Positions 1-64,000 of a DNA stretch of 64,000 nt are shown one piece after another (the first letter of the stretch is position 1; each line of letters begins with the position of its first letter). The position numbers were made by a program, and so were the translations under genes. Source of the stretch: Pontibacter diazotrophicus (GTDB taxonomy: Bacteria; Bacteroidota; Bacteroidia; Cytophagales; Hymenobacteraceae); contig NZ_QRGR01000009.1 in the NCBI RefSeq assembly GCF_003367245.1, forward strand, positions 1 through 64,000, given 5' to 3'. Under the pieces are notes generated by a model. The model was not told the origin of the DNA. It did not search any database and worked only from the letters and a program-made list of their open reading frames with translations.

Positions 1-107
1 ACCTCTACCGGAGGCTCTCCAAGGACTATGAACGCAGCACCAAATCAGCCGAGACAATGATTCAGATTACCATGATACATATCATGCTTAAGAAATTATC
101 TAAATGA
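1..107 (+). CDS. IS5-type transposase, C-terminal end only (runs off the left edge)
   Basis: In the frame starting at base 3, an open reading frame enters from the left edge and stops at the TGA at 105-107. The 34 visible residues include RRLSKDYERSTKSAE followed by MIQITMIHIMLKKL. From family knowledge, this is the usual C-terminus of IS5-family DDE transposases, where RLSKDYE and a hydrophobic helix with a basic end follow the last catalytic residue. Only the tail is present, so the state of the catalytic domain cannot be judged. The sequence ending ACAGCCTC at about 115-122 could be the element's right terminal repeat, which would place the insertion just downstream of the acyl-CoA-binding protein gene. 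Confidence 0.7.
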   Translation, partial: LYRRLSKDYERSTKSAETMIQITMIHIMLKKLSK

Positions 108-159
108 AATCAAAACAGCCTCTTAAAGTTGCTGCTTTTTTTTTGCTATATCGGATTGC

Positions 160-417
160 TTATTTGCTGGCCAGGTTGTTTACAAGCTGCACATACTCCT
201 CCCGCGCGGCCTCCTGGCTCTTGCCTTCCTGCTGTTTCCAGGCATCCCACTTGGCTATGTTCTTAAAGTCGAAGCCACTGGGCCGCTCTGTGTTTACGTC
301 TCCGTCTGTTGCCTGCTTGTAGAGACCGTACAGTTGCAGCAGCACGTTGTTGCTCGGACGCTCTGTCAATGTTTTTGATTTTTCTACTGCGCTTTCAAAT
401 TCTGCTTGTGTAGCCAT
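160..417 (-). CDS. acyl-CoA-binding protein
   Basis: A small cytoplasmic four-helix protein of 85 residues, the normal family length, that binds long-chain acyl-CoA thioesters and buffers their pool. The visible signature is strong: FESAVEKSKTLTERPSN near the N-terminus, then LYGLYKQATDGDVNTERP, then FDFKNIAKWDAWKQ. The YKQAT and KWDAW residues form the acyl-CoA pocket in characterised members. The ATG start at 417 is the only sensible one. It is transcribed away from the S9 peptidase gene across a 180-bp divergent promoter region. Its 3' end faces the end of the insertion element at the left edge, so its own terminator may have been lost or replaced; no clear hairpin is visible there. Confidence 0.95.
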   Translation of the reverse strand: MATQAEFESAVEKSKTLTERPSNNVLLQLYGLYKQATDGDVNTERPSGFDFKNIAKWDAWKQQEGKSQEAAREEYVQLVNNLASK

Positions 418-597
418 GTTGCTGTGTTTTTTAACCTTAATAATACATTGATGATGCGTTAAATTAAGAAAAATTTAAGCTGCATGCATCACATTATACC
501 TGTTTTGTTTCCTCCAGATTTTTCCTGAATTTAGCTGTGCTATACCAGCCTTTTCGCTGTTGCAGCAGGCACATCAGCCATTTATAAAGAAAGAACT

Positions 598-2808
598 ATG
601 AAAACCTTTAATTCAAAAGTGGCTGCATCAGCCACCTTACTTACAGCATGCCTGGCAGTTGGAGCCGGCTGCTCCTCCAGCAACACCACCACCAGTAACA
701 ACACCGCTACAACGGAACAGTCCGCTACGCCCACTCCCTCCGCACAAACAGCTACACAGGCACCCCAACCTCCCGTGGCCAAAAAAATACCAAAGGAGCT
801 TACCACGCACGGCGATACACGCATCGACAATTACTATTGGATGAACCAGCGCGAAGCCCCGGAGGTGATTGCTTACCTGAACGCCGAGAACGAGTACACA
901 GAGCAGCGGCTGGAGCACACGGTGGCACTGCAGGAAAAGCTATATAAAGAGATTGTAGGCCGGATAAAGCAGAACGATGAGTCGGTGCCCTTCAAAGATG
1001 ATGGCTACTGGTATTATACCCGCTATGAAGAAGGGAAAGAATACCCGATTTATGCCCGCAAGAAAGGTACTCTGGAGGCACCCGAGGAAGTGATGGTGAA
1101 TGCAAATGAACGCGCTGAAGGCCAAAGTTACTACTCCGCCGCCGGCATGAACGTGAGCCCGAACAACCAGTTACTGGCCTTTGGCGAAGACACCGTGAGT
1201 CGCCGCAAGTACACCATCCGCTTTAAAGACCTGAATACAGGTGAGTTCTTGCCGGATGCCATTCCGAATACTACTGGCGGTGCGGTTTGGGGAAACGACA
1301 ACAAAACCGTGTTCTATACCATGAAGGACCCGGCGCTGCGTTCGTTCAAGATATTCAAGCACACATTGGGCACACCCACCTCTCAGGACAAAGAAGTATA
1401 CCATGAGGCCGATGAGACGTTCAGCACCTTCGTCTACAAGACTAAATCTGATGATTACATTATCATCGGGAGTGGTAGCACCTTGTCAAACGAGTACCGT
1501 TACCTGGATGCCAATAAGCCAAACGACGAATTTAAAGTAATTCAGCCGCGCGAGCGGGGGCTCGAGTACAGCGTGGACCACTTCGGCGACCAATTTTACA
1601 TCGTAACGAACAAGGACGGCGCCACCAACTTTAAGCTGATGCAGACGCCGGTGAGCCAGCCGGGCAAGGCCAACTGGAAAGAAGTGATACCGCACCGTGA
1701 GGATGTACTGCTGGAGGGAATCGAGATTTTTAAAGATTACCTGACGCTACAGGAGCGGAAGAATGGCCTCTCACAGATACGCGTGAAAAAGTGGAACGAC
1801 CCGAAGACGGATTATTATATTGATTTCGGAGAAGAAGCTTACACCGCCTACATCAGCACCAACCCTGACTTCGACAGCAAGGAGCTGCGCTACGAATACA
1901 GTTCCCTTACTACCCCAGGATCCACCTATGATTACAATATGGTGACGAAGGAACGTGATCTGCTGAAACGCCAGGAAGTAGTGGGTGATTTTGACCCGGA
2001 GAATTACGAAGCCAAACGCCTTTACGCCACTGCCGACGACGGCACAAAGATTCCGGTGTCGCTGGTTTATCGCAAAGGCATGCAGCTGAACGGCAACAAT
2101 CCAACCTTGTTGTATGCATACGGCTCCTACGGCTACAGCACCAACCCGACGTTTAGTTCAGTGCGCCTCAGTTTGCTGGACAGGGGCTTTGTATTTGCCA
2201 TCGCCCACATTCGCGGAGGCCAGGAAATGGGCCGCCAGTGGTATGAAGATGGTAAGCTGCTGAAAAAGAAAAATACCTTCACGGACTTTATAGACGCCGC
2301 CGAGTTTCTGATAGAGCAGCAGTACACCAACCCGGACAAGCTGTTTGCCCAAGGCGGCAGCGCGGGCGGTCTTTTGATGGGTGCCGTCGTGAACATGCGC
2401 CCGGAGCTGTTTAAAGGAGTGCTGGCCGCTGTTCCGTTTGTAGATGTGGTCACCACTATGCTCGACACCAGCATTCCACTCACCACTGGCGAATTTGACG
2501 AGTGGGGTAACCCAGCCGATAAGCAGTACTACGATTACATGCTGTCTTACTCGCCTTACGACAACGTGGAACGCAAAGACTACCCCAACATGCTCGTGAC
2601 CACGGGTCTCCACGACTCGCAGGTGCAGTACTGGGAGCCGGCCAAGTGGGTAGCCAAACTCCGTGAGATGAAAACGGATGAAAACATGCTGCTACTGCAC
2701 ACCAACATGGTTGCCGGCCACGGTGGCGCCTCCGGCCGCTTCGAGCGTTATAAAGAGACAGCCCTGCAGTATGCCTTTCTGCTAAATCTGCTGGAGCAGA
2801 ATCAATAA
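598..2808 (+). CDS. S9 family prolyl oligopeptidase (oligopeptidase B type), exported lipoprotein
   Basis: Serine peptidase of 736 residues that cuts small peptides, after basic residues if it behaves like oligopeptidase B. The N-terminus is a lipoprotein signal with cysteine after AVGAG, followed by a Ser/Thr/Asn-rich linker. The beta-propeller domain begins around residue 65 (KKIPKELTTHGDTRIDNYYW, typical of the PtrB group). The alpha/beta-hydrolase domain occupies roughly the last 250 residues. The catalytic triad is readable: Ser588 in GGSAGG, Asp673 in HDSQVQYWEP and His708 in AGHGGASGR. The ATG at 598 lies 7 nt after an AAAGAA stretch. Length and motifs are complete. It is probably anchored in the outer or inner membrane facing the periplasm. 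A strong hairpin terminator follows at 2861. Confidence 0.95.
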   Translation: MKTFNSKVAASATLLTACLAVGAGCSSSNTTTSNNTATTEQSATPTPSAQTATQAPQPPVAKKIPKELTTHGDTRIDNYYWMNQREAPEVIAYLNAENEYTEQRLEHTVALQEKLYKEIVGRIKQNDESVPFKDDGYWYYTRYEEGKEYPIYARKKGTLEAPEEVMVNANERAEGQSYYSAAGMNVSPNNQLLAFGEDTVSRRKYTIRFKDLNTGEFLPDAIPNTTGGAVWGNDNKTVFYTMKDPALRSFKIFKHTLGTPTSQDKEVYHEADETFSTFVYKTKSDDYIIIGSGSTLSNEYRYLDANKPNDEFKVIQPRERGLEYSVDHFGDQFYIVTNKDGATNFKLMQTPVSQPGKANWKEVIPHREDVLLEGIEIFKDYLTLQERKNGLSQIRVKKWNDPKTDYYIDFGEEAYTAYISTNPDFDSKELRYEYSSLTTPGSTYDYNMVTKERDLLKRQEVVGDFDPENYEAKRLYATADDGTKIPVSLVYRKGMQLNGNNPTLLYAYGSYGYSTNPTFSSVRLSLLDRGFVFAIAHIRGGQEMGRQWYEDGKLLKKKNTFTDFIDAAEFLIEQQYTNPDKLFAQGGSAGGLLMGAVVNMRPELFKGVLAAVPFVDVVTTMLDTSIPLTTGEFDEWGNPADKQYYDYMLSYSPYDNVERKDYPNMLVTTGLHDSQVQYWEPAKWVAKLREMKTDENMLLLHTNMVAGHGGASGRFERYKETALQYAFLLNLLEQNQ

Positions 2809-2860
2809 TTGTTCATTGATGATTGTGAGTTGTTGATTGTTTTCATCTAATAGAAGCTTT

Positions 2861-2904
2861 AAACAGAAGAAGTGAGCCAATTGGCTCGCTTCTTCTGTTT
2901 TGCT
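2861..2904. terminator. hairpin terminator after the S9 peptidase gene
   Basis: A 20-nt arm at 2861-2880 pairs with 2881-2900, with one G-T wobble and almost no loop, and is followed by a short T run. It lies 53 nt after the stop of the S9 peptidase gene. The left shoulder AGAAGCTTTAAACAG (about 2852-2866) also occurs in the terminator at 32994. Confidence 0.75.
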
Positions 2905-2990
2905 TGAGTACCTAATAGTAGTAAAGAGTGGTTGTACCTTATCCATTAAGCCAATTACACAGCACCTTTGCATTTTTTGATGTCCCGGGT

Positions 2991-3030
2991 CAAACCACCC
3001 CTACCCCTCCTGGGGGTGCAGGGGTCCCCC
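2991..3030. repeat. degenerate GC-rich inverted repeat
   Basis: CACCCCTACCCCTCCTGG is followed at once by GGGTGCAGGGG, giving an imperfect CCCC/GGGG hairpin. It resembles one half of the much better element at 60527-60602. It is likely a decayed member of the same intergenic family, but the match is short. Confidence 0.4.
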
Positions 3031-3120
3031 TTCAAAGTCCAAGGATGGGAGTCAGCTTTTTAGGTCGCCTATAGCTTTATCCATTGTTAAGGCTCTACAT
3101 TCGAAACACATTACTGAAAT

Positions 3121-3294
3121 CTGTTAGCACGGAGTGAACCTATTTCCAGTCTTTGAGTTGAGCGCTTTGTATTTGATGCGGTGCTGAGCGATAGCGAAGC
3201 AGCCCGTAGCGGAGCGAGGGCAGCTTCAAATGCACAGCGCGATGCCCTTAAGAGGGCCCCTATCCCCAAGACGAGGCCACTCGGCCTTGAGAGC
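3121..3294 (+). repeat. dispersed ~180-bp intergenic repeat, copy 1
   Basis: This stretch matches the reverse complement of 42969-43159 along nearly its whole length. Shared blocks include TTTCCAGTCTTTG, GCGGTGCTGAGCGATAGCGA, CAGCTTCAAATGCACAGCGC, GAGGGCCCCTA and CCCCAAGACGAGGCC. Near its right end, GAGGCC and GGCCTT flank a four-base loop (ACTC here, TCTC in the other copy), so the stem is conserved while the loop differs. The open frames across the two copies are different, which argues against coding. Around it, 2905-3470 holds no gene that I can support. Confidence 0.85.
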
Positions 3295-3376
3295 ACAGGA
3301 AGGCAAGATGGAAAAGGCTGCAGGTGAGTCGCTGGATAAGCTGAGTCTACGGCAGCTTAGAAAAAAATGGAAAGAA

Positions 3377-3410
3377 CTTTAGGAAACGAAATATTACCCA
3401 TTTCCTAAAG
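3377..3410 (-). terminator. possible terminator of the MDR dehydrogenase gene
   Basis: CTTTAGGAAA at 3377-3386 pairs with TTTCCTAAAG at 3401-3410 across a 14-nt loop. It lies about 60 nt beyond the dehydrogenase stop on the minus strand, with T-rich sequence further on. The T tract is not immediate, so function as a terminator is uncertain. Confidence 0.4.
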
Positions 3411-3470
3411 CTCCCTCCAATTAAATATAGCATTTCAGCATCAAACCTAATAACAAGAACAGAAGCATGC

Positions 3471-4472
3471 CTACCCTACTTTCAGCACAATCTTACCGAA
3501 TTGCTTGCCTTCGTCCATGCGCCGGAAAGCCTGCTCTGCTTCTTCTAAGGGAAAAACTTTATCTACAACAGGCTTGATCTTTTTCTCTTTGATGAACTTG
3601 ACCATATCAGCAAAATCCTTAGCCGTACCCATGGTAGTGCCGTTGATGGAAATCTGCTTCCAGAAAATTTCAGCGGGGTTCAGTTCTTTGATAGTGCCTG
3701 CCGTGCGGCCGTAGTTGCCAATGCGTGCCCCGGGGTTAGACAGCCGGACGAGCTGCGTAAAGCCCTCCCCTCCTGCAGAATCTATCATCACATCAAAACC
3801 ACCGCCAGCCTGTTCTTTCAATTTCTTGCCCCAGTCTTCTGCTTTATAATTAATGCCTCCTTTGGCTCCGAGATCTTTGGCTCGTGCTATCTTCTCTTCG
3901 GAACTGGAGGTAACCCATACTTCGGCACCCGCCGCCACCGCAAACTGCACGGCAAAAAGAGCTACACCGCCACCGGCACCTGTTACCAGCACGCGCTCGC
4001 CTTTTTGTAGTTCACACCGTGTAAACAGCGCGCGGTAGGCCGTAACTCCTCCCAAAGGAATGGCAGCTGCTTCCTCGAAACTTAAATGCTCCGGCTTTTC
4101 ATACAAGTTTGCAGCCGGCACTTTTACATATTCGGCAAAAGTACCTTCCTGCGGCATACCCAGAATCCTGAAGTCTCTCCCCTGTGCCCGTGAGTTATCT
4201 CCCCAGCCTGTAGAAGGGTCTATCAGAACCTCCTTCCCCACCCAGGCTTCGTCCACACCTGCTCCTACTTCAGCCACCACGCCGGCTCCATCAGAGCCCG
4301 GCAAGGCAGGCAACTGTATGTTAGCATACTGCCCATGCTGAATCCAGACATCGCGGTGGTTGAGGGCAGCGGCTTTTATCTGCACCAGCACCTCTCCTTC
4401 CCCGGGCTTTGGTTTTTCTTTGTCTACTATCTCGAGTGGTTTTCCTATTTCTTTTAAAATAACTGCTTTCAT
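3471..4472 (-). CDS. zinc-independent quinone oxidoreductase-type MDR dehydrogenase
   Basis: Cytoplasmic NAD(P)H-dependent reductase of the medium-chain dehydrogenase/reductase superfamily, 333 residues from the start chosen here. The GroES-like N-terminal domain starts MKAVILKEIGKP and contains ALNHRDVWIQ and GSDGAGVVAEVG. The Rossmann domain carries GAGGGVALFAVQFA and the MDR landmark GGVTAYRAL. The Cys/His ligands of classical zinc alcohol dehydrogenases are not evident, which favours the quinone oxidoreductase/crotonyl-CoA reductase side of the family. A longer reading frame reaches 4511, but the internal ATG at 4472 follows GAAAAGAAATTA and matches the family N-terminus. The substrate cannot be told from sequence. 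Confidence 0.88.
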   Translation of the reverse strand: MKAVILKEIGKPLEIVDKEKPKPGEGEVLVQIKAAALNHRDVWIQHGQYANIQLPALPGSDGAGVVAEVGAGVDEAWVGKEVLIDPSTGWGDNSRAQGRDFRILGMPQEGTFAEYVKVPAANLYEKPEHLSFEEAAAIPLGGVTAYRALFTRCELQKGERVLVTGAGGGVALFAVQFAVAAGAEVWVTSSSEEKIARAKDLGAKGGINYKAEDWGKKLKEQAGGGFDVMIDSAGGEGFTQLVRLSNPGARIGNYGRTAGTIKELNPAEIFWKQISINGTTMGTAKDFADMVKFIKEKKIKPVVDKVFPLEEAEQAFRRMDEGKQFGKIVLKVG

Positions 4473-4602
4473 TAATTTCTTTTCGGGTTGAACGGATATA
4501 ACAAGGTACAAAAGTATGATTGTATCACAGCCAAGCCATCTGTAGGGAGCATTGTCATTTTGCTACTTAGCGCTTAACTTTCGGCCGAGCAACACACACT
4601 TT

Positions 4603-5103
4603 ATGGACACGAGCTATAGTATACGACAGGCCACTGAGGCAGATATAAAAACCATACATCAACTTGCTGAAGCCATCTGGGGACCTACTTACAGTAGCAT
4701 TCTGAGCCAGGAACAGGTTGATTATATGTTTGAGGCAATTTATGCCGAAGACGAACTGGCGAAGCAATTGCAGGAAGGACAAACTTACCTGCTGCTGTTT
4801 GAGCAAGACAAACCCGTAGGTTTTGCTTCTTATTCGGTGAAGGATAAGGCAGCAAGCATTTATAAACTGAACAAGATTTACCTGCTGCCGGGTGAGCAAG
4901 GGAAAGGGCACGGTAAAGTATTACTCTCAGCCGTAGAAGAGGAAGTAAAACAACACGGCGCCCACGTGCTGGACCTGAACGTAAACCGCTATAATAAGGC
5001 AAAGCAATTCTACGAGCGATGCGGTTACCAGGTGCACCAGCAGGAAGACATACCCATCGGGCCCTACTGGATGAACGATTATGTGATGCGCAAAAGACTT
5101 TAG
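4603..5103 (+). CDS. GNAT family N-acetyltransferase
   Basis: A 166-residue acetyl-CoA-dependent N-acetyltransferase. The fold is recognisable from IRQATEADIKTIHQLAEAIW at the N-terminus, the acetyl-CoA loop GEQGKGHGKVLL (the Q/RxxGxG/A motif) and the C-terminal block NVNRYNKAKQFYERCGYQV. The frame is open upstream to a TTG at 4552, but the ATG at 4603 gives the standard family start. The acceptor substrate is unknown; single-domain GNATs of this kind modify small amines, antibiotics or protein N-termini. It converges on the subtilase gene, with a shared terminator between them. Confidence 0.88.
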   Translation: MDTSYSIRQATEADIKTIHQLAEAIWGPTYSSILSQEQVDYMFEAIYAEDELAKQLQEGQTYLLLFEQDKPVGFASYSVKDKAASIYKLNKIYLLPGEQGKGHGKVLLSAVEEEVKQHGAHVLDLNVNRYNKAKQFYERCGYQVHQQEDIPIGPYWMNDYVMRKRL

Positions 5104-5123
5104 CTTACCTGCTACAAAAGAAA

Positions 5124-5150
5124 AGGGCAGCCAAACGGCTGCCCTCTTTT
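5124..5150. terminator. bidirectional terminator between the GNAT and subtilase genes
   Basis: AGGGCAGCC (5124-5132) pairs with GGCTGCCCT (5137-5145) around an AAAC loop. A-rich sequence on the left and TCTTTT on the right allow it to serve both converging genes. Confidence 0.85.
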
Positions 5151-5174
5151 ATACACTCACTTTAAACTTTCGAA

Positions 5175-6407
5175 TTAATTGTGTGCAATTGGGTCTGGAG
5201 TAGAGTCTTTGTCACCTTTAACATAACCATCAGTCAACGGCTTGCCACCTGTTAACAACAAGACACCTGCTACGTGCGGAGATGCCATAGAAGTACCGCT
5301 GATGGTATTATATGCACCATCTTTCCAGGTGGATTTGATGCTAACACCCGGTGCGCAGTAATCTACAGGCGGATTGCCGTAGTTAGAGAATGATGCGAAG
5401 TCATCAGTAGCATTCATAGCAGATACTGTGAAAATGTTCGCTCCATTTGCACGGGCCGGAGAAGAGTTATTTGCATCAGCACCATCATTACCTGCCGCCA
5501 AAGCGAAGAAGATACCTTTACTCGCGGCAGCTATCACAGCATCATCCAATGCCTGCGAAACAGGTCCGCCTAAGCTCATGTTCGCTACGTCACCAGACGC
5601 TCCATTGGCGGCTACGTAATCCACACCGGCAATCACACCCGAGTAAGAACCGCTACCACGCGAATCCAGCACTTTTACAGCGACAACAGTAGCATCGTAT
5701 GCTACACCCAGAACGCCTGTGGAGTTGTTTCTTGCTGCAATCGTACCAGCCACATGCGATCCATGTCCATTTCCGTCGTCAGCTGAGCTGGCATCTCTTC
5801 CGCTCGTAAACATGGTTACACTACGGGTCACATCTACGTTCAGGTCAGGGTGGTCCAAATCAATACCCGTGTCAATTACCCAGGCTGTTTTTCCTGCACC
5901 ACTTGCATAGCCAACGCGGCTGATACCGTAAGGCACTTCCTGGCCTGTACTGCCACCACCACCGGTTCCCGGTTTGGCAAGCATCACGATACGGTCTGGC
6001 TCAATATAATCAACCCGAGAGTCTTTGCGCAACAGGACAGCCTCATCGGCTGACATTTTCACGGCAACTCCTGTTACGGCCTGCCCGTAAGCCTGCACTA
6101 TTTGAAAATCCCGAATGCCATTTTCGGCTAAAATATTCTGGCCAATTTCACGTACCATTTCTGTTCGTTGCGCATACGTAGCGCTTGAACTGATACGCAG
6201 ATTCTCATCTTTCTTAAGTACAACAATGTACTGACCCTGGATGATAGCACCATTTTGGCTATCTGCCTGTACAATAGCCTGCGGTTCAGCGGCATCTCCC
6301 GCCTCGTTATCGCATGCTGTAAAGGTACATGCTGCTGTCGTAACGGCAGCACCAAACAGAAGCGAACGCATTAAACCACGAAAGTGTAAACTGTTCTTCA
6401 TAAACAT
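5175..6407 (-). CDS. S8 family subtilisin-like serine peptidase, exported
   Basis: A 410-residue secreted subtilase of the proteinase K/thermitase type. An N-terminal signal contains FTACDNE and may be processed as a lipoprotein. An I9 inhibitor prodomain begins at QYIVVLKKDENL and ends near VDYIEPDRIVML. The catalytic domain shows all three active-site residues: Asp179 in VIDTGIDLDHPDL, His215 in GHGSHVAGTIAA and Ser373 in GTSMASPHVAG, plus the oxyanion segment AAGNDG. A short acidic tail follows the domain, and there is no type IX sorting domain. ATG codons at 6407 and 6401 are both possible starts. It probably degrades protein outside the cytoplasm after self-removal of the prodomain. Confidence 0.95.
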   Translation of the reverse strand: MFMKNSLHFRGLMRSLLFGAAVTTAACTFTACDNEAGDAAEPQAIVQADSQNGAIIQGQYIVVLKKDENLRISSSATYAQRTEMVREIGQNILAENGIRDFQIVQAYGQAVTGVAVKMSADEAVLLRKDSRVDYIEPDRIVMLAKPGTGGGGSTGQEVPYGISRVGYASGAGKTAWVIDTGIDLDHPDLNVDVTRSVTMFTSGRDASSADDGNGHGSHVAGTIAARNNSTGVLGVAYDATVVAVKVLDSRGSGSYSGVIAGVDYVAANGASGDVANMSLGGPVSQALDDAVIAAASKGIFFALAAGNDGADANNSSPARANGANIFTVSAMNATDDFASFSNYGNPPVDYCAPGVSIKSTWKDGAYNTISGTSMASPHVAGVLLLTGGKPLTDGYVKGDKDSTPDPIAHN

Positions 6408-6824
6408 TAAAAGGGGGTTAATTGATAACTATAAAAATGAAAATATTTTAAGTAACGCGATCCTAAACTATGATTATAAATCTAATAAAGCAATATATTA
6501 AAAAATTTTATTTATCAACATTTTAAGAATAATCCTCCTTTGAAAGGCACAACTGTACCTGCTGTTATATTACAGTATAACTTGCACTTGGTATACATCT
6601 AAACTAATTTGGAACTTGGCTGCCTGTGTTGTTAAAGCAGCATTCCCATATGTTTTTGAAATGGTAGTCTGTGCTATACGCCAAAATATATATTATGGTG
6701 TATACAACAGATTAATATATTAGATTAATACAAAATTAAATAAAATACATCCTTGGATTGATATTTGATTGGAGTATCTCTTTCAGATTCGTATATTTAA
6801 AGGCAATGCAAAATAGCTAAAGAC
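6408..6824. promoter_or_regulatory. AT-rich divergent promoter region
   Basis: 417 bases between the divergent subtilase and cyclophilin genes, with no supportable gene. The DNA is markedly AT-rich, as expected for promoters. One candidate Bacteroidota promoter for the cyclophilin gene is TTTG at 6764-6767 with TATATTTA at 6792-6799 (consensus TTTG ... TAnnTTTG); the 24-base spacing is longer than ideal. I see no operator or riboswitch. Confidence 0.4.
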
Positions 6825-7592
6825 ATGAAACAACATTTTTTCTCTATCTCAAACCTGAGATCGCTAGTGCTAGCTGGCTGCCTTCTGACAGCTGTTTCCT
6901 GTAACCAAACCTCCGATGGCACAACCGGTGAAACCAATGAAGTAGCAGAAGAGTCCGGGCAATTGGAACCGCTTACTACTGAAAATGCAGTGGAGGTGCT
7001 AACAGCTTATGAGCAGCAAAACCAGGATAGCCTTGCTGTTATCAGCACCCGCCACGGAGACATTAAGGTGCGGCTCTACAAAGACACGCCGCTTCACCGT
7101 GCCAACTTTGTTCGCCTCACAAAAGCAGGCTTTTACAACGAAGGAGAGTTTTACAGGGTCGTGAAAGATTTTGCCGTACAGGGCGGTGACTCAGATGAGC
7201 GTGAGATGAGCCAGGGTGCCTATAAAATTCCGCAGGAGTTTAACCCGAACTACATCCACAAGCGCGGTGCGCTGGCCATGGCCCGCTACGGCGACGAACG
7301 CAACCCGGACAAGGAATCATCTTCCCATAACTTTTATATTGTAACCGGCCAGTCGGTAACGGAGGAGGAACTAAGGGCATTTGAGGCACAGCATGAAATG
7401 GAGTATACGCCTGAACAGATACAAACTTATTTAGAGTTAGGCGGGGAACCAGGCCTTGACACAGAGTACACTGTTTTTGGTGAAGTGGTGGAAGGGATGG
7501 ACGTGGTCGAACAAATAGAGCAGGAGCCAGTAGATGGTTCCAGCTGGCCAAGGCAAATAGTGAAGCACACGGTTAAAATCGTAAACGAGTAG
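6825..7592 (+). CDS. cyclophilin-type peptidyl-prolyl isomerase lipoprotein
   Basis: A 255-residue exported peptidyl-prolyl cis-trans isomerase that would help fold proteins outside the cytoplasm. The lipoprotein signal ends TAVSC (cysteine at about residue 26). The cyclophilin domain covers roughly residues 75-253 and shows STRHGDIKVRLYKDTPLHRANF, FYRVVKDFAVQGGD, GALAMARYGDERNPDKESS with SHNFYIV, and the closing TVFGEVVEGMDVVEQI. There is a charged insertion (about residues 180-205, ELRAFEAQHEMEYTPEQIQ) between two core strands, common in Bacteroidota members of this family. The ATG at 6825 is the natural start. Confidence 0.95.
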   Translation: MKQHFFSISNLRSLVLAGCLLTAVSCNQTSDGTTGETNEVAEESGQLEPLTTENAVEVLTAYEQQNQDSLAVISTRHGDIKVRLYKDTPLHRANFVRLTKAGFYNEGEFYRVVKDFAVQGGDSDEREMSQGAYKIPQEFNPNYIHKRGALAMARYGDERNPDKESSSHNFYIVTGQSVTEEELRAFEAQHEMEYTPEQIQTYLELGGEPGLDTEYTVFGEVVEGMDVVEQIEQEPVDGSSWPRQIVKHTVKIVNE

Positions 7593-7616
7593 AGCTCGGC
7601 TCCATAGAAAAAGCAA

Positions 7617-7648
7617 AGGCGCTGCAGGTTACACTGCAGCGCCTATTT
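7617..7648. terminator. bidirectional terminator between cyclophilin and M13 peptidase genes
   Basis: AGGCGCTGCAG (7617-7627) pairs perfectly with CTGCAGCGCCT (7634-7644) around a six-base loop. The two genes converge on it. Confidence 0.85.
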
Positions 7649-7681
7649 GGCTGTATCATTATTGATACAGGCTCTTACGGT

Positions 7682-9766
7682 TTACCAGATTTTGATGCGG
7701 TTCTCTTCGTTTCGCACCATCTGGTCGCCCTGGTCGCAGCCAAAAGCCTCGTAGAACTGCGGCATGTTGGAAACAGGCCCATTTGTGCGGAAGCGCCCCG
7801 GAGAGTGTGGGTCTGTCAGGATCTGCTGGTTCTGTGCCTCATCCCGCATGTTGACACGCCAGATTTGAGCCCAGGCCAGGAAAAACCGCTGCTCTGGCGT
7901 AAAGCCAGCAATCCTGCCCGGGTTGTTCTGCTCCAGCGATTTCTGCAAAGCCGTATAAGCTATATTTAACCCTCCGATATCAGCAATGTTCTCGCCTAAG
8001 GTTAGTCTGCCATTTACATGCAGGTTGTCCAGCACCGTGTACTCGTTGTACTGATCAGCAACGGCAGTGGCCCGGGTATTAAACTGCTCTAAATCCTCTT
8101 CGGACCACCAGTCTTTCAAGTTACCTTCAAAATCATACTTCGCACCCTGGTCGTCAAACCCGTGGGTCAGCTCATGCCCGATCACGGCTCCCATCCCACC
8201 ATAGTTCACGGCATCGTCAGCTTGTGGGTCGAAGAACGGTGGCTGCAGAATACCAGCCGGAAACACGATCTCGTTCATGCTTGGGCTATAATAGGCGTTT
8301 ACCGTTGGCGGCGACATAAACCACTCTTCCCGGTCAATCGGCTGCCCAATCTTTCCAATGTTGTCGCGGAAGGCATATTGGCTGGCACGCATCACGTTTG
8401 CGGCGTAAGAATCGCGGCTGATATCCAGCCCCTGATAATCTTCCCATTCGTCAGGATATCCTATTTTCACGGCAAAGGCGCCTAGCTTCTGCAGGGCACG
8501 CGCCTTGGTCTCCTCGCTCATCCAGTCCAGTTCGCGCACGTGCTCCCGAAAGGCCTCCTGCAGGTTGTCCACCATCTCGATGGCTTTTTGCTTGGCTTCC
8601 GGCGAAAAAGTTTCCTGCACATACAACTGGCCCAGAGCCTCTCCCAGTGCACTGTCTGTGGCACGCAGCACACGCTTCCAGCGCGGCTGCATTTCCTTTG
8701 CGCCACTCAGCACCTTACCATAGAAGTTGAAATTCTCCTGCACAAAGTCATCGCTCAGGTAAGGTGCCATCGTTCGCGCTACATGCCATTGCGCATACGT
8801 CTCCCAATCTTCCAGCGGCACGCTTTTCAGCATACTGTTCAGCTCTCTGAAGAAGTCTGGCTGCCCGATAATGATTTCCTCTGCCGCCTGCGCTCCCATA
8901 CCATCCAGCAACTGACTTACCCTTAGGCTGGGATTCTGGCTGGTAAACTCCTGCACCGTCATCTTGTTATAGTTGGCGTATGGGTCCCGCAGGTCCACGC
9001 GGGCTCTCGAAGCATGTGCCAGCTTTGTTTCGATGCTCATTACCGTCTGCGCCTTTTGCTGTGCTACTCCCGCCCCGTTTCCCATCAACTGAAACATGTT
9101 CTGCAGGTGGTTTATATATTCAGTTCGGATTGTGTTAGAGCGCTCATCATCCTTCAGGTAATAATCCCGATCAGGCAAACCCAAGCCTCCCTGCCCTGCC
9201 TGTAGCGCATACTGTGTGCTTACCTTGTCATCCTGCGACACATACATGCTGAAGAAACCGCTTATGCCTTTTGTCTTCAGTTCTGCTACTGTATTTATCA
9301 AATCAGCGGTAGAGTTGGCAGCCGCAATCCTGTCAAGCTCAGGCTTGATTGGTGTAATGCCTGCCTCGTTTGCCGCTACGGAGTCCATACCGGCTGCATA
9401 GAAATCCCCGATCAGTTGTGTGGCGGTTCCTTTTGGAGCAACGGTGTTAGAGGCTGCTTCCGTTAGCAGTTCACGCAGTACAGCGTTATTCCGCTCTGTC
9501 AGCTCATTAAATGATCCCCAGCGGCTTTCCGAAGCCGGAATCGGATTGTCTTTTATCCAGCCTCCGTTAGCGTACTGGTAAAAGTCAGTGCAAGGGTCCA
9601 CCGTTGTGTCCATGTTGGCCAAATCCAGGCCACGGCCCATGTTCATTTCAGCTGTTTCTGTTGCCGTTGCAGTGCTCTCCGTAGTGGTGGCAGAGGGACT
9701 GCATCCTCCAAGAAGCAGCCCTGTAAGCACTGCCGAAAAGGGGTACATAAAGTTTTTTTTCATCAT
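7682..9766 (-). CDS. M13 family zinc metallopeptidase (neprilysin/PepO type), lipoprotein
   Basis: A 694-residue zinc endopeptidase cutting oligopeptides, exported by a lipoprotein signal with LLGGC. The N-terminal helical M13 domain starts near DPCTDFYQYANGGWIKDNPIP. The C-terminal catalytic domain holds the zinc motif HELTH (His531, Glu532, His535), the third ligand Glu592 in GENIADIGG, the family block NAYYSPSMNEIVFPAGILQPPFF, and ends with the usual C-terminal tryptophan (NRIKIW). Length and motifs are those of a complete enzyme. Two adjacent ATG codons (9766 and 9763) are possible starts. Like the nearby S9 and S8 enzymes it is an exported peptidase, though the genes are not in one operon. 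Confidence 0.96.
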   Translation of the reverse strand: MMKKNFMYPFSAVLTGLLLGGCSPSATTTESTATATETAEMNMGRGLDLANMDTTVDPCTDFYQYANGGWIKDNPIPASESRWGSFNELTERNNAVLRELLTEAASNTVAPKGTATQLIGDFYAAGMDSVAANEAGITPIKPELDRIAAANSTADLINTVAELKTKGISGFFSMYVSQDDKVSTQYALQAGQGGLGLPDRDYYLKDDERSNTIRTEYINHLQNMFQLMGNGAGVAQQKAQTVMSIETKLAHASRARVDLRDPYANYNKMTVQEFTSQNPSLRVSQLLDGMGAQAAEEIIIGQPDFFRELNSMLKSVPLEDWETYAQWHVARTMAPYLSDDFVQENFNFYGKVLSGAKEMQPRWKRVLRATDSALGEALGQLYVQETFSPEAKQKAIEMVDNLQEAFREHVRELDWMSEETKARALQKLGAFAVKIGYPDEWEDYQGLDISRDSYAANVMRASQYAFRDNIGKIGQPIDREEWFMSPPTVNAYYSPSMNEIVFPAGILQPPFFDPQADDAVNYGGMGAVIGHELTHGFDDQGAKYDFEGNLKDWWSEEDLEQFNTRATAVADQYNEYTVLDNLHVNGRLTLGENIADIGGLNIAYTALQKSLEQNNPGRIAGFTPEQRFFLAWAQIWRVNMRDEAQNQQILTDPHSPGRFRTNGPVSNMPQFYEAFGCDQGDQMVRNEENRIKIW

Positions 9767-9993
9767 ACTGTCTTTTTAGTTCCAGATTTCAGGGTGCTCA
9801 TTTTATCCTGATATTTAAGATGAATACTACACCTGCTGTTTACGGATACTGTTACGAAGAGATAAGGTAAAGTTAGGCAGAACATTTACGACCGAAAGCC
9901 AGCTAAGCAGCAGGTAAACCCAGTAGATGCTTACCTGAACAAGTCTGTTGACGACTCAACAGTTCTCAGGTTGTACTTTAGAAACAGTTACGG

Positions 9994-10680
9994 CTACTGG
10001 CGTACTAACCACTTATACACCCGCACCAGCCACTCCTGCGAAACTCCCATGCGGTAGAGGCCATACACCAGAAAGTACCCTCCCTGCAGCCGGTATACGC
10101 CTACCTCTTTATACTTTCTGGCAGAGGTAACCACCTGCCGGGGCAGCACGGTGAAAGGAGCTATTTTCCTCAACCTGCCGATTACTTCCTGGTCCTCCAA
10201 TAACAGCAGCTGTTCGTTAAAGCCTCCTGCTTTGGAAAAGATATTCCGCCGTACAAAAAGGCTCTGATCACCAAAACGGATAGCATCCACATCAAATCTA
10301 GTGAACCAGGCATTCAGCCGCAGAAACCAGTGCGGAAAATCGAAGCGCAGCCGGTAACAGCCACTGCCTATGCCCTGCTGCACCGCCTTTTTTATTTGTG
10401 CTTCAAAAGCAGCAGGAGGAAAAGTGTCGGCATGCAGGAAGTATAGAATATCACCTGTACTAGCCGCTGCTCCTGCATTCATCTGTGGGCCCCGCCCCTT
10501 CTGCTGACAACGCAGCACCTGCCTTCCCTCCTGTTTCACGATGGCACAGGTTGCATCCTGGCTTCCTCCATCTGCCACTATAATCTCTGTGCCTGGACTG
10601 GTATGCTGCTGTAAATACTGCAGCAGCGGCCTTATAGCAGCTTCCTCGTTATAGGTCGGTATAATGATGCTCAGCTTCAA
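9994..10680 (-). CDS. family 2 glycosyltransferase, TIGR04283-like
   Basis: A 228-residue GT-A fold glycosyltransferase. Visible landmarks are LSIIIPTYNEEAAI at the N-terminus, ADGGSQDAT, the pivotal HADTFPP that stands in for DxD, and FGDQSLFVRRNIFSKAGGFNE with LLLEDQEVIGRLRK. The family named TIGR04283 (often found in arsenosugar or membrane-anchored glycan pathways) has this length and these motifs. No TM segment is needed for catalysis, but a hydrophobic stretch near the C-terminus (YFLVYGLYRM) may touch the membrane. The only start matching the fold is a TTG at 10680, since LSIII begins at once after it. Acceptor unknown. Confidence 0.82.
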   Translation of the reverse strand: MKLSIIIPTYNEEAAIRPLLQYLQQHTSPGTEIIVADGGSQDATCAIVKQEGRQVLRCQQKGRGPQMNAGAAASTGDILYFLHADTFPPAAFEAQIKKAVQQGIGSGCYRLRFDFPHWFLRLNAWFTRFDVDAIRFGDQSLFVRRNIFSKAGGFNEQLLLLEDQEVIGRLRKIAPFTVLPRQVVTSARKYKEVGVYRLQGGYFLVYGLYRMGVSQEWLVRVYKWLVRQ

Positions 10681-10787
10681 GCGTGCTCTCTTGCTAATTT
10701 TTTCTTGTAGATATAGAATAATGGATGGCTAAGAATACGTCTGTGATTTAAAAAGTTCTATATTTAGGTAGTATAAACTGATCCTGT

Positions 10788-11651
10788 TTGAACATTCTCC
10801 CTTTTACTTCTGCTTTCAGCCTGTCACAATCTTCGTTCTGTGTCTTCTTTGGCGCGCGTCTACATACGCTGGAGTTGGCAGAGCTAACGCCTGTAGAGGC
10901 TGTCCTGATGGTGGTGCTGGTGTATGCACTGATGCAACTGGGGCAGTATGGTGTAAAGCAGCTGCGCCTACGCCCTTTTGTGAAGGCCTTACGGAAGCAG
11001 CAACCTTCTTATTATGCATCCTTACCGCAGCACCTCAAGCGTCAGTTTGAAAAGCGGGTCGCTAACTTCCTGCTCCGGAAAACGTTCATCCCGCGCGGGG
11101 GCAGTTTTGAAGTAACTTTAGCCATGCAAGTGCAGATTGCCGCCGCTGCCGTACAGCTGACGTTTGGGTTGAAACCAGTTTACCTCTCTCATTTCAGCAA
11201 AATACTTCTTTATCCCGACCGCTACTACTCTAGTATCTCTAAACGCTACCACTCCGGCGAAGTGAATGTGCGCGGCTACATTGTGCTGTCCTGGAAAGAC
11301 TTTGAAGTTGGCTACCGAAATGACTCCGATGGCTTTAACCTTGGCTTGCACGAAATGGCACACGCGCTCCACCTCGAAAACATCATCCAAAACAATGAGC
11401 ATGACTTCCTGGATCAGGAACACCTTTCGCAATGGAACAGGCTGGCAGCAAAGGAAATGCAGTCGAGGCAGCAAGAGCCAGAAGGTTTTCTTCGCCTGCA
11501 GGCCTGCTACGATGAGCACGAGTTTTTCGCGGTTAGTGCCGAGTCATTCTTTGAGCGCCCGCACGATTTCAGCAGTCACCATCCGGACCTGTACCAGGCG
11601 CTGACAGCACTGCTACAGCAGGACCCGACGAAGGGGGTGTATCGGATGTGA
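10788..11651 (+). CDS. MtfA-like zinc-dependent peptidase
   Basis: A 287-residue protein with the M90/MtfA (DUF980) fold. The zinc motif HEMAH (His188, Glu189, His192) sits in LHEMAHALHLEN, followed by the downstream block EHEFFAVSAESFFERPHDF that supplies the third glutamate ligand in MtfA. A hydrophobic segment around residues 35-52 is probably a membrane anchor, unlike cytoplasmic enterobacterial MtfA, which binds the Mlc repressor. There is no reason to assume that partner here. The start is uncertain: the frame opens with TTG at 10788 and the first in-frame ATG is at 10908, inside the hydrophobic segment. Confidence 0.82.
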   Translation: MNILPFTSAFSLSQSSFCVFFGARLHTLELAELTPVEAVLMVVLVYALMQLGQYGVKQLRLRPFVKALRKQQPSYYASLPQHLKRQFEKRVANFLLRKTFIPRGGSFEVTLAMQVQIAAAAVQLTFGLKPVYLSHFSKILLYPDRYYSSISKRYHSGEVNVRGYIVLSWKDFEVGYRNDSDGFNLGLHEMAHALHLENIIQNNEHDFLDQEHLSQWNRLAAKEMQSRQQEPEGFLRLQACYDEHEFFAVSAESFFERPHDFSSHHPDLYQALTALLQQDPTKGVYRM

Positions 11652-11971
11652 GGGCAAACTATGATGCTACGCTCCCAATGCCGTTAGGCCTCGTCTTTTG
11701 AAAGCCGTATGTACCCGATGCTGGTATCCTGGTCGCCCTGTGCCAGCACAGCAGGCGCTGTTCCGACTTACAGCAGAAAGCACAGCAAATAAGAAGCTAC
11801 CTATTTAGCTGCTCTTGTTTTAGTTATGTTCATGCACAAAAAGATAAGTACAAGGCGAGTTGATTTGTAAGAGTAGATTAAGTATTAAAGTACAAACAAA
11901 ACAGGACTTTAAACAAAGAAGTCTTATATTAGAGAATACCTATTCTGTCTGTTACATCTAAACCCAAGCTT
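11652..11971. other. intergenic stretch with no gene
   Basis: 320 bases between the MtfA-like gene and the glycine-rich secreted protein. All frames are broken by stops. On the minus strand a short piece reads SIGYIRLSKDEA before a stop and could be a gene remnant, but it is too short to identify. The last ~120 bases are AT-rich and probably carry the promoter of the downstream gene. Confidence 0.4.
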
Positions 11972-12772
11972 ATGCAAAACAAAATATGCCTACTCATATC
12001 CTGCTTCGCGTCTGCACTTATCTCTCATACCTACGCTCAAACACCATCACTCTCTAAACTAGAAATAGCGAAAGGTGACACCTATGTGGTTGATTCAAAA
12101 AATCAACTTCTTGTAGACACGCTCATCATGCATGATAAAGCTACGATTGTGTTCAACCCTGCACTTTACGGAGTTCTGGAAGCCAAGGCAGCTTATATCG
12201 GGAAGAAATGCACCATCACCTCAAAGGGGAAAAATGGACAAGACGGCACCGGGAATGAACATGGGGAAGATGGTGCCGACGGAGGAAACCTGACACTCAC
12301 CCTTCATTTTGTGGAACTGCAAGACCTAACCATTGATACACGTGGAGGAGACGGGGGAAAAGGTGTAAATGGGAAGAACGGACAGCGCGGAATGGAAAGC
12401 ACCACATATAAAGTAACAACAAGAGATGCAAAGGGCAAAATGGTATCCAGTATTGTCTCTCACCCGGGCACGTCGGGCACTGCCGGCGGAAACGCAACAG
12501 ATGGCGGCAGCGGTGGAAATGGCGGCAATACCATGCTGGTTTATAGCACCACAGGCTTTATCCCGATTTTTAATAGCAAAAGGGGGCACAACAACATCAC
12601 CCTTCTATACTATGCAGGCAAAGATGGCTTTACAGGAAAGCCTGGAGAAGGAGGATATCAAAGCTATGATGGAGATGTTGTTTATAAAGAGCCTAAACCA
12701 GCACATGATGGCAGAATCAGACTGATAGATAAGAACGCAAAAGTTGTTCAAAGCAGTACCCGTCCCCAGTAA
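11972..12772 (+). CDS. secreted glycine-rich, collagen-like protein of unknown function
   Basis: I do not recognise a characterised family. The 266-residue product has a clear Sec signal peptide (ends at THTYAQ). An N-terminal half of beta-strand character follows (residues ~25-85). Then come Gly-rich runs with loose Gly-X-X spacing: GKNGQDGTGNEHGEDGADGG, later GGDGGKGVNGKNGQRG, then GTSGTAGGNATDGGSGGNGG and GKPGEGGYQSYDGD. Strands such as LTLTLHFVELQDLTIDTRGG separate the runs, so the layout resembles a beta-helix or a surface structural protein with Gly-rich loops rather than true collagen. No TM segment or sorting domain is visible. It stands alone between a 320-bp gap and the ferredoxin-like gene. 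Confidence 0.75.
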   Translation: MQNKICLLISCFASALISHTYAQTPSLSKLEIAKGDTYVVDSKNQLLVDTLIMHDKATIVFNPALYGVLEAKAAYIGKKCTITSKGKNGQDGTGNEHGEDGADGGNLTLTLHFVELQDLTIDTRGGDGGKGVNGKNGQRGMESTTYKVTTRDAKGKMVSSIVSHPGTSGTAGGNATDGGSGGNGGNTMLVYSTTGFIPIFNSKRGHNNITLLYYAGKDGFTGKPGEGGYQSYDGDVVYKEPKPAHDGRIRLIDKNAKVVQSSTRPQ

Positions 12773-12918
12773 TCAGGATGCTCATGAGTGGCTGCCTGCG
12801 TAAGACACTCTTTAAACTTCTGGTTTTCAAACAAAGCTTTCAGCCTTTCTATCTTTATTCGCATAAACTATTTCTCATCAAATAGGCGTTAGCTACCTAT
12901 AAAACCGTAAACCCTTAC

Positions 12919-13209
12919 ATGAGTAAACATTTTAATACCCCCGATAAAGTAATTTATGTGTGCACCGGCAGCAAGTGCAAAAAGAAAGGCGGCAAAGATT
13001 TAGGCAAGTTTTTCAGAGGTATGATTAAAGACATGGGACTAAAAGGCCAGGTGGAGATAGTGAAAACCGAATGCACCGACCGCTGCGACTACGCCCCTGT
13101 TGTTTGCATGCAGCCTGACAATGCCTGGCTGCCGCAAATGAATGAGGTAAAAGCACAGGAAGCTTTTCAGGAACATGTGCTAAGAGCTAGTCCAAACGAA
13201 AGGCAGTAA
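12919..13209 (+). CDS. thioredoxin-like [2Fe-2S] ferredoxin domain protein
   Basis: A 96-residue cytoplasmic protein with the thioredoxin-like ferredoxin fold. Four cysteines occur in the expected pattern: VCTGSKCKKKGG near the N-terminus (C-x4-C) and TECTDRCDYAPVVCMQPDN in the second half (C-x3-C). These ligate a [2Fe-2S] cluster in homologues such as Aquifex 2Fe ferredoxin and the NuoE C-terminal domain. It probably carries electrons or senses redox state; the partner is unknown. Its convergent neighbour encodes ferritin, a loose iron theme. The ATG at 12919 is well placed and length is normal. Confidence 0.9.
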   Translation: MSKHFNTPDKVIYVCTGSKCKKKGGKDLGKFFRGMIKDMGLKGQVEIVKTECTDRCDYAPVVCMQPDNAWLPQMNEVKAQEAFQEHVLRASPNERQ

Positions 13210-13210
13210 A

Positions 13211-13251
13211 CACAAAAAAGCCTTTGGATATGCTCCAAAGGCTTTTTTGTG
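13211..13251. terminator. bidirectional terminator between ferredoxin and ferritin genes
   Basis: CACAAAAAAGCCTTTGGA (13211-13228) pairs perfectly with TCCAAAGGCTTTTTTGTG (13234-13251) around a five-base loop. Long A and T runs on either side make it usable in both directions. Confidence 0.92.
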
Positions 13252-13268
13252 TTTTTAATGTGCTATAC

Positions 13269-13805
13269 TTATCCTTCGTAAGTATTTTCATACGTGATTT
13301 TCGGCACGCGCTTATCAATTTCGTAACGGCCGGTACCATCCTCGCCAATCAGCTCAAATAGCTCCAGCGCACGTCGGGCCACATATTCTTCTTCAATCTG
13401 CTCCTGCAGGAACCACTGTAAGAAAGTGAAAGTGACATAGTCCTTTGATTTCTGGCATCTGTCGGCAATGCGGTTGAACGACTGCGTAACAGCAATCTCC
13501 TGCTGCAAAGCCTGCTCGAAAACGCCTTTGAAAGACTCGAACTCAAGTGGAATGTTAGATATACTTGGAGAGACAGCCCGGCCGCCCATGTCAGATACGT
13601 ATTTGAACAGGCGCAGCATATGCTCCCGCTCCTCATCCGACTGCTTCTTGAAGTAGCCTGCGCTAAAATCAAAGCCATTCCGGTCGCACCAGCTCGACAT
13701 CGCCAGGTACATTGCCGAGGCTTCTGCCTCCATCTTTATCTGTTCGTTCAGTATTTGTTCAATCTCCTCGGTGAGGGATGTTCTTAGTCTTAATAAATCC
13801 TTCAT
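13269..13805 (-). CDS. non-haem ferritin
   Basis: A 178-residue ferritin of the bacterial FtnA type: a four-helix bundle subunit that forms 24-mer iron-storage shells. Ferroxidase ligands are visible: NEQIKMEAEASAMYL (helix A Glu), KKQSDEEREHMLRLFKYV (Glu and the ExxH pair), LQQEIAVTQSFNRIAD (helix C Glu) and QWFLQEQIEEEYV (helix D Gln/Glu). A C-terminal tail rich in charged residues follows the bundle. The ATG start at 13805 gives the standard N-terminus. The upstream gene on the same strand ends in its own terminator, so ferritin likely has its own promoter in 13806-13940. Confidence 0.96.
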   Translation of the reverse strand: MKDLLRLRTSLTEEIEQILNEQIKMEAEASAMYLAMSSWCDRNGFDFSAGYFKKQSDEEREHMLRLFKYVSDMGGRAVSPSISNIPLEFESFKGVFEQALQQEIAVTQSFNRIADRCQKSKDYVTFTFLQWFLQEQIEEEYVARRALELFELIGEDGTGRYEIDKRVPKITYENTYEG

Positions 13806-13939
13806 TTAGGTATAGGGTGTTAATTGGTTCGTCTTAAAATTAGGGCTGTGCTATGGTTAGCTTCCCTTTACATATCTAATCTACGAGTTTTGTCTGTAGA
13901 TTGTATATAATAGTCCGAAATATGGAAACAGTCTAAATT

Positions 13940-13967
13940 AAAAGAGCACAGCGTAGGGGCTGTGCTC
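13940..13967 (-). terminator. terminator of the 117-residue hypothetical gene
   Basis: Read on the minus strand, GAGCACAGC and GCTGTGCTC (13944-13952 with 13959-13967) form a stem followed by TTTTAATT. It lies about 30 nt past the stop of the hypothetical gene and separates it from ferritin. Confidence 0.8.
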
Positions 13968-13997
13968 GATGAAAATGCAAAGGAATTGTAAGCCTGC

Positions 13998-14351
13998 CTA
14001 CGAGGCTAACTCAGTATGAAGGCACTCATGCAGCATGCTGTTCAGCGACATAGCAAACTTTGCCTGGCCCAATAGTTCTTTGAAGACATACAGCTCCGGC
14101 AATGTTAACACATAACAGCGTTCGCAGCCGCACACTGAAATAAGCTCAAAATCAGAAGATCGCGCTGTGCTGGCTGCCATTTCCTCTAAGTCAATGCTAT
14201 CCACCGCCCGCTTCAGTCGCAGAAAAGCGTCAATCTTCAGCACTGTTAACTGACCGGCAAAATTCACTAATACTCGGTTGCGGCGGTCGCACTGGTATAC
14301 AGCTCCTGCTTTGGAGGTAAATATTTCGGCTAATGGGGTGGCTGTTTGCAT
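13998..14351 (-). CDS. hypothetical cysteine-containing protein upstream of ferritin
   Basis: A 117-residue soluble protein with no signal peptide, which I cannot assign with confidence. Several cysteines stand out: YQCDRRNR near residue 21, VCGCERC in the middle and HECLH near the C-terminus. The central CxCxxC cluster suggests metal or redox binding. It resembles small uncharacterised Cytophagales proteins found near iron genes, but that is recollection rather than proof. Upstream (14403-14426) is a set of overlapping inverted repeats of AGTCTA/TAGACT type that could be an operator. Downstream is ferritin on the same strand, behind a terminator. Confidence 0.7.
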   Translation of the reverse strand: MQTATPLAEIFTSKAGAVYQCDRRNRVLVNFAGQLTVLKIDAFLRLKRAVDSIDLEEMAASTARSSDFELISVCGCERCYVLTLPELYVFKELLGQAKFAMSLNSMLHECLHTELAS

Positions 14352-14402
14352 CTTCTATTCTAACTTAGCTGTTGTAGCTTCTTACGAACAATACAAAGCT
14401 AA

Positions 14403-14426
14403 AGTCTATTTAGACTAAGTCCAAAT
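14403..14426. promoter_or_regulatory. overlapping inverted repeats, candidate operator
   Basis: AGTCTA-TT-TAGACT (14403-14416) is a perfect inverted repeat. It overlaps ATTTAGAC-TAA-GTCCAAAT (14408-14426), which has one mismatch. Three half-sites spaced like this are typical of sites for iron or metal regulators. The site is 52 nt upstream of the 117-residue gene and 45 nt upstream of the divergent cupin gene. Which regulator binds is unknown. Confidence 0.5.
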
Positions 14427-14470
14427 AAAAAGAGAGCGCATTTTCAATTAATGACTAATATCACCTAAGA

Positions 14471-14848
14471 ATGGGAAAGCCAGCAGTAGAAAAAGTAAAC
14501 CTTACCGAGAAGTTCAGCCTTATAAACGACCATTGGAACCCGCGCATTACCGGGGAGTTGAACGGGCAGCAAGTAAAGCTTGCGAAGTTTATGGGTCCGT
14601 TTGAGTGGCACCACCACGAGCACGAAGATGAATTCTTTATGGTGATAAAAGGGCAGTTTGAAATGCACCTCCGCGACAAGGTAGTGACGCTGCAGCCGGG
14701 GGAGTTCCTGATTGTGCCGCGCGGCGTAGAGCATCGTCCTGTAGCCCATGAAGAAGCAGAAGTGCTGATGTTTGAACCCGCCTCTACCGTAAACACCGGC
14801 AACCTGGAGAACAGCGCACGCACCAAAACTAACTTAGAGCGGCTCTAA
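14471..14848 (+). CDS. cupin domain protein
   Basis: A 125-residue single-domain cupin with a six-strand core. Motif 1 is WHHHEHEDEFFMVIKGQFEM (His ligands and Glu of G(X)5HXH(X)3-4E(X)6G). Motif 2 is LQPGEFLIVPRGVEHRPVA with the last His ligand. It is cytoplasmic and metal-binding; related small cupins act as isomerases, dioxygenases or sugar-binding sensors, and the sequence does not say which. Its gene faces away from the cysteine-rich hypothetical gene and shares the palindromic region at 14403-14426. Confidence 0.88.
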   Translation: MGKPAVEKVNLTEKFSLINDHWNPRITGELNGQQVKLAKFMGPFEWHHHEHEDEFFMVIKGQFEMHLRDKVVTLQPGEFLIVPRGVEHRPVAHEEAEVLMFEPASTVNTGNLENSARTKTNLERL

Positions 14849-14854
14849 GGCAGC

Positions 14855-15895
14855 CTAAGCCTTGCCCGTTCCAGAAGTTTTGGTGATAACGGTTTTCAGG
14901 TGGAGCCGCACGAGATCGCCCATGTTCCGGCAATTCAGAAATTCTTCTGATTTATGATGCCTCGCCAGTTCGGTACGCAGTTCCGCAATTTTCTCAGGAG
15001 TGGACACAGTATCCTTGCGCATGCAGTCGATAAGGTCTTTGAGGCGATACCGGGCAGCCCGCAGGCGGCGGAACATAAGCGTGCGTTCCTCATTCTGGTA
15101 CTGTTTAATGGCTTCCGGCTTTAACAGCTTTTGTACCAGCGCCACCATGCTGTTATTTTCTTTAAAGAACTGTGGCAGGTACATCCTCTTCCTGCCCTCA
15201 TAGGATTGCTGGTCAAAGTCGATAGGCCGCACCCGGTACTGCTCATCCTCAAAGTCCGGGGTTACGTCAATCACATAATTGTATGCACGCATATCGCCGA
15301 GCAGCCGCATAAAGCAGCGTTCGTTAAACTTTACAAACTCCTTGGCAATCCGCACTTTGTTAGAGGCTGGCCGGTCCAGGTATTCTTTGATGAATACATC
15401 GCCGGGAATACCGGCAATATGCTCCTCTATCAACGTGTCGCCATCTGCCAGATAATTGATGCGGCTTGGCGAGAGGATGTGCTCCAGTTCCAGGCCATAC
15501 ACCCGCGATGCATCGGCGCGCTTCACATAAAAGTAGTCGTAGTTGTCGTTCAGGTGGTTCATCACCTGCACCCGGAAAGGATGGGAATTGCCAAAGGTGC
15601 AGTAATCGATGCGCGACACGTACACATGCTCCATCACCGACACATCCCCATCCGTTTTGAGCAGCGCATATATCATGGCAAGGCCTTTTTTCAGCTCCTG
15701 CTGCAGGTGCTGGTCGTACACCACCGATTCCCAAAGGGTGTCCTTCCCCTTTTTATCGAAGTACGGATAGGCATCGGCGTGATGAAGCAAATCCTCATAA
15801 CGCAAAGGCAGCTTTGTTTCGCGGTCGTAGTGGTGCAGGTACTTCCGCAAGCGTTCAGAGATGGGGTAGAAGAACTTCTTCCTGGAGATATACAC
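14855..15895 (-). CDS. atypical kinase-like protein of unknown substrate
   Basis: A 346-residue cytoplasmic protein that I do not match to a named family. Its pattern is that of a protein- or small-molecule-kinase-like fold: a lysine in YFYVKRADASR (possible beta-3 lysine), EEHIAGIPGDVFI (hinge-like, as in aminoglycoside or HipA-type kinases), MRLLGDMRAYNYVIDV (catalytic-loop-like D...N) and VRPIDFDQQSYEGRKR (metal-binding DFD). A basic, coiled-coil-prone C-terminus (residues ~270-340) follows. The start is a GTG at 15895, since no in-frame ATG is nearby. Its stop lies 6 nt from the cupin stop (converging genes). Kinase activity is an inference from motif order only. Confidence 0.6.
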   Translation of the reverse strand: MYISRKKFFYPISERLRKYLHHYDRETKLPLRYEDLLHHADAYPYFDKKGKDTLWESVVYDQHLQQELKKGLAMIYALLKTDGDVSVMEHVYVSRIDYCTFGNSHPFRVQVMNHLNDNYDYFYVKRADASRVYGLELEHILSPSRINYLADGDTLIEEHIAGIPGDVFIKEYLDRPASNKVRIAKEFVKFNERCFMRLLGDMRAYNYVIDVTPDFEDEQYRVRPIDFDQQSYEGRKRMYLPQFFKENNSMVALVQKLLKPEAIKQYQNEERTLMFRRLRAARYRLKDLIDCMRKDTVSTPEKIAELRTELARHHKSEEFLNCRNMGDLVRLHLKTVITKTSGTGKA

Positions 15896-16070
15896 TTCTT
15901 GAGGGAATTATGAATTTCAAATTATGAATTATGAATGGGTGCCTGAGCCAACAGCTATACTGATCTGTCAGTTTAAAAACTATTTGGATGCACTTCCACA
16001 ATTTCTGATTTTTTACTTCTAATTCATAACTCGTAACGGAGGTATCGAAAATCCCAGTTATTATGGTTTT

Positions 16071-16223
16071 TAGTCCCAGCGGGACGGCCTGTTGATAGAA
16101 ATAAAAGCTTCCTTTACTAGCTCCGGAGGAGCGACCTGTTCGGGATATTTTACAGGCCGCTCCTCCGGAGCTAAAGGTGCTTACAGGACTTCAGTCTATC
16201 AACAGGTCGTCCCGCTGGGACTG
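16071..16223. repeat. nested palindromic REP-like element
   Basis: Two inverted repeats, one inside the other. The outer arms are TAGTCCCAGCGGGACGGCCT with its continuation (16071-16098) and CTATCAACAGGTCGTCCCGC with its continuation (16195-16223). The inner arms TAGCTCCGGAGGAGCGACCT (16118 on) and AGGCCGCTCCTCCGGAGCTA (to 16173) surround an AT-rich loop. The half-site GCGACCTGTT recurs in every arm. The same motifs appear at 44488-44591. The rest of the 15896-16320 gap is AT-rich with direct repeats of the type AATTATGAATT. Confidence 0.85.
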
Positions 16224-16320
16224 AAAAAATGAAGCTGATAATAAAAAATGAACAGGAATGGGATTGCACAACAGCTATCCTCATTCATAATGTCTAATTC
16301 CTAATTTATAATTGAAGCCG

Positions 16321-17085
16321 TCAGGCTTCCAACAGGTTGTTCTGGTTCAGAATCTGCAGCACCTCATTTTTGTAGAATCTGCCAATCGGGATCTCGGATT
16401 TGCCAATATCGACGGCACTGGCGGAGAATGCCTGGATTTTGTCCAGCGCTACAATAAAGGAGCGATGGATGCGCAGGAATTTGTCTGTTGGCAGCTTCTC
16501 CTCCAGGAAACTGATTTTCTGGTAAGAGATAATCTCCTTCGCCTCCGTCTTCACCCGGATATAGTCTTTCAGACTTTCGATGTAAAGAATGTCTGACAGC
16601 ATCACCTTCACCATTTTCTTATCGGCTTTCAGGTAGATGAAAGCTTCTTTATAGTCTGAGGTAGCGTTGGGGGCAGCAGCGGGAACTGGCACAGTTGCAG
16701 GAGAAACGGCTGGGGCAACAGGCACAGACTGCTCTGCAACAGACACCTTTGAAACTGCTTTCAGAAACCGCTCAAAGGCAATTGGCTTGAGCAGGTAATC
16801 CACTGCATTCAGTTCAAAGCCCTCCACGGCATAGTCGCGGTAGGCGGTGGTGAAGATGACCTTAGGCGGATGCGCGAGGGATTTCAGGAAATCGATGCCG
16901 GTGAGTTTTGGCATCTGGATGTCCAGGAACATCAGGTCAATGCGCTCGTTCTGGAGGCAATCATATGCTTCCACCGCATTATGGCAGCGGCATATTAGTT
17001 CCAGGCTGTCCAGGCGTTCGATGAACGTCTCCAGCACATCCAGTGCCAACGGCTCATCATCCACAATCATGCATCGTAATTTCAT
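16321..17085 (-). CDS. LytTR family response regulator
   Basis: A 254-residue cytoplasmic DNA-binding response regulator. The receiver domain (residues 1-120) has the acidic pair Asp9/Asp10 in VDDEPLA, phospho-acceptor Asp55 in LMFLDIQMP, TTAYRDYAVEGF and Lys in LLKPIAF. A Pro/Ala/Val linker (about 125-150) leads to a LytTR domain with ILYIESLKDYIRVKTEAKE, KISFLEEKLP and FLRIHRSFIVALDKI. LytTR domains bind short direct repeats and often control exported or surface functions. The histidine kinase gene lies 164 nt upstream on the same strand, so the two form a probable two-component pair. Target genes are not evident from this window. Confidence 0.95.
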   Translation of the reverse strand: MKLRCMIVDDEPLALDVLETFIERLDSLELICRCHNAVEAYDCLQNERIDLMFLDIQMPKLTGIDFLKSLAHPPKVIFTTAYRDYAVEGFELNAVDYLLKPIAFERFLKAVSKVSVAEQSVPVAPAVSPATVPVPAAAPNATSDYKEAFIYLKADKKMVKVMLSDILYIESLKDYIRVKTEAKEIISYQKISFLEEKLPTDKFLRIHRSFIVALDKIQAFSASAVDIGKSEIPIGRFYKNEVLQILNQNNLLEA

Positions 17086-17249
17086 AAATTTTTATTTAGA
17101 CGCTGGATTTTAGACTTTCAGTAGGTTCTTCTATTTTATCATCCAACCTTGAAAGGAAGTGTACAAGTTTGTACAGCTAAGATCAATAACTAAAAGAGGC
17201 TTACTACCTTTAGAGTCTAACGTCTACTATCTAAAGTCTAGCGTCTAAT

Positions 17250-18353
17250 TTAAAATCTTATTTCCAGTTTAGCCGCATAACTGTCTGGTTCATCCTCAAT
17301 TTCCAGCATGTAATGGCCTTCGTAGAGCAGTTCTAAGCGGCGCTGCAGGTTCTTTAGGCCTATGCCGGAGGCCATGTCACGGGGGCTTTTGCTAGCGCGG
17401 TCGCCGCATTTGCAGTTCTCTACCAGCAGCACCAGCTGCTCGTTAGTTACCTTCACATCAATGCGCACCCAGGCATTTTTCGTTTCGTTGCTCACGCCGT
17501 GCTTAAAGGCATTCTCCACAAAGGGCAGCAGTATCATGGGCGCAATCTGCTTGCCTGCCACACTTCCGGATTGGATAAAGCTGACGTCCACCCGCTCCCC
17601 ATAACGAATGCGCTCCAGGGCTATATAGTTCTGGATGTAATCCAGTTCTTTCTGGAGCGGTACCGTTGCTGCATTCGCATCATACAGCATATAGTCCATC
17701 AGGCTTGACAGCTTCAGCACCACCTCCGGCGCATTATCAGACTTCTTAAGCGTGAGCGAATACAGGCTGTTGAGTGTATTGAAGAGGAAGTGCGGGTGAA
17801 TCTGCACCTTGAGGAACTTCAGTTCCGCTTCCAGCTTATCCTGGGCCAGGTGCTGTGCTGCCTGCTGGTGGCTGTACCAGTTCTTGAGCAAAGCAATCAC
17901 CGCCGTAATCGCCACCACATAATTAATATTGACAATGTTTCTGGTAAAACGGTAAAAAGTCAGGTTATCCTCTGCGTAAGTGGTGGGGCAAAAAAGAGGG
18001 TGAATCAGAAAAGGAATAAGGACGAACTGCATCAGGGCACCTATCAACCCCATCAACAAAAGCAAATACACAAAAAACTCGAGATAACGCTTCTGCAGCA
18101 GGTAGCGGGGCATCAGGTAGTACATGTTAAAGTACACCAGCCCCATCTTAAAAGGCAGCTCCACCAGCTCCACCATAAAGGCGTTGTAGTAATCATCGAT
18201 GTAGCTGCCGTACAACAACCCGAAGAAAACCACATAAACCGTCCAGAAAACCAGGTGCAGCAGCAACCGGTTCTGGGTAATGTTCCGCACCTCTGGCAGG
18301 CTCAGGGCATTGCCCGCACCCAACGTGCCTGCCGGACTCAAATTAGCTTCCAT
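17250..18353 (-). CDS. LytS/YehU-type membrane histidine kinase
   Basis: A 367-residue sensor kinase of the HPK7/8 (His_kinase) family. Four hydrophobic segments span roughly residues 25-160, with no large periplasmic domain. The phospho-acceptor His188 lies in IHPHFLFNTLNSLYSL. The ATP-binding part has ILLPFVENAFKHGVSNE (N box) and GIGLKNLQRRLELLY (G box). It presumably phosphorylates the LytTR regulator encoded 164 nt downstream. With no obvious sensor domain, the signal may be sensed in the membrane. It is divergent from the ECF sigma gene across a 350-bp region. Confidence 0.94.
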   Translation of the reverse strand: MEANLSPAGTLGAGNALSLPEVRNITQNRLLLHLVFWTVYVVFFGLLYGSYIDDYYNAFMVELVELPFKMGLVYFNMYYLMPRYLLQKRYLEFFVYLLLLMGLIGALMQFVLIPFLIHPLFCPTTYAEDNLTFYRFTRNIVNINYVVAITAVIALLKNWYSHQQAAQHLAQDKLEAELKFLKVQIHPHFLFNTLNSLYSLTLKKSDNAPEVVLKLSSLMDYMLYDANAATVPLQKELDYIQNYIALERIRYGERVDVSFIQSGSVAGKQIAPMILLPFVENAFKHGVSNETKNAWVRIDVKVTNEQLVLLVENCKCGDRASKSPRDMASGIGLKNLQRRLELLYEGHYMLEIEDEPDSYAAKLEIRF

Positions 18354-18703
18354 GTTGCAAATCTACGATTTCTGAAACTGTACTACACCTGCTGCCTTTT
18401 CTTTTAGACAACTGTCTGTCTTAGTCTCCTCAACAACTCCTTCTTCACCCTCAACAGCGTTTTGTACGACGCGTATCACGACACACGTATCAGGTATCAC
18501 GATAAAGTTATCAGGTTGGTATTTAGAAGTGTAGCAGAGGCTTGACCGCAATATAGTAATCGTCTCAGTGTTCAGTCAGAGGGAGCAGGTAATGGTGGGT
18601 GCCGCACCCCTGGGTTACCCGGAACACCTGTTAACGGTGGCTGCAATAGCATTATACTTTAGCTTAAAATTTCATACTTTTACTTATCACTTCGCCCTCC
18701 CTT
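18354..18703. promoter_or_regulatory. divergent regulatory region between kinase and ECF sigma genes
   Basis: 350 bases without a supportable gene, between a divergent histidine kinase gene and an ECF sigma gene, so it must hold both promoters. It contains near-direct repeats GTATCACGA/CGTATCAGGTATCACGA around 18473-18505 and a small hairpin GGGTGCCGCACCC near 18598. Neither matches a regulator site I know. Confidence 0.4.
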
Positions 18704-19252
18704 ATGCCTGACGAACAGGAAGAACTCCGAATTTATGAGGAACTGTTCAGGCGCAATTATCAGCGCCTTTGCCAGCGTGTGCACCGTATTACGCGCGATA
18801 CCGATGCAGCGGAGGATATCGTGCAGGATGTTTTCGTGAGTTTCTGGAACAGCGAACAGCGGCCGCATATTGCCACCCCCGAAGCTTACCTGTATAGGGC
18901 TGTCATCAATAAAGCGCTGAACTACGCCAGCAGCCAGAAGCGCAGAACAGAACTGGACGCGCAATATCGGAAAGAGCAGTCTCTTGCAATTAACAGCACC
19001 GAACTGGACGTCCAGTTGCAGGAAACACAGCAGAAAGTACAGCAAGCTATTGAAACGCTGCCTCCCATGTGCCAGAAGGTGTTCCTGCTCAGCCGGTATG
19101 AGGAAATGAGCCATAAGGAAATTGCAGCATTTCTCAGCATCTCCACCAACACTGTTGACAACCACATCAAAAAAGCGCTCACTGTGCTGCGCAAAGTACT
19201 GCTGAGTCTGCTACTGGTGCTCTTTAAAATGATTTTTTATTTTTTTTCCTGA
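18704..19252 (+). CDS. ECF RNA polymerase sigma-70 factor (Bacteroidota FecI-like)
   Basis: A 182-residue extracytoplasmic-function sigma factor. Region 2 covers about residues 15-85 (YEELFRRNYQRLCQRVHRIT, DAAEDIVQDVFVSFW). Region 4 covers about residues 125-180 (LPPMCQKVFLLSRYEEMSHK, EIAAFLSISTNTVDNHIKKAL, the helix-turn-helix binding the -35). The C-terminus is hydrophobic (LLSLLLVLFKMIFYFF), a feature of many Bacteroidota members. It heads the sigma/FecR/TonB-receptor cassette; the FecR protein encoded next would hold it inactive until the receptor binds ligand. ATG at 18704. Confidence 0.95.
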   Translation: MPDEQEELRIYEELFRRNYQRLCQRVHRITRDTDAAEDIVQDVFVSFWNSEQRPHIATPEAYLYRAVINKALNYASSQKRRTELDAQYRKEQSLAINSTELDVQLQETQQKVQQAIETLPPMCQKVFLLSRYEEMSHKEIAAFLSISTNTVDNHIKKALTVLRKVLLSLLLVLFKMIFYFFS

Positions 19253-19374
19253 AGGAGTAGCGGTCAGGCTGCTTTCACTTGTCATGTATAAGAACGTCAC
19301 AAAAAACACCGGTGCCTTCGGCGAAAGCCTCCAGGCTATACACAAACTTACTTTACTTAAACACGAGCCCTGCC

Positions 19375-20367
19375 ATGGATAGCAAATACTGGGACATTGC
19401 CGCCAAACAGTTGCAAGGCAAGGCCTCTCCTGCCGAGCAGGAGGCGCTGCGCCAGTGGCTGGCGCAGGACCCGGCACATACGGAGCAATTCCGGGCACAG
19501 CAGCGGCTGTGGGAATTAACCCCTCCTGCCCCTCCGGCAGAGGTAGACACAGCCGCTGCATGGCAAAAAGTAAAAGGGCGTTTGCAGGCAGCACCGGAGA
19601 AGCCGGAAGCCAAATTTATCCCGATGTACCGCACGCTGCTGCGCGTGGCGGCTTCGGTGGCTTTGCTCATTGGTCTTGCCTGGGTGATGCAGTTTTACTT
19701 CTTCCCTTATTACGGCATGCAGGTCGTGCGGTCGGGGAACGGCACGATTGCAGTTATGCTGCCTGACAGTAGCCAGGTATGGCTGAACAGGAACAGCCTG
19801 CTTGCCTATGACCCTGATTTTGACGCAGCCGAGCGCGTGGTACAGTTAGAGGGAGAGGCCTTTTTTGAGGTGCAGCGGAATCCGCAACGTCCGTTCCTTG
19901 TACAGGCGGAGGCGGCAAACACACGAGTACTGGGCACCTCTTTTAACCTTCGCGCTTACCCGGCGGAGGAAACAGTAGAATTAACCGTGGCAACCGGCAA
20001 AGTAGCCTTTAGTGCCTCTGAGGCCAACGCGGAGGCAATTGTAACACCCGGTTTTGCGGCAGTTTTAAATAAGCAAAGCAATACGATTGACAGGTTTAAA
20101 ATCAGCAGCGCAAATGCGTGGGCATGGCAGTCAGGCAGGCTGCAGTTTGAAGGGCAGTCCTTAGCCGAAGTAGTGCAGGTGCTGGAGCGTTATTATGGCG
20201 TGAGGCTGCAACTGCAGCCCGAATCACTGGCCACCTGCCGCTTTACCGGCAGCTTTGTGAATGCAGCGTTGGAGGAAGTGCTGCAGGTGCTGGAGGCCAC
20301 CCTTCAGCTGGAATATAAGAAGCAAGACGACAACACTTATACCCTGAGCGGCGAGGGTTGTCAATAA
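19375..20367 (+). CDS. FecR family anti-sigma factor
   Basis: A 330-residue inner-membrane regulator of the ECF sigma factor encoded just upstream. A short cytoplasmic N-terminal domain (DSKYWDIAAKQLQGKASPAE with WLAQDPAH) binds sigma. One membrane segment lies near residue 90 (LLRVAASVALLIGLAWVMQF). The periplasmic FecR domain follows (VRSGNGTIAVMLPDSSQVWL, LEGEAFFEVQRNPQRPFLV, VLGTSFNLRAYP), then a DUF4974-type C-terminal domain (LQFEGQSLAEVVQVLERYYG) that meets the receptor's STN domain. A longer frame reaches 19279, but the ATG at 19375 fits the family N-terminus. The gap to the receptor gene is 28 nt. Confidence 0.94.
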   Translation: MDSKYWDIAAKQLQGKASPAEQEALRQWLAQDPAHTEQFRAQQRLWELTPPAPPAEVDTAAAWQKVKGRLQAAPEKPEAKFIPMYRTLLRVAASVALLIGLAWVMQFYFFPYYGMQVVRSGNGTIAVMLPDSSQVWLNRNSLLAYDPDFDAAERVVQLEGEAFFEVQRNPQRPFLVQAEAANTRVLGTSFNLRAYPAEETVELTVATGKVAFSASEANAEAIVTPGFAAVLNKQSNTIDRFKISSANAWAWQSGRLQFEGQSLAEVVQVLERYYGVRLQLQPESLATCRFTGSFVNAALEEVLQVLEATLQLEYKKQDDNTYTLSGEGCQ

Positions 20368-20395
20368 CGAATATCACCCTGAAGACAAACAACAA

Positions 20396-23056
20396 ATGAG
20401 CAAACGGTTACTTTGCTTCGGCATTGGATGGCTGGCTTTTACCTTTTCGGTATTGGCTCAAACCTCGGTACTGGACCAGAAGGTGTCCCTGCATAAAGAC
20501 AACGCAACCTTACAGGAGGTGCTGACGGAACTTACCAGGGCCTATACCCTTACCTTCTCGTACAGCAACGACCTGGTGCCGCTGCAGCAGAAGGTGAGCG
20601 TGCAAGCTGAGCAAAAGCCTCTGCGGCAGGTGCTCGACGAGGTGCTCCGCGGCACCGGCACCCGCTACAGCCTTATAGGGAACCAGATTATCCTGCAGCC
20701 AATCCGGAAAGAAGTTAGCAGGAAAGAGAAAGAGCGCTTTACTATGAGCGGGCATGTACGGGATGCGGCCTCCGGCGAAAACCTGGCTGGGGCTACTGTA
20801 TCAGTTGGCACAGCAGGCACTGCCACCAATGCCTATGGCTTCTACAGCCTCAGCGTTTCCGTTGGCACGGTGCAACTGCAGGTGCGCTACCTTGGCTATG
20901 AACCGCTGGCGCTGCAAATCCTGTCCATATCTCAGGACACCTCTCTGACCTTACAGCTACAGCCGCTATCGAATGAGATTCAGGAAGTAAGCGTGGTGGC
21001 GGAGAAGGTAACGGATTTGCAGCAGGCTAACCGCCTGACGATGCACGGCAGTGAGGTAAAGCAGCTCCCGCGGCTGATGGGTGAGGCCGATGCCATTAAA
21101 GCCATCCAGCTGATGCCGGGGGTGCAGGCGGGGCTCGAAGGTTCCTCTGACCTGGTGGTGCGCGGCGGAAGTCCGGATCAGAACCTTATTTTACTCGATG
21201 GCGTGCCAGTGTATAATGTGTCGCACCTGCTGGGTTTGTTTTCTGTATTTAACCCGGATGCCATTAAAACCGTGGACCTGATTAAAGGCGGTTTTCCGGC
21301 TCCCTACGGTGGAAGATTGTCGTCGGTGGTGGATGTACAGCTGAAGGAAGGCAATAACCAAGCTTTCTCCGGGGAGGGTGCCATAGGGCTGATATCCTCT
21401 AAGCTACTGTTGGAGGGCCCCATCAAAAATGAAAAGACGTCTTTTCTGATAGCCGCCCGGCGCACCTACTTCGATCTATTGGCGGGAGCGGTGGCAGCTA
21501 TGAGCGGCGAAACCATCAGCAACTACAACTTCTACGACCTCAATGCCAAAATCAACCATACCTTCTCCCCCACCGACCGCCTTTACCTGAGCCTCTATGC
21601 CGGGCAGGACAAGTTTTCAGATAAGCAGGAGTACCAGAACCTGAGTCTGAAAGAGGAAGAGAACTTCAGCATGCGCTGGGGCAACAGCACCAGTTCCCTT
21701 CGCTGGAACCACACGTTTGGGCCCCGGCTGTTCAGCAACCTCACCCTTACACACACCCGCTACGGCTTCAGCCAGCGAAGCGAGGCGAGACAGCAGGAGA
21801 ACAACCAAAGCCTGTATCGCTCTACCGACTATAGCTCCAGCATCAAGGACTGGGGAGCCAAGGCTGATTTTGATTTTCTACTTAACCCCAGGCACAGCAT
21901 CCGGTTCGGGGCCAGCTATACCAACCACCGCTTCAGGCCGGAGTCTGTCACTTTGCAAGCAGACACCCTCACCCTTACCACCGACTCCTTCTCAAGAATC
22001 CGGGCGCAGGAATTTTATACCTATGCCGAAGACCGCATCCAGCTGAGCGAACGCCTGCAGGCCAATATAGGGCTGCACTTGTCGGGGTTTGATGTGAACG
22101 GGAAATTCTATTCTTCGCTGCAGCCGCGCCTGGGCCTTGGCTATACCTCGGCTACGGGCATCAGTCTACGCGCCTCCTACGCCACCATGGCCCAGTACCT
22201 CCACCTGGTCAGTAACACCTCCACAGGCACTCCCACCGACATATGGGTGCCCGCCACTGATAAGGTGAAGCCGCAGCGCTCGTGGCAGGCCACACTGGGA
22301 GCGGCTGCGGTGCTGGCCCAGCAGTGGGAACTGACCTCTGACCTGTACTACAAAGAGATGCAGGACGTGGCGGAGTTCAGGGAAGGCGCGAACTTCATCA
22401 ACGACTTTATGAGTGCGGGCCCGGAAGCCAACTTTGCCAATTTTGTATCGCCGCCCTACGAGACGCGCCTCGTGAGTGGCAAAGGCTGGAGCTATGGCTC
22501 AGAGTGGATGCTGCGCAAGCGAACTGGCAAAACAACCGGCTGGCTTGGCTATACCCTCGCCTGGTCTTGGCGGCAGATGGACAGCATTAACTTAGGGCAG
22601 AAGTACCCTTATACTTATGACAGCCGCCACAGCATCTCTTTTGTTGCTAACCATCAGTTCACCGAAAAACTCAGTATTGGCGGCAGCTGGCAGTACCATA
22701 CCGGCTTTGTAACCACACTGCCCGCCGCAAGCTACAAAGCCTATAACGAAGTTCATTACAATGATGGAGCGTCGTGGTCCACCATAGGAAATGTAGACTA
22801 CCTCGGGGAGCGCAACAACTACCGCATGCCCGCTTACCACCGCCTCGACCTGAGCCTGACGCACACAAAGAAAAAGAAGTGGGGGGAGCGTAGCTGGAAT
22901 ATCTCCATCTACAATGCTTACAACCGCAAAAACCCTTTCTTCCTGCGCCTAAGCAGGCCGTACCCTGCCAATGCTGTCGGCAATGACTCCCGCCAACTCT
23001 ACCAGGTGTCGCTGTTCCCGGTGCTACCCTCGTTCAGCTATGGCTTTAAGTTTTAA
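20396..23056 (+). CDS. TonB-dependent receptor with STN signalling domain
   Basis: An 886-residue outer-membrane receptor. Order: signal peptide (ends SVLAQ), STN domain at about 27-100 (VLTELTRAYTLTFSYSND, VLDEVLRGTGTRYSLIGN), carboxypeptidase-regulatory-like domain (SGHVRDAASGENLAGATVSV), plug with LIGNQ-independent blocks IQLMPGVQAG and VVRGGSPDQNLILLDGVPVY, then a 22-strand barrel ending SYGFKF. STN domains talk to FecR, so this receptor should both import a ligand and report it to the sigma factor encoded at 18704. The ligand is unknown: the partner DUF4249 protein is common but not substrate-specific in what is known. It is not a SusC, as no SusD follows. Confidence 0.95.
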   Translation: MSKRLLCFGIGWLAFTFSVLAQTSVLDQKVSLHKDNATLQEVLTELTRAYTLTFSYSNDLVPLQQKVSVQAEQKPLRQVLDEVLRGTGTRYSLIGNQIILQPIRKEVSRKEKERFTMSGHVRDAASGENLAGATVSVGTAGTATNAYGFYSLSVSVGTVQLQVRYLGYEPLALQILSISQDTSLTLQLQPLSNEIQEVSVVAEKVTDLQQANRLTMHGSEVKQLPRLMGEADAIKAIQLMPGVQAGLEGSSDLVVRGGSPDQNLILLDGVPVYNVSHLLGLFSVFNPDAIKTVDLIKGGFPAPYGGRLSSVVDVQLKEGNNQAFSGEGAIGLISSKLLLEGPIKNEKTSFLIAARRTYFDLLAGAVAAMSGETISNYNFYDLNAKINHTFSPTDRLYLSLYAGQDKFSDKQEYQNLSLKEEENFSMRWGNSTSSLRWNHTFGPRLFSNLTLTHTRYGFSQRSEARQQENNQSLYRSTDYSSSIKDWGAKADFDFLLNPRHSIRFGASYTNHRFRPESVTLQADTLTLTTDSFSRIRAQEFYTYAEDRIQLSERLQANIGLHLSGFDVNGKFYSSLQPRLGLGYTSATGISLRASYATMAQYLHLVSNTSTGTPTDIWVPATDKVKPQRSWQATLGAAAVLAQQWELTSDLYYKEMQDVAEFREGANFINDFMSAGPEANFANFVSPPYETRLVSGKGWSYGSEWMLRKRTGKTTGWLGYTLAWSWRQMDSINLGQKYPYTYDSRHSISFVANHQFTEKLSIGGSWQYHTGFVTTLPAASYKAYNEVHYNDGASWSTIGNVDYLGERNNYRMPAYHRLDLSLTHTKKKKWGERSWNISIYNAYNRKNPFFLRLSRPYPANAVGNDSRQLYQVSLFPVLPSFSYGFKF

Positions 23057-23060
23057 AAAT

Positions 23061-23918
23061 ATGATGAGAAAGTTAAAATACGTACGCACTTTACTGCTTA
23101 GCCTGCCTTTCCTGCTGAGCAGCTGCGAAACAGTGGTAGAACTGGACCTGCCTATACACGAGCCGCAACTGGTTGTAAATGCTGTCATTAATCCCGACAG
23201 CCTGTTCACAGTGGATGTCAGCGCTAGCAGGAGCCCTTTCTCCAACGATGCTTATCAGCAGCTATCCGATGCCTCCGTGCAGGTATACCAGGCCGGACAA
23301 GTGCTGTTCGACCTGCAGCATATGGGCAATGGCATTTATAAGGCGGATACGAAACCTCAGGCTTTGCAGCACTATGAGTTGCAGGTGAGCGCACCTGGTT
23401 TTCCAAACGCCAGTGCTACCAGTTACATACCTGCCGCGCCTGTCATTACCAATATCGAAGCTGAAAGGGCACCCTATGACCCTAACTGGGGCTTACAGAC
23501 AACTCTCTCTTTTGAGTTGGATGATGAGCCGGAGCAGGAGAATTTTTACTATATACAGGCCTACAGACAAGACACGAGCTATATCTATGAAAGACTTTAT
23601 GACAGGTACATCAGCATAGGCTTTTTGGCACCTATCGAACAGGAGTTTTCAATGGAATGGCGTTACTTCTTCAGCGATAAGCTTTTTGATGGCCAAGTAT
23701 TGCCCCTGACGCTGAACCTGGAAACCCCACCGGAGAAAACTACCTATGTGCAGGTGGCGCACATTTCAAAGGAATACTACGAGTACGCCCGGACACTGCA
23801 GAGGCAGGCAGGCGGAGACGATTTCGGGAATATTCCCACGCAGGTCACCAACAACATCCGTAATGGCTTTGGCCTCTTTGCCGGCTACAATGCCATTACG
23901 CTGGCTGTGAAGCCATAG
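23061..23918 (+). CDS. DUF4249 domain lipoprotein
   Basis: A 285-residue exported lipoprotein (signal ends LLSSC) of the DUF4249 family, recognisable from CETVVELDLPIHEPQLVVNA and VINPDSLFTVDVSASRSP. These proteins regularly follow TonB receptors in Bacteroidota and may act as surface partners of the receptor, by analogy with SusD; this is inferred from genome context. The start is the ATG at 23061 (another at 23064), only 4 nt after the receptor stop, which indicates translation from the same transcript. The overlapping longer frame from 22971 is disregarded. Confidence 0.9.
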   Translation: MMRKLKYVRTLLLSLPFLLSSCETVVELDLPIHEPQLVVNAVINPDSLFTVDVSASRSPFSNDAYQQLSDASVQVYQAGQVLFDLQHMGNGIYKADTKPQALQHYELQVSAPGFPNASATSYIPAAPVITNIEAERAPYDPNWGLQTTLSFELDDEPEQENFYYIQAYRQDTSYIYERLYDRYISIGFLAPIEQEFSMEWRYFFSDKLFDGQVLPLTLNLETPPEKTTYVQVAHISKEYYEYARTLQRQAGGDDFGNIPTQVTNNIRNGFGLFAGYNAITLAVKP

Positions 23919-23983
23919 GCAAAAGGTCAAAGCTTTTCACCAGTATTCCATTCAAAAATAAACTTGCACCAATATTTAAAATC

Positions 23984-24523
23984 ATGAAAAAACTATTCTT
24001 CACGGTCCTTTTTATCGCTGCTTTGCATTTTCAGGTCAGGGCACAATCCGAAACTCCTGGGCGTTATAATAAGGCAATTTTTGTAGAAGCCCTCGGAAAT
24101 GGCATAGGTATTTCAGCAAACTATGACATGAGAATTAAAAGGGGGGTGCAGGATGGCTTCGGCTTTCGTGCGGGCATTGGAGGTCTGAGTGCAAATGGCA
24201 CAGATACGGACGGTCGTTCTGTAGATGCAAGTATTATAACGTTCCCGCTCGCCGTTAATTATCTAATTGGCGAAAGGCGCAGTGCTTTCGAGGCTGGCCT
24301 GGGAATCACACCTATTTATGCCAACGCGGACGTGTACGACACGAACAATACAGGCATTACAGACGCAAAAGGCTGGGGCACCAGCGGCTTTATTAATCTT
24401 GGCTATCGTTTTCAGCCGCTAAAAAACGGGTTTGTGTTCCGCTTCGATTGGACTCCCGCCTTCAACAGCACGGGCTTTTCCCCCGCCTGGTTTGGTATTT
24501 CAGCTGGTATCGGTTTTAAATAA
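23984..24523 (+). CDS. small outer-membrane beta-barrel-like protein
   Basis: A 179-residue exported protein with a signal peptide (ends QVRAQ). The mature part is made of short alternating strands and glycine/aromatic turns, ending ISAGIGFK, the usual terminal phenylalanine-plus-one signature of outer-membrane barrels. Blocks such as AIFVEALGNGIGISANYDMR and FEAGLGITPIY are typical of small Bacteroidota barrel proteins of unknown role. It lies 65 nt after the DUF4249 gene on the same strand and may be the last gene of that operon; a long hairpin follows. Confidence 0.8.
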   Translation: MKKLFFTVLFIAALHFQVRAQSETPGRYNKAIFVEALGNGIGISANYDMRIKRGVQDGFGFRAGIGGLSANGTDTDGRSVDASIITFPLAVNYLIGERRSAFEAGLGITPIYANADVYDTNNTGITDAKGWGTSGFINLGYRFQPLKNGFVFRFDWTPAFNSTGFSPAWFGISAGIGFK

Positions 24524-24562
24524 AGGGCCATGGCTTAAAGCAAAGTTTTTTACACAGGGCAC

Positions 24563-24607
24563 AGGCACAGCATTAGCTTATAATTTAAGCTAATGCTGTG
24601 CCTGCTT
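24563..24607 (+). terminator. hairpin after the barrel protein gene
   Basis: AGGCACAGCATTAGCTTA (24563-24580) pairs perfectly with TAAGCTAATGCTGTGCCT (24586-24603) around a five-base loop. The T tract is short (CTTTAT). A good end for the sigma/FecR/receptor transcript. Confidence 0.75.
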
Positions 24608-24774
24608 TATGAGCTCTTGAATTTAACGCTACACGACAAGCGCTCCTCCCTCAGATACTGGCTTCTCCCCATCATAAGCCGCTCCCTTCTCCGCTCTACA
24701 TTGCCTGTCAACCTACCTCCTCGCATCCTTCTCTTCCGGCCATTCCGCTCTTTCACAGGCAAATATTCCTGGCG

Positions 24775-24957
24775 TTCGTCGACAGAATACTGCTGCTCAG
24801 CTACATTAGTACACATAAACCATCACTATGGCTACAACTATCCCGGGTTGGTCTAAAAGCCAAAATGCGCTTTAAAAAAGTGATTATACTTGTATCGTTC
24901 TGTTACTCAATTCATAAGCAGAACTTTACTCTATTATCAACCTAAAAAAATAAAACC
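24775..24957 (+). repeat. duplicated upstream region, copy 1
   Basis: 183 bases in front of the first paralog match 25758-25940 in front of the second. Long identical blocks include GGTCTAAAAGCCAAAATGCG and CAATTCATAAGCAGAACTTT, up to the ATG. The equal length shows that gene and control region were duplicated together. The remaining 24604-24774 is pyrimidine-rich and holds no gene. Confidence 0.9.
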
Positions 24958-25530
24958 ATGAAAAAACTAATGACATTCTTATTGGCGGCAGTGCTGTTGA
25001 TAGGAGCAGCGCCTGTTACACAGGCTCAGGGAAACAAAACCCTCACTTCTAAAGAGGCAGACCAGTTACTTCAGCGAATTGTAGGAAACTGGCAGGTTAA
25101 CCAGTATGACTCTGACAGAGGAAAATTTATAGAGACAAAAGGGACTGCAAACTTTAGCAGGGACTCTAAAGATAATTATGTGCATGAGCAGCTTGAGCTG
25201 CTACAGCCCGATGGCAGCGCAATGCAGGGTGATGGCTTCCTGAGATATTCCGAAGAGCAAAACCGGTTTGAATTGGTACAACTCGACAAAAATGGGAAGA
25301 GCATCGTGCTGATGGTCGGCAAGTGGTTACCTAAGTACAACACATTGGCCTTTACACCTGTGAAAGGAGAGAAACAGTGGAGCAGCAAAATTGACCCGTC
25401 TATGCACTGCCTATACATATTCAAGCACGATGGTACGTTTATGAAAATAAACCGCACAATCGATAAGAACGGTAATCTTAAGGCTACTTCACAATATCAC
25501 TTTTCTTTACCGGGTGTAGCCAAATTATAA
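24958..25530 (+). CDS. secreted lipocalin-like/DUF1579-like protein, paralog 1
   Basis: A 190-residue exported protein (signal MKKLMTFLLAAVLLIGAAPV, cleavage after TQAQ) with no assigned function. The mature part reads like a small beta-barrel of the DUF1579/lipocalin-like sort: RIVGNWQVNQYD at the start (the GxW motif near a barrel's first strand), then ENRFELVQLDKNGKSIVLMV-type strand pairs, and LAFTPVKGEKQWSSKIDP. The next gene is a paralog with the same layout, and both carry the same 183-bp upstream region. I would not give a ligand. Confidence 0.78.
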   Translation: MKKLMTFLLAAVLLIGAAPVTQAQGNKTLTSKEADQLLQRIVGNWQVNQYDSDRGKFIETKGTANFSRDSKDNYVHEQLELLQPDGSAMQGDGFLRYSEEQNRFELVQLDKNGKSIVLMVGKWLPKYNTLAFTPVKGEKQWSSKIDPSMHCLYIFKHDGTFMKINRTIDKNGNLKATSQYHFSLPGVAKL

Positions 25531-25550
25531 GCTACATTCTTCATCAAAAA

Positions 25551-25597
25551 AGGGGCACAGTGCGCGGTATAGATACTGCGCACTGTGCCCCTTCTCT
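25551..25597 (+). terminator. terminator between the two paralogs
   Basis: AGGGGCACAGTGCGC (25551-25565) pairs with GCGCACTGTGCCCCT, ending at 25592, with an extra GTAT/ATAC step in the loop. TCTCTTTTC follows. It means that each paralog is transcribed separately. Confidence 0.8.
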
Positions 25598-25757
25598 TTT
25601 CATCCATAGCAATTCTCCAGAGCTTAAAAAGACGGCTTCTGCAAATTCTCCACCCCATTGTTTCTACCTTTATCTCTCCCCTGTTCCAAAGTTCTCTCCC
25701 GGGTTTTCCCCCACATTTTTTGCTCCTCCTCCCGCTCCAGAGGCTCCTGCCCTAATT

Positions 25758-25940
25758 TTCGTCGATAAAATACTGCTGTTCAGCCATCTTAGTACAGACA
25801 AACTATCGCTATGGCTACTTATAGGCTCTGTTGGTCTAAAAGCCAAAATGCGCTTTAAAAAAGTGGCTATACTTGTATAGTTCTGTTGCTCAATTCATAA
25901 GCAGAACTTTACTCTATTATCAACCTAACAAAATAAAACC
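25758..25940 (+). repeat. duplicated upstream region, copy 2
   Basis: Second copy of the 183-bp region described at 24775. Differences are scattered single bases (for example GATTATACTTGTATCG becomes GGCTATACTTGTATAG). The control sequences are as conserved as the coding parts or more so, suggesting shared regulation. The preceding 25598-25757 is pyrimidine-rich and empty of genes. Confidence 0.9.
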
Positions 25941-26525
25941 ATGAAAAATCTATTCACTTCCGTTTTGGTAGCAGTGCTGCTGATAGGAGCAACGCCTGCT
26001 ACTCAGGCCCAGCAAAGTAACAAACTCACCTTTAAGCAGACAACAGCAAATAAGGTGCTCGATCGAATTGTCGGGGACTGGCAGGTCAGCCATTATGTGA
26101 AGAAAGCCGATGGAGAGGGGCTCACAGAAACAAAAGGCAGCGCTAAATTCAGCAAGGCCTTCCATGGCAATTATGTGCAGGAGCGGTATGACCTCAGCCA
26201 GGCCGATGGCAGCATACTACAGGGCGAAAGCTACATCAGATACAGTGATGAACAGGACCGGTACGAATATGTACAGCTTGACAAAAAAGGGAAGAGCATT
26301 GTGATGATGGTGGGCAAATGGTCCAAAAAGTACGACACCCTGGCCTTTAGACCTTTGAACGGAGAAGGGCAATGGAGCAACAAAATTGACCCAAACCTGC
26401 AGTGCCTGTATATATTCAAGCACGATGGCACGTTCATAAGACTTACCCGCACATTTGACAAGCATGGCAATTGCATCGTTCTCACTCAGGATCACTACTC
26501 CTATCCAGGTGTAGCCACATTGTGA
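25941..26525 (+). CDS. secreted lipocalin-like/DUF1579-like protein, paralog 2
   Basis: A 194-residue exported protein clearly paralogous to the preceding one: RIVGDWQVSHYVKK, RYEYVQLDKKGKSIVMMVGK, LAFRPLNGEGQWSNKIDP and CLYIFKHDGTFIRLTRTFDK all have direct counterparts. Differences concentrate in the region after the signal peptide and around residues 50-60, where this copy has a longer loop (KKADGEGLTETKG). Function unknown. It has its own promoter copy and its own terminator. Confidence 0.78.
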   Translation: MKNLFTSVLVAVLLIGATPATQAQQSNKLTFKQTTANKVLDRIVGDWQVSHYVKKADGEGLTETKGSAKFSKAFHGNYVQERYDLSQADGSILQGESYIRYSDEQDRYEYVQLDKKGKSIVMMVGKWSKKYDTLAFRPLNGEGQWSNKIDPNLQCLYIFKHDGTFIRLTRTFDKHGNCIVLTQDHYSYPGVATL

Positions 26526-26541
26526 CTACTATCCTTTCACC

Positions 26542-26593
26542 CTCAGGTGCATCAAGCGCGGCTTCCATAAAAACCACGCGTGATGCACCTGAG
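26542..26593. terminator. long hairpin between paralog 2 and the ATL gene
   Basis: CTCAGGTGCATCA (26542-26554) pairs with TGATGCACCTGAG (26581-26593), enclosing a loop of 26 bases that can itself partly pair. It lies between two converging genes. Confidence 0.65.
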
Positions 26594-26610
26594 CATTTAT
26601 ACCGTTCGGG

Positions 26611-26952
26611 TTACAGCAGTTCCTTGGCCGGGTCCCAGAATAGTTTCTGAAAATCCACTACCTGGTTATTTTCCACTTTTACCCCCTCCTGCTCCAGGCG
26701 CTCCTGCATGGCGTTGGGGGAATCGAAATGCTGACTCCCTGTTAGCATTCCTATACGGTTCACCACCCGGTGAGCCGGAATTTTAATAGCAGGATGCGAG
26801 GCGATAAGCGCCCAACCCACCATACGTGCGGAGCCTTTTGACCCCAAATAACTGGCGATGGCACCATAGGACGTTACGCGTCCGGCTGGTATCTGCTCGA
26901 CAACCTCATACACATCCTGGAAAAAATTCCTTTTCTCTGGCTTCTCTGTCAT
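26611..26952 (-). CDS. alkyltransferase-like protein (ATL; MGMT fold without the acceptor cysteine)
   Basis: A 113-residue DNA-repair protein of the O6-alkylguanine-DNA alkyltransferase fold, DNA-binding domain only. The usual active-site PCHRV reads PAHRV here (IPAHRVVNRIGML), so the methyl-accepting cysteine is an alanine and it cannot act as a suicide methyltransferase. The rest of the fold is kept: VTSYGAIASYLG (helix-turn-helix), SARMVGWAL with the arginine finger, and TGSQHF. ATL proteins such as E. coli YbaZ and yeast Atl1 bind O6-alkylguanine and hand the lesion to nucleotide excision repair; the same role is inferred here. The length is typical of ATLs. Confidence 0.9.
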   Translation of the reverse strand: MTEKPEKRNFFQDVYEVVEQIPAGRVTSYGAIASYLGSKGSARMVGWALIASHPAIKIPAHRVVNRIGMLTGSQHFDSPNAMQERLEQEGVKVENNQVVDFQKLFWDPAKELL

Positions 26953-27157
26953 ACAAAAAAATCTTTTTGCACCGATTAAACCTTTAAACAGGCTTTCTGT
27001 CTTACCTAAGTGCCTGTTTGCAGATATTCAGTGCGCAATATTTTAATTATTCTGCAAAGGACGTAATTTTAAAGCTGCTACAGCAGGAACTTAAGCTGCA
27101 GCAGCCTGTTTATTTTATATTATTGCAGACTCTTTCCAAACCCGTGTTTAAACATAC

Positions 27158-28246
27158 ATGAATAAAACTGTTAAAACCCTCCTGATCCTGGTGGCCGTTG
27201 CGGCCGTCGCCTATCTCGTTATCAATAAAGCATTTTCAGGAGAAGAAGCACCACAAGGCGCGCGGGCAGGCGGACCTATGGCTCAACAAGTGGCCGTGGA
27301 TGTATTTGTTGTTTCGCCTACTGCTTACCAGAATAGGATTACCTCTACCGGTACCGTGCTCCCGAACGAAGATGTGGAGCTGCGAAGCGAGATTGCCGGC
27401 CGGGTAACAAACATCAATTTTGAAGAAGGCACCCGCGTAAGAAAAGGCCAGCTGCTGCTTACAGTAAACGATGCCGACATGCGTGCCCAGCTGCAGAAAC
27501 TGCAGTCTAACCAGAAGCTGTACAGCGATATGGAAGAGCGCCAGCGCACCCTGCTGGAGAAAGACTACATCAGCAGACAGGAGTATGACCAGGTAAGCAA
27601 CCAACTGGCTACGGCCACTGCCGACATCCAGGCACTGAAAGCTACACTTAACAAGGCTTACGTGCATGCGCCGTTTGATGGTGTGGTTGGTTTGCGCCAG
27701 GTAAGCGAGGGCAGCTATGTTTCTGCCACCACCCCTATTGCCCGTATTGTGGATATCAGTCCGGTTAAAATAGAGTTTGCCGTACCAGGCCGCTATAGCC
27801 AGATGGTGAAGGTAGGCGATGAAGTCACTTTTACGTCGGAAGGTGTGGCAGAGCAATATAAAGCTAAAATTTACGCCATACAGCCGAACATAGATCCTGC
27901 TACCCGCACCATGCAGGTGCGTGCCCTGTACGACAACAAGAACGAAGATGTGAAGCCAGGTGCTTTTGTGAAGATAGATTTACCACTTAAAGAGGTGGAG
28001 CAGGCGATACTTATTCCAACAGAAGCCATTATACCGGAAGCATCAGGTCAGAAAGTATTTCTGGTGAAAGATGGCAAGGCGGTTCCGCAGATGGTAAAAA
28101 TCGGGCAGCGCTCCGAAAGCCTTATCCAGATTATTGAAGGCATTGCCCCAGGCGATACCATCATTCGCTCTGGTATTCTGCAGGTACGTCCGGGTTCTGA
28201 CCTGAACATACGGAATGTAAGGTCTTCTGAGGAACAAGCCTTATAA
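27158..28246 (+). CDS. RND efflux periplasmic adaptor (membrane fusion protein)
   Basis: A 362-residue HlyD/AcrA-type adaptor linking the inner-membrane pump to the outer-membrane channel. An N-terminal membrane anchor (LLILVAVAAVAYLVINKAF) precedes the lipoyl/barrel-sandwich halves (STGTVLPNEDVELRSEIAGR and AYVHAPFDGVVGLRQVSEG). A coiled-coil hairpin lies between them (LQKLQSNQKLYSDMEERQR onward), followed by the beta-barrel domain (VGDEVTFTSEG) and a membrane-proximal domain (ILIPTEAIIP). It is the first gene of a complete tripartite pump set; the gap to the pump gene is a rather long 240 nt. Confidence 0.95.
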   Translation: MNKTVKTLLILVAVAAVAYLVINKAFSGEEAPQGARAGGPMAQQVAVDVFVVSPTAYQNRITSTGTVLPNEDVELRSEIAGRVTNINFEEGTRVRKGQLLLTVNDADMRAQLQKLQSNQKLYSDMEERQRTLLEKDYISRQEYDQVSNQLATATADIQALKATLNKAYVHAPFDGVVGLRQVSEGSYVSATTPIARIVDISPVKIEFAVPGRYSQMVKVGDEVTFTSEGVAEQYKAKIYAIQPNIDPATRTMQVRALYDNKNEDVKPGAFVKIDLPLKEVEQAILIPTEAIIPEASGQKVFLVKDGKAVPQMVKIGQRSESLIQIIEGIAPGDTIIRSGILQVRPGSDLNIRNVRSSEEQAL

Positions 28247-28486
28247 ACCACAACAGGTACAGTGTTTGCTCCTACTGCAAGGGCGATAGCACTGTAAATG
28301 CTTTTAAAGCAGCCACCTTCCCTTTACAGAGCACCTCCAGACCATTCGCAAAATACTGGATGTTTTATAAAGACAAAACAGCTGTAAAATGGTTGGTGTG
28401 TTATATACCTGTGATGCGGCAGGTAACCTGACTGGCAAAACGAAAAAAGAAATGGTAGAGGTTTCCTCTATAAAAAACAAGAATAT

Positions 28487-31400
28487 ATGGCAAGCTTATC
28501 CAATATAAGTATAAAGCGCCCTGTGCTGGCTATCGTGATGAGCATCACGATTATGGTGTTCGGGTTTATCGGTATCACCTACTTAGGTGTGCGGGAGTAT
28601 CCGAGCGTAGACCCTCCCATCGTCAACGTCAGGACTTCTTATACAGGGGCCAATGCCGAGACAATAGAATCTGAGATAACTGAACCGCTGGAGGAATCTA
28701 TCAACGGTATAGCCGGTATCAGAACCCTTACCTCCACCAGCAGCGAAGGTAGCAGTAACATCACAGTTGAGTTTAACCTGGATATAGACCTGGAAACGGC
28801 CGCCAATGATGTGCGCGACCGTGTGGCGAGGGCACAGCGCCGCTTGCCGGAAGATGCAGAACCGCCTACTGTTTCAAAAGCCGATGCCGATGCTAACCCC
28901 ATTATCATGTTGGGTGTGAAGAGTGAGACACGGACGCTTCTGGAACTGTCGGATATGGGCCTGAATGTCTTTAAAGAGCAACTGCAAACGATACCAGGAG
29001 TCAGCGAAGTAATGATTTGGGGCGATAAGCGTTACGCGATGCGCCTCTGGATGGACCCTGACAGACTCTCTGCCTTACAGGTGACGCCTGTGGAGGTACA
29101 GAATGCGCTGGCACGCCAAAACGTAGAATTGCCGTCTGGTAGCATTGAGGGATCTGCCACAGAACTCTCCGTCAGAACAATGGGCCGTATTTCTACTGTG
29201 GAAGAGTTCAACAACATGGTTGTAAGGGAGGATGCAAACCGTCTGATTCGCTTCCGTGACATTGGCTTTGCACAACTCTCCCCGGAAAACGAAAAAACGG
29301 TGTTACGCTACAATGGTATACCCATGATAGGCGTGGTACTCGTGCCGCAGCCAGGCTCTAACCAGGTTGAAATTGCAGATGAATTTTACCGCCGCCTGGA
29401 GCGCATCAAAAAAGACGTTCCGGACGATATAGAGCTTATCATTGGTTTTGACAACTCTCAGTATGTAAAGGCTTCTATTGCGGAAGTGAAAGAAACTATC
29501 TTCGTAGCCTTTGGGCTCGTGGTAGTCATCATCTTCCTGTTCCTGCGCGACTGGCGCTCTACCCTTATACCGGTAGTGGCAATTCCGGTGTCGCTCATCG
29601 GCTCCTTCTTTATTATGTACGTCATGGATTTCTCCATCAACGTGCTCACGCTACTGGCAATTGTACTGGCCATTGGTCTGGTGGTGGACGATGCCATCGT
29701 AATGCTTGAGAACATATATGCCCGCATTGAGCGGGGTGAGAAGCCGATGAAAGCGGCAAAGAGAGGTTCCTCAGAAATTTACTTTGCCATTATATCCACC
29801 ACTGTTGCCCTGGCAGCGGTATTTATGCCCGTGGCCTTTCTTGAAGATACGACAGGTCGTCTTTTCCGGGAGTTCGGTATTGTGGTGGCCGGCTCCGTTA
29901 TCATCTCTTCATTTGTGTCTCTAACACTTACCCCGATGATGGCTTCACGTATACTGAAGCACAGGGAAAGACCTAACTGGTTTTACAGAAAGACAGAACC
30001 GTTCTTTACATCACTTACGGATGGTTACCGCAGCAGCCTCGAAAGCTTTATGCAGGTACGTTGGGTTGCCTTTATACTTGTGGTTGCCTCAGCGGGAGTT
30101 ATCTGGTGGCAAATATCAACACTTCAGTCGGAACTAACGCCGGATGAAGACAGAAGCGGACTCAGAATAAATGCCACTGGCCCGGAAGGTGCCTCTTTTG
30201 AATTCATGGACGAGTACATGAATGAGCTGACAGCCCTGGCAAATGACTCTGTGGAAGGCATCAACAGCATTACGTCTATGACGCGTAACTCAAATTCCGG
30301 TTTTGTCCGCTTACGCCTGGTAGACCCCGAAAAACGTACTAAATCGCAACAGCAGATAGTAGACGAGCTGCCGGCATTGATAAACAGGATTCCTGGAGCC
30401 CGGGCCTTTGCCTCCGGTGACAAAGGACTTGGGGGCGGGCGTGGTTCCGGCCAGCCTGTGCAGTTTGTGGTGCAGTCGCAGAGTATGGAGAAACTACGGG
30501 AAGTTATCCCGGCTTTCCTGGAGGCGGCTCAGGCTGACCCTACTTTTAACTTTGTGGATGTAAACCTGAAGTTTAACAAGCCAGAACTGCGGGTAGAAAT
30601 TAACCGTGAGAAGGCCTTGTCGCTGGGTGTGGATATACGCGATATAGCACAAACCATACAGTTAGGCTTAAGCGGCCAGCGTTTCGGTTACTTTGTTAAA
30701 GGCGGTAAGCAGTACCAGATATTAGGCCAGGTAGCACGTGAAAACCGCAGCGAGCCACTCGATTTGCGCAGCCTGTATGTGAAGAGCAGCACAGGCGAAA
30801 TCATTCAGTTAGACAACCTGATTGAGCTGAAAGAAGAAAGTGCTTCGCCACAGGTTTACCGCTTTAACCGTTTTGCAGCTGCCACCTTTAGTGCCTCTCT
30901 ATCGAAAGGAAAGACAGTTGGAGACGGTGTGGATGCGATGGACGCGATTGCAGACCAGGTACTGGACGAAACCTTCCAAACAGCCCTGACAGGACAGTCA
31001 AGGGACTTTTCTGAGAGTTCAGGTAGTTTGATGTTTGCCTTCCTGCTGGCACTGGGCCTTATCTACCTGGCACTTTCTGCCCAGTTTGAGAGCTTCCGTG
31101 ACCCTGTTATTATCATGTTCACCGTACCGCTGGCCCTGGCAGGTGCGCTGCTAAGCCTTTGGTATTTCGGCGAAACGATGAACATCTTCAGCCAGATTGG
31201 TATGATTATGCTCGTAGGTCTGGTAACCAAAAATGGTATCCTGCTGGTGGAGTTCGCCAATCAGCGCAAAGAGCAGGGCCTCACAAAACTGGAGGCTGCC
31301 GTAGACTCAGCAGTGTCTCGTTTCCGCCCTATCCTGATGACGAGTTTATCTACCATCTTAGGTACCTTGCCAATAGCCCTAGCCTTAGGAGCAGGTTCCG

Positions 31401-31594
31401 AAACACGCGCTTCAATGGGTATTGCTGTGGTAGGAGGACTTATCTTTGCAACCGGCCTGACCCTGTACATCATCCCGGCTATTTATTCTTACTTCTCATC
31501 AGCTGAAGCCAACGTAGCGCACAAGCAGGATGATGACCATGAGGAAGAGAAGATGCCACGTGTAAGAAAGCCAGAGCCTGTACTTGGCGAGTAG
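28487..31594 (+). CDS. RND multidrug efflux permease
   Basis: A 1035-residue inner-membrane proton-driven transporter of the HAE1 (AcrB/MexB-like) RND group. It has the usual duplicated layout: TM1 (PVLAIVMSITIMVFGFIGIT), a large periplasmic loop, TMs 2-6, TM7 near residue 530, a second loop, and TMs 8-12. The proton-relay region in TM4 reads AIGLVVDDAIVMLENI (two adjacent Asp). The short charged tail EEEKMPRVRKPEPVLGE lies in the cytoplasm. Substrates cannot be read from sequence; aminoacyl dyes, detergents or drugs are typical for the class. The ATG at 28487 is preceded by an A-rich leader. Confidence 0.96.
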   Translation: MASLSNISIKRPVLAIVMSITIMVFGFIGITYLGVREYPSVDPPIVNVRTSYTGANAETIESEITEPLEESINGIAGIRTLTSTSSEGSSNITVEFNLDIDLETAANDVRDRVARAQRRLPEDAEPPTVSKADADANPIIMLGVKSETRTLLELSDMGLNVFKEQLQTIPGVSEVMIWGDKRYAMRLWMDPDRLSALQVTPVEVQNALARQNVELPSGSIEGSATELSVRTMGRISTVEEFNNMVVREDANRLIRFRDIGFAQLSPENEKTVLRYNGIPMIGVVLVPQPGSNQVEIADEFYRRLERIKKDVPDDIELIIGFDNSQYVKASIAEVKETIFVAFGLVVVIIFLFLRDWRSTLIPVVAIPVSLIGSFFIMYVMDFSINVLTLLAIVLAIGLVVDDAIVMLENIYARIERGEKPMKAAKRGSSEIYFAIISTTVALAAVFMPVAFLEDTTGRLFREFGIVVAGSVIISSFVSLTLTPMMASRILKHRERPNWFYRKTEPFFTSLTDGYRSSLESFMQVRWVAFILVVASAGVIWWQISTLQSELTPDEDRSGLRINATGPEGASFEFMDEYMNELTALANDSVEGINSITSMTRNSNSGFVRLRLVDPEKRTKSQQQIVDELPALINRIPGARAFASGDKGLGGGRGSGQPVQFVVQSQSMEKLREVIPAFLEAAQADPTFNFVDVNLKFNKPELRVEINREKALSLGVDIRDIAQTIQLGLSGQRFGYFVKGGKQYQILGQVARENRSEPLDLRSLYVKSSTGEIIQLDNLIELKEESASPQVYRFNRFAAATFSASLSKGKTVGDGVDAMDAIADQVLDETFQTALTGQSRDFSESSGSLMFAFLLALGLIYLALSAQFESFRDPVIIMFTVPLALAGALLSLWYFGETMNIFSQIGMIMLVGLVTKNGILLVEFANQRKEQGLTKLEAAVDSAVSRFRPILMTSLSTILGTLPIALALGAGSETRASMGIAVVGGLIFATGLTLYIIPAIYSYFSSAEANVAHKQDDDHEEEKMPRVRKPEPVLGE

Positions 31595-31632
31595 ATAAAT
31601 CATAAGACTCCATATAAACACATAAAATTTTT

Positions 31633-32979
31633 ATGTCTTCCATAAAAGCTACAGTGCTGCTTCTTTCTTTTGCAGCACTCTTACTACCAGGCAAAGCATT
31701 CAGCCAGGAACAACTCTCTTATGAGCAGGCGCTGCGTATTGGTTTAGAAAATAACTTTGATATTAAAGTTGCAACTACAGACCAGCAGATACTTGAAAAC
31801 AACGTAACCCTGGGCAATGCGGGCTTTTACCCGACTGTAGACGGACGCCTTACCAGAAACTATAACCGAAACGATACCCGCGACCAGTTCAGCAATAACG
31901 AGCCCCGTGAAATTAACAACCTCAAAACACAACAAACCAACATGGGGGTGTTCCTGAACTGGACAATTTTTGATGGCTTTGGCATGTTCATCGCCTATGA
32001 TCGCCTGCAAGCCCTCGAAAAGTCCGGAGAACTGTTCACAAAAGCTACCATAGAGGCTTCTTTAGCTGCCGTCAGCGATGCGTATTTTGAGGTAGTGCGC
32101 CAGGCTCGTCGTATCAGGTCGCTTGAAGACGCCATCGCCATCTCAGAACAGCGTGTGGAGATAACGCAGGCGCAGTATGATGTGGGAGTGAGCGCGAAGG
32201 TGGAGATATTACGTGCCCAAGTGGACTATAATACAGACCGCTCCGAATACCTGCTACAGCAGGAGGCACTCCAAAACGCCAGAATTAACCTGAACCAACT
32301 GCTCGGCCGCGACCCCGATATTGAGTTTGTGCCCACCGATTCTATTGTAGTAGACCCTACCATACAGTATGACCAGATAAGCACCGGAATGGCCGCCAAC
32401 ATCAACCTGCAGCGCCTTCAGGTAGACAGAGAGATTGCCCTTCTTAACATGAGGGCTGCCCGGAACCTGCGCCTGCCCTTTGTAGACCTGAACGGTAGTT
32501 ACAGCAAAAACCAGTCTGAGCAGAACCCTGCGATTGTGGGCCAGCAAATAGGAACAAACGTGCGGGAGTCTGTGGGCTTTAGCTACGGTGCAAGCCTGAA
32601 CCTGCCCATCTTCAATGGCTTTGAGGTAAGGCGGCAAACGCAGAATGCCAGAATAGCGATGGAGTCCTCCAACCTCGCCTACCAGCAGGAGCAGAACAGG
32701 CTGCAGTCGGAAGTGGCGCGTGCCTACAACATATACAGCAACCGCCTGCAGTTGCTGCAACTGGAGGAGTCGAATGTACTATTGGCAGAAGAGAACGCAG
32801 CCATCGCGCTGGAACGTTACCGCCTGGGCCTGCTCACCGCCATTGAGCTGCGGGAGGCACAGCGGAACGAACTGGTTGCCGCCAACCGCCTGACAGACAT
32901 TCAGTATGAAGCGAAGGCGGCAGAAACGCAGCTCAAGTTTATTACCAGCACCTTGCTGCAGGGAACTGTCACGCCATAA
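31633..32979 (+). CDS. TolC family outer-membrane efflux channel
   Basis: A 448-residue outer-membrane factor completing the pump encoded upstream (38-nt gap). The signal peptide ends GKAFSQ. The two repeated OEP halves are visible: LSYEQALRIGLENNFDIKVA with QARRIRSLEDAIAISEQRVE and YDVGVSAKVEILRAQVDYN, then the second half ending ERYRLGLLTAIELREAQRN. The conserved YDVGVSAKVE / YRLGLLTAIE blocks are the helix-turn regions near the periplasmic tip. Length is normal. A strong palindromic terminator follows. Confidence 0.95.
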   Translation: MSSIKATVLLLSFAALLLPGKAFSQEQLSYEQALRIGLENNFDIKVATTDQQILENNVTLGNAGFYPTVDGRLTRNYNRNDTRDQFSNNEPREINNLKTQQTNMGVFLNWTIFDGFGMFIAYDRLQALEKSGELFTKATIEASLAAVSDAYFEVVRQARRIRSLEDAIAISEQRVEITQAQYDVGVSAKVEILRAQVDYNTDRSEYLLQQEALQNARINLNQLLGRDPDIEFVPTDSIVVDPTIQYDQISTGMAANINLQRLQVDREIALLNMRAARNLRLPFVDLNGSYSKNQSEQNPAIVGQQIGTNVRESVGFSYGASLNLPIFNGFEVRRQTQNARIAMESSNLAYQQEQNRLQSEVARAYNIYSNRLQLLQLEESNVLLAEENAAIALERYRLGLLTAIELREAQRNELVAANRLTDIQYEAKAAETQLKFITSTLLQGTVTP

Positions 32980-32993
32980 CCTCCCTTAAATTA

Positions 32994-33055
32994 ACAGAAG
33001 CTTTAAACAGGAAAAGGATAGCCGCGGCTATCCTTTTCCTGTTTAAAGCTTCTGT
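32994..33055 (+). terminator. 31-bp-arm palindromic terminator after the efflux operon
   Basis: A perfect inverted repeat of 62 bases centred on GCCGCGGC, with outer arms ACAGAAGCTTTAAACAG and its complement. It begins 15 nt after the TolC-type gene stop. The outer arm shares AGAAGCTTTAAACAG with the left shoulder of the terminator at 2861. Confidence 0.85.
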
Positions 33056-33164
33056 GCTACATCCTGTGCTTTCGCCCTCATGGCCAAATTATTTCCAAGC
33101 TACTCTGAATTCCGGCTGTATCGCTATTCTGAAGTATGAGAGAGAGCTACAAGCAAGTATAAAC

Positions 33165-33198
33165 AAAAGACCCTGGCCGTTCACTACCAGGGTCTTTT
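33165..33198 (+). terminator. second terminator-like hairpin
   Basis: AAAAGACCCTGG (33165-33176) pairs with CCAGGGTCTTTT (33187-33198) and runs into more T residues. Its sequence is ideal for a rho-independent terminator, yet no gene is evident between it and the palindrome at 32994, so it may end an unseen small transcript or act as back-up. Confidence 0.75.
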
Positions 33199-33442
33199 TA
33201 ATAAACCAAATTCAACTAACCTAACAAACTAAAGAATTGAATTGATGTACGTATATTATATAGTAAAGTTATATATAGATACATCATTTATAAGGAGCCT
33301 CCCATACGCACTGCGTTACCAACCTGCTCATGAGGTTGAACATAAGTTCTTCTCTTGGTAAACTGTAACTAAGGACTTACTTACCTTTGTAAATTATTAT
33401 GAATATTTGCTTATTTTACAGATAAATTTTGTTAATTGCTGT

Positions 33443-33460
33443 TGCGCAATCGATTGCGCA
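33443..33460. promoter_or_regulatory. LacI-family type operator upstream of altronate dehydratase
   Basis: An 18-base perfect palindrome, TGCGCAATCGATTGCGCA. The GCAATCGATTGC core with a central CG is the hallmark of LacI/GalR-family operators. It ends 17 nt before the ATG of the altronate dehydratase gene, between likely promoter and start, as expected for repression. No LacI gene is in this window. The rest of the 32980-33477 gap is AT-rich; candidate TTTG boxes at 33386 and 33406 are poorly spaced. Confidence 0.82.
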
Positions 33461-33477
33461 GGCTGAATGGATATAAT

Positions 33478-35124
33478 ATGTCTCAGAAGATTCTAAAAAT
33501 ACACCCCGATGATAATGTGCTGGTTGCACTTACGGATTTGCCTGCAGGTGATACAGTAGCCTATCAGGATTTAACTATTACCCTTGTGGAGGATGTGCCT
33601 GCCAAGCACAAGTTTACCCAACAGGAGATGTTGCCTGAGCAGGAGATCATCATGTATGGTTCTCTTGTAGGAAAAGCAGTAACGGTAATTCCTGCAGGGG
33701 GCAGAATATCCATAGAAAACGTAAAGCACCAGGCTTCCACTTTTACTGGTAAAACCAAAACCACAGGCTGGCGGGCACCAGACGTGTCGAAATGGGCAAA
33801 CAAAACTTTCCAGGGCTACCACCGCGCCGACGGACAGGTAGGCACCGCCAACTATTGGCTGGTGATACCGCTGGTATTCTGTGAAAACAGAAATGTGAAT
33901 ATCATCAAACAGGCCTTTCTGGAAGAACTGGGCTTTGGCCGCCAGGATATCTATAAGTCTTATGTGCAGCAGATGGTGGAGCTGTACCAGGCAGGCAACA
34001 CAGCCGCTATCGCACAGTTGCCACTCCAAAACCACGCATCCAACGGGCACAAACGCATCTTCGAGAATATCGACGGCATTAAGTTTTTAACCCATGAAGG
34101 AGGCTGCGGCGGTATACGACAGGATTCTGAAGCACTTTGCGCCTTGCTGGCCGGCTATATCCACAACCCTAACGTGGCAGGAGCCACCGTGTTAAGCTTG
34201 GGTTGCCAGAATGCGCAGGCAAGTATTCTGGAGGAGAAGCTTAGAGCACTCGACCCGAATTTCACAAAGCCCCTCATTATGCTGGAGCAGCAACAAGAAG
34301 GGACGGAACATGAGCTACTGGCCAAGGCAATTAAACAAACTTTTCTTGCCCTTGTAGAAGCGGACAAGCAGGAGCGCCAGCCCGCTCCGCTTAGCAAGCT
34401 GGTGGTTGGCCTGGAGTGTGGCGGCTCCGATGGGTTCTCGGGTATATCCGCTAACCCAGCCGTGGGCCATGCCTCTGATTTGGTGGTGGCGCTGGGGGGT
34501 AAGTCCATGCTTTCAGAGTTTCCGGAACTGTGTGGTGTGGAGCAGGAACTGATAAACCGCTGTGTAGACGAAAAAACAGCAGACCGCTTTGTACAACTGA
34601 TGCGGGCTTATGCTTATGCCGCAGAGGCAGTAGGTTCTGGCTTTGATATGAACCCAAGCCCGGGAAACATAAAAGACGGTTTGATTACGGATGCTATTAA
34701 ATCTGCCGGAGCAGCCAAGAAAGGAGGCACTTCTCCTGTGGCAGATGTGCTGGATTATGGTGAATATGCCACTAAACCGGGGCTAACGCTTCTCTGCACA
34801 CCCGGAAACGATGTGGAAAGCACTACCGCCATGGCAGGATCCGGGGCCAACATCATCCTGTTTACCACTGGCCTGGGCACACCAACGGGCAACCCTGTTA
34901 CACCGGTCATTAAGGTGTCGTCTAACACAAAGCTGGCGCAGCGCATGCCTGATATTATTGATATTGATACAGGCCCTGTGATTGCAGGAGAAAAAAACAT
35001 AGAGGAAATGGGTGCTGAAATGCTGGATTTAATTATAGAAGTAGCCAGCGGCAAGGTTCAGCCAAAAGCTGTGCAGTTGGGGCAGGATGATTTTATACCC
35101 TGGAAGAGAGGCATTTCTCTTTAG
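33478..35124 (+). CDS. uxaA: altronate dehydratase
   Basis: A 548-residue cytoplasmic dehydratase turning D-altronate into 2-keto-3-deoxygluconate in the isomerase route of galacturonate breakdown. An N-terminal SAF-type UxaA domain (about residues 1-90: DNVLVALTDLPAGDTV) is followed by the large UxaA_C domain (about 105-548) with THEGGCGGIRQDSEAL, LGLECGGSD-like VGLECGGSDGFSGISANPAVG, and TPGNDVESTTAMAGSGANI. The frame opens earlier (TTG at 33436), but the ATG at 33478 matches the family and leaves the operator outside the coding region. It joins the pectin locus in purpose: galacturonate released there needs this step. Galactarate dehydratase is the main alternative reading of the family. 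Confidence 0.92.
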   Translation: MSQKILKIHPDDNVLVALTDLPAGDTVAYQDLTITLVEDVPAKHKFTQQEMLPEQEIIMYGSLVGKAVTVIPAGGRISIENVKHQASTFTGKTKTTGWRAPDVSKWANKTFQGYHRADGQVGTANYWLVIPLVFCENRNVNIIKQAFLEELGFGRQDIYKSYVQQMVELYQAGNTAAIAQLPLQNHASNGHKRIFENIDGIKFLTHEGGCGGIRQDSEALCALLAGYIHNPNVAGATVLSLGCQNAQASILEEKLRALDPNFTKPLIMLEQQQEGTEHELLAKAIKQTFLALVEADKQERQPAPLSKLVVGLECGGSDGFSGISANPAVGHASDLVVALGGKSMLSEFPELCGVEQELINRCVDEKTADRFVQLMRAYAYAAEAVGSGFDMNPSPGNIKDGLITDAIKSAGAAKKGGTSPVADVLDYGEYATKPGLTLLCTPGNDVESTTAMAGSGANIILFTTGLGTPTGNPVTPVIKVSSNTKLAQRMPDIIDIDTGPVIAGEKNIEEMGAEMLDLIIEVASGKVQPKAVQLGQDDFIPWKRGISL

Positions 35125-35321
35125 TTAATTTTCAAGAATCTTTATTCTTAAAATAAGAGTATAGAGTCAACATTGATGGCTAATTCATGAGGGCAAAGCT
35201 GCTCGGAATAGACCTGACACCTGCTGTTGTCGAGGTAATATGCTTCGGCAAAACAGCAAACCCTTAATACTATAAGCACTGTGCTTTTAAATAAAATGTA
35301 GATAGCTCAAAAAAACAACTT

Positions 35322-36332
35322 ATGGATGATCAACTGGCATTACCTGTAGGAACAACCCTCGACAGGTTTATCATGCGAAAACAAGAGGAATTCCCCTATG
35401 CTACCGGCGAACTGTCGCAGTTGCTCCGGGATATTGCCCTGGCAACCAAAATAGTGAACCGCGAGATAAACCGTGCTGGTTTGCTGGGGGTAACCGGTAA
35501 CTTTGGGCAACAGAACGTGCAGGGCGAAGAGCAGCAGAAACTGGATGTGATTGCCAACATTCGTTTTATCAGGGCGCTGCGAAATGGCGGAGAAGTATGT
35601 ACCGTTATATCTGAGGAAGAAGACCTTGTCATTCAGACGGGTAACACAAAGGGCAAGTACATCGTAGCGATGGACCCGCTCGATGGCTCTTCTAATATTG
35701 ATGTGAATGTTGCCATAGGCACTATTTTCTCTATCTACAGGAGGCTGTCTGACACCGGGGAAGACGGCACGCTCGAAGACTGCCTGCAGGATGGCACAAA
35801 GCAGGTGGCAGCCGGCTACATCATCTATGGCTCTTCTACGATGCTGGTATACACCACAGGCTGCGGCGTGAATGGTTTTACTTACGAGCCGTCGCTCGGC
35901 GAGTTCTTCCTGTCTCATCCGAACATAAAAACCCCGCAGGATGGCAAAACCTACTCCTGCAATGAGGGTAATGTAAACAGCTTTCCAGATGGAATCAAAG
36001 CTTATTTAAGTTATTGCAAAGAGCAGCACTATTCAGCCCGCTACATTGGCTCGCTGGTGGCAGACTTCCACCGGAACCTGCTGAAGGGCGGGATTTATTT
36101 ATACCCGCCAACAGCCAAATCGCCAAACGGTAAACTGCGCCTCGTGTATGAGTGCAATGCCCTGGCCATGATCATAGAGCAAGCGGGAGGCAAAGCAACA
36201 GATGGTTCTGAGCGGATTCTGGACAAGACTCCAACGGAACTGCATCAGCGTTGCCCTTTGGTTATCGGTTCGCCAGACATGGTAGACAAAGTAGAAGAGT
36301 TTCTGGCAGCTGAGGTTGTGGCTGTTAGTTAA
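35322..36332 (+). CDS. fbp: class I fructose-1,6-bisphosphatase
   Basis: A 336-residue cytoplasmic phosphatase making fructose-6-phosphate from fructose-1,6-bisphosphate in gluconeogenesis. Key blocks are EEEDLVIQT (metal-binding acidic residues), [20 protein letters not shown] (the catalytic DxLDGSSN), [36 protein letters not shown] and [19 protein letters not shown]. The length is standard. It lies 197 nt after altronate dehydratase on the same strand. The placement makes sense, since growth on uronates yields pyruvate and triose and requires gluconeogenesis; co-transcription is possible but not shown. Confidence 0.97.
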
Positions 36333-36350
36333 AGTTTACTTTCCTAAATA

Positions 36351-36390
36351 CTGAAGCCGGAGCAGTCTTACCTGCTCCGGCTTCAGCTTT
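36351..36390. terminator. bidirectional terminator after fructose bisphosphatase
   Basis: CTGAAGCCGGAGCAG (36351-36365) pairs perfectly with CTGCTCCGGCTTCAG (36372-36386) around a six-base loop and is followed by CTTTATT. It separates the fbp gene from the converging DUF1080 gene. Confidence 0.88.
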
Positions 36391-36418
36391 ATTAAGGTGC
36401 ACCAGGTACTGGCGCTGC

Positions 36419-39400
36419 CTAGATGCTTTTATTGTTTTTACCTAAATCCTTTACCCGAATATTTCTGAACCAGACAGTGGAGCCGTGGCCAAGAAAGCCG
36501 ATATGCCCTTTCGCGCGTTTCAGGCCGGGGTGGTTTTCGCCATCTAATGTGCCTCCCTTGCTGGCCTCTGCGATATCTCCATCCAGGATAGTCGTTCCGT
36601 TCAGAATCACTTTCACTTTGTTGCCCCGCACTATCACTTCCTCATAGTTCCACTCCCCCACCGGCTTCAGGTAACCGCGTTTGGCCGGTATCACACCGTA
36701 CACGGAGCCATGGTACTGGTACTCTTTCAGGTTCCTGTAAATATCAGCGTCGTTGTCCAATATCTGCAGCTCCATGCCCACATAGGCAGCATCCCCCTCC
36801 AGCGGTGTGCGGATGCCCAGGCCATTATTAGCGCCAGGTGTCAGCTTGAACTCGAAACGGAACACAAAGTCGCCATACTCCTCCCTGGTATAGAGGTTGC
36901 CCCCGCTGCCGAACTTTGGCTCCCGCACCACCATCTCACCGTTCTCAGTCACGTAGTCTGCTGTGTTGCCCTGCCAGTTGTGCATGTTGGTGCCGTCGAA
37001 CAGTACCTTAAACCCTTCCTTTTTCTCGGCGGCACTTAGCTCAAAAGGCTTGGCGCGGGGAATCTCACGGATGTACAGGTCCCGGTAAGCCACCGGGGAA
37101 CCATGTGCCTGCAACTCCAGCTGCTCTTCCGGGAAGATAGGCATGCCCCTGTCCCAGTAATTCTCCAGCATCACGTTGTCCGTCACCAGCTCTCCGTTCA
37201 GGTACACTGTCACACGGTCGCCCTGCATCAATATCCGGAAGTTGTTCCACTCGCCCAGCGGGTTGTCGGCTACCTTCAGCGGCTTGCTTGGGTTCACCTT
37301 GTTGTTGTACAGCCCCCCCGAACCTACCTGTGCCCCGGCATCCACGCGTGAGGTATCCCACATCTGCACCTGGGGCGTGCCCCGCAGGTAAATGCCGGCG
37401 TCTCCTTCCCCGCTGCCGTCGTCGTATATCTTCCAGTCCACGAACATCTCAAAGTCACCGTATTTCTTCTCTGTCGTAAGGTTATTGTATCCTTTGCCGA
37501 CAAAAACTATCTCGCCGTTTTCTACTTTCCAGTCTCTTCTCATTTCCTCGTCGGCCGCCGCCTGCTTCTGGGCCAGCGTTTTGCTGTCCATCTGCGCGCG
37601 CTTAATGGGGTCTTCCACCAGGCCTTTCCAGCCGGTCAGGTCCTTTCCGTTGAACAGCGACACAAAGCCCTCTCCCTCCGGCATTTCCGCCAGAAACGTG
37701 CTGATAGCCTCCTTCTGGTATTCACTGTCAGGCCCTTCCAGCACCTGCATCGTCTTCGTCAGGTGCTCCCGTACCACATCACCCTGAAACTCCTTGTTCG
37801 ACAGCGCGATGTTCATCACCGCCAGGGCAGCCTCCTGCTGCAGTTCAGGGTCGTCAAGGTACTTCGCGGCGAAGACCAGCGCCGGGAACGTCCTGTTCCG
37901 CTCCACCTGCTGCAGTATCAGCCGCTTCTGCTCTTTGGTTCTGGCAAGCTCCATCCCGTTACGAAGCAGCAGCAGTTTCTGGTCTGCAGGGTATTTGGAG
38001 AGGCTCACGGTGCGGATATATCCCTTCAATGCCGGATCAAGGTAGGCAGCATTTTCTGGTTCCCGACTGATGCGGTACAGCTCCTGGGCCGCGCTTACAT
38101 CGGACCATCCCGACAAAGCCACGACGGCGGCCTGTTTGGAAGCTGCATCACCGGTTCGGAACGCCTCTGAAACAGTATGGAGCGCCTGTTCCCCTCCGAT
38201 ACCCGCCAGGATATCAAAATAGGCTGACTTTTTTTCCGCAGGGGTCTGTGCCATTTGCTGCAGGACCAGCTCAGCCTGCTGCGGTTGCGTCTCATACTCC
38301 CGCACGGCCGCGATAACGGCTTGCTGCACCGCCTGCAGTTCCTCCGGCTGCGATGCATTGTTCAGGAGGGTATACAGCCGGGGGAGATCTTCTTTCCTGG
38401 CCATTTGCCCGAGTGCAGACAAGGCTGCCAATCGCACGGTTGGGTTGTTGCTTTCAGCATAGGAGAACACTTCATCTATCCTGTTATGCGCGGCGCGGGC
38501 ACCCAACACAGCCAACAGCTCCGCCTGCCCTTCTGCAGGCATTTTTGGCAGGGCGTCGGCTACCCTATCCGTCATGCCATCACCTTTCATGATAAGCAAA
38601 GCGTTCCTTACGGCGACGGCGTCCTCTTGATTGCCTTTCCTCATGACTCTGAGCAACTGGGGAAGTGCCTCTTCCTGCCCGATTTTACCGGCTGCTGCAA
38701 CAGCTGCCAGTCTTATCTCGTCATTCCTGTTCCGCAGCGCTCTGTTAACTGTGGGCAAAGCTGCCGTTGCTCTGTTGTCTCCCAGCATTGTAATAATGTC
38801 TGCGCGCACCGGTGCGCTTGCCCTCTTCTGTTTCTTTACCCACATAGCTGTTGTGGCGGGGTTAACATAGGGAGCGGCGAAACGCAGGGCAGAAGCACGG
38901 TATTCGGGGTCACTTTCGCCGGCCGCGCTCACGAGCAGTGGCATGCTTTTCTCGCCCTGTAGCTCGGAGAGCAGTTTTAAGGCGGCGGTGCGGGTATGCA
39001 CCTGCCTTTGCTCTTCAGCACGCTGCAGCAGCGACTGCGCCACCTTTTCTGCCTGCTGCTGCTGTCCGTTTTCTGCCAGGCGCCGGGCATAGAGCAGGTA
39101 GGCGGCAGCGGCGTTGTCATTGTCATAGGTAAACCTGTCCTCTTCCGCTGCCTTCGCCAGCACGGCCTCCGAAGAAGGGTCCGCAATGTTGGCAAGGGCG
39201 TAGAGGGCGAGCTTCCTTAGTTTCGCGTCCTGGCTGCTTGCCAGTGGCGTAAGGGCAGCCACTGCCGCTGTAGGTCGGGTGTCTCCCAAGGCCTCCACCA
39301 GTGCGTAGCGGCAGCTTCCCTGGGTGCTTTGCAGTGCCTGCAGCAAAGCACTGTTGCCGCTGGCCGTGTTGATGCTGGTCAGGGCTGCAGCAGCGGGAGC

Positions 39401-39850
39401 ACACAGCCGCTCATCCCCCAGGTAGGGCTGCAGGCAGGAAACGGCGTCGTCTTTGCCTACTATCTGAAGCTGCCGGATGAGGAACGCCTTGTTCTCTTCG
39501 TCGCTTGCTTTCGCCAGTGATGCACAGTAGGCGTCCACACTCATCTTTCTCCAGTCCTCCCTTGCCGACTGCATCACATAATAGGAAAAGCCGCCCAGGG
39601 CGAACTCTATTTTTGAGTTATCACCCTTGCCGGGCGCGGAGAGCAGGCTGGTCATTTCCACAAGGCCGTCCCGGCCCATGGCTGCCATCTCACCCATACT
39701 AGCCTCCAACTGCTCCTTGTCCCTGGCAGGCATCTCCGCCAGCAGGTCAGCAATCTTGGTGGTGAGTGTACGCTGGTCGTCCTTTCGTTGCCCCAGGGCC
39801 AGGGTACTGACAGTAACCAGGGCAAGGAGCAGTAGTGCTGTTTTTCTCAT
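36419..39850 (-). CDS. HEAT-repeat protein with two DUF1080 (3-keto-disaccharide hydrolase-like) domains
   Basis: A 1143-residue exported protein. Signal peptide (LLLLALVTVSTLALGQ), then about 650 residues of alpha-helical HEAT repeats (for example LRKLALYALANIADPSSEAV, IRLAAVAAAGKIGQEEALPQ, VRLAALSALGQMARKEDLPR), then two DUF1080 jelly-roll domains at about 722-940 (GFVSLFNGKDLTGWKG, GDFEMFVDWKIYDDGSGEG) and 943-1135 (GFKVLFDGTNMHNWQG, YGDFVFRFEFKLTPGANNG). Work on this family shows 3-keto-glycoside hydrolase or lyase activity. The neighbouring oxidoreductase gene, 64 nt upstream, would supply 3-keto substrates. The HEAT part may be a scaffold or a glycan/protein platform. Catalytic residues were not verified. 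Confidence 0.88.
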   Translation of the reverse strand: MRKTALLLLALVTVSTLALGQRKDDQRTLTTKIADLLAEMPARDKEQLEASMGEMAAMGRDGLVEMTSLLSAPGKGDNSKIEFALGGFSYYVMQSAREDWRKMSVDAYCASLAKASDEENKAFLIRQLQIVGKDDAVSCLQPYLGDERLCAPAAAALTSINTASGNSALLQALQSTQGSCRYALVEALGDTRPTAAVAALTPLASSQDAKLRKLALYALANIADPSSEAVLAKAAEEDRFTYDNDNAAAAYLLYARRLAENGQQQQAEKVAQSLLQRAEEQRQVHTRTAALKLLSELQGEKSMPLLVSAAGESDPEYRASALRFAAPYVNPATTAMWVKKQKRASAPVRADIITMLGDNRATAALPTVNRALRNRNDEIRLAAVAAAGKIGQEEALPQLLRVMRKGNQEDAVAVRNALLIMKGDGMTDRVADALPKMPAEGQAELLAVLGARAAHNRIDEVFSYAESNNPTVRLAALSALGQMARKEDLPRLYTLLNNASQPEELQAVQQAVIAAVREYETQPQQAELVLQQMAQTPAEKKSAYFDILAGIGGEQALHTVSEAFRTGDAASKQAAVVALSGWSDVSAAQELYRISREPENAAYLDPALKGYIRTVSLSKYPADQKLLLLRNGMELARTKEQKRLILQQVERNRTFPALVFAAKYLDDPELQQEAALAVMNIALSNKEFQGDVVREHLTKTMQVLEGPDSEYQKEAISTFLAEMPEGEGFVSLFNGKDLTGWKGLVEDPIKRAQMDSKTLAQKQAAADEEMRRDWKVENGEIVFVGKGYNNLTTEKKYGDFEMFVDWKIYDDGSGEGDAGIYLRGTPQVQMWDTSRVDAGAQVGSGGLYNNKVNPSKPLKVADNPLGEWNNFRILMQGDRVTVYLNGELVTDNVMLENYWDRGMPIFPEEQLELQAHGSPVAYRDLYIREIPRAKPFELSAAEKKEGFKVLFDGTNMHNWQGNTADYVTENGEMVVREPKFGSGGNLYTREEYGDFVFRFEFKLTPGANNGLGIRTPLEGDAAYVGMELQILDNDADIYRNLKEYQYHGSVYGVIPAKRGYLKPVGEWNYEEVIVRGNKVKVILNGTTILDGDIAEASKGGTLDGENHPGLKRAKGHIGFLGHGSTVWFRNIRVKDLGKNNKSI

Positions 39851-39914
39851 ATTTTTATTGGCTTTAGAGCGTCCTGTTCGATATTATCCTACTTTATATT
39901 AGCTGAAAGTTCAA

Positions 39915-41174
39915 TTAAACAAGTGTCCAGTCGGAGCGCATGGGCTGGTAGACCAAACGGTTAGCCGCCTCGTCCTGGATAAACTCCTGCTTTACCGGGT
40001 CAAACTTCAGGGAGCGCCCCAGGCGCAGCGCCGCCAGCCCCATGTTCACGAGCGTGCAGGACCGGTGGCCGTTTTCTTCGTTGAGGGCAAACTTTTTGCG
40101 ATTCTTTACCGCCTCCACAAAGTCCGTCACCTGCGGCTCTGGGTCGGGGAAGGCAGCCAGTTTCCGCTGCAGGTCCGGGATATCGGATCGGAAGCCGGGG
40201 TAAAGCTTTCCGTTGGGCCCCTCTATGTAAGGGATGTTCTCCTCCTTGCCCTCGCCGTCCAGGATAATCTGGCAGCCGTCGTCGTAGGTATAGGTGATGC
40301 GGCGCCAGGTGCCCACGGCGTCTGTGTGCTGCTGCGGGGCGTCAATCTCCACCGACACGGGGCTGGTGTTGTCCTTTCCGAGGAAGTACTGGATGGGGTC
40401 CATGTAATGCTGCCCCATGTCGCCGAGGCCGCCGCCGTCATAGTCCCAGTAGCCCCGGAAGGTGCCGTGCACCCGGTGCGGGTTATAAGGTCTGTAGGGG
40501 GCCGGGCCCAGCCACATGTTGTAATCCAGTTCCTGCGGCACCGGCATGGGGTCGAGGCTGGTTTTGCCTACCCAGTAGAACTTCCAGTCGTAGCCCGTTC
40601 CGCGGCCCACCGTCACTTTCAGGGGCCAGCCGAGCATGCCGCTTTCCACCAGCTTCTTGATAGGCTTTACCGGGGTGCCCATGCCGTAGAAAATATCCTC
40701 GAACCGGAACCAGGTGTTGAGGCGGAAGATGCGGCCGTGCTGCTGCACAGCCTCCACCACGCGCTTGCCCTCCCCGATGGTGCGGGTCATGGGCTTCTCG
40801 CACCAGATATCCTTGCCGGCTCTGGCCGCGTCGGCTGCCATCAGGCCGTGCCAGTGCGGCGGGGTGGCGATGTGCACGATGTCTACCTCCGGCAGCTGTA
40901 TCAGCTCCCGATAGTCGGTAAAGGTCTTCACCCCTTTCCCCACCATCTCCACTGCTTTCTTCAGATGGTTCTGGTCCACGTCACACACAGCCACCACCCG
41001 GGTGTCGCCGTAGGGGAAGTGGTTGCGGCCCATGGAACCCACGCCGATGACACCTTTGGTCAACTGGTCGCTGGGCGCCACGTAGCCCCTGCCCCCCAGC
41101 ACAAAGCGTGGAACAATGGTGAAAGCGGCGATGGTGGCCGCAGACTTCTTCATAAAATCTCGTCTTGAACTCAT
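39915..41174 (-). CDS. Tat-exported Gfo/Idh/MocA family oxidoreductase
   Basis: A 419-residue NAD(P)-dependent sugar oxidoreductase with a twin-arginine signal (SSRRDFMKKSAATIAAF), so it is folded with its cofactor before export. The Rossmann domain has KGVIGVGSMGRNHF, TRVVAVCDVDQNHLKKAVEM, DIVHIATPPHWHGLMAADAA and the family EKP motif in IWCEKPMTRTIGEGKRVVEA. The C-terminal alpha/beta domain includes GGLGDMGQHYMDPIQYFLGK, whose GDMGQHYMD carries a likely catalytic His. Exported members with a tightly bound nicotinamide oxidise the C3 hydroxyl of glycosides. It lies between the GH29 and DUF1080 genes (gaps 45 and 64 nt), forming one operon. Confidence 0.93.
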   Translation of the reverse strand: MSSRRDFMKKSAATIAAFTIVPRFVLGGRGYVAPSDQLTKGVIGVGSMGRNHFPYGDTRVVAVCDVDQNHLKKAVEMVGKGVKTFTDYRELIQLPEVDIVHIATPPHWHGLMAADAARAGKDIWCEKPMTRTIGEGKRVVEAVQQHGRIFRLNTWFRFEDIFYGMGTPVKPIKKLVESGMLGWPLKVTVGRGTGYDWKFYWVGKTSLDPMPVPQELDYNMWLGPAPYRPYNPHRVHGTFRGYWDYDGGGLGDMGQHYMDPIQYFLGKDNTSPVSVEIDAPQQHTDAVGTWRRITYTYDDGCQIILDGEGKEENIPYIEGPNGKLYPGFRSDIPDLQRKLAAFPDPEPQVTDFVEAVKNRKKFALNEENGHRSCTLVNMGLAALRLGRSLKFDPVKQEFIQDEAANRLVYQPMRSDWTLV

Positions 41175-41219
41175 GGAAGATTACATTGAAAGGGTGGAAC
41201 ACTTTGTTTTACCGGTAAG

Positions 41220-42578
41220 CTATTCTCTTGGGGAGGCTTTATAAAAACCCACTTCGGCTAACTGCACCGGCTGCTTCGCCTCCAACACGGTTATCCTGAC
41301 TCTGGAAGTTTTGATCTGCGGAAACCTTAGCAGCCGCTTATACCCGATGGTGGTGAACTGGTCGACCTGCTGCCATGCCTTGCCGTCCCAGTATTCCATT
41401 AAAGCAGTTACATTCCGTTGTCCCTCTGCGATGTTCTCCTGAAACATGGCTCTGTCAAAAGCTATTTCTTTCTGGAAATCCCATACCAAGGGTTGCTTTT
41501 CTTTTAGGGTGATGTAAGTAGTGAGTTTCTGGTCGGTTAACTGTTTTGTGACTCTTCCTACAGCCAGATTCTCACGAAAAGTCTCGTCCAGGATACTCCT
41601 GAAGTCATGCAGGCTGCGCACATCCTGTTCTGCGAAAAGGCCTTTTGGGTTCGGCGGGATGTTCAGCAAGAGTAAACTGTTCCTGCCTACTGACTTATAG
41701 TAGAGGTCCACCAGCTGCTTTCCTGATTTTACTTTGCTGTCTTCTTCCGGATGATAGAACCAGCCCGGCCGAATAGATACGTCCGTCTCCGCCGGAATCC
41801 ACAAACTGCCCTCCGGGTCGCCCACGTTCAGGTATTTCGGGTCTGCCTTTCCGGGTGCCATTCCCACTGTGTCAATCGTAGACCAGCATGTTTCGCCTGC
41901 GTTTCCGGATTCGTTTCCAACCCAGCGCACATCAGGCCCCACATCCGAGAACATGACGGCCTTTGGCTGCAATTCACGCACTAACTGCCAATACCCGTCA
42001 AAATCATATTCCATATTTTTGGCATTATCCCCTTTGGCGCCGTCGAACCATACCTCTGACACCTCTCCGTAGTTCGTCAGCAATTCGCGCAGCTGGTTCT
42101 TGTAAAAGGCGTTATAAGACGGCGTGCCATACTGTTCCTCATGCTGGTCCCAGGGGGAGAGGTAAAAGCCGAACTTTATCCCGTACTCTTGGCAGGCATC
42201 CGCAATTTCTTTTACTACATCGCCTTTGCCGTTTTTCCAGGGGCTGCTGGCAACGGTATGGTCTGTGTATTTTGATGGCCAGAGGCAGAAGCCGTCGTGG
42301 TGCTTGGCCGTGATGATGGCCATTTTGAAACCTGTGTCTTTCAAGGTCTTGACAATCTTTCGCGCATCAAAGTCTTTCGGGTTGAAGATCTGCGGGCTCT
42401 CTGTTCCGTCGCCCCATTCTTTTCCGGTAAAGGTGTTTACCGTGAAGTGCAGGAAGGCGGTAGTTTCAAGCTGTTGCCACTCCAGCTGGCGGGGTTCGGG
42501 CTTTGGCAGTTCCTGTGCTACAATGGGGGTGGAGGCTACTATGGCAGCTATAAGGGTAAACAAAGTGTGCTTCTTCAT
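41220..42578 (-). CDS. GH29 alpha-L-fucosidase
   Basis: A 452-residue exported retaining exo-alpha-L-fucosidase (signal ends STPIVAQ). The catalytic barrel shows WQQLETTAFLHFTVNTFTGKEWGDG, MAIITAKHHDGFCLWPSKYT (the HHDGF block), FGFYLSPWDQHE and the nucleophile in VSEVWFDGAKGD, ending in a short beta-sandwich tail. The longer frame starts at 42674, but the ATG at 42578 begins the signal peptide. It is the first gene of a three-gene set with the oxidoreductase and the HEAT/DUF1080 protein. Fucose occurs on rhamnogalacturonan and xyloglucan side chains, so it fits pectin degradation. Activity on alpha-L-galactose is a family alternative. Confidence 0.93.
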   Translation of the reverse strand: MKKHTLFTLIAAIVASTPIVAQELPKPEPRQLEWQQLETTAFLHFTVNTFTGKEWGDGTESPQIFNPKDFDARKIVKTLKDTGFKMAIITAKHHDGFCLWPSKYTDHTVASSPWKNGKGDVVKEIADACQEYGIKFGFYLSPWDQHEEQYGTPSYNAFYKNQLRELLTNYGEVSEVWFDGAKGDNAKNMEYDFDGYWQLVRELQPKAVMFSDVGPDVRWVGNESGNAGETCWSTIDTVGMAPGKADPKYLNVGDPEGSLWIPAETDVSIRPGWFYHPEEDSKVKSGKQLVDLYYKSVGRNSLLLLNIPPNPKGLFAEQDVRSLHDFRSILDETFRENLAVGRVTKQLTDQKLTTYITLKEKQPLVWDFQKEIAFDRAMFQENIAEGQRNVTALMEYWDGKAWQQVDQFTTIGYKRLLRFPQIKTSRVRITVLEAKQPVQLAEVGFYKASPRE

Positions 42579-42968
42579 AGGCGTGTTTCGGGTATGGTAT
42601 AACCAGCCAATTCTAACTGGTACTTTTACATTCTTGCTTCCTTTGTTCGGCCAGCACTCAACTGCCGATAGCAAAGGTAATCCGGATGCCAGCTGCTTCT
42701 TTGCTTTCAGAGTTTGGTACAGGTTACCAGCTGTGCACCGCAGCCATAGATTTGCTACATCATAATAGTCACTTTCTTAATCATTTGCAAGAATTACAAC
42801 CTGCTTCACCGCCTTTTTGAAGTTGAACCAAGACCTGTTCCTATTCATTTTATACCGAATCTTATGAAGCAGATTCCAGAATGTTGGTGAATTTTCAAAT
42901 CCGCCGAAGCTGCCGTAGTGCCTGTTCATCCAGCGGCATTAGACCTACTGTTTCATTGTGTTAGTCTT

Positions 42969-43159
42969 AGCTCTCAAGGCCGAGAGGCCTCGTCTTGGGG
43001 GTAGGGGCCCTCTTTTGTGCAGCGCGCTGTGCATTTGAAGCTGCCGGGGGTAGGGGGCCTCTTTAGCTCTGCTCCGGCTGCCTCGCTATCGCTCAGCACC
43101 GCAACAAATACAAGGCGCTCAACACAAAGACTGGAAACACCTTCACTTCGTGCCAACAG
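42969..43159 (-). repeat. dispersed ~180-bp intergenic repeat, copy 2
   Basis: Reverse-complement copy of 3121-3294, about 17 bases longer because a GGCCCCCTACCCC-type block occurs twice. The small hairpin GAGGCC-TCTC-GGCCTT is kept with a changed loop. Flanking DNA is unlike copy 1, so the element is discrete. In the rest of 42579-43335 I see only an AT-rich upstream region for the GH29 gene and the terminator at 43256. Confidence 0.85.
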
Positions 43160-43255
43160 ATATACTTATACTTGATAAGTCACCTATATTTTTATCGAAG
43201 GGGCTTTATGTGAGTTGGCATTACTACTCCCTTTATCTCATAGGGTGCAGCGGCA

Positions 43256-43297
43256 ATAAAAAAGCCCTGTCGGTAAAGGCAGGGCTTTTTTATTTTG
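43256..43297. terminator. terminator downstream of the universal stress protein gene
   Basis: AAAAAAGCCCTG pairs with CAGGGCTTTTTT around a TCGGTAAAGG loop (43258-43292), with T/A runs on both strands. It ends the universal stress gene on the minus strand and could also stop plus-strand readthrough. Confidence 0.88.
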
Positions 43298-43335
43298 TTT
43301 TGATTATGCACCATCAGGATTCGTGCAGGAGCTCA

Positions 43336-44325
43336 TCATCCACGATCACCTGTACTCTCCAGCTCTTCCTCTACTAAGGGTTGGTTGGAGGCCTCAGTGA
43401 CAGGTAGCGTAAGCAGCGGCAGATGGTTATAGGCGATCATTTTAGATGTAACGCTTTTATCAAGAAGCCTTTGCAGAACATTGTGCTTCTGCGGGTTTAG
43501 TATGAGCAAGTCTGGTTTATGCTCCTGCAGGTACGCCTGTATGCCTGTTGCCGCATCCACCCGCTGTTGCAGTATCACCTTAAAATCTATAGCATTCAAT
43601 TGCTCGTCAAGTTGTTCCAGTGCAGGCTGTAAACGTTCATCATCAGGCTGCAGGCCATGATGCTTGTCTATGTGCAGCACCTGAAGCTTAGACCGGAAGG
43701 TTTTTACGAACTCCTGCAGCTTTGCAAGCAGGAACCTATTGGGCTGCCTGCCCAGGTCTGCCGCAAATACTACCGATTTAAATCCATAAAACTTAGCACC
43801 CAGCGGCACTCCCAGCACAGGAACCCTGCTGTTGCGCATTACAGAAACGGTGGTACTACCGATCAGAACCTGACTTAGGGCTCCTCCACCCTGCATGCCC
43901 ATTACGATGATGTCAGCTTTGTTCGCTTCTGCCGCCTTCATGATCTGCTCATAAACGGTTCCCATTTTAGCTACATAGGTAACACGGCTCGCATACCTTT
44001 CACGAGGCCCTTTTTCTATTGCAATGGCATGATTTGGAGAACCTCCACTTTGCCCAGCCCCCTCTACACAGGTATAATTGATAACAATGTCCTCTGGCTG
44101 ATCGCGCTTACTGTCTTTTACATACTGTTCCAACTCCAGGACCTTCTCCTTTTCCAGCGCAGGTATAACAGATGGAATATCGTAGGCTGCAGGAGGCGAC
44201 ACCATGGGGTGAAAGGCATGAAATATAACAACGTTCAGGCCGGCCTTTTGCGCCAGCTTCAGCGCATACAGTAGCGCACTTTTTGAATCGGGAGAATAAT
44301 CTACAGGTACCAGGATAGTTTTCAT
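43336..44325 (-). CDS. universal stress protein with two Usp domains
   Basis: A 329-residue cytoplasmic protein. Domain 1 (about 1-175) begins MKTILVPVDYSPDSKSALLY and includes an ATP-site-like GMQGGGALSQVLIGSTTVSV, close to the G-2x-G-9x-G(S/T) motif of ATP-binding Usp proteins. Domain 2 (about 180-310) is shorter and more divergent (KSVVFAADLGRQPNRFLLAK, DLLILNPQKHNVLQRLLDKS). The second domain lacks the glycine-rich loop, so it probably does not bind ATP. Usp proteins help survival of starvation or oxidative stress; no specific partner is visible. It is followed by a strong terminator and preceded by a REP-like element. Confidence 0.9.
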   Translation of the reverse strand: MKTILVPVDYSPDSKSALLYALKLAQKAGLNVVIFHAFHPMVSPPAAYDIPSVIPALEKEKVLELEQYVKDSKRDQPEDIVINYTCVEGAGQSGGSPNHAIAIEKGPRERYASRVTYVAKMGTVYEQIMKAAEANKADIIVMGMQGGGALSQVLIGSTTVSVMRNSRVPVLGVPLGAKFYGFKSVVFAADLGRQPNRFLLAKLQEFVKTFRSKLQVLHIDKHHGLQPDDERLQPALEQLDEQLNAIDFKVILQQRVDAATGIQAYLQEHKPDLLILNPQKHNVLQRLLDKSVTSKMIAYNHLPLLTLPVTEASNQPLVEEELESTGDRG

Positions 44326-44487
44326 TGCTGCTGATGTTAAGTGAAATACCTCGGGTCAGTTCCTAACTTATCTTACTGATTTACAGCATAAAGGTATACC
44401 AGCGAATACAGGATTCTGATGACCGGCATCAGTCAAAAGCAGGAGCTTCATCAGTTTTCAGCAACTGGCAAGCGCTGTAAATCAATA

Positions 44488-44591
44488 TAGCCCCGGCGGA
44501 GCGACCTGTTCGTGACTTCTTAACAGGTCGCTCCGCCGGGGCTTTAGTGCTTACTTCATCATGCTATTAACAAGTCGTTCCGCTGGGACTA
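44488..44591. repeat. REP-like element, second member
   Basis: A perfect inner palindrome: TAGCCCCGGCGGAGCGACCT (44488 on) with AGGTCGCTCCGCCGGGGCT (to 44543) around a short loop. A single outer arm follows, GCTATTAACAAGTCGTTCCG to GGGACTA (44563-44591). It matches the inner part and right outer arm of the element at 16071-16223, whose left outer arm is missing here. It lies between the universal stress and DUF1080 genes. Confidence 0.85.
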
Positions 44592-44624
44592 AGGCGGCCT
44601 GAGTACGGCTTTGTGCAGCCCTGA

Positions 44625-45524
44625 TTACTTGCTAAAATAGGCGGCGTACTCTTGGGGCAGTTCCTCCAGGCTTCTGATATTGATATCTTTGTAGTATACC
44701 TCGGCGGCTTCGCTCTGTAGCTGTATCTTTCCTTTGGTAAGGGGTTTGGGTTTGCCATTGTCCATGTAGCGGGAATTTTGAAGCACCATCACCACGTGCC
44801 CGTTCACTATATGAAGGCTTTTGTCCCCGAAGCAAACCAATTCTATATCTGTCCACTCCCCTGCCGGGCTCTCGTGGTCTTCGCTGCGCAGGCAGAACCC
44901 GCTCAGGTCTGTGCCTGCGCCAAGCGGCAGGAAAGGCTGCTTTGTGCTGGCTACGGTGTTCATGTCACCTTCCGGTATATAGGCACGCACATCTATCGCG
45001 GAGGAAGCGATGGTCCAGTAGTCGCCCATGTGCCCTTCCATTATCTGGAACTCCTGTGAGAGCATCCAGGCCCGCCAGTAATCCTTCCCGCTCTCGCCAA
45101 TGGAGTGGTACAGCACCCCGGAGTCTTTCAGTTTATTTGTTCTTGGCACCCATTTCTTGTCGCCCCACTTTACTTTCAGCTTCAGATGGTAATTTTCGAA
45201 CTCCTGCCTGGTGTAGACACATCCATAAATTTCACCGCTTACCTTCAGGACCGGCTCGCCCTCTTCCTCTACCACCGAGAATACATTATTAATGTTCTTG
45301 TTATACCCAATGGGAGGTATGATGCTTCCGTCTTCCTCTTTTGGCGCTTCGCCGTTGTAGCCGTCCTTGTGCCGGTAGCTTAAATACATTTCCCACTGCG
45401 ACAGGTCCTTATCCAGTAGCGGCTCCCATTTTTCTTCTGTATTGAAAGAACTGATGCCGAACACGCAAATAAAGATAAAGGCGCAGGCTGCCAGGCTCTT
45501 GTAAACTCCAGATATGTTTTTCAT
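44625..45524 (-). CDS. exported DUF1080 (3-keto-disaccharide hydrolase-like) protein
   Basis: A 299-residue single-domain DUF1080 protein with an N-terminal signal or anchor (AACAFIFICVFGISSF). The jelly-roll core includes EKWEPLLDKDLSQWEMYLSY, ENYHLKLKVKWGDKKWVPRT, KDSGVLYHSIGESGKDYWRA, QEFQIMEGHMGDYW and EWTDIELVCFGDKSLHIVNG. The family is linked to breakdown of 3-keto-glycosides together with Gfo/Idh/MocA oxidoreductases, one of which is encoded 3.5 kb away on the same strand. The gene is single here, divergent from the AraC regulator across 268 nt, so that regulator may control it. Confidence 0.9.
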   Translation of the reverse strand: MKNISGVYKSLAACAFIFICVFGISSFNTEEKWEPLLDKDLSQWEMYLSYRHKDGYNGEAPKEEDGSIIPPIGYNKNINNVFSVVEEEGEPVLKVSGEIYGCVYTRQEFENYHLKLKVKWGDKKWVPRTNKLKDSGVLYHSIGESGKDYWRAWMLSQEFQIMEGHMGDYWTIASSAIDVRAYIPEGDMNTVASTKQPFLPLGAGTDLSGFCLRSEDHESPAGEWTDIELVCFGDKSLHIVNGHVVMVLQNSRYMDNGKPKPLTKGKIQLQSEAAEVYYKDINIRSLEELPQEYAAYFSK

Positions 45525-45792
45525 ACTTTTTTAGATTTTGTTTTAACAGGATTCAAACTTCACTAGCACTTCTCACTTTGGCCCTGGAGGATAATTCCAC
45601 CTGGGTTTTAAGTGAGCCAATCACACCCACTGTGCGACACGGAACAGTTTCCCGTGCCTAGTGGCCAGGTAGAGAGCTGCTTCACCTGAAGGTTTGTGAG
45701 CGTTATCAAAAGTAGAAAAGGGAGCTCCTCATAACCTTGTACAAATCCATTGTTCTATGGTAAATCTGCCTACTTATTTGTACTTTCATTTT

Positions 45793-46647
45793 ATGAGACG
45801 CTATATCCAGTATGAACCCTTCAATATTTACCTGTTCGACACCAGTAAATGGGAGCACCCGGTTCATAAGCATTCTTACTTTGAAATTATCTTTATCAGG
45901 AGTGGGCGTGGGTTGCATGTGATAAATAACAACACTGTTTTGTACACAGCCGGTGATGTGTTTTTACTCGGACCAGAAGACTACCATTACTTTGATATTC
46001 AGGAGCATACTACCTTCTGCTACATCCGCTTTACAGAAGTTTATATAAAAGACGAGACTTTACTGAAGGTGCCTGACTACATGCGGACAATAGCGTTTAT
46101 CCTGAACTCGCCTTATCAATGCCAGGGAACAATTGTTTCAGACAGCGAAGAAAAGGAGCACCTCGACCGATTGCTGTCGGTGCTGCTTTATGAATACAGC
46201 AACCGGGGAGAAAGCTCCTACGAACTCATTATGCACAGCATCATGCAGGCGATGCTCGGCATACTGGCGAGGAACATGGTGCGGCAGAAGTTAATTGACA
46301 AAAAGAAAACGAAGAGTTCGAAGTTGATAGAAGACATCATGCTGTACATCAGCCAGCATATTTACGAGCCTGAGGCCTTGCGCATGGAGCGGCTGGTAGA
46401 GAAATTCAACTTTTCAAACAGTTACCTCAGTATCTTCTTTAAAAAGCAGACAGGAGAATCGCTGCAGCAGTACATTCTGAAGTATAAGCTGAAGATGATT
46501 GAAAGCCGCCTGCAATCCGGCGACAGGAGTATTTCCCAAATTGCTTATGAGTTTGGCTTTACAGATGGAAGCCACCTGAACAAATTGTTTAAGAAGTACT
46601 ATGGCGTGGCACCAGGCGCTTTTAAAGCTAAACAAGTGGCTGATTAG
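45793..46647 (+). CDS. AraC family transcriptional regulator with cupin sensor
   Basis: A 284-residue DNA-binding regulator. The N-terminal cupin-type sensor domain (about 1-110) has HPVHKHSYFEIIFIRSGRGL, VLYTAGDVFLLGPEDYH. The C-terminal AraC domain (about 180-280) has two helix-turn-helix units: LRMERLVEKFNFSNSYLSIF and the second with SISQIAYEFGFTDGSHLNKL before FKKYYGVAPGAF. Such regulators usually bind a sugar and activate adjacent genes. Its neighbours are DUF1080 (divergent) and GH28 (facing), so pectin- or keto-sugar-derived signals are plausible. The frame also offers an ATG at 45757; the one at 45793 (MRRYIQYEPFNIY) fits homologues better. Confidence 0.92.
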   Translation: MRRYIQYEPFNIYLFDTSKWEHPVHKHSYFEIIFIRSGRGLHVINNNTVLYTAGDVFLLGPEDYHYFDIQEHTTFCYIRFTEVYIKDETLLKVPDYMRTIAFILNSPYQCQGTIVSDSEEKEHLDRLLSVLLYEYSNRGESSYELIMHSIMQAMLGILARNMVRQKLIDKKKTKSSKLIEDIMLYISQHIYEPEALRMERLVEKFNFSNSYLSIFFKKQTGESLQQYILKYKLKMIESRLQSGDRSISQIAYEFGFTDGSHLNKLFKKYYGVAPGAFKAKQVAD

Positions 46648-46857
46648 TCCTCATTCGATTTTGCTGGCTTCGCTTTTTGTAGCGCTTGATTCCTTTGCTC
46701 AATCTAAAAAAGCTTTTTGGGTGTTCACGTATATAAGTGAAATTAAAACTACGAATTGCTTTATCAGAATAAGTATAAGCTTTGAATGGCAATCGTACGG
46801 TTAGATGGAAGATGGAGATACTATTAAAGAAATCAGTTATGAATATCAAATAAGACT

Positions 46858-47022
46858 ATGAATATTTTTGAATTAGTGCTCGGCATACTTGTTACGGCAG
46901 GTTTTGGATATGCCCTGGTAAAAAACCTAAGAAAACCTGGATTTGGATATGCCCTACTTAGAGTTGAAACTGTGCTGGGCTTTGCAGTTGGAATTTATAT
47001 AGTTATAAGCTCCGTGTTTTGA
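46858..47022 (+). CDS. small membrane protein (54 residues), hypothetical
   Basis: ATG at 46858 opens a 54-codon frame ending TGA at 47020-47022. The product has two hydrophobic segments (ELVLGILVTAGFGYALVKNL and ETVLGFAVGIYIVISSVF) joined by a basic linker LRKPGFGYALLRV, so it would be a hairpin membrane protein. FGYAL occurs twice. No recognised family and only a weak ribosome-binding site, so it may be a remnant. The bases between the AraC stop and this start (46648-46857) hold nothing else I can support. Confidence 0.45.
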   Translation: MNIFELVLGILVTAGFGYALVKNLRKPGFGYALLRVETVLGFAVGIYIVISSVF

Positions 47023-47058
47023 GTGAAAAATCAAGGTATAAAGGGTGACCGATAGCCC

Positions 47059-48513
47059 CTAGTCCTGTACTTCAGGCGTTTCTTCAAATTCAATCTGTTC
47101 CCCGTTGATGATGACATCATTGAAAAAAACATCTTTTACATTAGAGAATTTATAAGGCACATCTACCTTGTTTATCTTTACATTTATCAGGCGCAGGTTC
47201 TCTACCGGCGACTGCTCGTAACCCTCCAGGAGCACCCCCACTTTGCCACCATTTTTTACCGTCATGTTCTTTACCTCGATGTTGCGGACAGTAGGCAGGT
47301 AAGGGCCTTCGTCTTCGTAGAACATATTGACGCGGATTATCTGCTCTGCTACCTGCCCCACCTCTATATTGCGCAGGTATACGTTTTCTACCACCCCACC
47401 ACGCATAGAACTTGTTTTAATGCGCAGCGCTCTGTCGAGCAAAGGGCTGTTCATGGTGCAGTCCTCCGCAAACACGTTCCGCACACCACCTGATATCTCG
47501 CTCCCGATGACCACGCCACCATGTCCGTTGGCCATCGAGCAACCCTGTATGATGATATTCTCGCTTGGCACATTAATACGGCGGCCATCGGCATTTCTGC
47601 CGGATTTTATGGCAATGCAATCGTCTCCGGTGTTAAAGTAGCAGTCTTTGATAAGCACGTTTTTACAGGATTCAGGGTCGCAGCCGTCGGAGTTTGGCCC
47701 CTGGCTCTCGACGGTTACCTGCTGTATGGTTACATTCGTGCACAGCACGGGGTTCAGTATCCACATGGGTGAGTTGATGATGGTGACGCCCTCTATCAGC
47801 ACATTCTCGCAGCGGTAAGGCTGTACGAACTGCGGGCGCAGGTAAAAACCTTCTCCAAACTGACGCTCGCTGACAGGCACATTATTCTCTGCCATTTCGA
47901 ACAAGGCGGCTCTTTTATCGTCGTCGGTCTGGTTTGGTGTACCTGCTTGCCAGCCATACTTTTTGTTTCCTTTCCAGGGCCACCAGTTGGTTTCATTTGC
48001 CTGACCATCTAAGGTGCCCTCGCCTGTTACAGCAATGTTCTTTTCTTCGAAGGCGTAAATCAGGGGCGAGTAATTCATCAGCTCCACTCCTTCCCAGCGG
48101 GTATACACCAACGGCAGGTAATCTTTTGGATTTGTGGAGAACAGGATAGTGGCGCCCTTCTCCAGGTGCAGGTTTACGTTGCTCTCCAGGTAAATCGGAC
48201 CTGACAGGTACTTCCCTGCCGGCACTACCACACGTCCGCCACCTGCCTGGTTACAAGCCTCTATAGCCGCTTTTATGGCTGCAGAATTATCCGCCTTTCC
48301 GTCTGCCAGGGCACCATACGCCATGATGTTGAAATCCCTATCCGGAAAAGTGGGCGGCACAATCTGCGTCAGAACTTCAGCGGCATGTTCCCAGGCATCA
48401 GTGGAGGCTGCTGCCTTAGATTGATTGGCTGTATTGCTACTGTTACTGCAGGAAGAGAATACCGACATAAGTATAAAAGCAAGAAAAGGAATTGAAGAGC
48501 GGACTAATTTCAT
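47059..48513 (-). CDS. GH28 polygalacturonase-type glycoside hydrolase, lipoprotein
   Basis: A 484-residue right-handed beta-helix enzyme acting on galacturonan, exported with a lipoprotein signal (VFSSC). The family motifs are present: NSDGCDPESCKNVLI (normally NTDG), GDDCIAIKSGRN with the catalytic Asp pair, GHGGVVIGSE and RALRIKTSSMRGG. The N-terminal strand-rich cap starts DFNIMAYGALADGKADNSAA. In pectin loci such enzymes are exo-polygalacturonases or rhamnogalacturonan hydrolases. A second GH28 of different length is encoded at 55895. It is the last gene of the pectin block, and the AraC and small-protein genes converge on it. Confidence 0.94.
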   Translation of the reverse strand: MKLVRSSIPFLAFILMSVFSSCSNSSNTANQSKAAASTDAWEHAAEVLTQIVPPTFPDRDFNIMAYGALADGKADNSAAIKAAIEACNQAGGGRVVVPAGKYLSGPIYLESNVNLHLEKGATILFSTNPKDYLPLVYTRWEGVELMNYSPLIYAFEEKNIAVTGEGTLDGQANETNWWPWKGNKKYGWQAGTPNQTDDDKRAALFEMAENNVPVSERQFGEGFYLRPQFVQPYRCENVLIEGVTIINSPMWILNPVLCTNVTIQQVTVESQGPNSDGCDPESCKNVLIKDCYFNTGDDCIAIKSGRNADGRRINVPSENIIIQGCSMANGHGGVVIGSEISGGVRNVFAEDCTMNSPLLDRALRIKTSSMRGGVVENVYLRNIEVGQVAEQIIRVNMFYEDEGPYLPTVRNIEVKNMTVKNGGKVGVLLEGYEQSPVENLRLINVKINKVDVPYKFSNVKDVFFNDVIINGEQIEFEETPEVQD

Positions 48514-48541
48514 TTTCGGGGGATTAGGTCGATGCTAAAAT

Positions 48542-48943
48542 TTATCGCCTCTCAGTTGCTGCCAGCATGGGAGTGCCTCTTTTACAAAGCTGCAGGGCAA
48601 GCCCCCATGGGTCGCGAAGCATCACCAGGTGTGAGCCATCCTCCAGGCGCTGATCAGACACGACACTGGCTCCTGCTTTTTCCAGCCGTTCTTTGTCAAG
48701 TGCAGGGTCTTCGGAAACAAAGGCAAGGTGCACCAGCAACGGGTTCATGTCTCTATAGGGCGGCACCTCATCTGCAGGGTTCAGGTAGATTTCAATCATG
48801 ATTCTGTCGCTGTCATCAGCCAGGAACGTCATATACGGCGGCTCCTTTAACTGCTTTACAACCTTCAGGCCCAGGTGCGTCACATACCACTCCGCCATTG
48901 CTACAGGCGCTTCCACATTCAGTGCAAAATGTTCTAGTTTCAT
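48542..48943 (-). CDS. VOC superfamily (glyoxalase/bleomycin resistance) protein
   Basis: A 133-residue cytoplasmic protein made of two beta-alpha-beta-beta-beta modules: KLEHFALNVEAPVAMAEWYV TH at the start and LLVHLAFVSEDPALDKERLE in the second half, ending HLVMLRDPWGLALQLCK. The metal ligands of the family (a His near the start, a Glu near the end) are partly visible (HFALNV; MIEIYLNP). Function unknown: VOC proteins include glyoxalases, dioxygenases and isomerases. It sits within the pectin block, 28 nt upstream of the GH28 gene on the same strand, so a role in handling a sugar-derived metabolite is possible. Confidence 0.82.
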   Translation of the reverse strand: MKLEHFALNVEAPVAMAEWYVTHLGLKVVKQLKEPPYMTFLADDSDRIMIEIYLNPADEVPPYRDMNPLLVHLAFVSEDPALDKERLEKAGASVVSDQRLEDGSHLVMLRDPWGLALQLCKRGTPMLAATERR

Positions 48944-49035
48944 AAAATGAGTCGTTATGTATCAGCGTATTCTACTTCTTAAAGATAAGGTTAGCCTTCC
49001 TTCAAACAAGATTCTTTCAGAAAGTCAGCGGAAGA

Positions 49036-50256
49036 TCACTTCAACCACTTCTCCAGCCAGGCAAAGGCATCTTCCTGCATCGCGATGGTCATAGAATGCG
49101 GCACATCGTAGTACTTCACTGCAAAGTTCTCCGGGGCTTTCATACTGGAATAGATGGTGGAGAGTTTTTCTTCGGCAGCCTGCATCCCGGTCAGGCTGAA
49201 AAGTTTGTCCTGTTTGCAGTTCATCACCATCAGGGGGCGCGGTGCATTCAGAGAAGCGACATCAGGCAAATCGAGGAACTGGTACTGCCGCGGCACATAC
49301 ATCATCCAGGTATGGTGCGCGTGTTGCTGCAGCATCTGCTCATACGTAGTGGAAAATGCCGCTATAACACCAGTCTTTATCCGTGAGTCAAGGCCAAACA
49401 AATAAGTGCTGCGCAAGCCGCCCAGGGACAGGCCGATGCAGCCAATTCGCTCCGGATCTACCTCCGGCCGGGACAAAAGAAAGTCTATGGCTACTCTGTC
49501 GTTTTGGGCGATGATGCCAAGCCAGGTAGTGCCGGAGGTCAGGATGGTTTTGTTCATCGCCACTTCATTCGGCCCTGCCACCTGCTTGTTGTAGATTTGG
49601 ATGCGCTCGCTTTCGCTGGCCCCTTCCACTTTCTTGTCGTATCCTTTTGCATCTGTCAGCAGTGCCGGGTCCAGCTTTTGAGATCCAAAGTATGGAGCAT
49701 CAGGGCAAAGCACCACAAAGCCACGCTTCGCCAGCTCATCCGCATAATACCGGCCCTCATACAGGTTCTGCACATACGCTTCCAGTATGTCCGGCTGATT
49801 ATCGGTTAGCGTATGTTTCTCTTTCCCGAAGAAGTAAAACCCGCCATGGTCGTGCAACGCGATAACGGCAGGCGCTGGTTTGGTTATGTTATCAGGTACA
49901 AGCAGGAAGGCTTCCGTCTTCTGCAAAGCGTTGACATTATAGCGCACCAGGTACTGCGTGTAGCCTTCCCGCTTCGTAGTGCTTAAAATTTCAGAGTTGA
50001 GCGGTGCCGGTTCAGGATTGAAAGCGAGCAGCTCATTCAGTTTTGTTTTGGCTGTTTTCCGCCACTTCTCCACACTCCGCCAGTTTCTTGACAGGTAAGA
50101 CAAGCGGCTGTTGTTTTTGCTGGAGTAGGCATCCAGCAGGGGGTAAAAATTTCCTACATCGGATTTAGGTTGCTCCTGAGCCTGTAAGGTACTGCTCACA
50201 CAGCACAAAGAGGCGAAGAAGCAAGCAACCCATATGTTAAAGATATTTTTTATCAT
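49036..50256 (-). CDS. exported alpha/beta-hydrolase, putative carbohydrate esterase
   Basis: A 406-residue protein with a signal peptide (ends STLQAQ) and an alpha/beta-hydrolase domain. The nucleophile elbow is GLSLGG, an oxyanion region is visible in AVIALHDHGGFYFFGKEKHT, an acid is likely in NCKQDKLFSLTG, and the catalytic His in YYDVPHSMTIAM. The overall look is that of acetyl-xylan-esterase/dienelactone-hydrolase relatives used as pectin acetyl- or methylesterases in Bacteroidota loci. Its place between GH95 and VOC genes supports a deacylation job on pectin side chains, but the bond it cuts cannot be told here. Confidence 0.8.
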   Translation of the reverse strand: MIKNIFNIWVACFFASLCCVSSTLQAQEQPKSDVGNFYPLLDAYSSKNNSRLSYLSRNWRSVEKWRKTAKTKLNELLAFNPEPAPLNSEILSTTKREGYTQYLVRYNVNALQKTEAFLLVPDNITKPAPAVIALHDHGGFYFFGKEKHTLTDNQPDILEAYVQNLYEGRYYADELAKRGFVVLCPDAPYFGSQKLDPALLTDAKGYDKKVEGASESERIQIYNKQVAGPNEVAMNKTILTSGTTWLGIIAQNDRVAIDFLLSRPEVDPERIGCIGLSLGGLRSTYLFGLDSRIKTGVIAAFSTTYEQMLQQHAHHTWMMYVPRQYQFLDLPDVASLNAPRPLMVMNCKQDKLFSLTGMQAAEEKLSTIYSSMKAPENFAVKYYDVPHSMTIAMQEDAFAWLEKWLK

Positions 50257-50278
50257 AAAATATTGTAAAAGGCGCTTC

Positions 50279-52762
50279 TTACCTCATCTGAAGCTGGTAT
50301 ACCTTGCCTTTTTTTGTGGTTAAATCTACTTCAATCACTTTGGGTATGTCCGATTTTTGCAAATCTGCTTTTGCTGAAACCAAAGGTTCTTTCACCGCAG
50401 CTGCTCGGTAAAAAGGATTTTCATTCTCTCCCTGGGCCTGCTTCAACTCGCCTTTTCCAGCCAAGGTTAAAGGGCTTGAAGTACGGATTCTACAGTTTCC
50501 TCCCAGATTTGAATGCACCGTTAGTGTTTTCACTTTTCCGTTCTCCCAGCTCATGTCCAGCACGAAACCACCTCTTGCCACCAGCCCCTTCACCTCACCA
50601 GATTGCCAGGCGTCTGGCAACGCAGGAAGCAAATGAATAGCCCCATCGTGACTCTGCACCAGCATTTCGGCCATACCAGACGTACACCCAAAGTTACCAT
50701 CTATCTGGAAAGGCGGGTGCGCATCGAAGAGGTTCGGGTAAGTGCCTCCCCCTTCTCCAGAGGCCTCGCTGCCAGCAGGCGTTAGCTGGTCCTGGATAAG
50801 TTTATAGGCGCGATTCCCATCCAGCAGCCTTGCCCACAAATTCACTTTCCAACCCATAGACCAACCTGTAGACCGATCTCCACGGTACACTAACGAATTT
50901 CTGGCGGCAGCAAACAAGGCAGGGTTGCTGAACGGAGACACCTGGTTACTGGGGTACAAACCATAGAGATGCGACACATGGCGGTGCTTATCGCCTGTTC
51001 TGTCCCAGTCGTGCATCCACTCCTGCAACTGGTTATGCTGCCCTATTTGCATGGGCGGCAGCCTGTCTCTTTTTGCTTTCACCGTATCCGCAAAAGCTTT
51101 GTCTGTGCCCAATACCTCCGCTGCACGAATTATGTTGGAAAAAACATCGAATACCAGCTGGTTATCCATAGTAGTGCCTGCCGCAATAGAAACACCGCTC
51201 TGGTGCGCGTTTTCAGGGGACATGGACGGTGCTACTACCAGCCACTTGCTAGAGGGTTCCTCCTGCAATACATCTACATAAAACAGGGCTGCGCCTTTCA
51301 GCACAGGGTACATCTCCTTCAGGAATTTCTTATCGCCTGTAAAAAGGTAATGCTGCCAGATATGCTGCGTAAGCCAGGCTCCTCCCATCGGCCAAAGTCC
51401 GTAAAAAGCGCCATCTATAGGACCCGTCATGCGCCAGATGTCGGTGTTGTGGTGCATGTTCCAGCCTCTGGCCTTGTACATGGTGCGGGCACTTTCTTTG
51501 CCTGTCTCCGCTAAGTCTTTGAGCAAGGCAAAGAGCGGTTCGTGCATCTCTGGCAGGTTCGTTACTTCCGCAGGCCAATAGTTCATTTCTGTGTTGATAT
51601 TGACAGTATACTTGCTGTCCCAGGGCGGCGAGACTTTATCGTTCCAGATACCCTGCAGGTTGGCAGGCTGGGTACCAGGCTGTGAGCTGGAGATAAGTAA
51701 ATACCTGCCGAACTGAAAGTATAGCGCCGCCAGATGCGGATCGTTTCCGTTGGCAAAAGCAGCCAGGCGTACATCAGTAGGTTGCTGCTCCGCCTCGGTT
51801 ACGCCCAAGTCTAAGGATACTCTGTCGAAGTACTTTCTGTAGCTTTTGATGTGGGCTTCCTTTGCCTTTTCATATTTCTTCCTGCTGGCCCCGCTCAGGT
51901 ATTTCGCTGCTTTTTCAGCTTCATTGTCACTTATATCTTTATAGCTTCTGAAGTTTGTACCCATCGAGATATAAATGGTAACAGCATCGGCACCTGTAAT
52001 CTGCAGCGAAGTGTCCGTAGCAGAAACGTTTCCTCCTTCCACTACAGGTTGTACCTGCGCCTGGAATTTAACCTTCCCTTTTTTGTTGTCTACATCGCCT
52101 GAAACGCCTGCCAATACCAGCTTGTTTTGTGCTGCTGCCACTGTGTATTGCTTGTGCGGACTATTCATGCTGAGCGTACAGGTGATGCTTTTCGGCCTGT
52201 CGGCGGTTAACCTAACCACAATCACCTCGTCAGGAAAAGACGTAAACATCTCCCTTTTAAAAGTAACGCCATCCACTTTATAAGACACAGAGGCTACAGC
52301 CTGCTCAATGTTCAGGTCACGGTAATAGTCTTGTGCGGTATCATGATGGGGAAAAGTTAAAAATAAATCCCCCACGGGCTGATAAGGCATTCCATAGTTG
52401 TTGTCGGCAGGAGCATGCCTGGGGACTTTCTCCAGCGCCAGTGCTTGCGCCTCTTTATGCTTCCCTTCAAAAACCAGCCTGCGTATTTCGGGGAGTGCAC
52501 TATTTAATGCTGTGTTCGTGTTATTGCCAGGCTCACCCGCCCAAACTGTTTCTTCGTTTAGCTGCAGCTGCTCACGCTCAGGATTTCCGAAGACCATCGC
52601 ACCGATGCGCCCGTTTCCGAGAGGCAAAGCTTCATTCCAATTGTCAGCTGGCTTTGTATACCACAGTTTCAAGGCTGGAGCCTGTACAGACTGTGCAAAA
52701 ACATTGCTACACAGAAGCCACCACATAAATGCCACCAAGTAAAGGCGATTGAATTTATACAT
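50279..52762 (-). CDS. GH95 alpha-L-fucosidase / alpha-L-galactosidase
   Basis: An 827-residue exported inverting glycosidase. Signal peptide (ends CSNVFAQ). The N-terminal beta domain begins [49 protein letters not shown]. The (alpha/alpha)6 barrel follows, with [40 protein letters not shown] and [20 protein letters not shown], then a C-terminal beta domain. GH95 enzymes remove terminal alpha-1,2-fucose or alpha-L-galactose; in pectin loci both occur on rhamnogalacturonan side chains. A GTG-started extension to 52810 is possible, but the ATG at 52762 begins the signal peptide. The gap to the CE12 gene upstream is 50 nt. Confidence 0.94.
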
Positions 52763-52812
52763 GCATGCTAAGTTTAAGTTTGCTGCTGATATTTCCACCT
52801 CCTGCCTCACCT

Positions 52813-53628
52813 TTACTTCTTCGCCGTCGGCTCTGCCGGCTTAAGTTTTTTCATACCGTTGTATACCAGTTGGGCCACTGCCCTGGCTCCCTCTGGCTGG
52901 AAATGCGTATTGTCCTTCTGCCCGTCCGGATAGGCTTCATACTTGCCAGCTGGCAGGTTCATGAAGTAGTGGTCGGTGACATACTCCTGCCCTTTGGCTG
53001 TGAAGGCATCAATGGACAGCTGTGTCAGGTCGATGAGCGGCACGTTTAGTTCTTTGGCTACGTCTTTTACCGCCTGCGGGTATTCGCCGTGCACATTACT
53101 TAGATTGCTGTCTTTCCAGGGATAGTTGCGGTTAACGGGTGTGAGGAGTATGGGCAGTGCGCCTTTTTCGCGCGTCTGTTTTACATACAGCCGCAGATAC
53201 TCTTTATAAGCGGGTACATTGGTGTAACGCTCCGGCTTGTTTTCGGCGGCATCGTTGTGCCCGAACTGCATCATCACCACATCATTTTTCTGCAGCGCAT
53301 TATAAACTTCTGCCCAACGGCCTTCTTCAAAAAAAGTACGTGTGCTACGGCCGCCTCTTGCTTTGTCTACTACCACTACACTGTCGCTTTTGATGATATT
53401 CCTGATCTGCCGAAGGCTGTCAGGGCGCATAAACGGTTGGAATACCTGCCCCCACCCTGCTACCGGATAGCGTGTGGCCATGTAGTCTTCAGCGTCATAG
53501 TCTCCGGTATAATCCGCGACAGTTGAATCCCCGATGAGGTATACTTTTACCGGATTTTTCTTTAAAGGCGCGAAAGCAGCAAAGGCTATACTGATTAATA
53601 ATAGAAGGATACCGATGTACTTTTTCAT
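52813..53628 (-). CDS. CE12-type rhamnogalacturonan acetylesterase (SGNH fold), first copy
   Basis: A 271-residue exported esterase of the SGNH/GDSL fold that removes acetyl groups from rhamnogalacturonan I. A signal or anchor lies at the N-terminus ([16 protein letters not shown]). Block I is [11 protein letters not shown] with the nucleophile Ser. Block II is [16 protein letters not shown] (Gly). Block III is [15 protein letters not shown] (Asn). Block V is [17 protein letters not shown] with Asp-x-x-His. Between the GH95 and second CE12 genes (gap 23 nt), it belongs to one operon. Removal of acetyl groups opens the backbone to GH28 and PL10 enzymes. Confidence 0.93.
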
Positions 53629-53651
53629 AGGAATAGATTATGAAATATAGC

Positions 53652-54446
53652 TTACTTTTTCAGCCGTTTGGCCACTTCTGGTAAAGCCGTTTGCATTTCC
53701 TCGGCCACCAAGTCGCTCACTCTAAATGCGCCATAAGCCGACAGGTGCGTGTCATCAGAGCGTCCTTCCGGCAGCGACTCATACTCGTTGGGCTCCAGGT
53801 GCAGGAACAGCGCCTTGGACTTTTCTTCGCCATAGCGAGACACCAGTTCTTTCGTGCGTTTCTCTAGGTCCAGCAGAGGGACATTCTGTTTCGCAGCCAT
53901 TTCCCTTACCACCTCCGGATACTTACCATGCGTATCGGTGAGTTCACCGTCTTCGAACTTTCTTCGCACAATAGGTGTGGCCAGCACCGGTATGGCACCT
54001 TTTGCCCGCGTCTCTGAGATGTAGCGCTCCAGGTTCTTGCGGTAGTCTGTTTCGGGTGCAGCGTAGCGTTTAGGGTCCTGGTCTTTCTGGTCGTTGTGGC
54101 CGAACTCGATGATGACGTAGTCGCCCTTTTTTAGCTTTTGTAGCACTTTGTCCCAGCGGCCTTCGTCGCGGAAGCTCTTGGTACTCCGCCCATTCACCGC
54201 ATGGTTCTCTACCTTTACGCCTTCCTGCAGGTAAAGCGGGAATACCTGTCCCCAACCTTTCTCCGGATTGCCTTTGCTGTAGGGTTTGTCTGCCAACGTA
54301 GAGTCTCCTATCAGGAAAATGGTGGTTTCTTTCTTCTGGATGTGGCTGAGCAGGGGGAGCATCAGGAGGACAAACAGCCCCCATCGTATCGCATTTTTAA
54401 AAAATATTAAACTCTTGGTCATCATATTGTACATAGCATTTATCAT
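53652..54446 (-). CDS. CE12-type rhamnogalacturonan acetylesterase (SGNH fold), second copy
   Basis: A 264-residue paralog of the preceding product with the same blocks: IFLIGDSTLADKPYSKGNP, NGRSTKSFRDEGRW, VIIEFGHNDQKDQDPKRY and DDTHLSAYGAFRVSDLV (Asp-x-x-His). The N-terminus has a hydrophobic export segment (GLFVLLMLPLLSHI); ATG codons at 54446 and 54425 are both possible. The two copies are clearly diverged, so they may act on different acetylation sites. Located 113 nt downstream of the PL10 lyase gene on the same strand. Confidence 0.92.
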   Translation of the reverse strand: MINAMYNMMTKSLIFFKNAIRWGLFVLLMLPLLSHIQKKETTIFLIGDSTLADKPYSKGNPEKGWGQVFPLYLQEGVKVENHAVNGRSTKSFRDEGRWDKVLQKLKKGDYVIIEFGHNDQKDQDPKRYAAPETDYRKNLERYISETRAKGAIPVLATPIVRRKFEDGELTDTHGKYPEVVREMAAKQNVPLLDLEKRTKELVSRYGEEKSKALFLHLEPNEYESLPEGRSDDTHLSAYGAFRVSDLVAEEMQTALPEVAKRLKK

Positions 54447-54559
54447 TCATTCAAGCGCTTTGCTTAAAAATATGTGCCGCCAGCGCTTTGGAGTTTTTAG
54501 GATCTACCGCTGCTGTTATCTCTGAGCGAAGGCAACCAGCGTAAATTTTTTCAGGCAAC

Positions 54560-55789
54560 TTATTTTTGTGTAGTCCCCCACTTCTGCTTCCAGTCAGGGT
54601 AATCTTTCTCCAGCAGCTCCTGCGGGGAACTGACGTACCAGCTATAGCCATTTCTTCGCTCCTCCTCTATCTCTGAAAGTTTGTCCCGCACAATTCCATC
54701 ACGGCCTACAAACATCGGCTTGTTTGTTCCTATCTCATAAAAACGGGCCCACAAGGGAGGTGCCGAGGGGTCTTTGACCACTACTGCATTATGGCCTCTT
54801 TTCATGGAAGGATCCTTTACCCTATCCACCCGGATTCCGGTTATCTTTACACGCTCCAGCCACGATACCGCTCCCTCCACGGCACGCACTATATCCGGGC
54901 TTGGGTTCTCTATTTCCATCAGGTACTTTACAATGCCCACGCTTTCACCACCGCTGACAGATCGTAACTCATAAGCACGGGCTTTCTGAGGAGTTAAGTC
55001 GTGGCGGTCGTGCTGTGCACACCATGCGGTTAGCCTGCCGTCTACTTTTATCTGTGTCTGCAGAATTACATGCAGGCCCTTTTCGATGGCTTTAGCTGCC
55101 AGATTTCTTCGTGCAGCGTCTACAAAGGTATAAGGCTCTTTTCTTTGAGCCACATCGCGTAACAGCTGCATCACTCCGATCATGGCCCCATCATTAAAAG
55201 TGATGTGCTCATAATATCCTTTTCGAATAGGATAGTATTGTGGCCATCCGCCATTTTCGTATTGGGCCTCCAACAAATAGTCCAGTCCCCGCAGAAAGCC
55301 TTTTTTGTATTTCTCCTGCCCCGTAGCCTCATACACCCTCGCCATGTATTCCAGCTGTGTGAAGGTGGCACCATTATCAATTGTTGCTACATCCTCCTTT
55401 TCTGCTTTGGATAGGAGCACTTCTTTCTCTTCCTCAGACAAAATTTTTGCCATATCCGTGTTCTTATGCCAGCCACCATTATTGCGCTGATACAAAAGGA
55501 GATTGTCGGCGATGCGGACAGCTTCAGAACCGGAATACCACTCCTGATTCTGCTGTAGTATGCCCCTGCCCCACCTGATAGACTCAGCAGTTTGAGCAGT
55601 CTGTGTTTGGCCGGTACAACTGGTAGAAGAGATGCAGCACAGCAGGAAAAACGCCAGTAGAACAACTGTGCGTTTTAGAGATTTGAGCTCACATTTTAAT
55701 AATCCATTAGATTTAATATCCACAATCAGTTGTCCCGGGCTTACTGGCTTAGAATAACTCCAATTCCTCCTACCGCGAGTCCTGTTCAT
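54560..55789 (-). CDS. PL10 family pectate lyase
   Basis: An approximately 409-residue exported lyase that cleaves demethylated homogalacturonan by beta-elimination. The PL10 body begins SIRWGRGILQQNQEWYSGSE and contains LLLYQRNNGGWHKNTDMAK, TIDNGATFTQLEYMARVY, ENGGWPQYYPIRKGYYEHIT and FNDGAMIGVMQLLRDV, then TAWCAQHDRHDLTPQKARAY with SVSGGESVGIVKYLM. The signal (LLAFFLLCCISSTSC, lipoprotein-like) starts about 40 residues in, after a basic stretch, which is unusual. The upstream ATG (55789) may be wrong; in-frame GTG/TTG codons near the signal are alternatives. The true start is unsettled. Confidence 0.9.
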   Translation of the reverse strand: MNRTRGRRNWSYSKPVSPGQLIVDIKSNGLLKCELKSLKRTVVLLAFFLLCCISSTSCTGQTQTAQTAESIRWGRGILQQNQEWYSGSEAVRIADNLLLYQRNNGGWHKNTDMAKILSEEEKEVLLSKAEKEDVATIDNGATFTQLEYMARVYEATGQEKYKKGFLRGLDYLLEAQYENGGWPQYYPIRKGYYEHITFNDGAMIGVMQLLRDVAQRKEPYTFVDAARRNLAAKAIEKGLHVILQTQIKVDGRLTAWCAQHDRHDLTPQKARAYELRSVSGGESVGIVKYLMEIENPSPDIVRAVEGAVSWLERVKITGIRVDRVKDPSMKRGHNAVVVKDPSAPPLWARFYEIGTNKPMFVGRDGIVRDKLSEIEEERRNGYSWYVSSPQELLEKDYPDWKQKWGTTQK

Positions 55790-55849
55790 AGTTTTTTATT
55801 ACAATTGCGTTAACTGATTGAGTAGTGGCAAAGGATTTATACAATTTAC

Positions 55850-55884
55850 AGAAAGCAGCTTATGCTAACCATGGGCTGCTTTCT
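55850..55884 (-). terminator. hairpin between GH28 and PL10 genes
   Basis: AGAAAGCAGC (55850-55859) pairs with GCTGCTTTCT (55875-55884). On the minus strand it lies 11 nt after the GH28 stop. No strong T run, so it may stabilise an upstream transcript end rather than stop transcription. Confidence 0.6.
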
Positions 55885-55894
55885 GCTTCATATA

Positions 55895-57682
55895 CTATTG
55901 CTCCATGGTGAGTGCCGTGTTGTTCAGGTCTTTGCCTTTGGATACCTGCTGTGAAGCGTTTTTGAAGTCTTTGCTTTCGAGCTTCACGTTCTTTGTCAGC
56001 GGCCCCATTACCTTTACCACAGGTCCCTGTTTCTCGTCATAAGACAAACCCTTCACATCGATATTCTTGCTGTTGTAGATGGTCAGCGCAGGACCACTTT
56101 CCGTTATCACTTTCACGTTCTTTAGGTTGATACCATCAGTGTCTACCGCCGTGATGCCTTTCTTCGCCTTCAGCACCGCATTCTCAATGTTTACATTTTG
56201 CAGGTTCATCTCGGGCAGGCCCTGTAATGCTACTGCCTGCTCTGCTCCGGCTACTCTGATGTTTTTCATGTAGATGTCCTTGAAAGAAGGTGTCTCTTCC
56301 GTAACGGGCACCAGTTTTTCTACTCTTGCTTCTGTGTCTGCGCTCTGGTCTTCTTCCAGTACAGGCGAGTTGCCACCATAAAACAGGTTAAAGCTGATGG
56401 CCTGTGTTGGGATATCAATCATGTCGATGTTGGAGATGTAGATGTTCTCTACCACCCCGCCTCTGCCGCGCGTGCTCTTAAAGCGCAGGCCGATGTCCGT
56501 ACCCATAAACGTACAGTTGGAAACGTGCACGTTCTTTACGCCACCAGACATCTCGCTGCCTACCACAAAGCCACCGTGGCCGTGGTATACCGTGTTTTTC
56601 TTCACAATCACATTTTCAGTGGCCATGCCTCTTTTGCGACCGTCCTCATCTTTACCGGATTTGATACAGATGGCATCGTCGCCCACATCGAAGGTATTGT
56701 TATGGATAACGGCATTCTTACACGACTCCAGATCCAAACCGTCGCCGTTCTGGGAGTACCAGGGGTTGCGCACGTTCAGGTTACGGATGGTAACATCCTC
56801 GCTCATGAGCGGGTGCAGGTTCCAGGCAGGTGAGTTCTGGAAAGTAGGTCCGTCCAGCATCACTTTTTTACACTCAATCAGGCTTACCATTACTGGGCGC
56901 AGGAAGTCCCTTACGGCCTCGTACTGCTCTTTTGTTTTCAGGTGTGTGGGCACGTTGAAATTACTGCCCGGTGTATCCCCTTTCATGGAATTTGCAGAAG
57001 GGTACCACATCTTGCCGTCTTCGGTCACCACGCCACCTGATTTTACCAGGTTCTTCCATTGGGCATCAGTCATTTTGCTTTTCTTTACTGGCCGCCAGGC
57101 ATCGCCGGAGCCGTCGAAAGTACCTTTGCCCGTAATGGCGATATTCTCCACCCCTCTTGCCGAAATCGGTGACTGGCACCGGTAGGTCTCTAAACCCTCA
57201 AAGCTGGTTTGAACAAGTGGATAATCATTGAAGTCTTCGCTGAAAATGACCATGGCCCCTTCCTCGGCATGCAGGTTGATATTGCTCTGCAGTACAATTG
57301 GACCTGTCAGCCACATACCACGCGGTATTACAACTTTGCCACCACCTTTCGCTGAAACATCGGCAATGGCTTTCTCAAACGCCTGCGTGTTCTTCACAAG
57401 TCCGTCGCCTACGGCACCAAAGTCTGCGATGCTGACACTGTAGTTCGGGAATGTTGGCTCCTGTACCCGCGGCATGTCAAACTCAATGCCTTCGTATAAA
57501 TCTGCAGCCGTACTAGTGGTTGCATTTGCTGCGGTTGTAGCTGTGCCTGTTGTAGCAGCAGCTGTTGCAGCTGTTGCTGTGTTTGCCTGAGCAGTTGGCT
57601 GGCGCTGGCAGGAGAACTGGAGTGCACCAGTCAGCCCTATCAGCAGTAACAGCCGGTTTACGGATATCTTCTTTGTATTCAT
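55895..57682 (-). CDS. GH28 family galacturonan/rhamnogalacturonan hydrolase, long form
   Basis: A 595-residue exported beta-helix enzyme. A lipoprotein signal (LQFSC) is followed by an extended Ala/Thr-rich linker (TATAATAAATTGTATTAANA), then the GH28 domain: YSVSIADFGAVGDGLVKNTQ, PIVLQSNINLHAEEGAMVIF, NGDGLDLESCKNAVIHNNTF, VGDDAICIKSGKDEDG (catalytic Asps), GHGGFVVGSEMSGGV and RFKSTRGRGGVV. A longer C-terminal beta-helix extension than the other GH28 may aid substrate grip. The frame is open to 57745, but the ATG at 57682 starts the signal. It follows GH43 by 11 nt in one operon. Confidence 0.94.
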   Translation of the reverse strand: MNTKKISVNRLLLLIGLTGALQFSCQRQPTAQANTATAATAAATTGTATTAANATTSTAADLYEGIEFDMPRVQEPTFPNYSVSIADFGAVGDGLVKNTQAFEKAIADVSAKGGGKVVIPRGMWLTGPIVLQSNINLHAEEGAMVIFSEDFNDYPLVQTSFEGLETYRCQSPISARGVENIAITGKGTFDGSGDAWRPVKKSKMTDAQWKNLVKSGGVVTEDGKMWYPSANSMKGDTPGSNFNVPTHLKTKEQYEAVRDFLRPVMVSLIECKKVMLDGPTFQNSPAWNLHPLMSEDVTIRNLNVRNPWYSQNGDGLDLESCKNAVIHNNTFDVGDDAICIKSGKDEDGRKRGMATENVIVKKNTVYHGHGGFVVGSEMSGGVKNVHVSNCTFMGTDIGLRFKSTRGRGGVVENIYISNIDMIDIPTQAISFNLFYGGNSPVLEEDQSADTEARVEKLVPVTEETPSFKDIYMKNIRVAGAEQAVALQGLPEMNLQNVNIENAVLKAKKGITAVDTDGINLKNVKVITESGPALTIYNSKNIDVKGLSYDEKQGPVVKVMGPLTKNVKLESKDFKNASQQVSKGKDLNNTALTMEQ

Positions 57683-57693
57683 ATGCTTTGTAT

Positions 57694-59412
57694 TTATTTC
57701 TTGCTTTGGAAAGTGGAGGATGTATTTGGTGTGATCCTGAACCAATCGTAATCGGCATAGCCGGCATCATTTATTTTATCTTCTCTGGTGGCAAAGATGC
57801 CGACTTTGGCCCCAATCCAACGGCCTGGAACAGCAGTAAAGGCGTTGCCTACTTTTTTGAAATCATTCCCGTTTTCGCTGTAACTGAACTGGCACAGGGC
57901 ACCTTTATCTATCTCTACCCGGAGGTATGCTTCGTTGCCGTTCAGTTTGTCCAGCAACTGCTCGCTTTCAGGCGTACTTTTGTGTGCATCGTCTACAGTA
58001 TTAAAGGCTAAGTATATACCATCCTTCTTGCTTACAAGTGAAAGGTGAGCGTAATCTTCACCCATTACAATCAGGCCAGTGCGCTCGTTCTGAAGTTTTG
58101 GATTGGGGGAGAATTTCAGCTTGGTAGTGGCGGTGAAGGTTTCTGCCGGAAACTTCTGCAGTAGCAGGTTCGGCACATCCCAGAAGTTTTTATAATCTTC
58201 CGGGAGCTGGTCTGTAAACAACCGCAACGCTCCTTTGCTTCCTGTTGCAAAAGCCCAGGTTGCTTTTGGGTTTGCATGCCACTGCCACTGCAGGCCAAGC
58301 CCGTTTCCCTCAAACTCATCCGACTCCTGTGGCGTCACGACAGGATAAGTCTTGCCGACATCAGGTTTCTTATAGGACATCACGGGTTCGCCTTTGCCAT
58401 CGCCGTCTTTGTCCACGCCAATTACCGGCCAGTCGTTCACCCACTTCATTGGCTGCAGGTGCACAATACGCCCGTAAGCCTCCACATCCTGGAAATGGAA
58501 GAACCAGTCTTCGCCTGAAGGGGTATTTACCCAGGCGCCTTGGTGCGGGCCATTGATGCTGGTGTTGCCCTGGTCCATCACGATTTTTTCCTCATATGGA
58601 CCAAACACGTTTTTGGAGCGCAGCACCAGCTGCCAACCCGTGGACACGCCGCCTGCAGGGGCAAAAATATAGTAGTACCCGTTGTGCTTGTAAAACTTAG
58701 GCCCTTCCACCGTTGGGTGCTCGTCGTGGCCGTCAAACACCATCACCCCATCATCCAGCAGTTTCGTGCCATCCGGGCTCATTTTATTTACCACCAGTAT
58801 GCTTTTAATACCTGCGCGACTGCCTGCATAGGCATGCACGAGGTAGGCGTTGCCATCCTCATCCCACAGCGGGCAGGAGTCAATGAGGCCTTTTCCTGCC
58901 TGCACCAGCACCGGTTCCTCCCACTGCCCCGCCGGGTCTTTGGTCTTTACCATATAAATGCCGTAGTCAGGGTCGCCCCAGTAAATGTAGAATTCCCCAT
59001 TATGGTGCCGGATAGCAGGTGCCCATACGCCGTTGCCATGCTGCGGCTTCGCAAAATGTTCGATGGGTGTGTTATAGTCCAGGGCATAGCCAATGATGTT
59101 CCAGTTCACCATGTCTTTGGAGTGCAAAATCTGCAAACCAGGGGCAACATTGAAGCTGGAGGAAGTCATGTAATAGTCATCGCCTACGCGGCACACATCC
59201 GGGTCAGAATAATCGGCGTGAATGATAGGGTTATTGTAGGTACCATCTCCCTGATCTGCCACCCATACCTTTGAAACCTCTGTGGCAGTTTGAGTGGAGG
59301 TAGCTGCCGTTGTGTTTTCGGTTGTCTTGCTTTGAGTTACGCCCTGCGAGCAGGAATAACTCCAACAGGAAATTGCCAGGCTGGCATATAAAAAGAAGCG
59401 GTTGTGCATCAT
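57694..59412 (-). CDS. GH43 family arabinofuranosidase/xylosidase
   Basis: A 572-residue exported enzyme with an N-terminal signal (FFLYASLAISCWSYSC, lipoprotein-like). The five-bladed propeller has NPIIHADYSDPDVCRVGDDY (general base Asp), GVWAPAIRHHNGEFYIYWGD, GLIDSCPLWDEDGNAYLVHA (pKa-modulating Asp) and EHPTVEGPKFYKHNGYYYIF (acid Glu). A C-terminal concanavalin-like domain of about 200 residues follows (QWQWHANPKATWAFATGSKG). This architecture is that of GH43 enzymes on arabinose or galactose side chains of RG-I, or xylan. Start choice: ATG 59412 (MMHNRFF) instead of the frame's 59463; another ATG at 59442 is possible. Confidence 0.92.
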   Translation of the reverse strand: MMHNRFFLYASLAISCWSYSCSQGVTQSKTTENTTAATSTQTATEVSKVWVADQGDGTYNNPIIHADYSDPDVCRVGDDYYMTSSSFNVAPGLQILHSKDMVNWNIIGYALDYNTPIEHFAKPQHGNGVWAPAIRHHNGEFYIYWGDPDYGIYMVKTKDPAGQWEEPVLVQAGKGLIDSCPLWDEDGNAYLVHAYAGSRAGIKSILVVNKMSPDGTKLLDDGVMVFDGHDEHPTVEGPKFYKHNGYYYIFAPAGGVSTGWQLVLRSKNVFGPYEEKIVMDQGNTSINGPHQGAWVNTPSGEDWFFHFQDVEAYGRIVHLQPMKWVNDWPVIGVDKDGDGKGEPVMSYKKPDVGKTYPVVTPQESDEFEGNGLGLQWQWHANPKATWAFATGSKGALRLFTDQLPEDYKNFWDVPNLLLQKFPAETFTATTKLKFSPNPKLQNERTGLIVMGEDYAHLSLVSKKDGIYLAFNTVDDAHKSTPESEQLLDKLNGNEAYLRVEIDKGALCQFSYSENGNDFKKVGNAFTAVPGRWIGAKVGIFATREDKINDAGYADYDWFRITPNTSSTFQSKK

Positions 59413-59477
59413 GGTGAAACTGTTTATGCGGTTTTCATTCATACTGTACTGGCCCCTGCGCAAAAGCTGGCGCTCTA

Positions 59478-60464
59478 CTATTTACTGGCTGAAGCTGTTG
59501 GCTTACCCGGCACCCAATCACCAAAAATCTTCTCCAGGGTATAATTTTCGGCTTGTTCTTTTGAGAGCTGATGCGACCAATTCACACGTTTGGCTGCATT
59601 GGCACCCGGACCTTTCGAGTTATACTCCGCGTAGAAAGATGTCTTTTCAGCATCCGGCTTATTCCAGTTGTGCCAGCCTTCCGACTTGATATGGTTGCCC
59701 ATGTAGGTGTTGATAAAAACGGATTTGGCATAGGGCCTCCAGGGCCTGCCCAGGTAATAGGAGTTGGCAGGCGCATTGCCTGTGAGGCGGCAGTTCAGGA
59801 ACACGAAGCCGTAGGGTGTTTCTTCTAAAGTAGAGGCCGCCGTTATATAGCTTCCTCCCTCCTTGCTGAAAATCTCACAGTCTTCGAACACAGCAGTAGA
59901 CCAGCCGAAAATAAAGTCAGTGGTGCCTTCTATGTAGCAGTTCTTATAATATTGGCGGCTCTTTTCGCCATGCGGGTAGAGTGTATCCTGGTAGCCTAGA
60001 AAGCGGCAGTTGGAAAACATCACTTTATCCCCGTCCACGCGCACCGCCACAGCCTGCCCTACTGGTCCGGCTGAATTCTCGAAGGTGATGTTTTCGGCTG
60101 AGAAATCATCTCCAAAAACATAGAAACTGGTGGAACCGGTAGTGCCCATCTCTTCGCCAAAGCGGTTCTTCTTCGCCGCATAGTCGTCATGCGTCAGAAT
60201 GGTTTTCTGCACGTCTTCCCCCACAAACTTCACAGCGGTTTTAGAAGGCGGCAGTACCAGCTTCTCTTTATAGACCCCGTTTTTGATGTGAATCGTAGTT
60301 TGGTTCTTTCTGAAATCAGGTACCGCGTTAATGGCCTCCTGCACTGTTAAGAAATCACCGCTTCCGTCTTTGGCCACCACAAAATCATGCTTTTGCGCCT
60401 GCACATGGTTTAGCACCAGGCAGAGCAGGAAGGCAAGGAAGTAAGCGTGTTTTTTTATGGTCAT
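59478..60464 (-). CDS. CE8 pectin methylesterase
   Basis: A 328-residue exported beta-helix enzyme that demethylates galacturonan, preparing it for PL10 and GH28. The signal peptide ends LNHVQAQ. Pectinesterase landmarks: DFVVAKDGSGDFLTVQEAIN, IHIKNGVYKEKLVLPPSK, AVAVRVDGDKVMFSNCRFLG, YQDTLYPHGEKSRQYYKNCY (Gln and Asp region), IEGTTDFIFGWSTAVFEDCE (catalytic Asp) and YYLGRPWRPYAKSVFINTYM (Arg). The gene is separated from GH105 by a GC-rich palindrome and from GH43 by 65 nt. Confidence 0.95.
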   Translation of the reverse strand: MTIKKHAYFLAFLLCLVLNHVQAQKHDFVVAKDGSGDFLTVQEAINAVPDFRKNQTTIHIKNGVYKEKLVLPPSKTAVKFVGEDVQKTILTHDDYAAKKNRFGEEMGTTGSTSFYVFGDDFSAENITFENSAGPVGQAVAVRVDGDKVMFSNCRFLGYQDTLYPHGEKSRQYYKNCYIEGTTDFIFGWSTAVFEDCEIFSKEGGSYITAASTLEETPYGFVFLNCRLTGNAPANSYYLGRPWRPYAKSVFINTYMGNHIKSEGWHNWNKPDAEKTSFYAEYNSKGPGANAAKRVNWSHQLSKEQAENYTLEKIFGDWVPGKPTASASK

Positions 60465-60526
60465 GGTGTCTTGGTTTTATAAACTCGTTTGCGGAATGAT
60501 ATCAAAGAGTGCGTTGAAACATCTTT

Positions 60527-60602
60527 ACCCGCCCCTGCCCCTCCCAGGAGGGGAATTTTCCTTATGTGTGTAATTCCCCTCCTGGGAGGGGCAGGGGTGG
60601 GT
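60527..60602. repeat. GC-rich inverted repeat (REP-like) between CE8 and GH105 genes
   Basis: ACCCGCCCCTGCCCCTCCCA and the rest of a 30-base left arm (60527-60556) pair with the right arm at 60572-60602, with one mismatch, around an AT-rich 15-base loop. A decayed half-copy appears near 2991. It splits the otherwise compact pectin operon and may affect readthrough to CE8. Confidence 0.85.
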
Positions 60603-60621
60603 TCATTCAAATGCTTTTGCG

Positions 60622-61860
60622 TTATTTAGATGCCGTTTTATTCAGTTCTTCGAACTCAAGCGAGGCCATGATAAAAGGAGCCACTGCCTTTGGATCGTTA
60701 TTGCGGCGCTCTTCGTTGATGTAGTATTCATAAGTACCATCACGATAAGGATTACCGCCCAGGCCGGCCACCGCACACACGTTGGTGATGCTGATGGAGC
60801 CATCGGCATTCTTTTCTATGAAATTGTTCAGGATACCAGTATATGCCTTTTCAGCGTGCTGCATGTACTGCTGGTCGATATGGCCTTTCTTAGCAGCTTT
60901 CACCAGGAAATAAGTAAACATGCTGGAAGCAGAAGCCTCCAGGTAATTGCCCTCTTTGCCGCCCATGTCCACCACCTGCCACCAAAGGCCTGTGTCCTTG
61001 TCCTGGTACTGTGTAAGAGCATTGGCCATTTTCTGCGTAATCTGCAGCACCTCGTTTCTCCTTGGATGATTTTCCGGGAGGTAATCCAGCACATCCACTA
61101 GCGCCATGGCATACCAACCCATCGCGCGGCCCCATACATTCGGTGATTTACCTGTCTCCGGATCGGCCCACTTCTGCTCACGGCTCTCGTCCCAGCCGTG
61201 GTGCCAGAGCCCTTTCTCGCTGTTCCAGGTGTACTTGTCTACCAGGCTGATTTGCTTCGTTACCTCATCAAACAGCGCAGGCTCGTTGAACTCCACCCCA
61301 TACTGTGCCAGGAAGGGAGAAGCCATGTACAAACCATCGAGCCACATCTGGTGCGGGTATATTTTCTTGTGCCAGAAGCCACCTTCGGATGTCCGCGGGT
61401 GCGTGCGCATCTGGTCGCGTAGTTCCTCTAAAGCCAGTTTATATTTCTCGTCGCCTGTCTCCTTGTACAGCTCCATCAGGAACTTACCAGGGTTTACACG
61501 ATCGATGTTATAGTCTGTTTTTTTATAGGTCATGATGGTCCCGTCTTCGCTGATCATGGTGTCGGCGAAGGCCTGGATGTAGTTCAGGTACTTTTCATCC
61601 CCGGTTTTGTCATAGACCCTTTCAATAGCGCTGGCGAACAGCCCTTGGGTATAGTCCCATTTCGGCTTCTCCTTGAAATCAATCATCCAGCCTTCCGGAT
61701 TGCGCTTGATGTCGGAGTCGGCCATCCAGACGGAGTAAGGTTTATCTGTAGACTGAGGCTGCTGTTCCTGCTCTGTAGCAAGTTCTGCCGCAGGCTTGCC
61801 CTGCTGGCAGGCTACAGCCAGCAACAGCAGAATGGGGAAAGTAAATTTGATAAACGTCAT
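60622..61860 (-). CDS. GH105 unsaturated rhamnogalacturonyl/glucuronyl hydrolase
   Basis: A 412-residue exported enzyme with a lipoprotein signal (LLLLAVAC) that removes 4,5-unsaturated uronic acids from lyase products. The (alpha/alpha)6 barrel shows WDYTQGLFASAIERVYDKTG, HPRTSEGGFWHKKIYPHQMW, LDGLYMASPFLAQYG (catalytic Asp), WGRAMGWYAMALVDVLDYLP and DTGLWWQVVDMGG. It fits downstream of the PL10 lyase in the pathway. An ATG at 61881 also exists; 61860, preceded by GAGAAGAAA, was preferred. The gap to the SusD gene upstream is 104 nt and contains a hairpin. Confidence 0.93.
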   Translation of the reverse strand: MTFIKFTFPILLLLAVACQQGKPAAELATEQEQQPQSTDKPYSVWMADSDIKRNPEGWMIDFKEKPKWDYTQGLFASAIERVYDKTGDEKYLNYIQAFADTMISEDGTIMTYKKTDYNIDRVNPGKFLMELYKETGDEKYKLALEELRDQMRTHPRTSEGGFWHKKIYPHQMWLDGLYMASPFLAQYGVEFNEPALFDEVTKQISLVDKYTWNSEKGLWHHGWDESREQKWADPETGKSPNVWGRAMGWYAMALVDVLDYLPENHPRRNEVLQITQKMANALTQYQDKDTGLWWQVVDMGGKEGNYLEASASSMFTYFLVKAAKKGHIDQQYMQHAEKAYTGILNNFIEKNADGSISITNVCAVAGLGGNPYRDGTYEYYINEERRNNDPKAVAPFIMASLEFEELNKTASK

Positions 61861-61923
61861 TTTCTTCTCGTCTTTAATCATGCTGACAGTTTCAGTTCGT
61901 TTTGGCTTATAACTTATGGATTA

Positions 61924-61957
61924 AGCAGCGGGAAACAAAGTTTTGCCTCCCGCTGCT
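61924..61957 (-). promoter_or_regulatory. stem-loop just downstream of susD
   Basis: AGCAGCGGG (61924-61932) pairs with CCCGCTGCT (61949-61957). On the minus strand it begins 8 nt after the SusD stop and lacks a T tract. In Bacteroidota utilisation loci such hairpins often sit between susCD and the enzyme genes and lower expression of the latter relative to susCD; that role is inferred. Confidence 0.6.
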
Positions 61958-61964
61958 GCCCTTA

Positions 61965-63662
61965 TTAGTTGTAGCCTTCGTTTTGGGTAAACTCACCAGG
62001 GTTGGAAACCACATCCAGTTGTGCCTGCGGGATAGGTCTTACACTGTGGAACTGTTGTATGTTAGGCGCGGCATCGGGGTTATATGCCTGCACCCGCTCT
62101 ACCAGTTTATTCGTGCGCTTGAGGTCGAACCAGCGCTGCTGCTCACCGGCAAACTCCCGGGCACGCTCATCCAGTATGAAGTCAATGTCCAGTTGGTCTG
62201 CGCTTATCTCCATCTCCGCTTCCTGTCCGGGCAGAGCGGCTCTTCTGCGTACCACGTTCATATGTTCAACCGCTTCAGACATGTTACCCAGCATCATCTC
62301 AGCTTCTGCTACGATCAGGTACATTTCAGCCAGGCGGATAACGTAAGCATCGCGCCGTCCCGACATCTGTGAGATAGTTGGGCGGGAAGTATCCAGGAAC
62401 TTCTTCAGCGACATAAACCGGTCTCTTACCTGCGGCGCATCCCCCGCACTTACATCATAGGTTCTGCTTCTGTCGATGATGGTATAAGTCGTTGCATCCT
62501 TCACTGCGTTTGGCACCACATACTTGGTGGCATAGATGGCCGTATCTCCGGCGGCAAAGCTTACGGAGCGCTGTGTGCCGTCAGAAGAGGTGACGTTGTA
62601 GGTGCCGGGCTTGTTTGCGTACCATACCGTCTGAAAAGTGACGTCGTAGCGGGCATCTTTTGTTTCGTCAAAAAGGTCCAGCAGGTGTGCCGTTGGCATA
62701 AAGCGGGCAAACGGACGGCCATACGTGATATCACGCTGCATGCCCGGCAACTGATCATAGGTCATCAGGAAAAACAGGTGCGAGTTGTTGCCGCCATCAC
62801 GCAGCAGGATGTCGTCGCTGCTGGAGTTGGTCAGGCCGTCGAACTCCCTGTTGAGTACGAGATCAGCAGTAAAATTCACGTTCCATACTACCTCAGAATT
62901 GCCAACATTGTCGATGTCCCATAACCCTTCATAAGTTGGCACTAGGCTGAAGTTATAGTCACTGATTACTTTTTGTGCCAGTTGTGAGGCCTCTGCATAA
63001 TTACCGCGGTACAGGTGCATGCGCGCCATAAAAGCCTCTGCTGCGGGCTTGGTTACGCGGCCATACTGGTTTGAGGTAACAGGCAGGTTGGCCGCTGCAA
63101 ATTGCAGGTCCTCAAATATCTGGTTATAAAAAGCCTCCACAGAAGAACGATTCGCCGTGGTGGACACTCCTATGGTTTCATCTGTTGCCAAATGCACCCC
63201 GCCCCAAGTTTCCACGATGTGCCACAGGTAAAATGCTCTCAGGAAGCGGGCTTCTCCTTCCCGTACCGGCTTTAAGTCAGCAGGCAATGAAGAGTCAGGA
63301 ATGCGGGCGATGGCAGCATTTGTCGCGTTAAGGGCGGCATACAAGCGTGTCCAGTAAAAAGTGATGGGTCCGTTAGCTCCTGAAAGGTCAGAGTTGTAGA
63401 GCGCCACCGGCGGGTTCTCCATACCGCTGCCACGGGTAAAAATATCAGTACCCAGTTCTGTTAAGGCAATGCCGTTCTCTTTCCCGTACCAGAAGCGCAT
63501 GGGCGTGTACAGGGAGTTCACCAGGCTTTCAATGCCCTCTGTGGTGGAGTAATAGCCCTCGGAGGTAAGGCCAGACACGTTTTCCTCATCCAGAAAAGAC
63601 TCGCAGGACGCAGAGCCCAAAAGCAGGGCTGGAAGTATGAATTTATATAATATCTTCTTCAT
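61965..63662 (-). CDS. SusD/RagB family nutrient-binding lipoprotein
   Basis: A 565-residue surface lipoprotein (signal ends GSASC) that captures glycans and passes them to the SusC partner, whose gene is directly upstream (24-nt gap). SusD landmarks: the N-terminal CESFLDEENVSGLTSEGYYS, the TPR-like helices (ATNAAIARIPDSSLPADLKP, EARFLRAFYLWHIVETWGGV), ADLVLNREFDG and the C-terminal blocks AYVIRLAEMYLIVAEAEMML, VVRRRAALPGQEAEME, DFILDERAREFAGEQQRWFD and LKRTNKLVERV, typical of the family. It sets the locus as a Sus-like pectin uptake system. Confidence 0.96.
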   Translation of the reverse strand: MKKILYKFILPALLLGSASCESFLDEENVSGLTSEGYYSTTEGIESLVNSLYTPMRFWYGKENGIALTELGTDIFTRGSGMENPPVALYNSDLSGANGPITFYWTRLYAALNATNAAIARIPDSSLPADLKPVREGEARFLRAFYLWHIVETWGGVHLATDETIGVSTTANRSSVEAFYNQIFEDLQFAAANLPVTSNQYGRVTKPAAEAFMARMHLYRGNYAEASQLAQKVISDYNFSLVPTYEGLWDIDNVGNSEVVWNVNFTADLVLNREFDGLTNSSSDDILLRDGGNNSHLFFLMTYDQLPGMQRDITYGRPFARFMPTAHLLDLFDETKDARYDVTFQTVWYANKPGTYNVTSSDGTQRSVSFAAGDTAIYATKYVVPNAVKDATTYTIIDRSRTYDVSAGDAPQVRDRFMSLKKFLDTSRPTISQMSGRRDAYVIRLAEMYLIVAEAEMMLGNMSEAVEHMNVVRRRAALPGQEAEMEISADQLDIDFILDERAREFAGEQQRWFDLKRTNKLVERVQAYNPDAAPNIQQFHSVRPIPQAQLDVVSNPGEFTQNEGYN

Positions 63663-63686
63663 GATTTTTCAGGTTTGATTGTGTCG

Positions 63687-64000
63687 CTAAAACTCGAGGT
63701 TCAAGCCAAATACCATTTGCTTTGTCATCGGGAAGCTAAGCGCACCGCCTCTTTCCGGATCATAAGGAGCTATTTCGCTGTGCAGAATAAAGTAGTTCTT
63801 AGCGGTAACATAAGCTCTGAGGCGCGCGAGTTTCAGCCTTTCCGAAATGGCATTCGGGAAGGTGTAAGCCAGTGTTATATCGCGCATCTTTACAAAAGAA
63901 CCATCCACGTACTGCAGGGTAGAGTAGTAGCGTGTGCTGGATCTGCTGGTGCCAGCGTTTGGCCTTGGGTAAGCGTTCGTTGGGTTTTCCGGTGTCCAAT
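63687..64000 (-). CDS. SusC/RagA TonB-dependent transporter, C-terminal part (runs off the right edge)
   Basis: The minus-strand frame is open from the stop at 63687-63689 to the right edge, so only the last ~104 residues are present. It reads WTPENPTNAYPRPNAG, then YVDGSFVKMRDITLAYTFPN, RLRAYVTAKNYFILHSEIAP and ends LNLEF, the standard end of SusC-type barrels. This is the outer-membrane channel that partners SusD. Everything upstream, including the TonB box and any regulator, lies outside the window. Confidence 0.95.
   Translation of the reverse strand, partial: WTPENPTNAYPRPNAGTSRSSTRYYSTLQYVDGSFVKMRDITLAYTFPNAISERLKLARLRAYVTAKNYFILHSEIAPYDPERGGALSFPMTKQMVFGLNLEF

Follow-up and report, generated by a model that had tools for sequence, protein, structure and literature searches.

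Does a fucosidase gene of Pontibacter diazotrophicus form one operon with its two neighbours, and would this operon open fucosides by oxidation? The question arises from three genes at 36419-42578 of the window, by which we mean the whole stretch of 64,000 nucleotides that was analysed. The original prediction described three same-strand genes with gaps of 45 and 64 nt that encode a fucosidase, a Gfo/Idh/MocA dehydrogenase with a twin-arginine (Tat) signal and a HEAT protein with two DUF1080 domains. The ORF coordinates agree with this layout: all three genes lie on the minus strand, with 45 nt between the GH29 and the oxidoreductase gene and 64 nt between the oxidoreductase and the HEAT-DUF1080 gene. 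The families were likewise confirmed by Pfam and TIGR01409. Neither gap contained a minus-strand terminator-like site in the hairpin scan, and the GH29 reading frame is open back to a TTG at 42674. The site found upstream, TACCTTTG, is a possible Bacteroidota -7 element. As the promoter and terminator scans of the window gave totals at chance level, we regard co-transcription of the three genes as plausible only. All features are collected in Table 1.

Table 1. Features of the three-gene locus, with positions counted in the window
Feature	Position	Strand	Basis
GH29 alpha-L-fucosidase gene	41220-42578	-	PF01120 and matches to solved GH29 enzymes
Gfo/Idh/MocA oxidoreductase with Tat signal, 419 aa, probable glycoside 3-dehydrogenase	39915-41174	-	Pfam, TIGR01409
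Twin-arginine signal region of the oxidoreductase, residues 1-30, RRDFMKK	41085-41174	-	TIGR01409; orthologue motif
D252...H256 (GDMGQH) of the oxidoreductase	40407-40421	-	Invariant in alignments
HEAT-DUF1080-DUF1080 protein, 1143 aa, probable 3-keto-glycoside eliminase/hydratase on a solenoid	36419-39850	-	Pfam, AlphaFold2, Foldseek
HEAT solenoid, residues 29-722	37685-39766	-	Model helices; least conserved part
DUF1080 domain a, residues 728-932, Gln827 at the usual Glu position	37055-37669	-	Domain search, alignment
DUF1080 domain b, residues 938-1136; E1027, Q1029, D1032, H1122	36443-37039	-	Domain search, alignments
15-pair hairpin, possible terminator, between two convergent genes, past the HEAT-DUF1080 gene	36351-36386		Hairpin scan
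TACCTTTG, possible Bacteroidota -7 element 5' of GH29	42672-42679	-	Promoter scan; count of such sites in the window at chance level

The oxidoreductase belongs to the Gfo/Idh/MocA family, with 77.9 bits to PF01408 and 494.8 bits to PF19051. It is a predicted Tat substrate, since its signal scored 19.9 bits against TIGR01409 (cut-off 16.7) and TatC is encoded in the same genome. The RRx[FL] motif was present in all 78 orthologues counted. K127 of the EKP motif, D252 and H256, presumably the catalytic set expected of this family, were unchanged in two alignments (A1 with 15 rows and A4 with 27 rows), and 8tdf aligns with the oxidoreductase at both EKP and GDM..H. The match to the BT2158 equivalog (BT_2158_fam, NF058561) spans model positions 1-286 of 487 and reached only 162.1 bits, far below the curated cut-off of 750. 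By fold the closest solved structure is a glucoside-3-dehydrogenase of the AL3 type; the mean pLDDT of 67 of the oxidoreductase model counts against the 3-keto reading that we favour. The same Gfo/Idh/MocA fold is found in GH109 and NAD-dependent sulfoquinovosidases, and GH109 is present low in the list of fold matches. The oxidoreductase alone could be an NAD-dependent glycosidase of this sort, with a single site for oxidation, elimination, hydration and reduction, and the role of the HEAT-DUF1080 protein would be limited to glycan binding. We consider this improbable, as the glucoside-3-dehydrogenase scored 5 to 7 Z units above the GH109 and sulfoquinovosidase enzymes.

For the HEAT-DUF1080 protein we obtained 287 bits to PF06439 in two stretches, with two domains over the gathering score, and 110.7 bits to HEAT_2. 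Judged by eye, its N-terminus appears to be an ordinary Sec signal peptide. The AlphaFold2 model (pLDDT 88.2, 40 sequences in the alignment) displays a helical solenoid up to residue 722 followed by two beta-rich domains. When this model was used as the Foldseek query, the top 15 matches were all DUF1080 structures and HEAT proteins came after them. The tandem protein BT3469 (4jqt) ranked first, followed by single DUF1080s including BT2157 and two 3-keto-2-hydroxy-glucal hydratases; these single DUF1080s also comprised 3-keto-glycoside eliminase/hydratase structures with ligands. The two DUF1080 domains were strongly conserved (0.80 and 0.79) compared to only 0.54 for the solenoid.

The two domains differ in their key residues. 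We compared them with 15 other DUF1080 domains, 14 from elsewhere in the same genome and one at 44625-45524. Gln827 of domain a is invariant (40/40 alignment rows), and 13 of the 15 comparison domains carry Glu at the equivalent position; Glu is missing from the other tandem protein's first domain and from a single row that aligned poorly. The pattern of the DUF1080 eliminase/hydratases (E-x-Q, D, H), which comprises the putative catalytic residues, is present in domain b only. E-x-Q and H of this domain are also found in five solved DUF1080 members with alignments. Its D and H are shared by 8 and 7 of the 15 other domains, respectively, which counts against the 3-keto reading. That domain b keeps the full pattern nevertheless argues against a one-site glycosidase with a purely glycan-binding partner. 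Natural variants indicate that the two domains are separable: one locus has the HEAT part with domain b only (L063), another has HEAT with domain a and a separate DUF1080 gene upstream (L052), and in one genome (G093) a stand-alone domain 67% identical to domain b lies beside a BT2158-like dehydrogenase (307 bits). Two candidates were set aside, namely a HEAT protein of 2807 residues at one locus, which is an open frame running through N, and the single-DUF1080 gene at 44625-45524 as a related piece, which is weakly similar to domains a and b. The same genome also encodes a 473-aa tandem DUF1080 protein whose first domain departs from E-x-Q as well.

We then looked at how strictly the two genes are linked. 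Full-length HEAT-DUF1080 proteins were found in 19 of 99 relatives (own genome included), 14 of them Pontibacter and 5 outside the genus. Close oxidoreductases (E <= 1e-100) occurred in the same 19 genomes and adjoined the HEAT-DUF1080 gene in all of them. Relatives of the oxidoreductase were also collected by contig scan, and the analysis covered the best 80 of at least 559 loci, a choice that favours close relatives. Within these best 80 of at least 559, DUF1080 lies downstream of the oxidoreductase in 77 loci: the HEAT part with both domains in 71, domains a and b in 3, HEAT with domain a in 2 (L062 is cut by the contig end) and HEAT with domain b in 1. The remaining three loci count against our reading; two have neither part downstream (L081, L097) and one has HEAT alone (L118). 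The 77/80 loci argue against an oxidoreductase that completes the cleavage by itself. In an evenly drawn sample of Bacteroidota, 9 of 395 genomes encode the HEAT-DUF1080 protein, and with the own genome and G070 set apart the oxidoreductase adjoins in 7/7, down to 59% identity; it was absent from the two genomes checked in which the HEAT-DUF1080 protein is missing. In the plasmid search, a single record covered 80% or more of the HEAT protein. A Parabacteroides distasonis plasmid record carries the pair, with 70% (oxidoreductase) and 44% (HEAT protein) identity to the window's. Besides this record, the pair was encountered in Pontibacter, Rhodocytophaga, Dyadobacter, Larkinella, Runella, Pedobacter, Mucilaginibacter, Sphingobacterium and Chitinophaga. 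The conserved unit, a putative operon, consists of two genes, the oxidoreductase and the HEAT-DUF1080 gene, and not of three.

From the third gene the original prediction took it that the pair may act on fucosides or their oligosaccharides. A version of this that could hold at least in Pontibacter is a single operon whose fucosidase and 3-keto pair share fucosylated oligosaccharides as substrates. The encoded protein scored 148.8 bits to PF01120 and aligns at full length with solved GH29 enzymes; the closest match is 4zrx (443.7 bits, residues 3-450), with alpha-1,3/4-fucosidases among the next. The gene at 41220-42578 encodes a sound GH29. Of the 19 relatives, four have this kind of GH29 next to the pair (the window, G025, G037 and G043). 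All four belong to one genus, giving 4 of the 14 pair-bearing Pontibacter genomes; this count and the tight spacing in the window favour a fucoside operon. So does a second GH29 kind (PF01120 404.8 bits, 25% identical to the window's). In G023 it lies two genes upstream of the pair on the same strand, and between them is a glucose/sorbosone dehydrogenase that has PKD and cytochrome c domains; in G022 it occurs at a second, broken copy of the pair, and in G037 a remnant of it is found at the pair. Overall, an intact GH29 lies within the ∼5 kb fetched upstream in 5 of the 14 Pontibacter genomes. However, the fetched stretch contained no GH29 in the other 9 Pontibacter genomes nor in the 5 relatives outside the genus. 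Searching the best 80 of at least 559 named loci, two of which are Pontibacter, with tblastn and a GH29 profile, we detected GH29 of any kind in one (Pontibacter sp. E15-1, L042) and none in the other 79, and none was found at the P. distasonis pair locus. Furthermore, all 7 non-adjacent GH29 orthologues examined (58-78% identity; G056, G051, G060, G026, G088, G076 and G064) lie apart from the pair, and in G056, G051, G060 and G064 the orthologue is far from the pair in the same genome; the orthologues of G098 and G083 (>55% identity) are outside this count. On the HEAT protein tree 2 changes are needed to explain the GH29 adjacency. Based on these neighbourhoods we rejected GH29 as a general partner. 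It is a neighbour in part of Pontibacter and does not belong to the general module, and the three-gene fucoside operon cannot be upheld as a general system. What survives is a link at the level of the genus, which the second GH29 kind near the pair keeps open: two unlike fucosidases recur there, and Pontibacter may therefore use the pair on fucosylated glycans, a use that does not define the module. A single operon of fucosidase and pair with shared substrates appears quite unlikely to us, even for Pontibacter.

The other neighbours of the pair are highly varied and include sulfatases, GH20, glucose/sorbosone dehydrogenase and carboxyl transferase, and hence no common substrate can be named. 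In 14 of the 15 Pedobacter loci a second dehydrogenase of ∼484 aa follows the pair; the three listed all have a twin-arginine signal, and the single one that was scanned reached 471 bits against BT_2158_fam. A GMC oxidoreductase follows in 7 of the 19 relatives. These appended genes point toward 3-keto chemistry too. The own genome has LacABC-type loci on C36 (GMC, Gluconate_2-dh3, cytochrome c and DUF1080) and C43 (a GMC-like gene, Gluconate_2-dh3 and DUF1080), so the pair is a parallel version and not the sole one in this genome; the three genes at 36419-42578 belong to other families than GMC flavoprotein and Gluconate_2-dh3. In Dyadobacter the cluster count suggested the gene beside the pair as a partner, which was rejected as it is a carboxyl transferase. 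This conserved neighbour would suit an explanation without any glycan breakdown: the oxidoreductase would then modify an inositol-like compound or a sugar in the bacterium's own envelope, where the HEAT-DUF1080 protein would serve as a scaffold. The median identities across the best 80 of at least 559 loci also favour it, with 79% for the oxidoreductase and only 43% for the HEAT part; conservation this high is unusual for a catabolic enzyme. Nevertheless, the DUF1080 domains are highly conserved as well (medians of 71 and 72% in the same loci), Pedobacter and Pontibacter loci have additional enzymes of the 3-keto type appended to the pair, and the presence in only 9/395 sampled Bacteroidota genomes is patchy. 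We thus judge an envelope function to be very unlikely.

The original prediction of a periplasmic 3-keto route by the oxidoreductase and the DUF1080 protein is supported, because a glucoside-3-dehydrogenase and 3-keto eliminase/hydratases top the fold matches, and because of the Tat motif in 78/78 orthologues and the strict adjacency. The two genes probably form a periplasmic module that cleaves glycosides via 3-keto intermediates. From computed gene order, conservation, signal and fold we infer the chemistry, the division between domains a and b, the HEAT scaffold and transcription as an operon. As fold and signal suggest, the oxidoreductase would fold with NAD, leave via Tat and oxidise C3 of a sugar residue. 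Domain b, given its fold and conserved residues, would expel the aglycone by beta-elimination and/or hydrate the 2-hydroxy-3-keto-glycal. Domain a with its Gln for Glu would most likely bind sugar or perform one half of the chemistry, and the solenoid would hold the parts together. The bound cofactor would be restored by reduction of the 3-keto product, as is thought for the Bacteroides 3-keto enzymes. A more far-reaching version of the module, which we find doubtful, is a coupled machine: the solenoid would dock the dehydrogenase by two unlike DUF1080 sites, 3-keto and glycal intermediates would be passed on unreleased, the Gln-type domain a and the Glu-type domain b would each catalyse one half of elimination/hydration, and the near-invariant dehydrogenase would serve one shared glycoside across Bacteroidota.

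Oxidative 3-keto glycoside cleavage is a recent topic whose breadth is unsettled; a Nature 2024 study reportedly deals with this pathway. Many Bacteroidota carry an adjoining gene pair that very probably cuts sugar bonds by oxidising first. A strictly linked pair whose second enzyme is doubled and HEAT-mounted provides a ready test of the physical coupling of the steps and of the purpose of two DUF1080 domains. In the open-access papers searched, we found no name or study for the HEAT-DUF1080 combination. The one paper with both 'HEAT repeat' and 'DUF1080' has them on separate genes (PMC10434189). A DUF1080 domain is no proof of 3-keto chemistry, since PMC9007349 and PMC5673643 cite a DUF1080 protein from Thermogutta that is an endo-xanthanase/lichenase.

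Among the known systems, the Bacteroides/Alistipes 3-keto pathway (BT2157-BT2158, AL2/AL3; 3osd, 8tda, 8v31, 8tdf, 8tdh) resembles the pair in its Gfo/Idh/MocA dehydrogenase fold and co-encoded DUF1080. PMC11300592 describes BT2158 as a periplasmic glycoside 3-dehydrogenase, and PMC11501099 states that deletion of BT2157 or BT2158 caused no growth defect on raffinose-family sugars. In contrast, at 162 bits (cut-off 750) the window's oxidoreductase does not fall within the BT2158 equivalog, its DUF1080 is doubled and fused to a ∼700-residue HEAT solenoid, and its unit has no sugar-isomerase-like or second dehydrogenase gene. The LacABC-type glucoside 3-dehydrogenases with DUF1080 (Caulobacter, Pedobacter) are alike in oxidising C3 in the periplasm before a DUF1080 protein acts, and loci of this kind are reported to oxidise lactose in the periplasm, both according to PMC9007349. 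The window's dehydrogenase is a Gfo/Idh/MocA enzyme, however, and not a GMC flavoprotein with a cytochrome partner. BT3469 (4jqt) has two DUF1080 domains as well and is the top Foldseek match, but has no HEAT solenoid.

In three other Pontibacter genomes we found a second kind of GH29 gene, dissimilar to that of the window, or a remnant of it, close to the oxidoreductase/HEAT-DUF1080-DUF1080 pair. In G023 two genes directly precede the pair: first a GH29 gene of this kind and then one for a glucose/sorbosone dehydrogenase that also carries PKD and cytochrome c domains. G022 has an intact pair and, elsewhere in the genome, a broken second copy which adjoins a GH29 gene of this dissimilar kind. 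G037 has a window-type GH29, and just upstream of it sits a remnant of 131 aa which matches the beginning of the second kind.

Locations of the features in the window and in the compared loci
Locus	Position	Feature
Window	44625-45524	Single-DUF1080 protein, 299 aa
Window	45757-46647	AraC regulator gene
Window	47059-63662	GH28 (two), GH95, pectate lyase PF09492, GH43, pectinesterase, GH88, GDSL esterase (two), SusD
L123 (own genome, G000:C13)	4875-6296	Second tandem-DUF1080 protein
L039 (G022)	5325-9410	Broken second pair
L024 (G023)	804-5101	Genes upstream of pair
L022 (G037)	3869-4264	GH29 remnant
L041 (Pontibacter flavimaris)	6000-9041	Sulfatase genes
L040 (G093)	9243-11280	Stand-alone DUF1080 next to BT2158-like dehydrogenase

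We also compared other DUF1080 proteins with the two domains of the HEAT protein. The single-DUF1080 protein of the window showed an identity of only ∼31% to them over a short stretch. The stand-alone DUF1080 of G093, preceded by an FtsX/MacB-type gene and adjoined by a BT2158-like dehydrogenase, reached 67% identity to domain b. The first domain of the second tandem protein also lacks the E-x-Q pattern, and thus the retention of one atypical domain may be a feature of tandem DUF1080 proteins.

The pair's region is neighboured by a pectin-type utilisation cluster, which the AraC regulator gene accompanies. Pontibacter flavimaris has two sulfatase genes located upstream of its pair, and the P. 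distasonis cluster contains one arylsulfatase.
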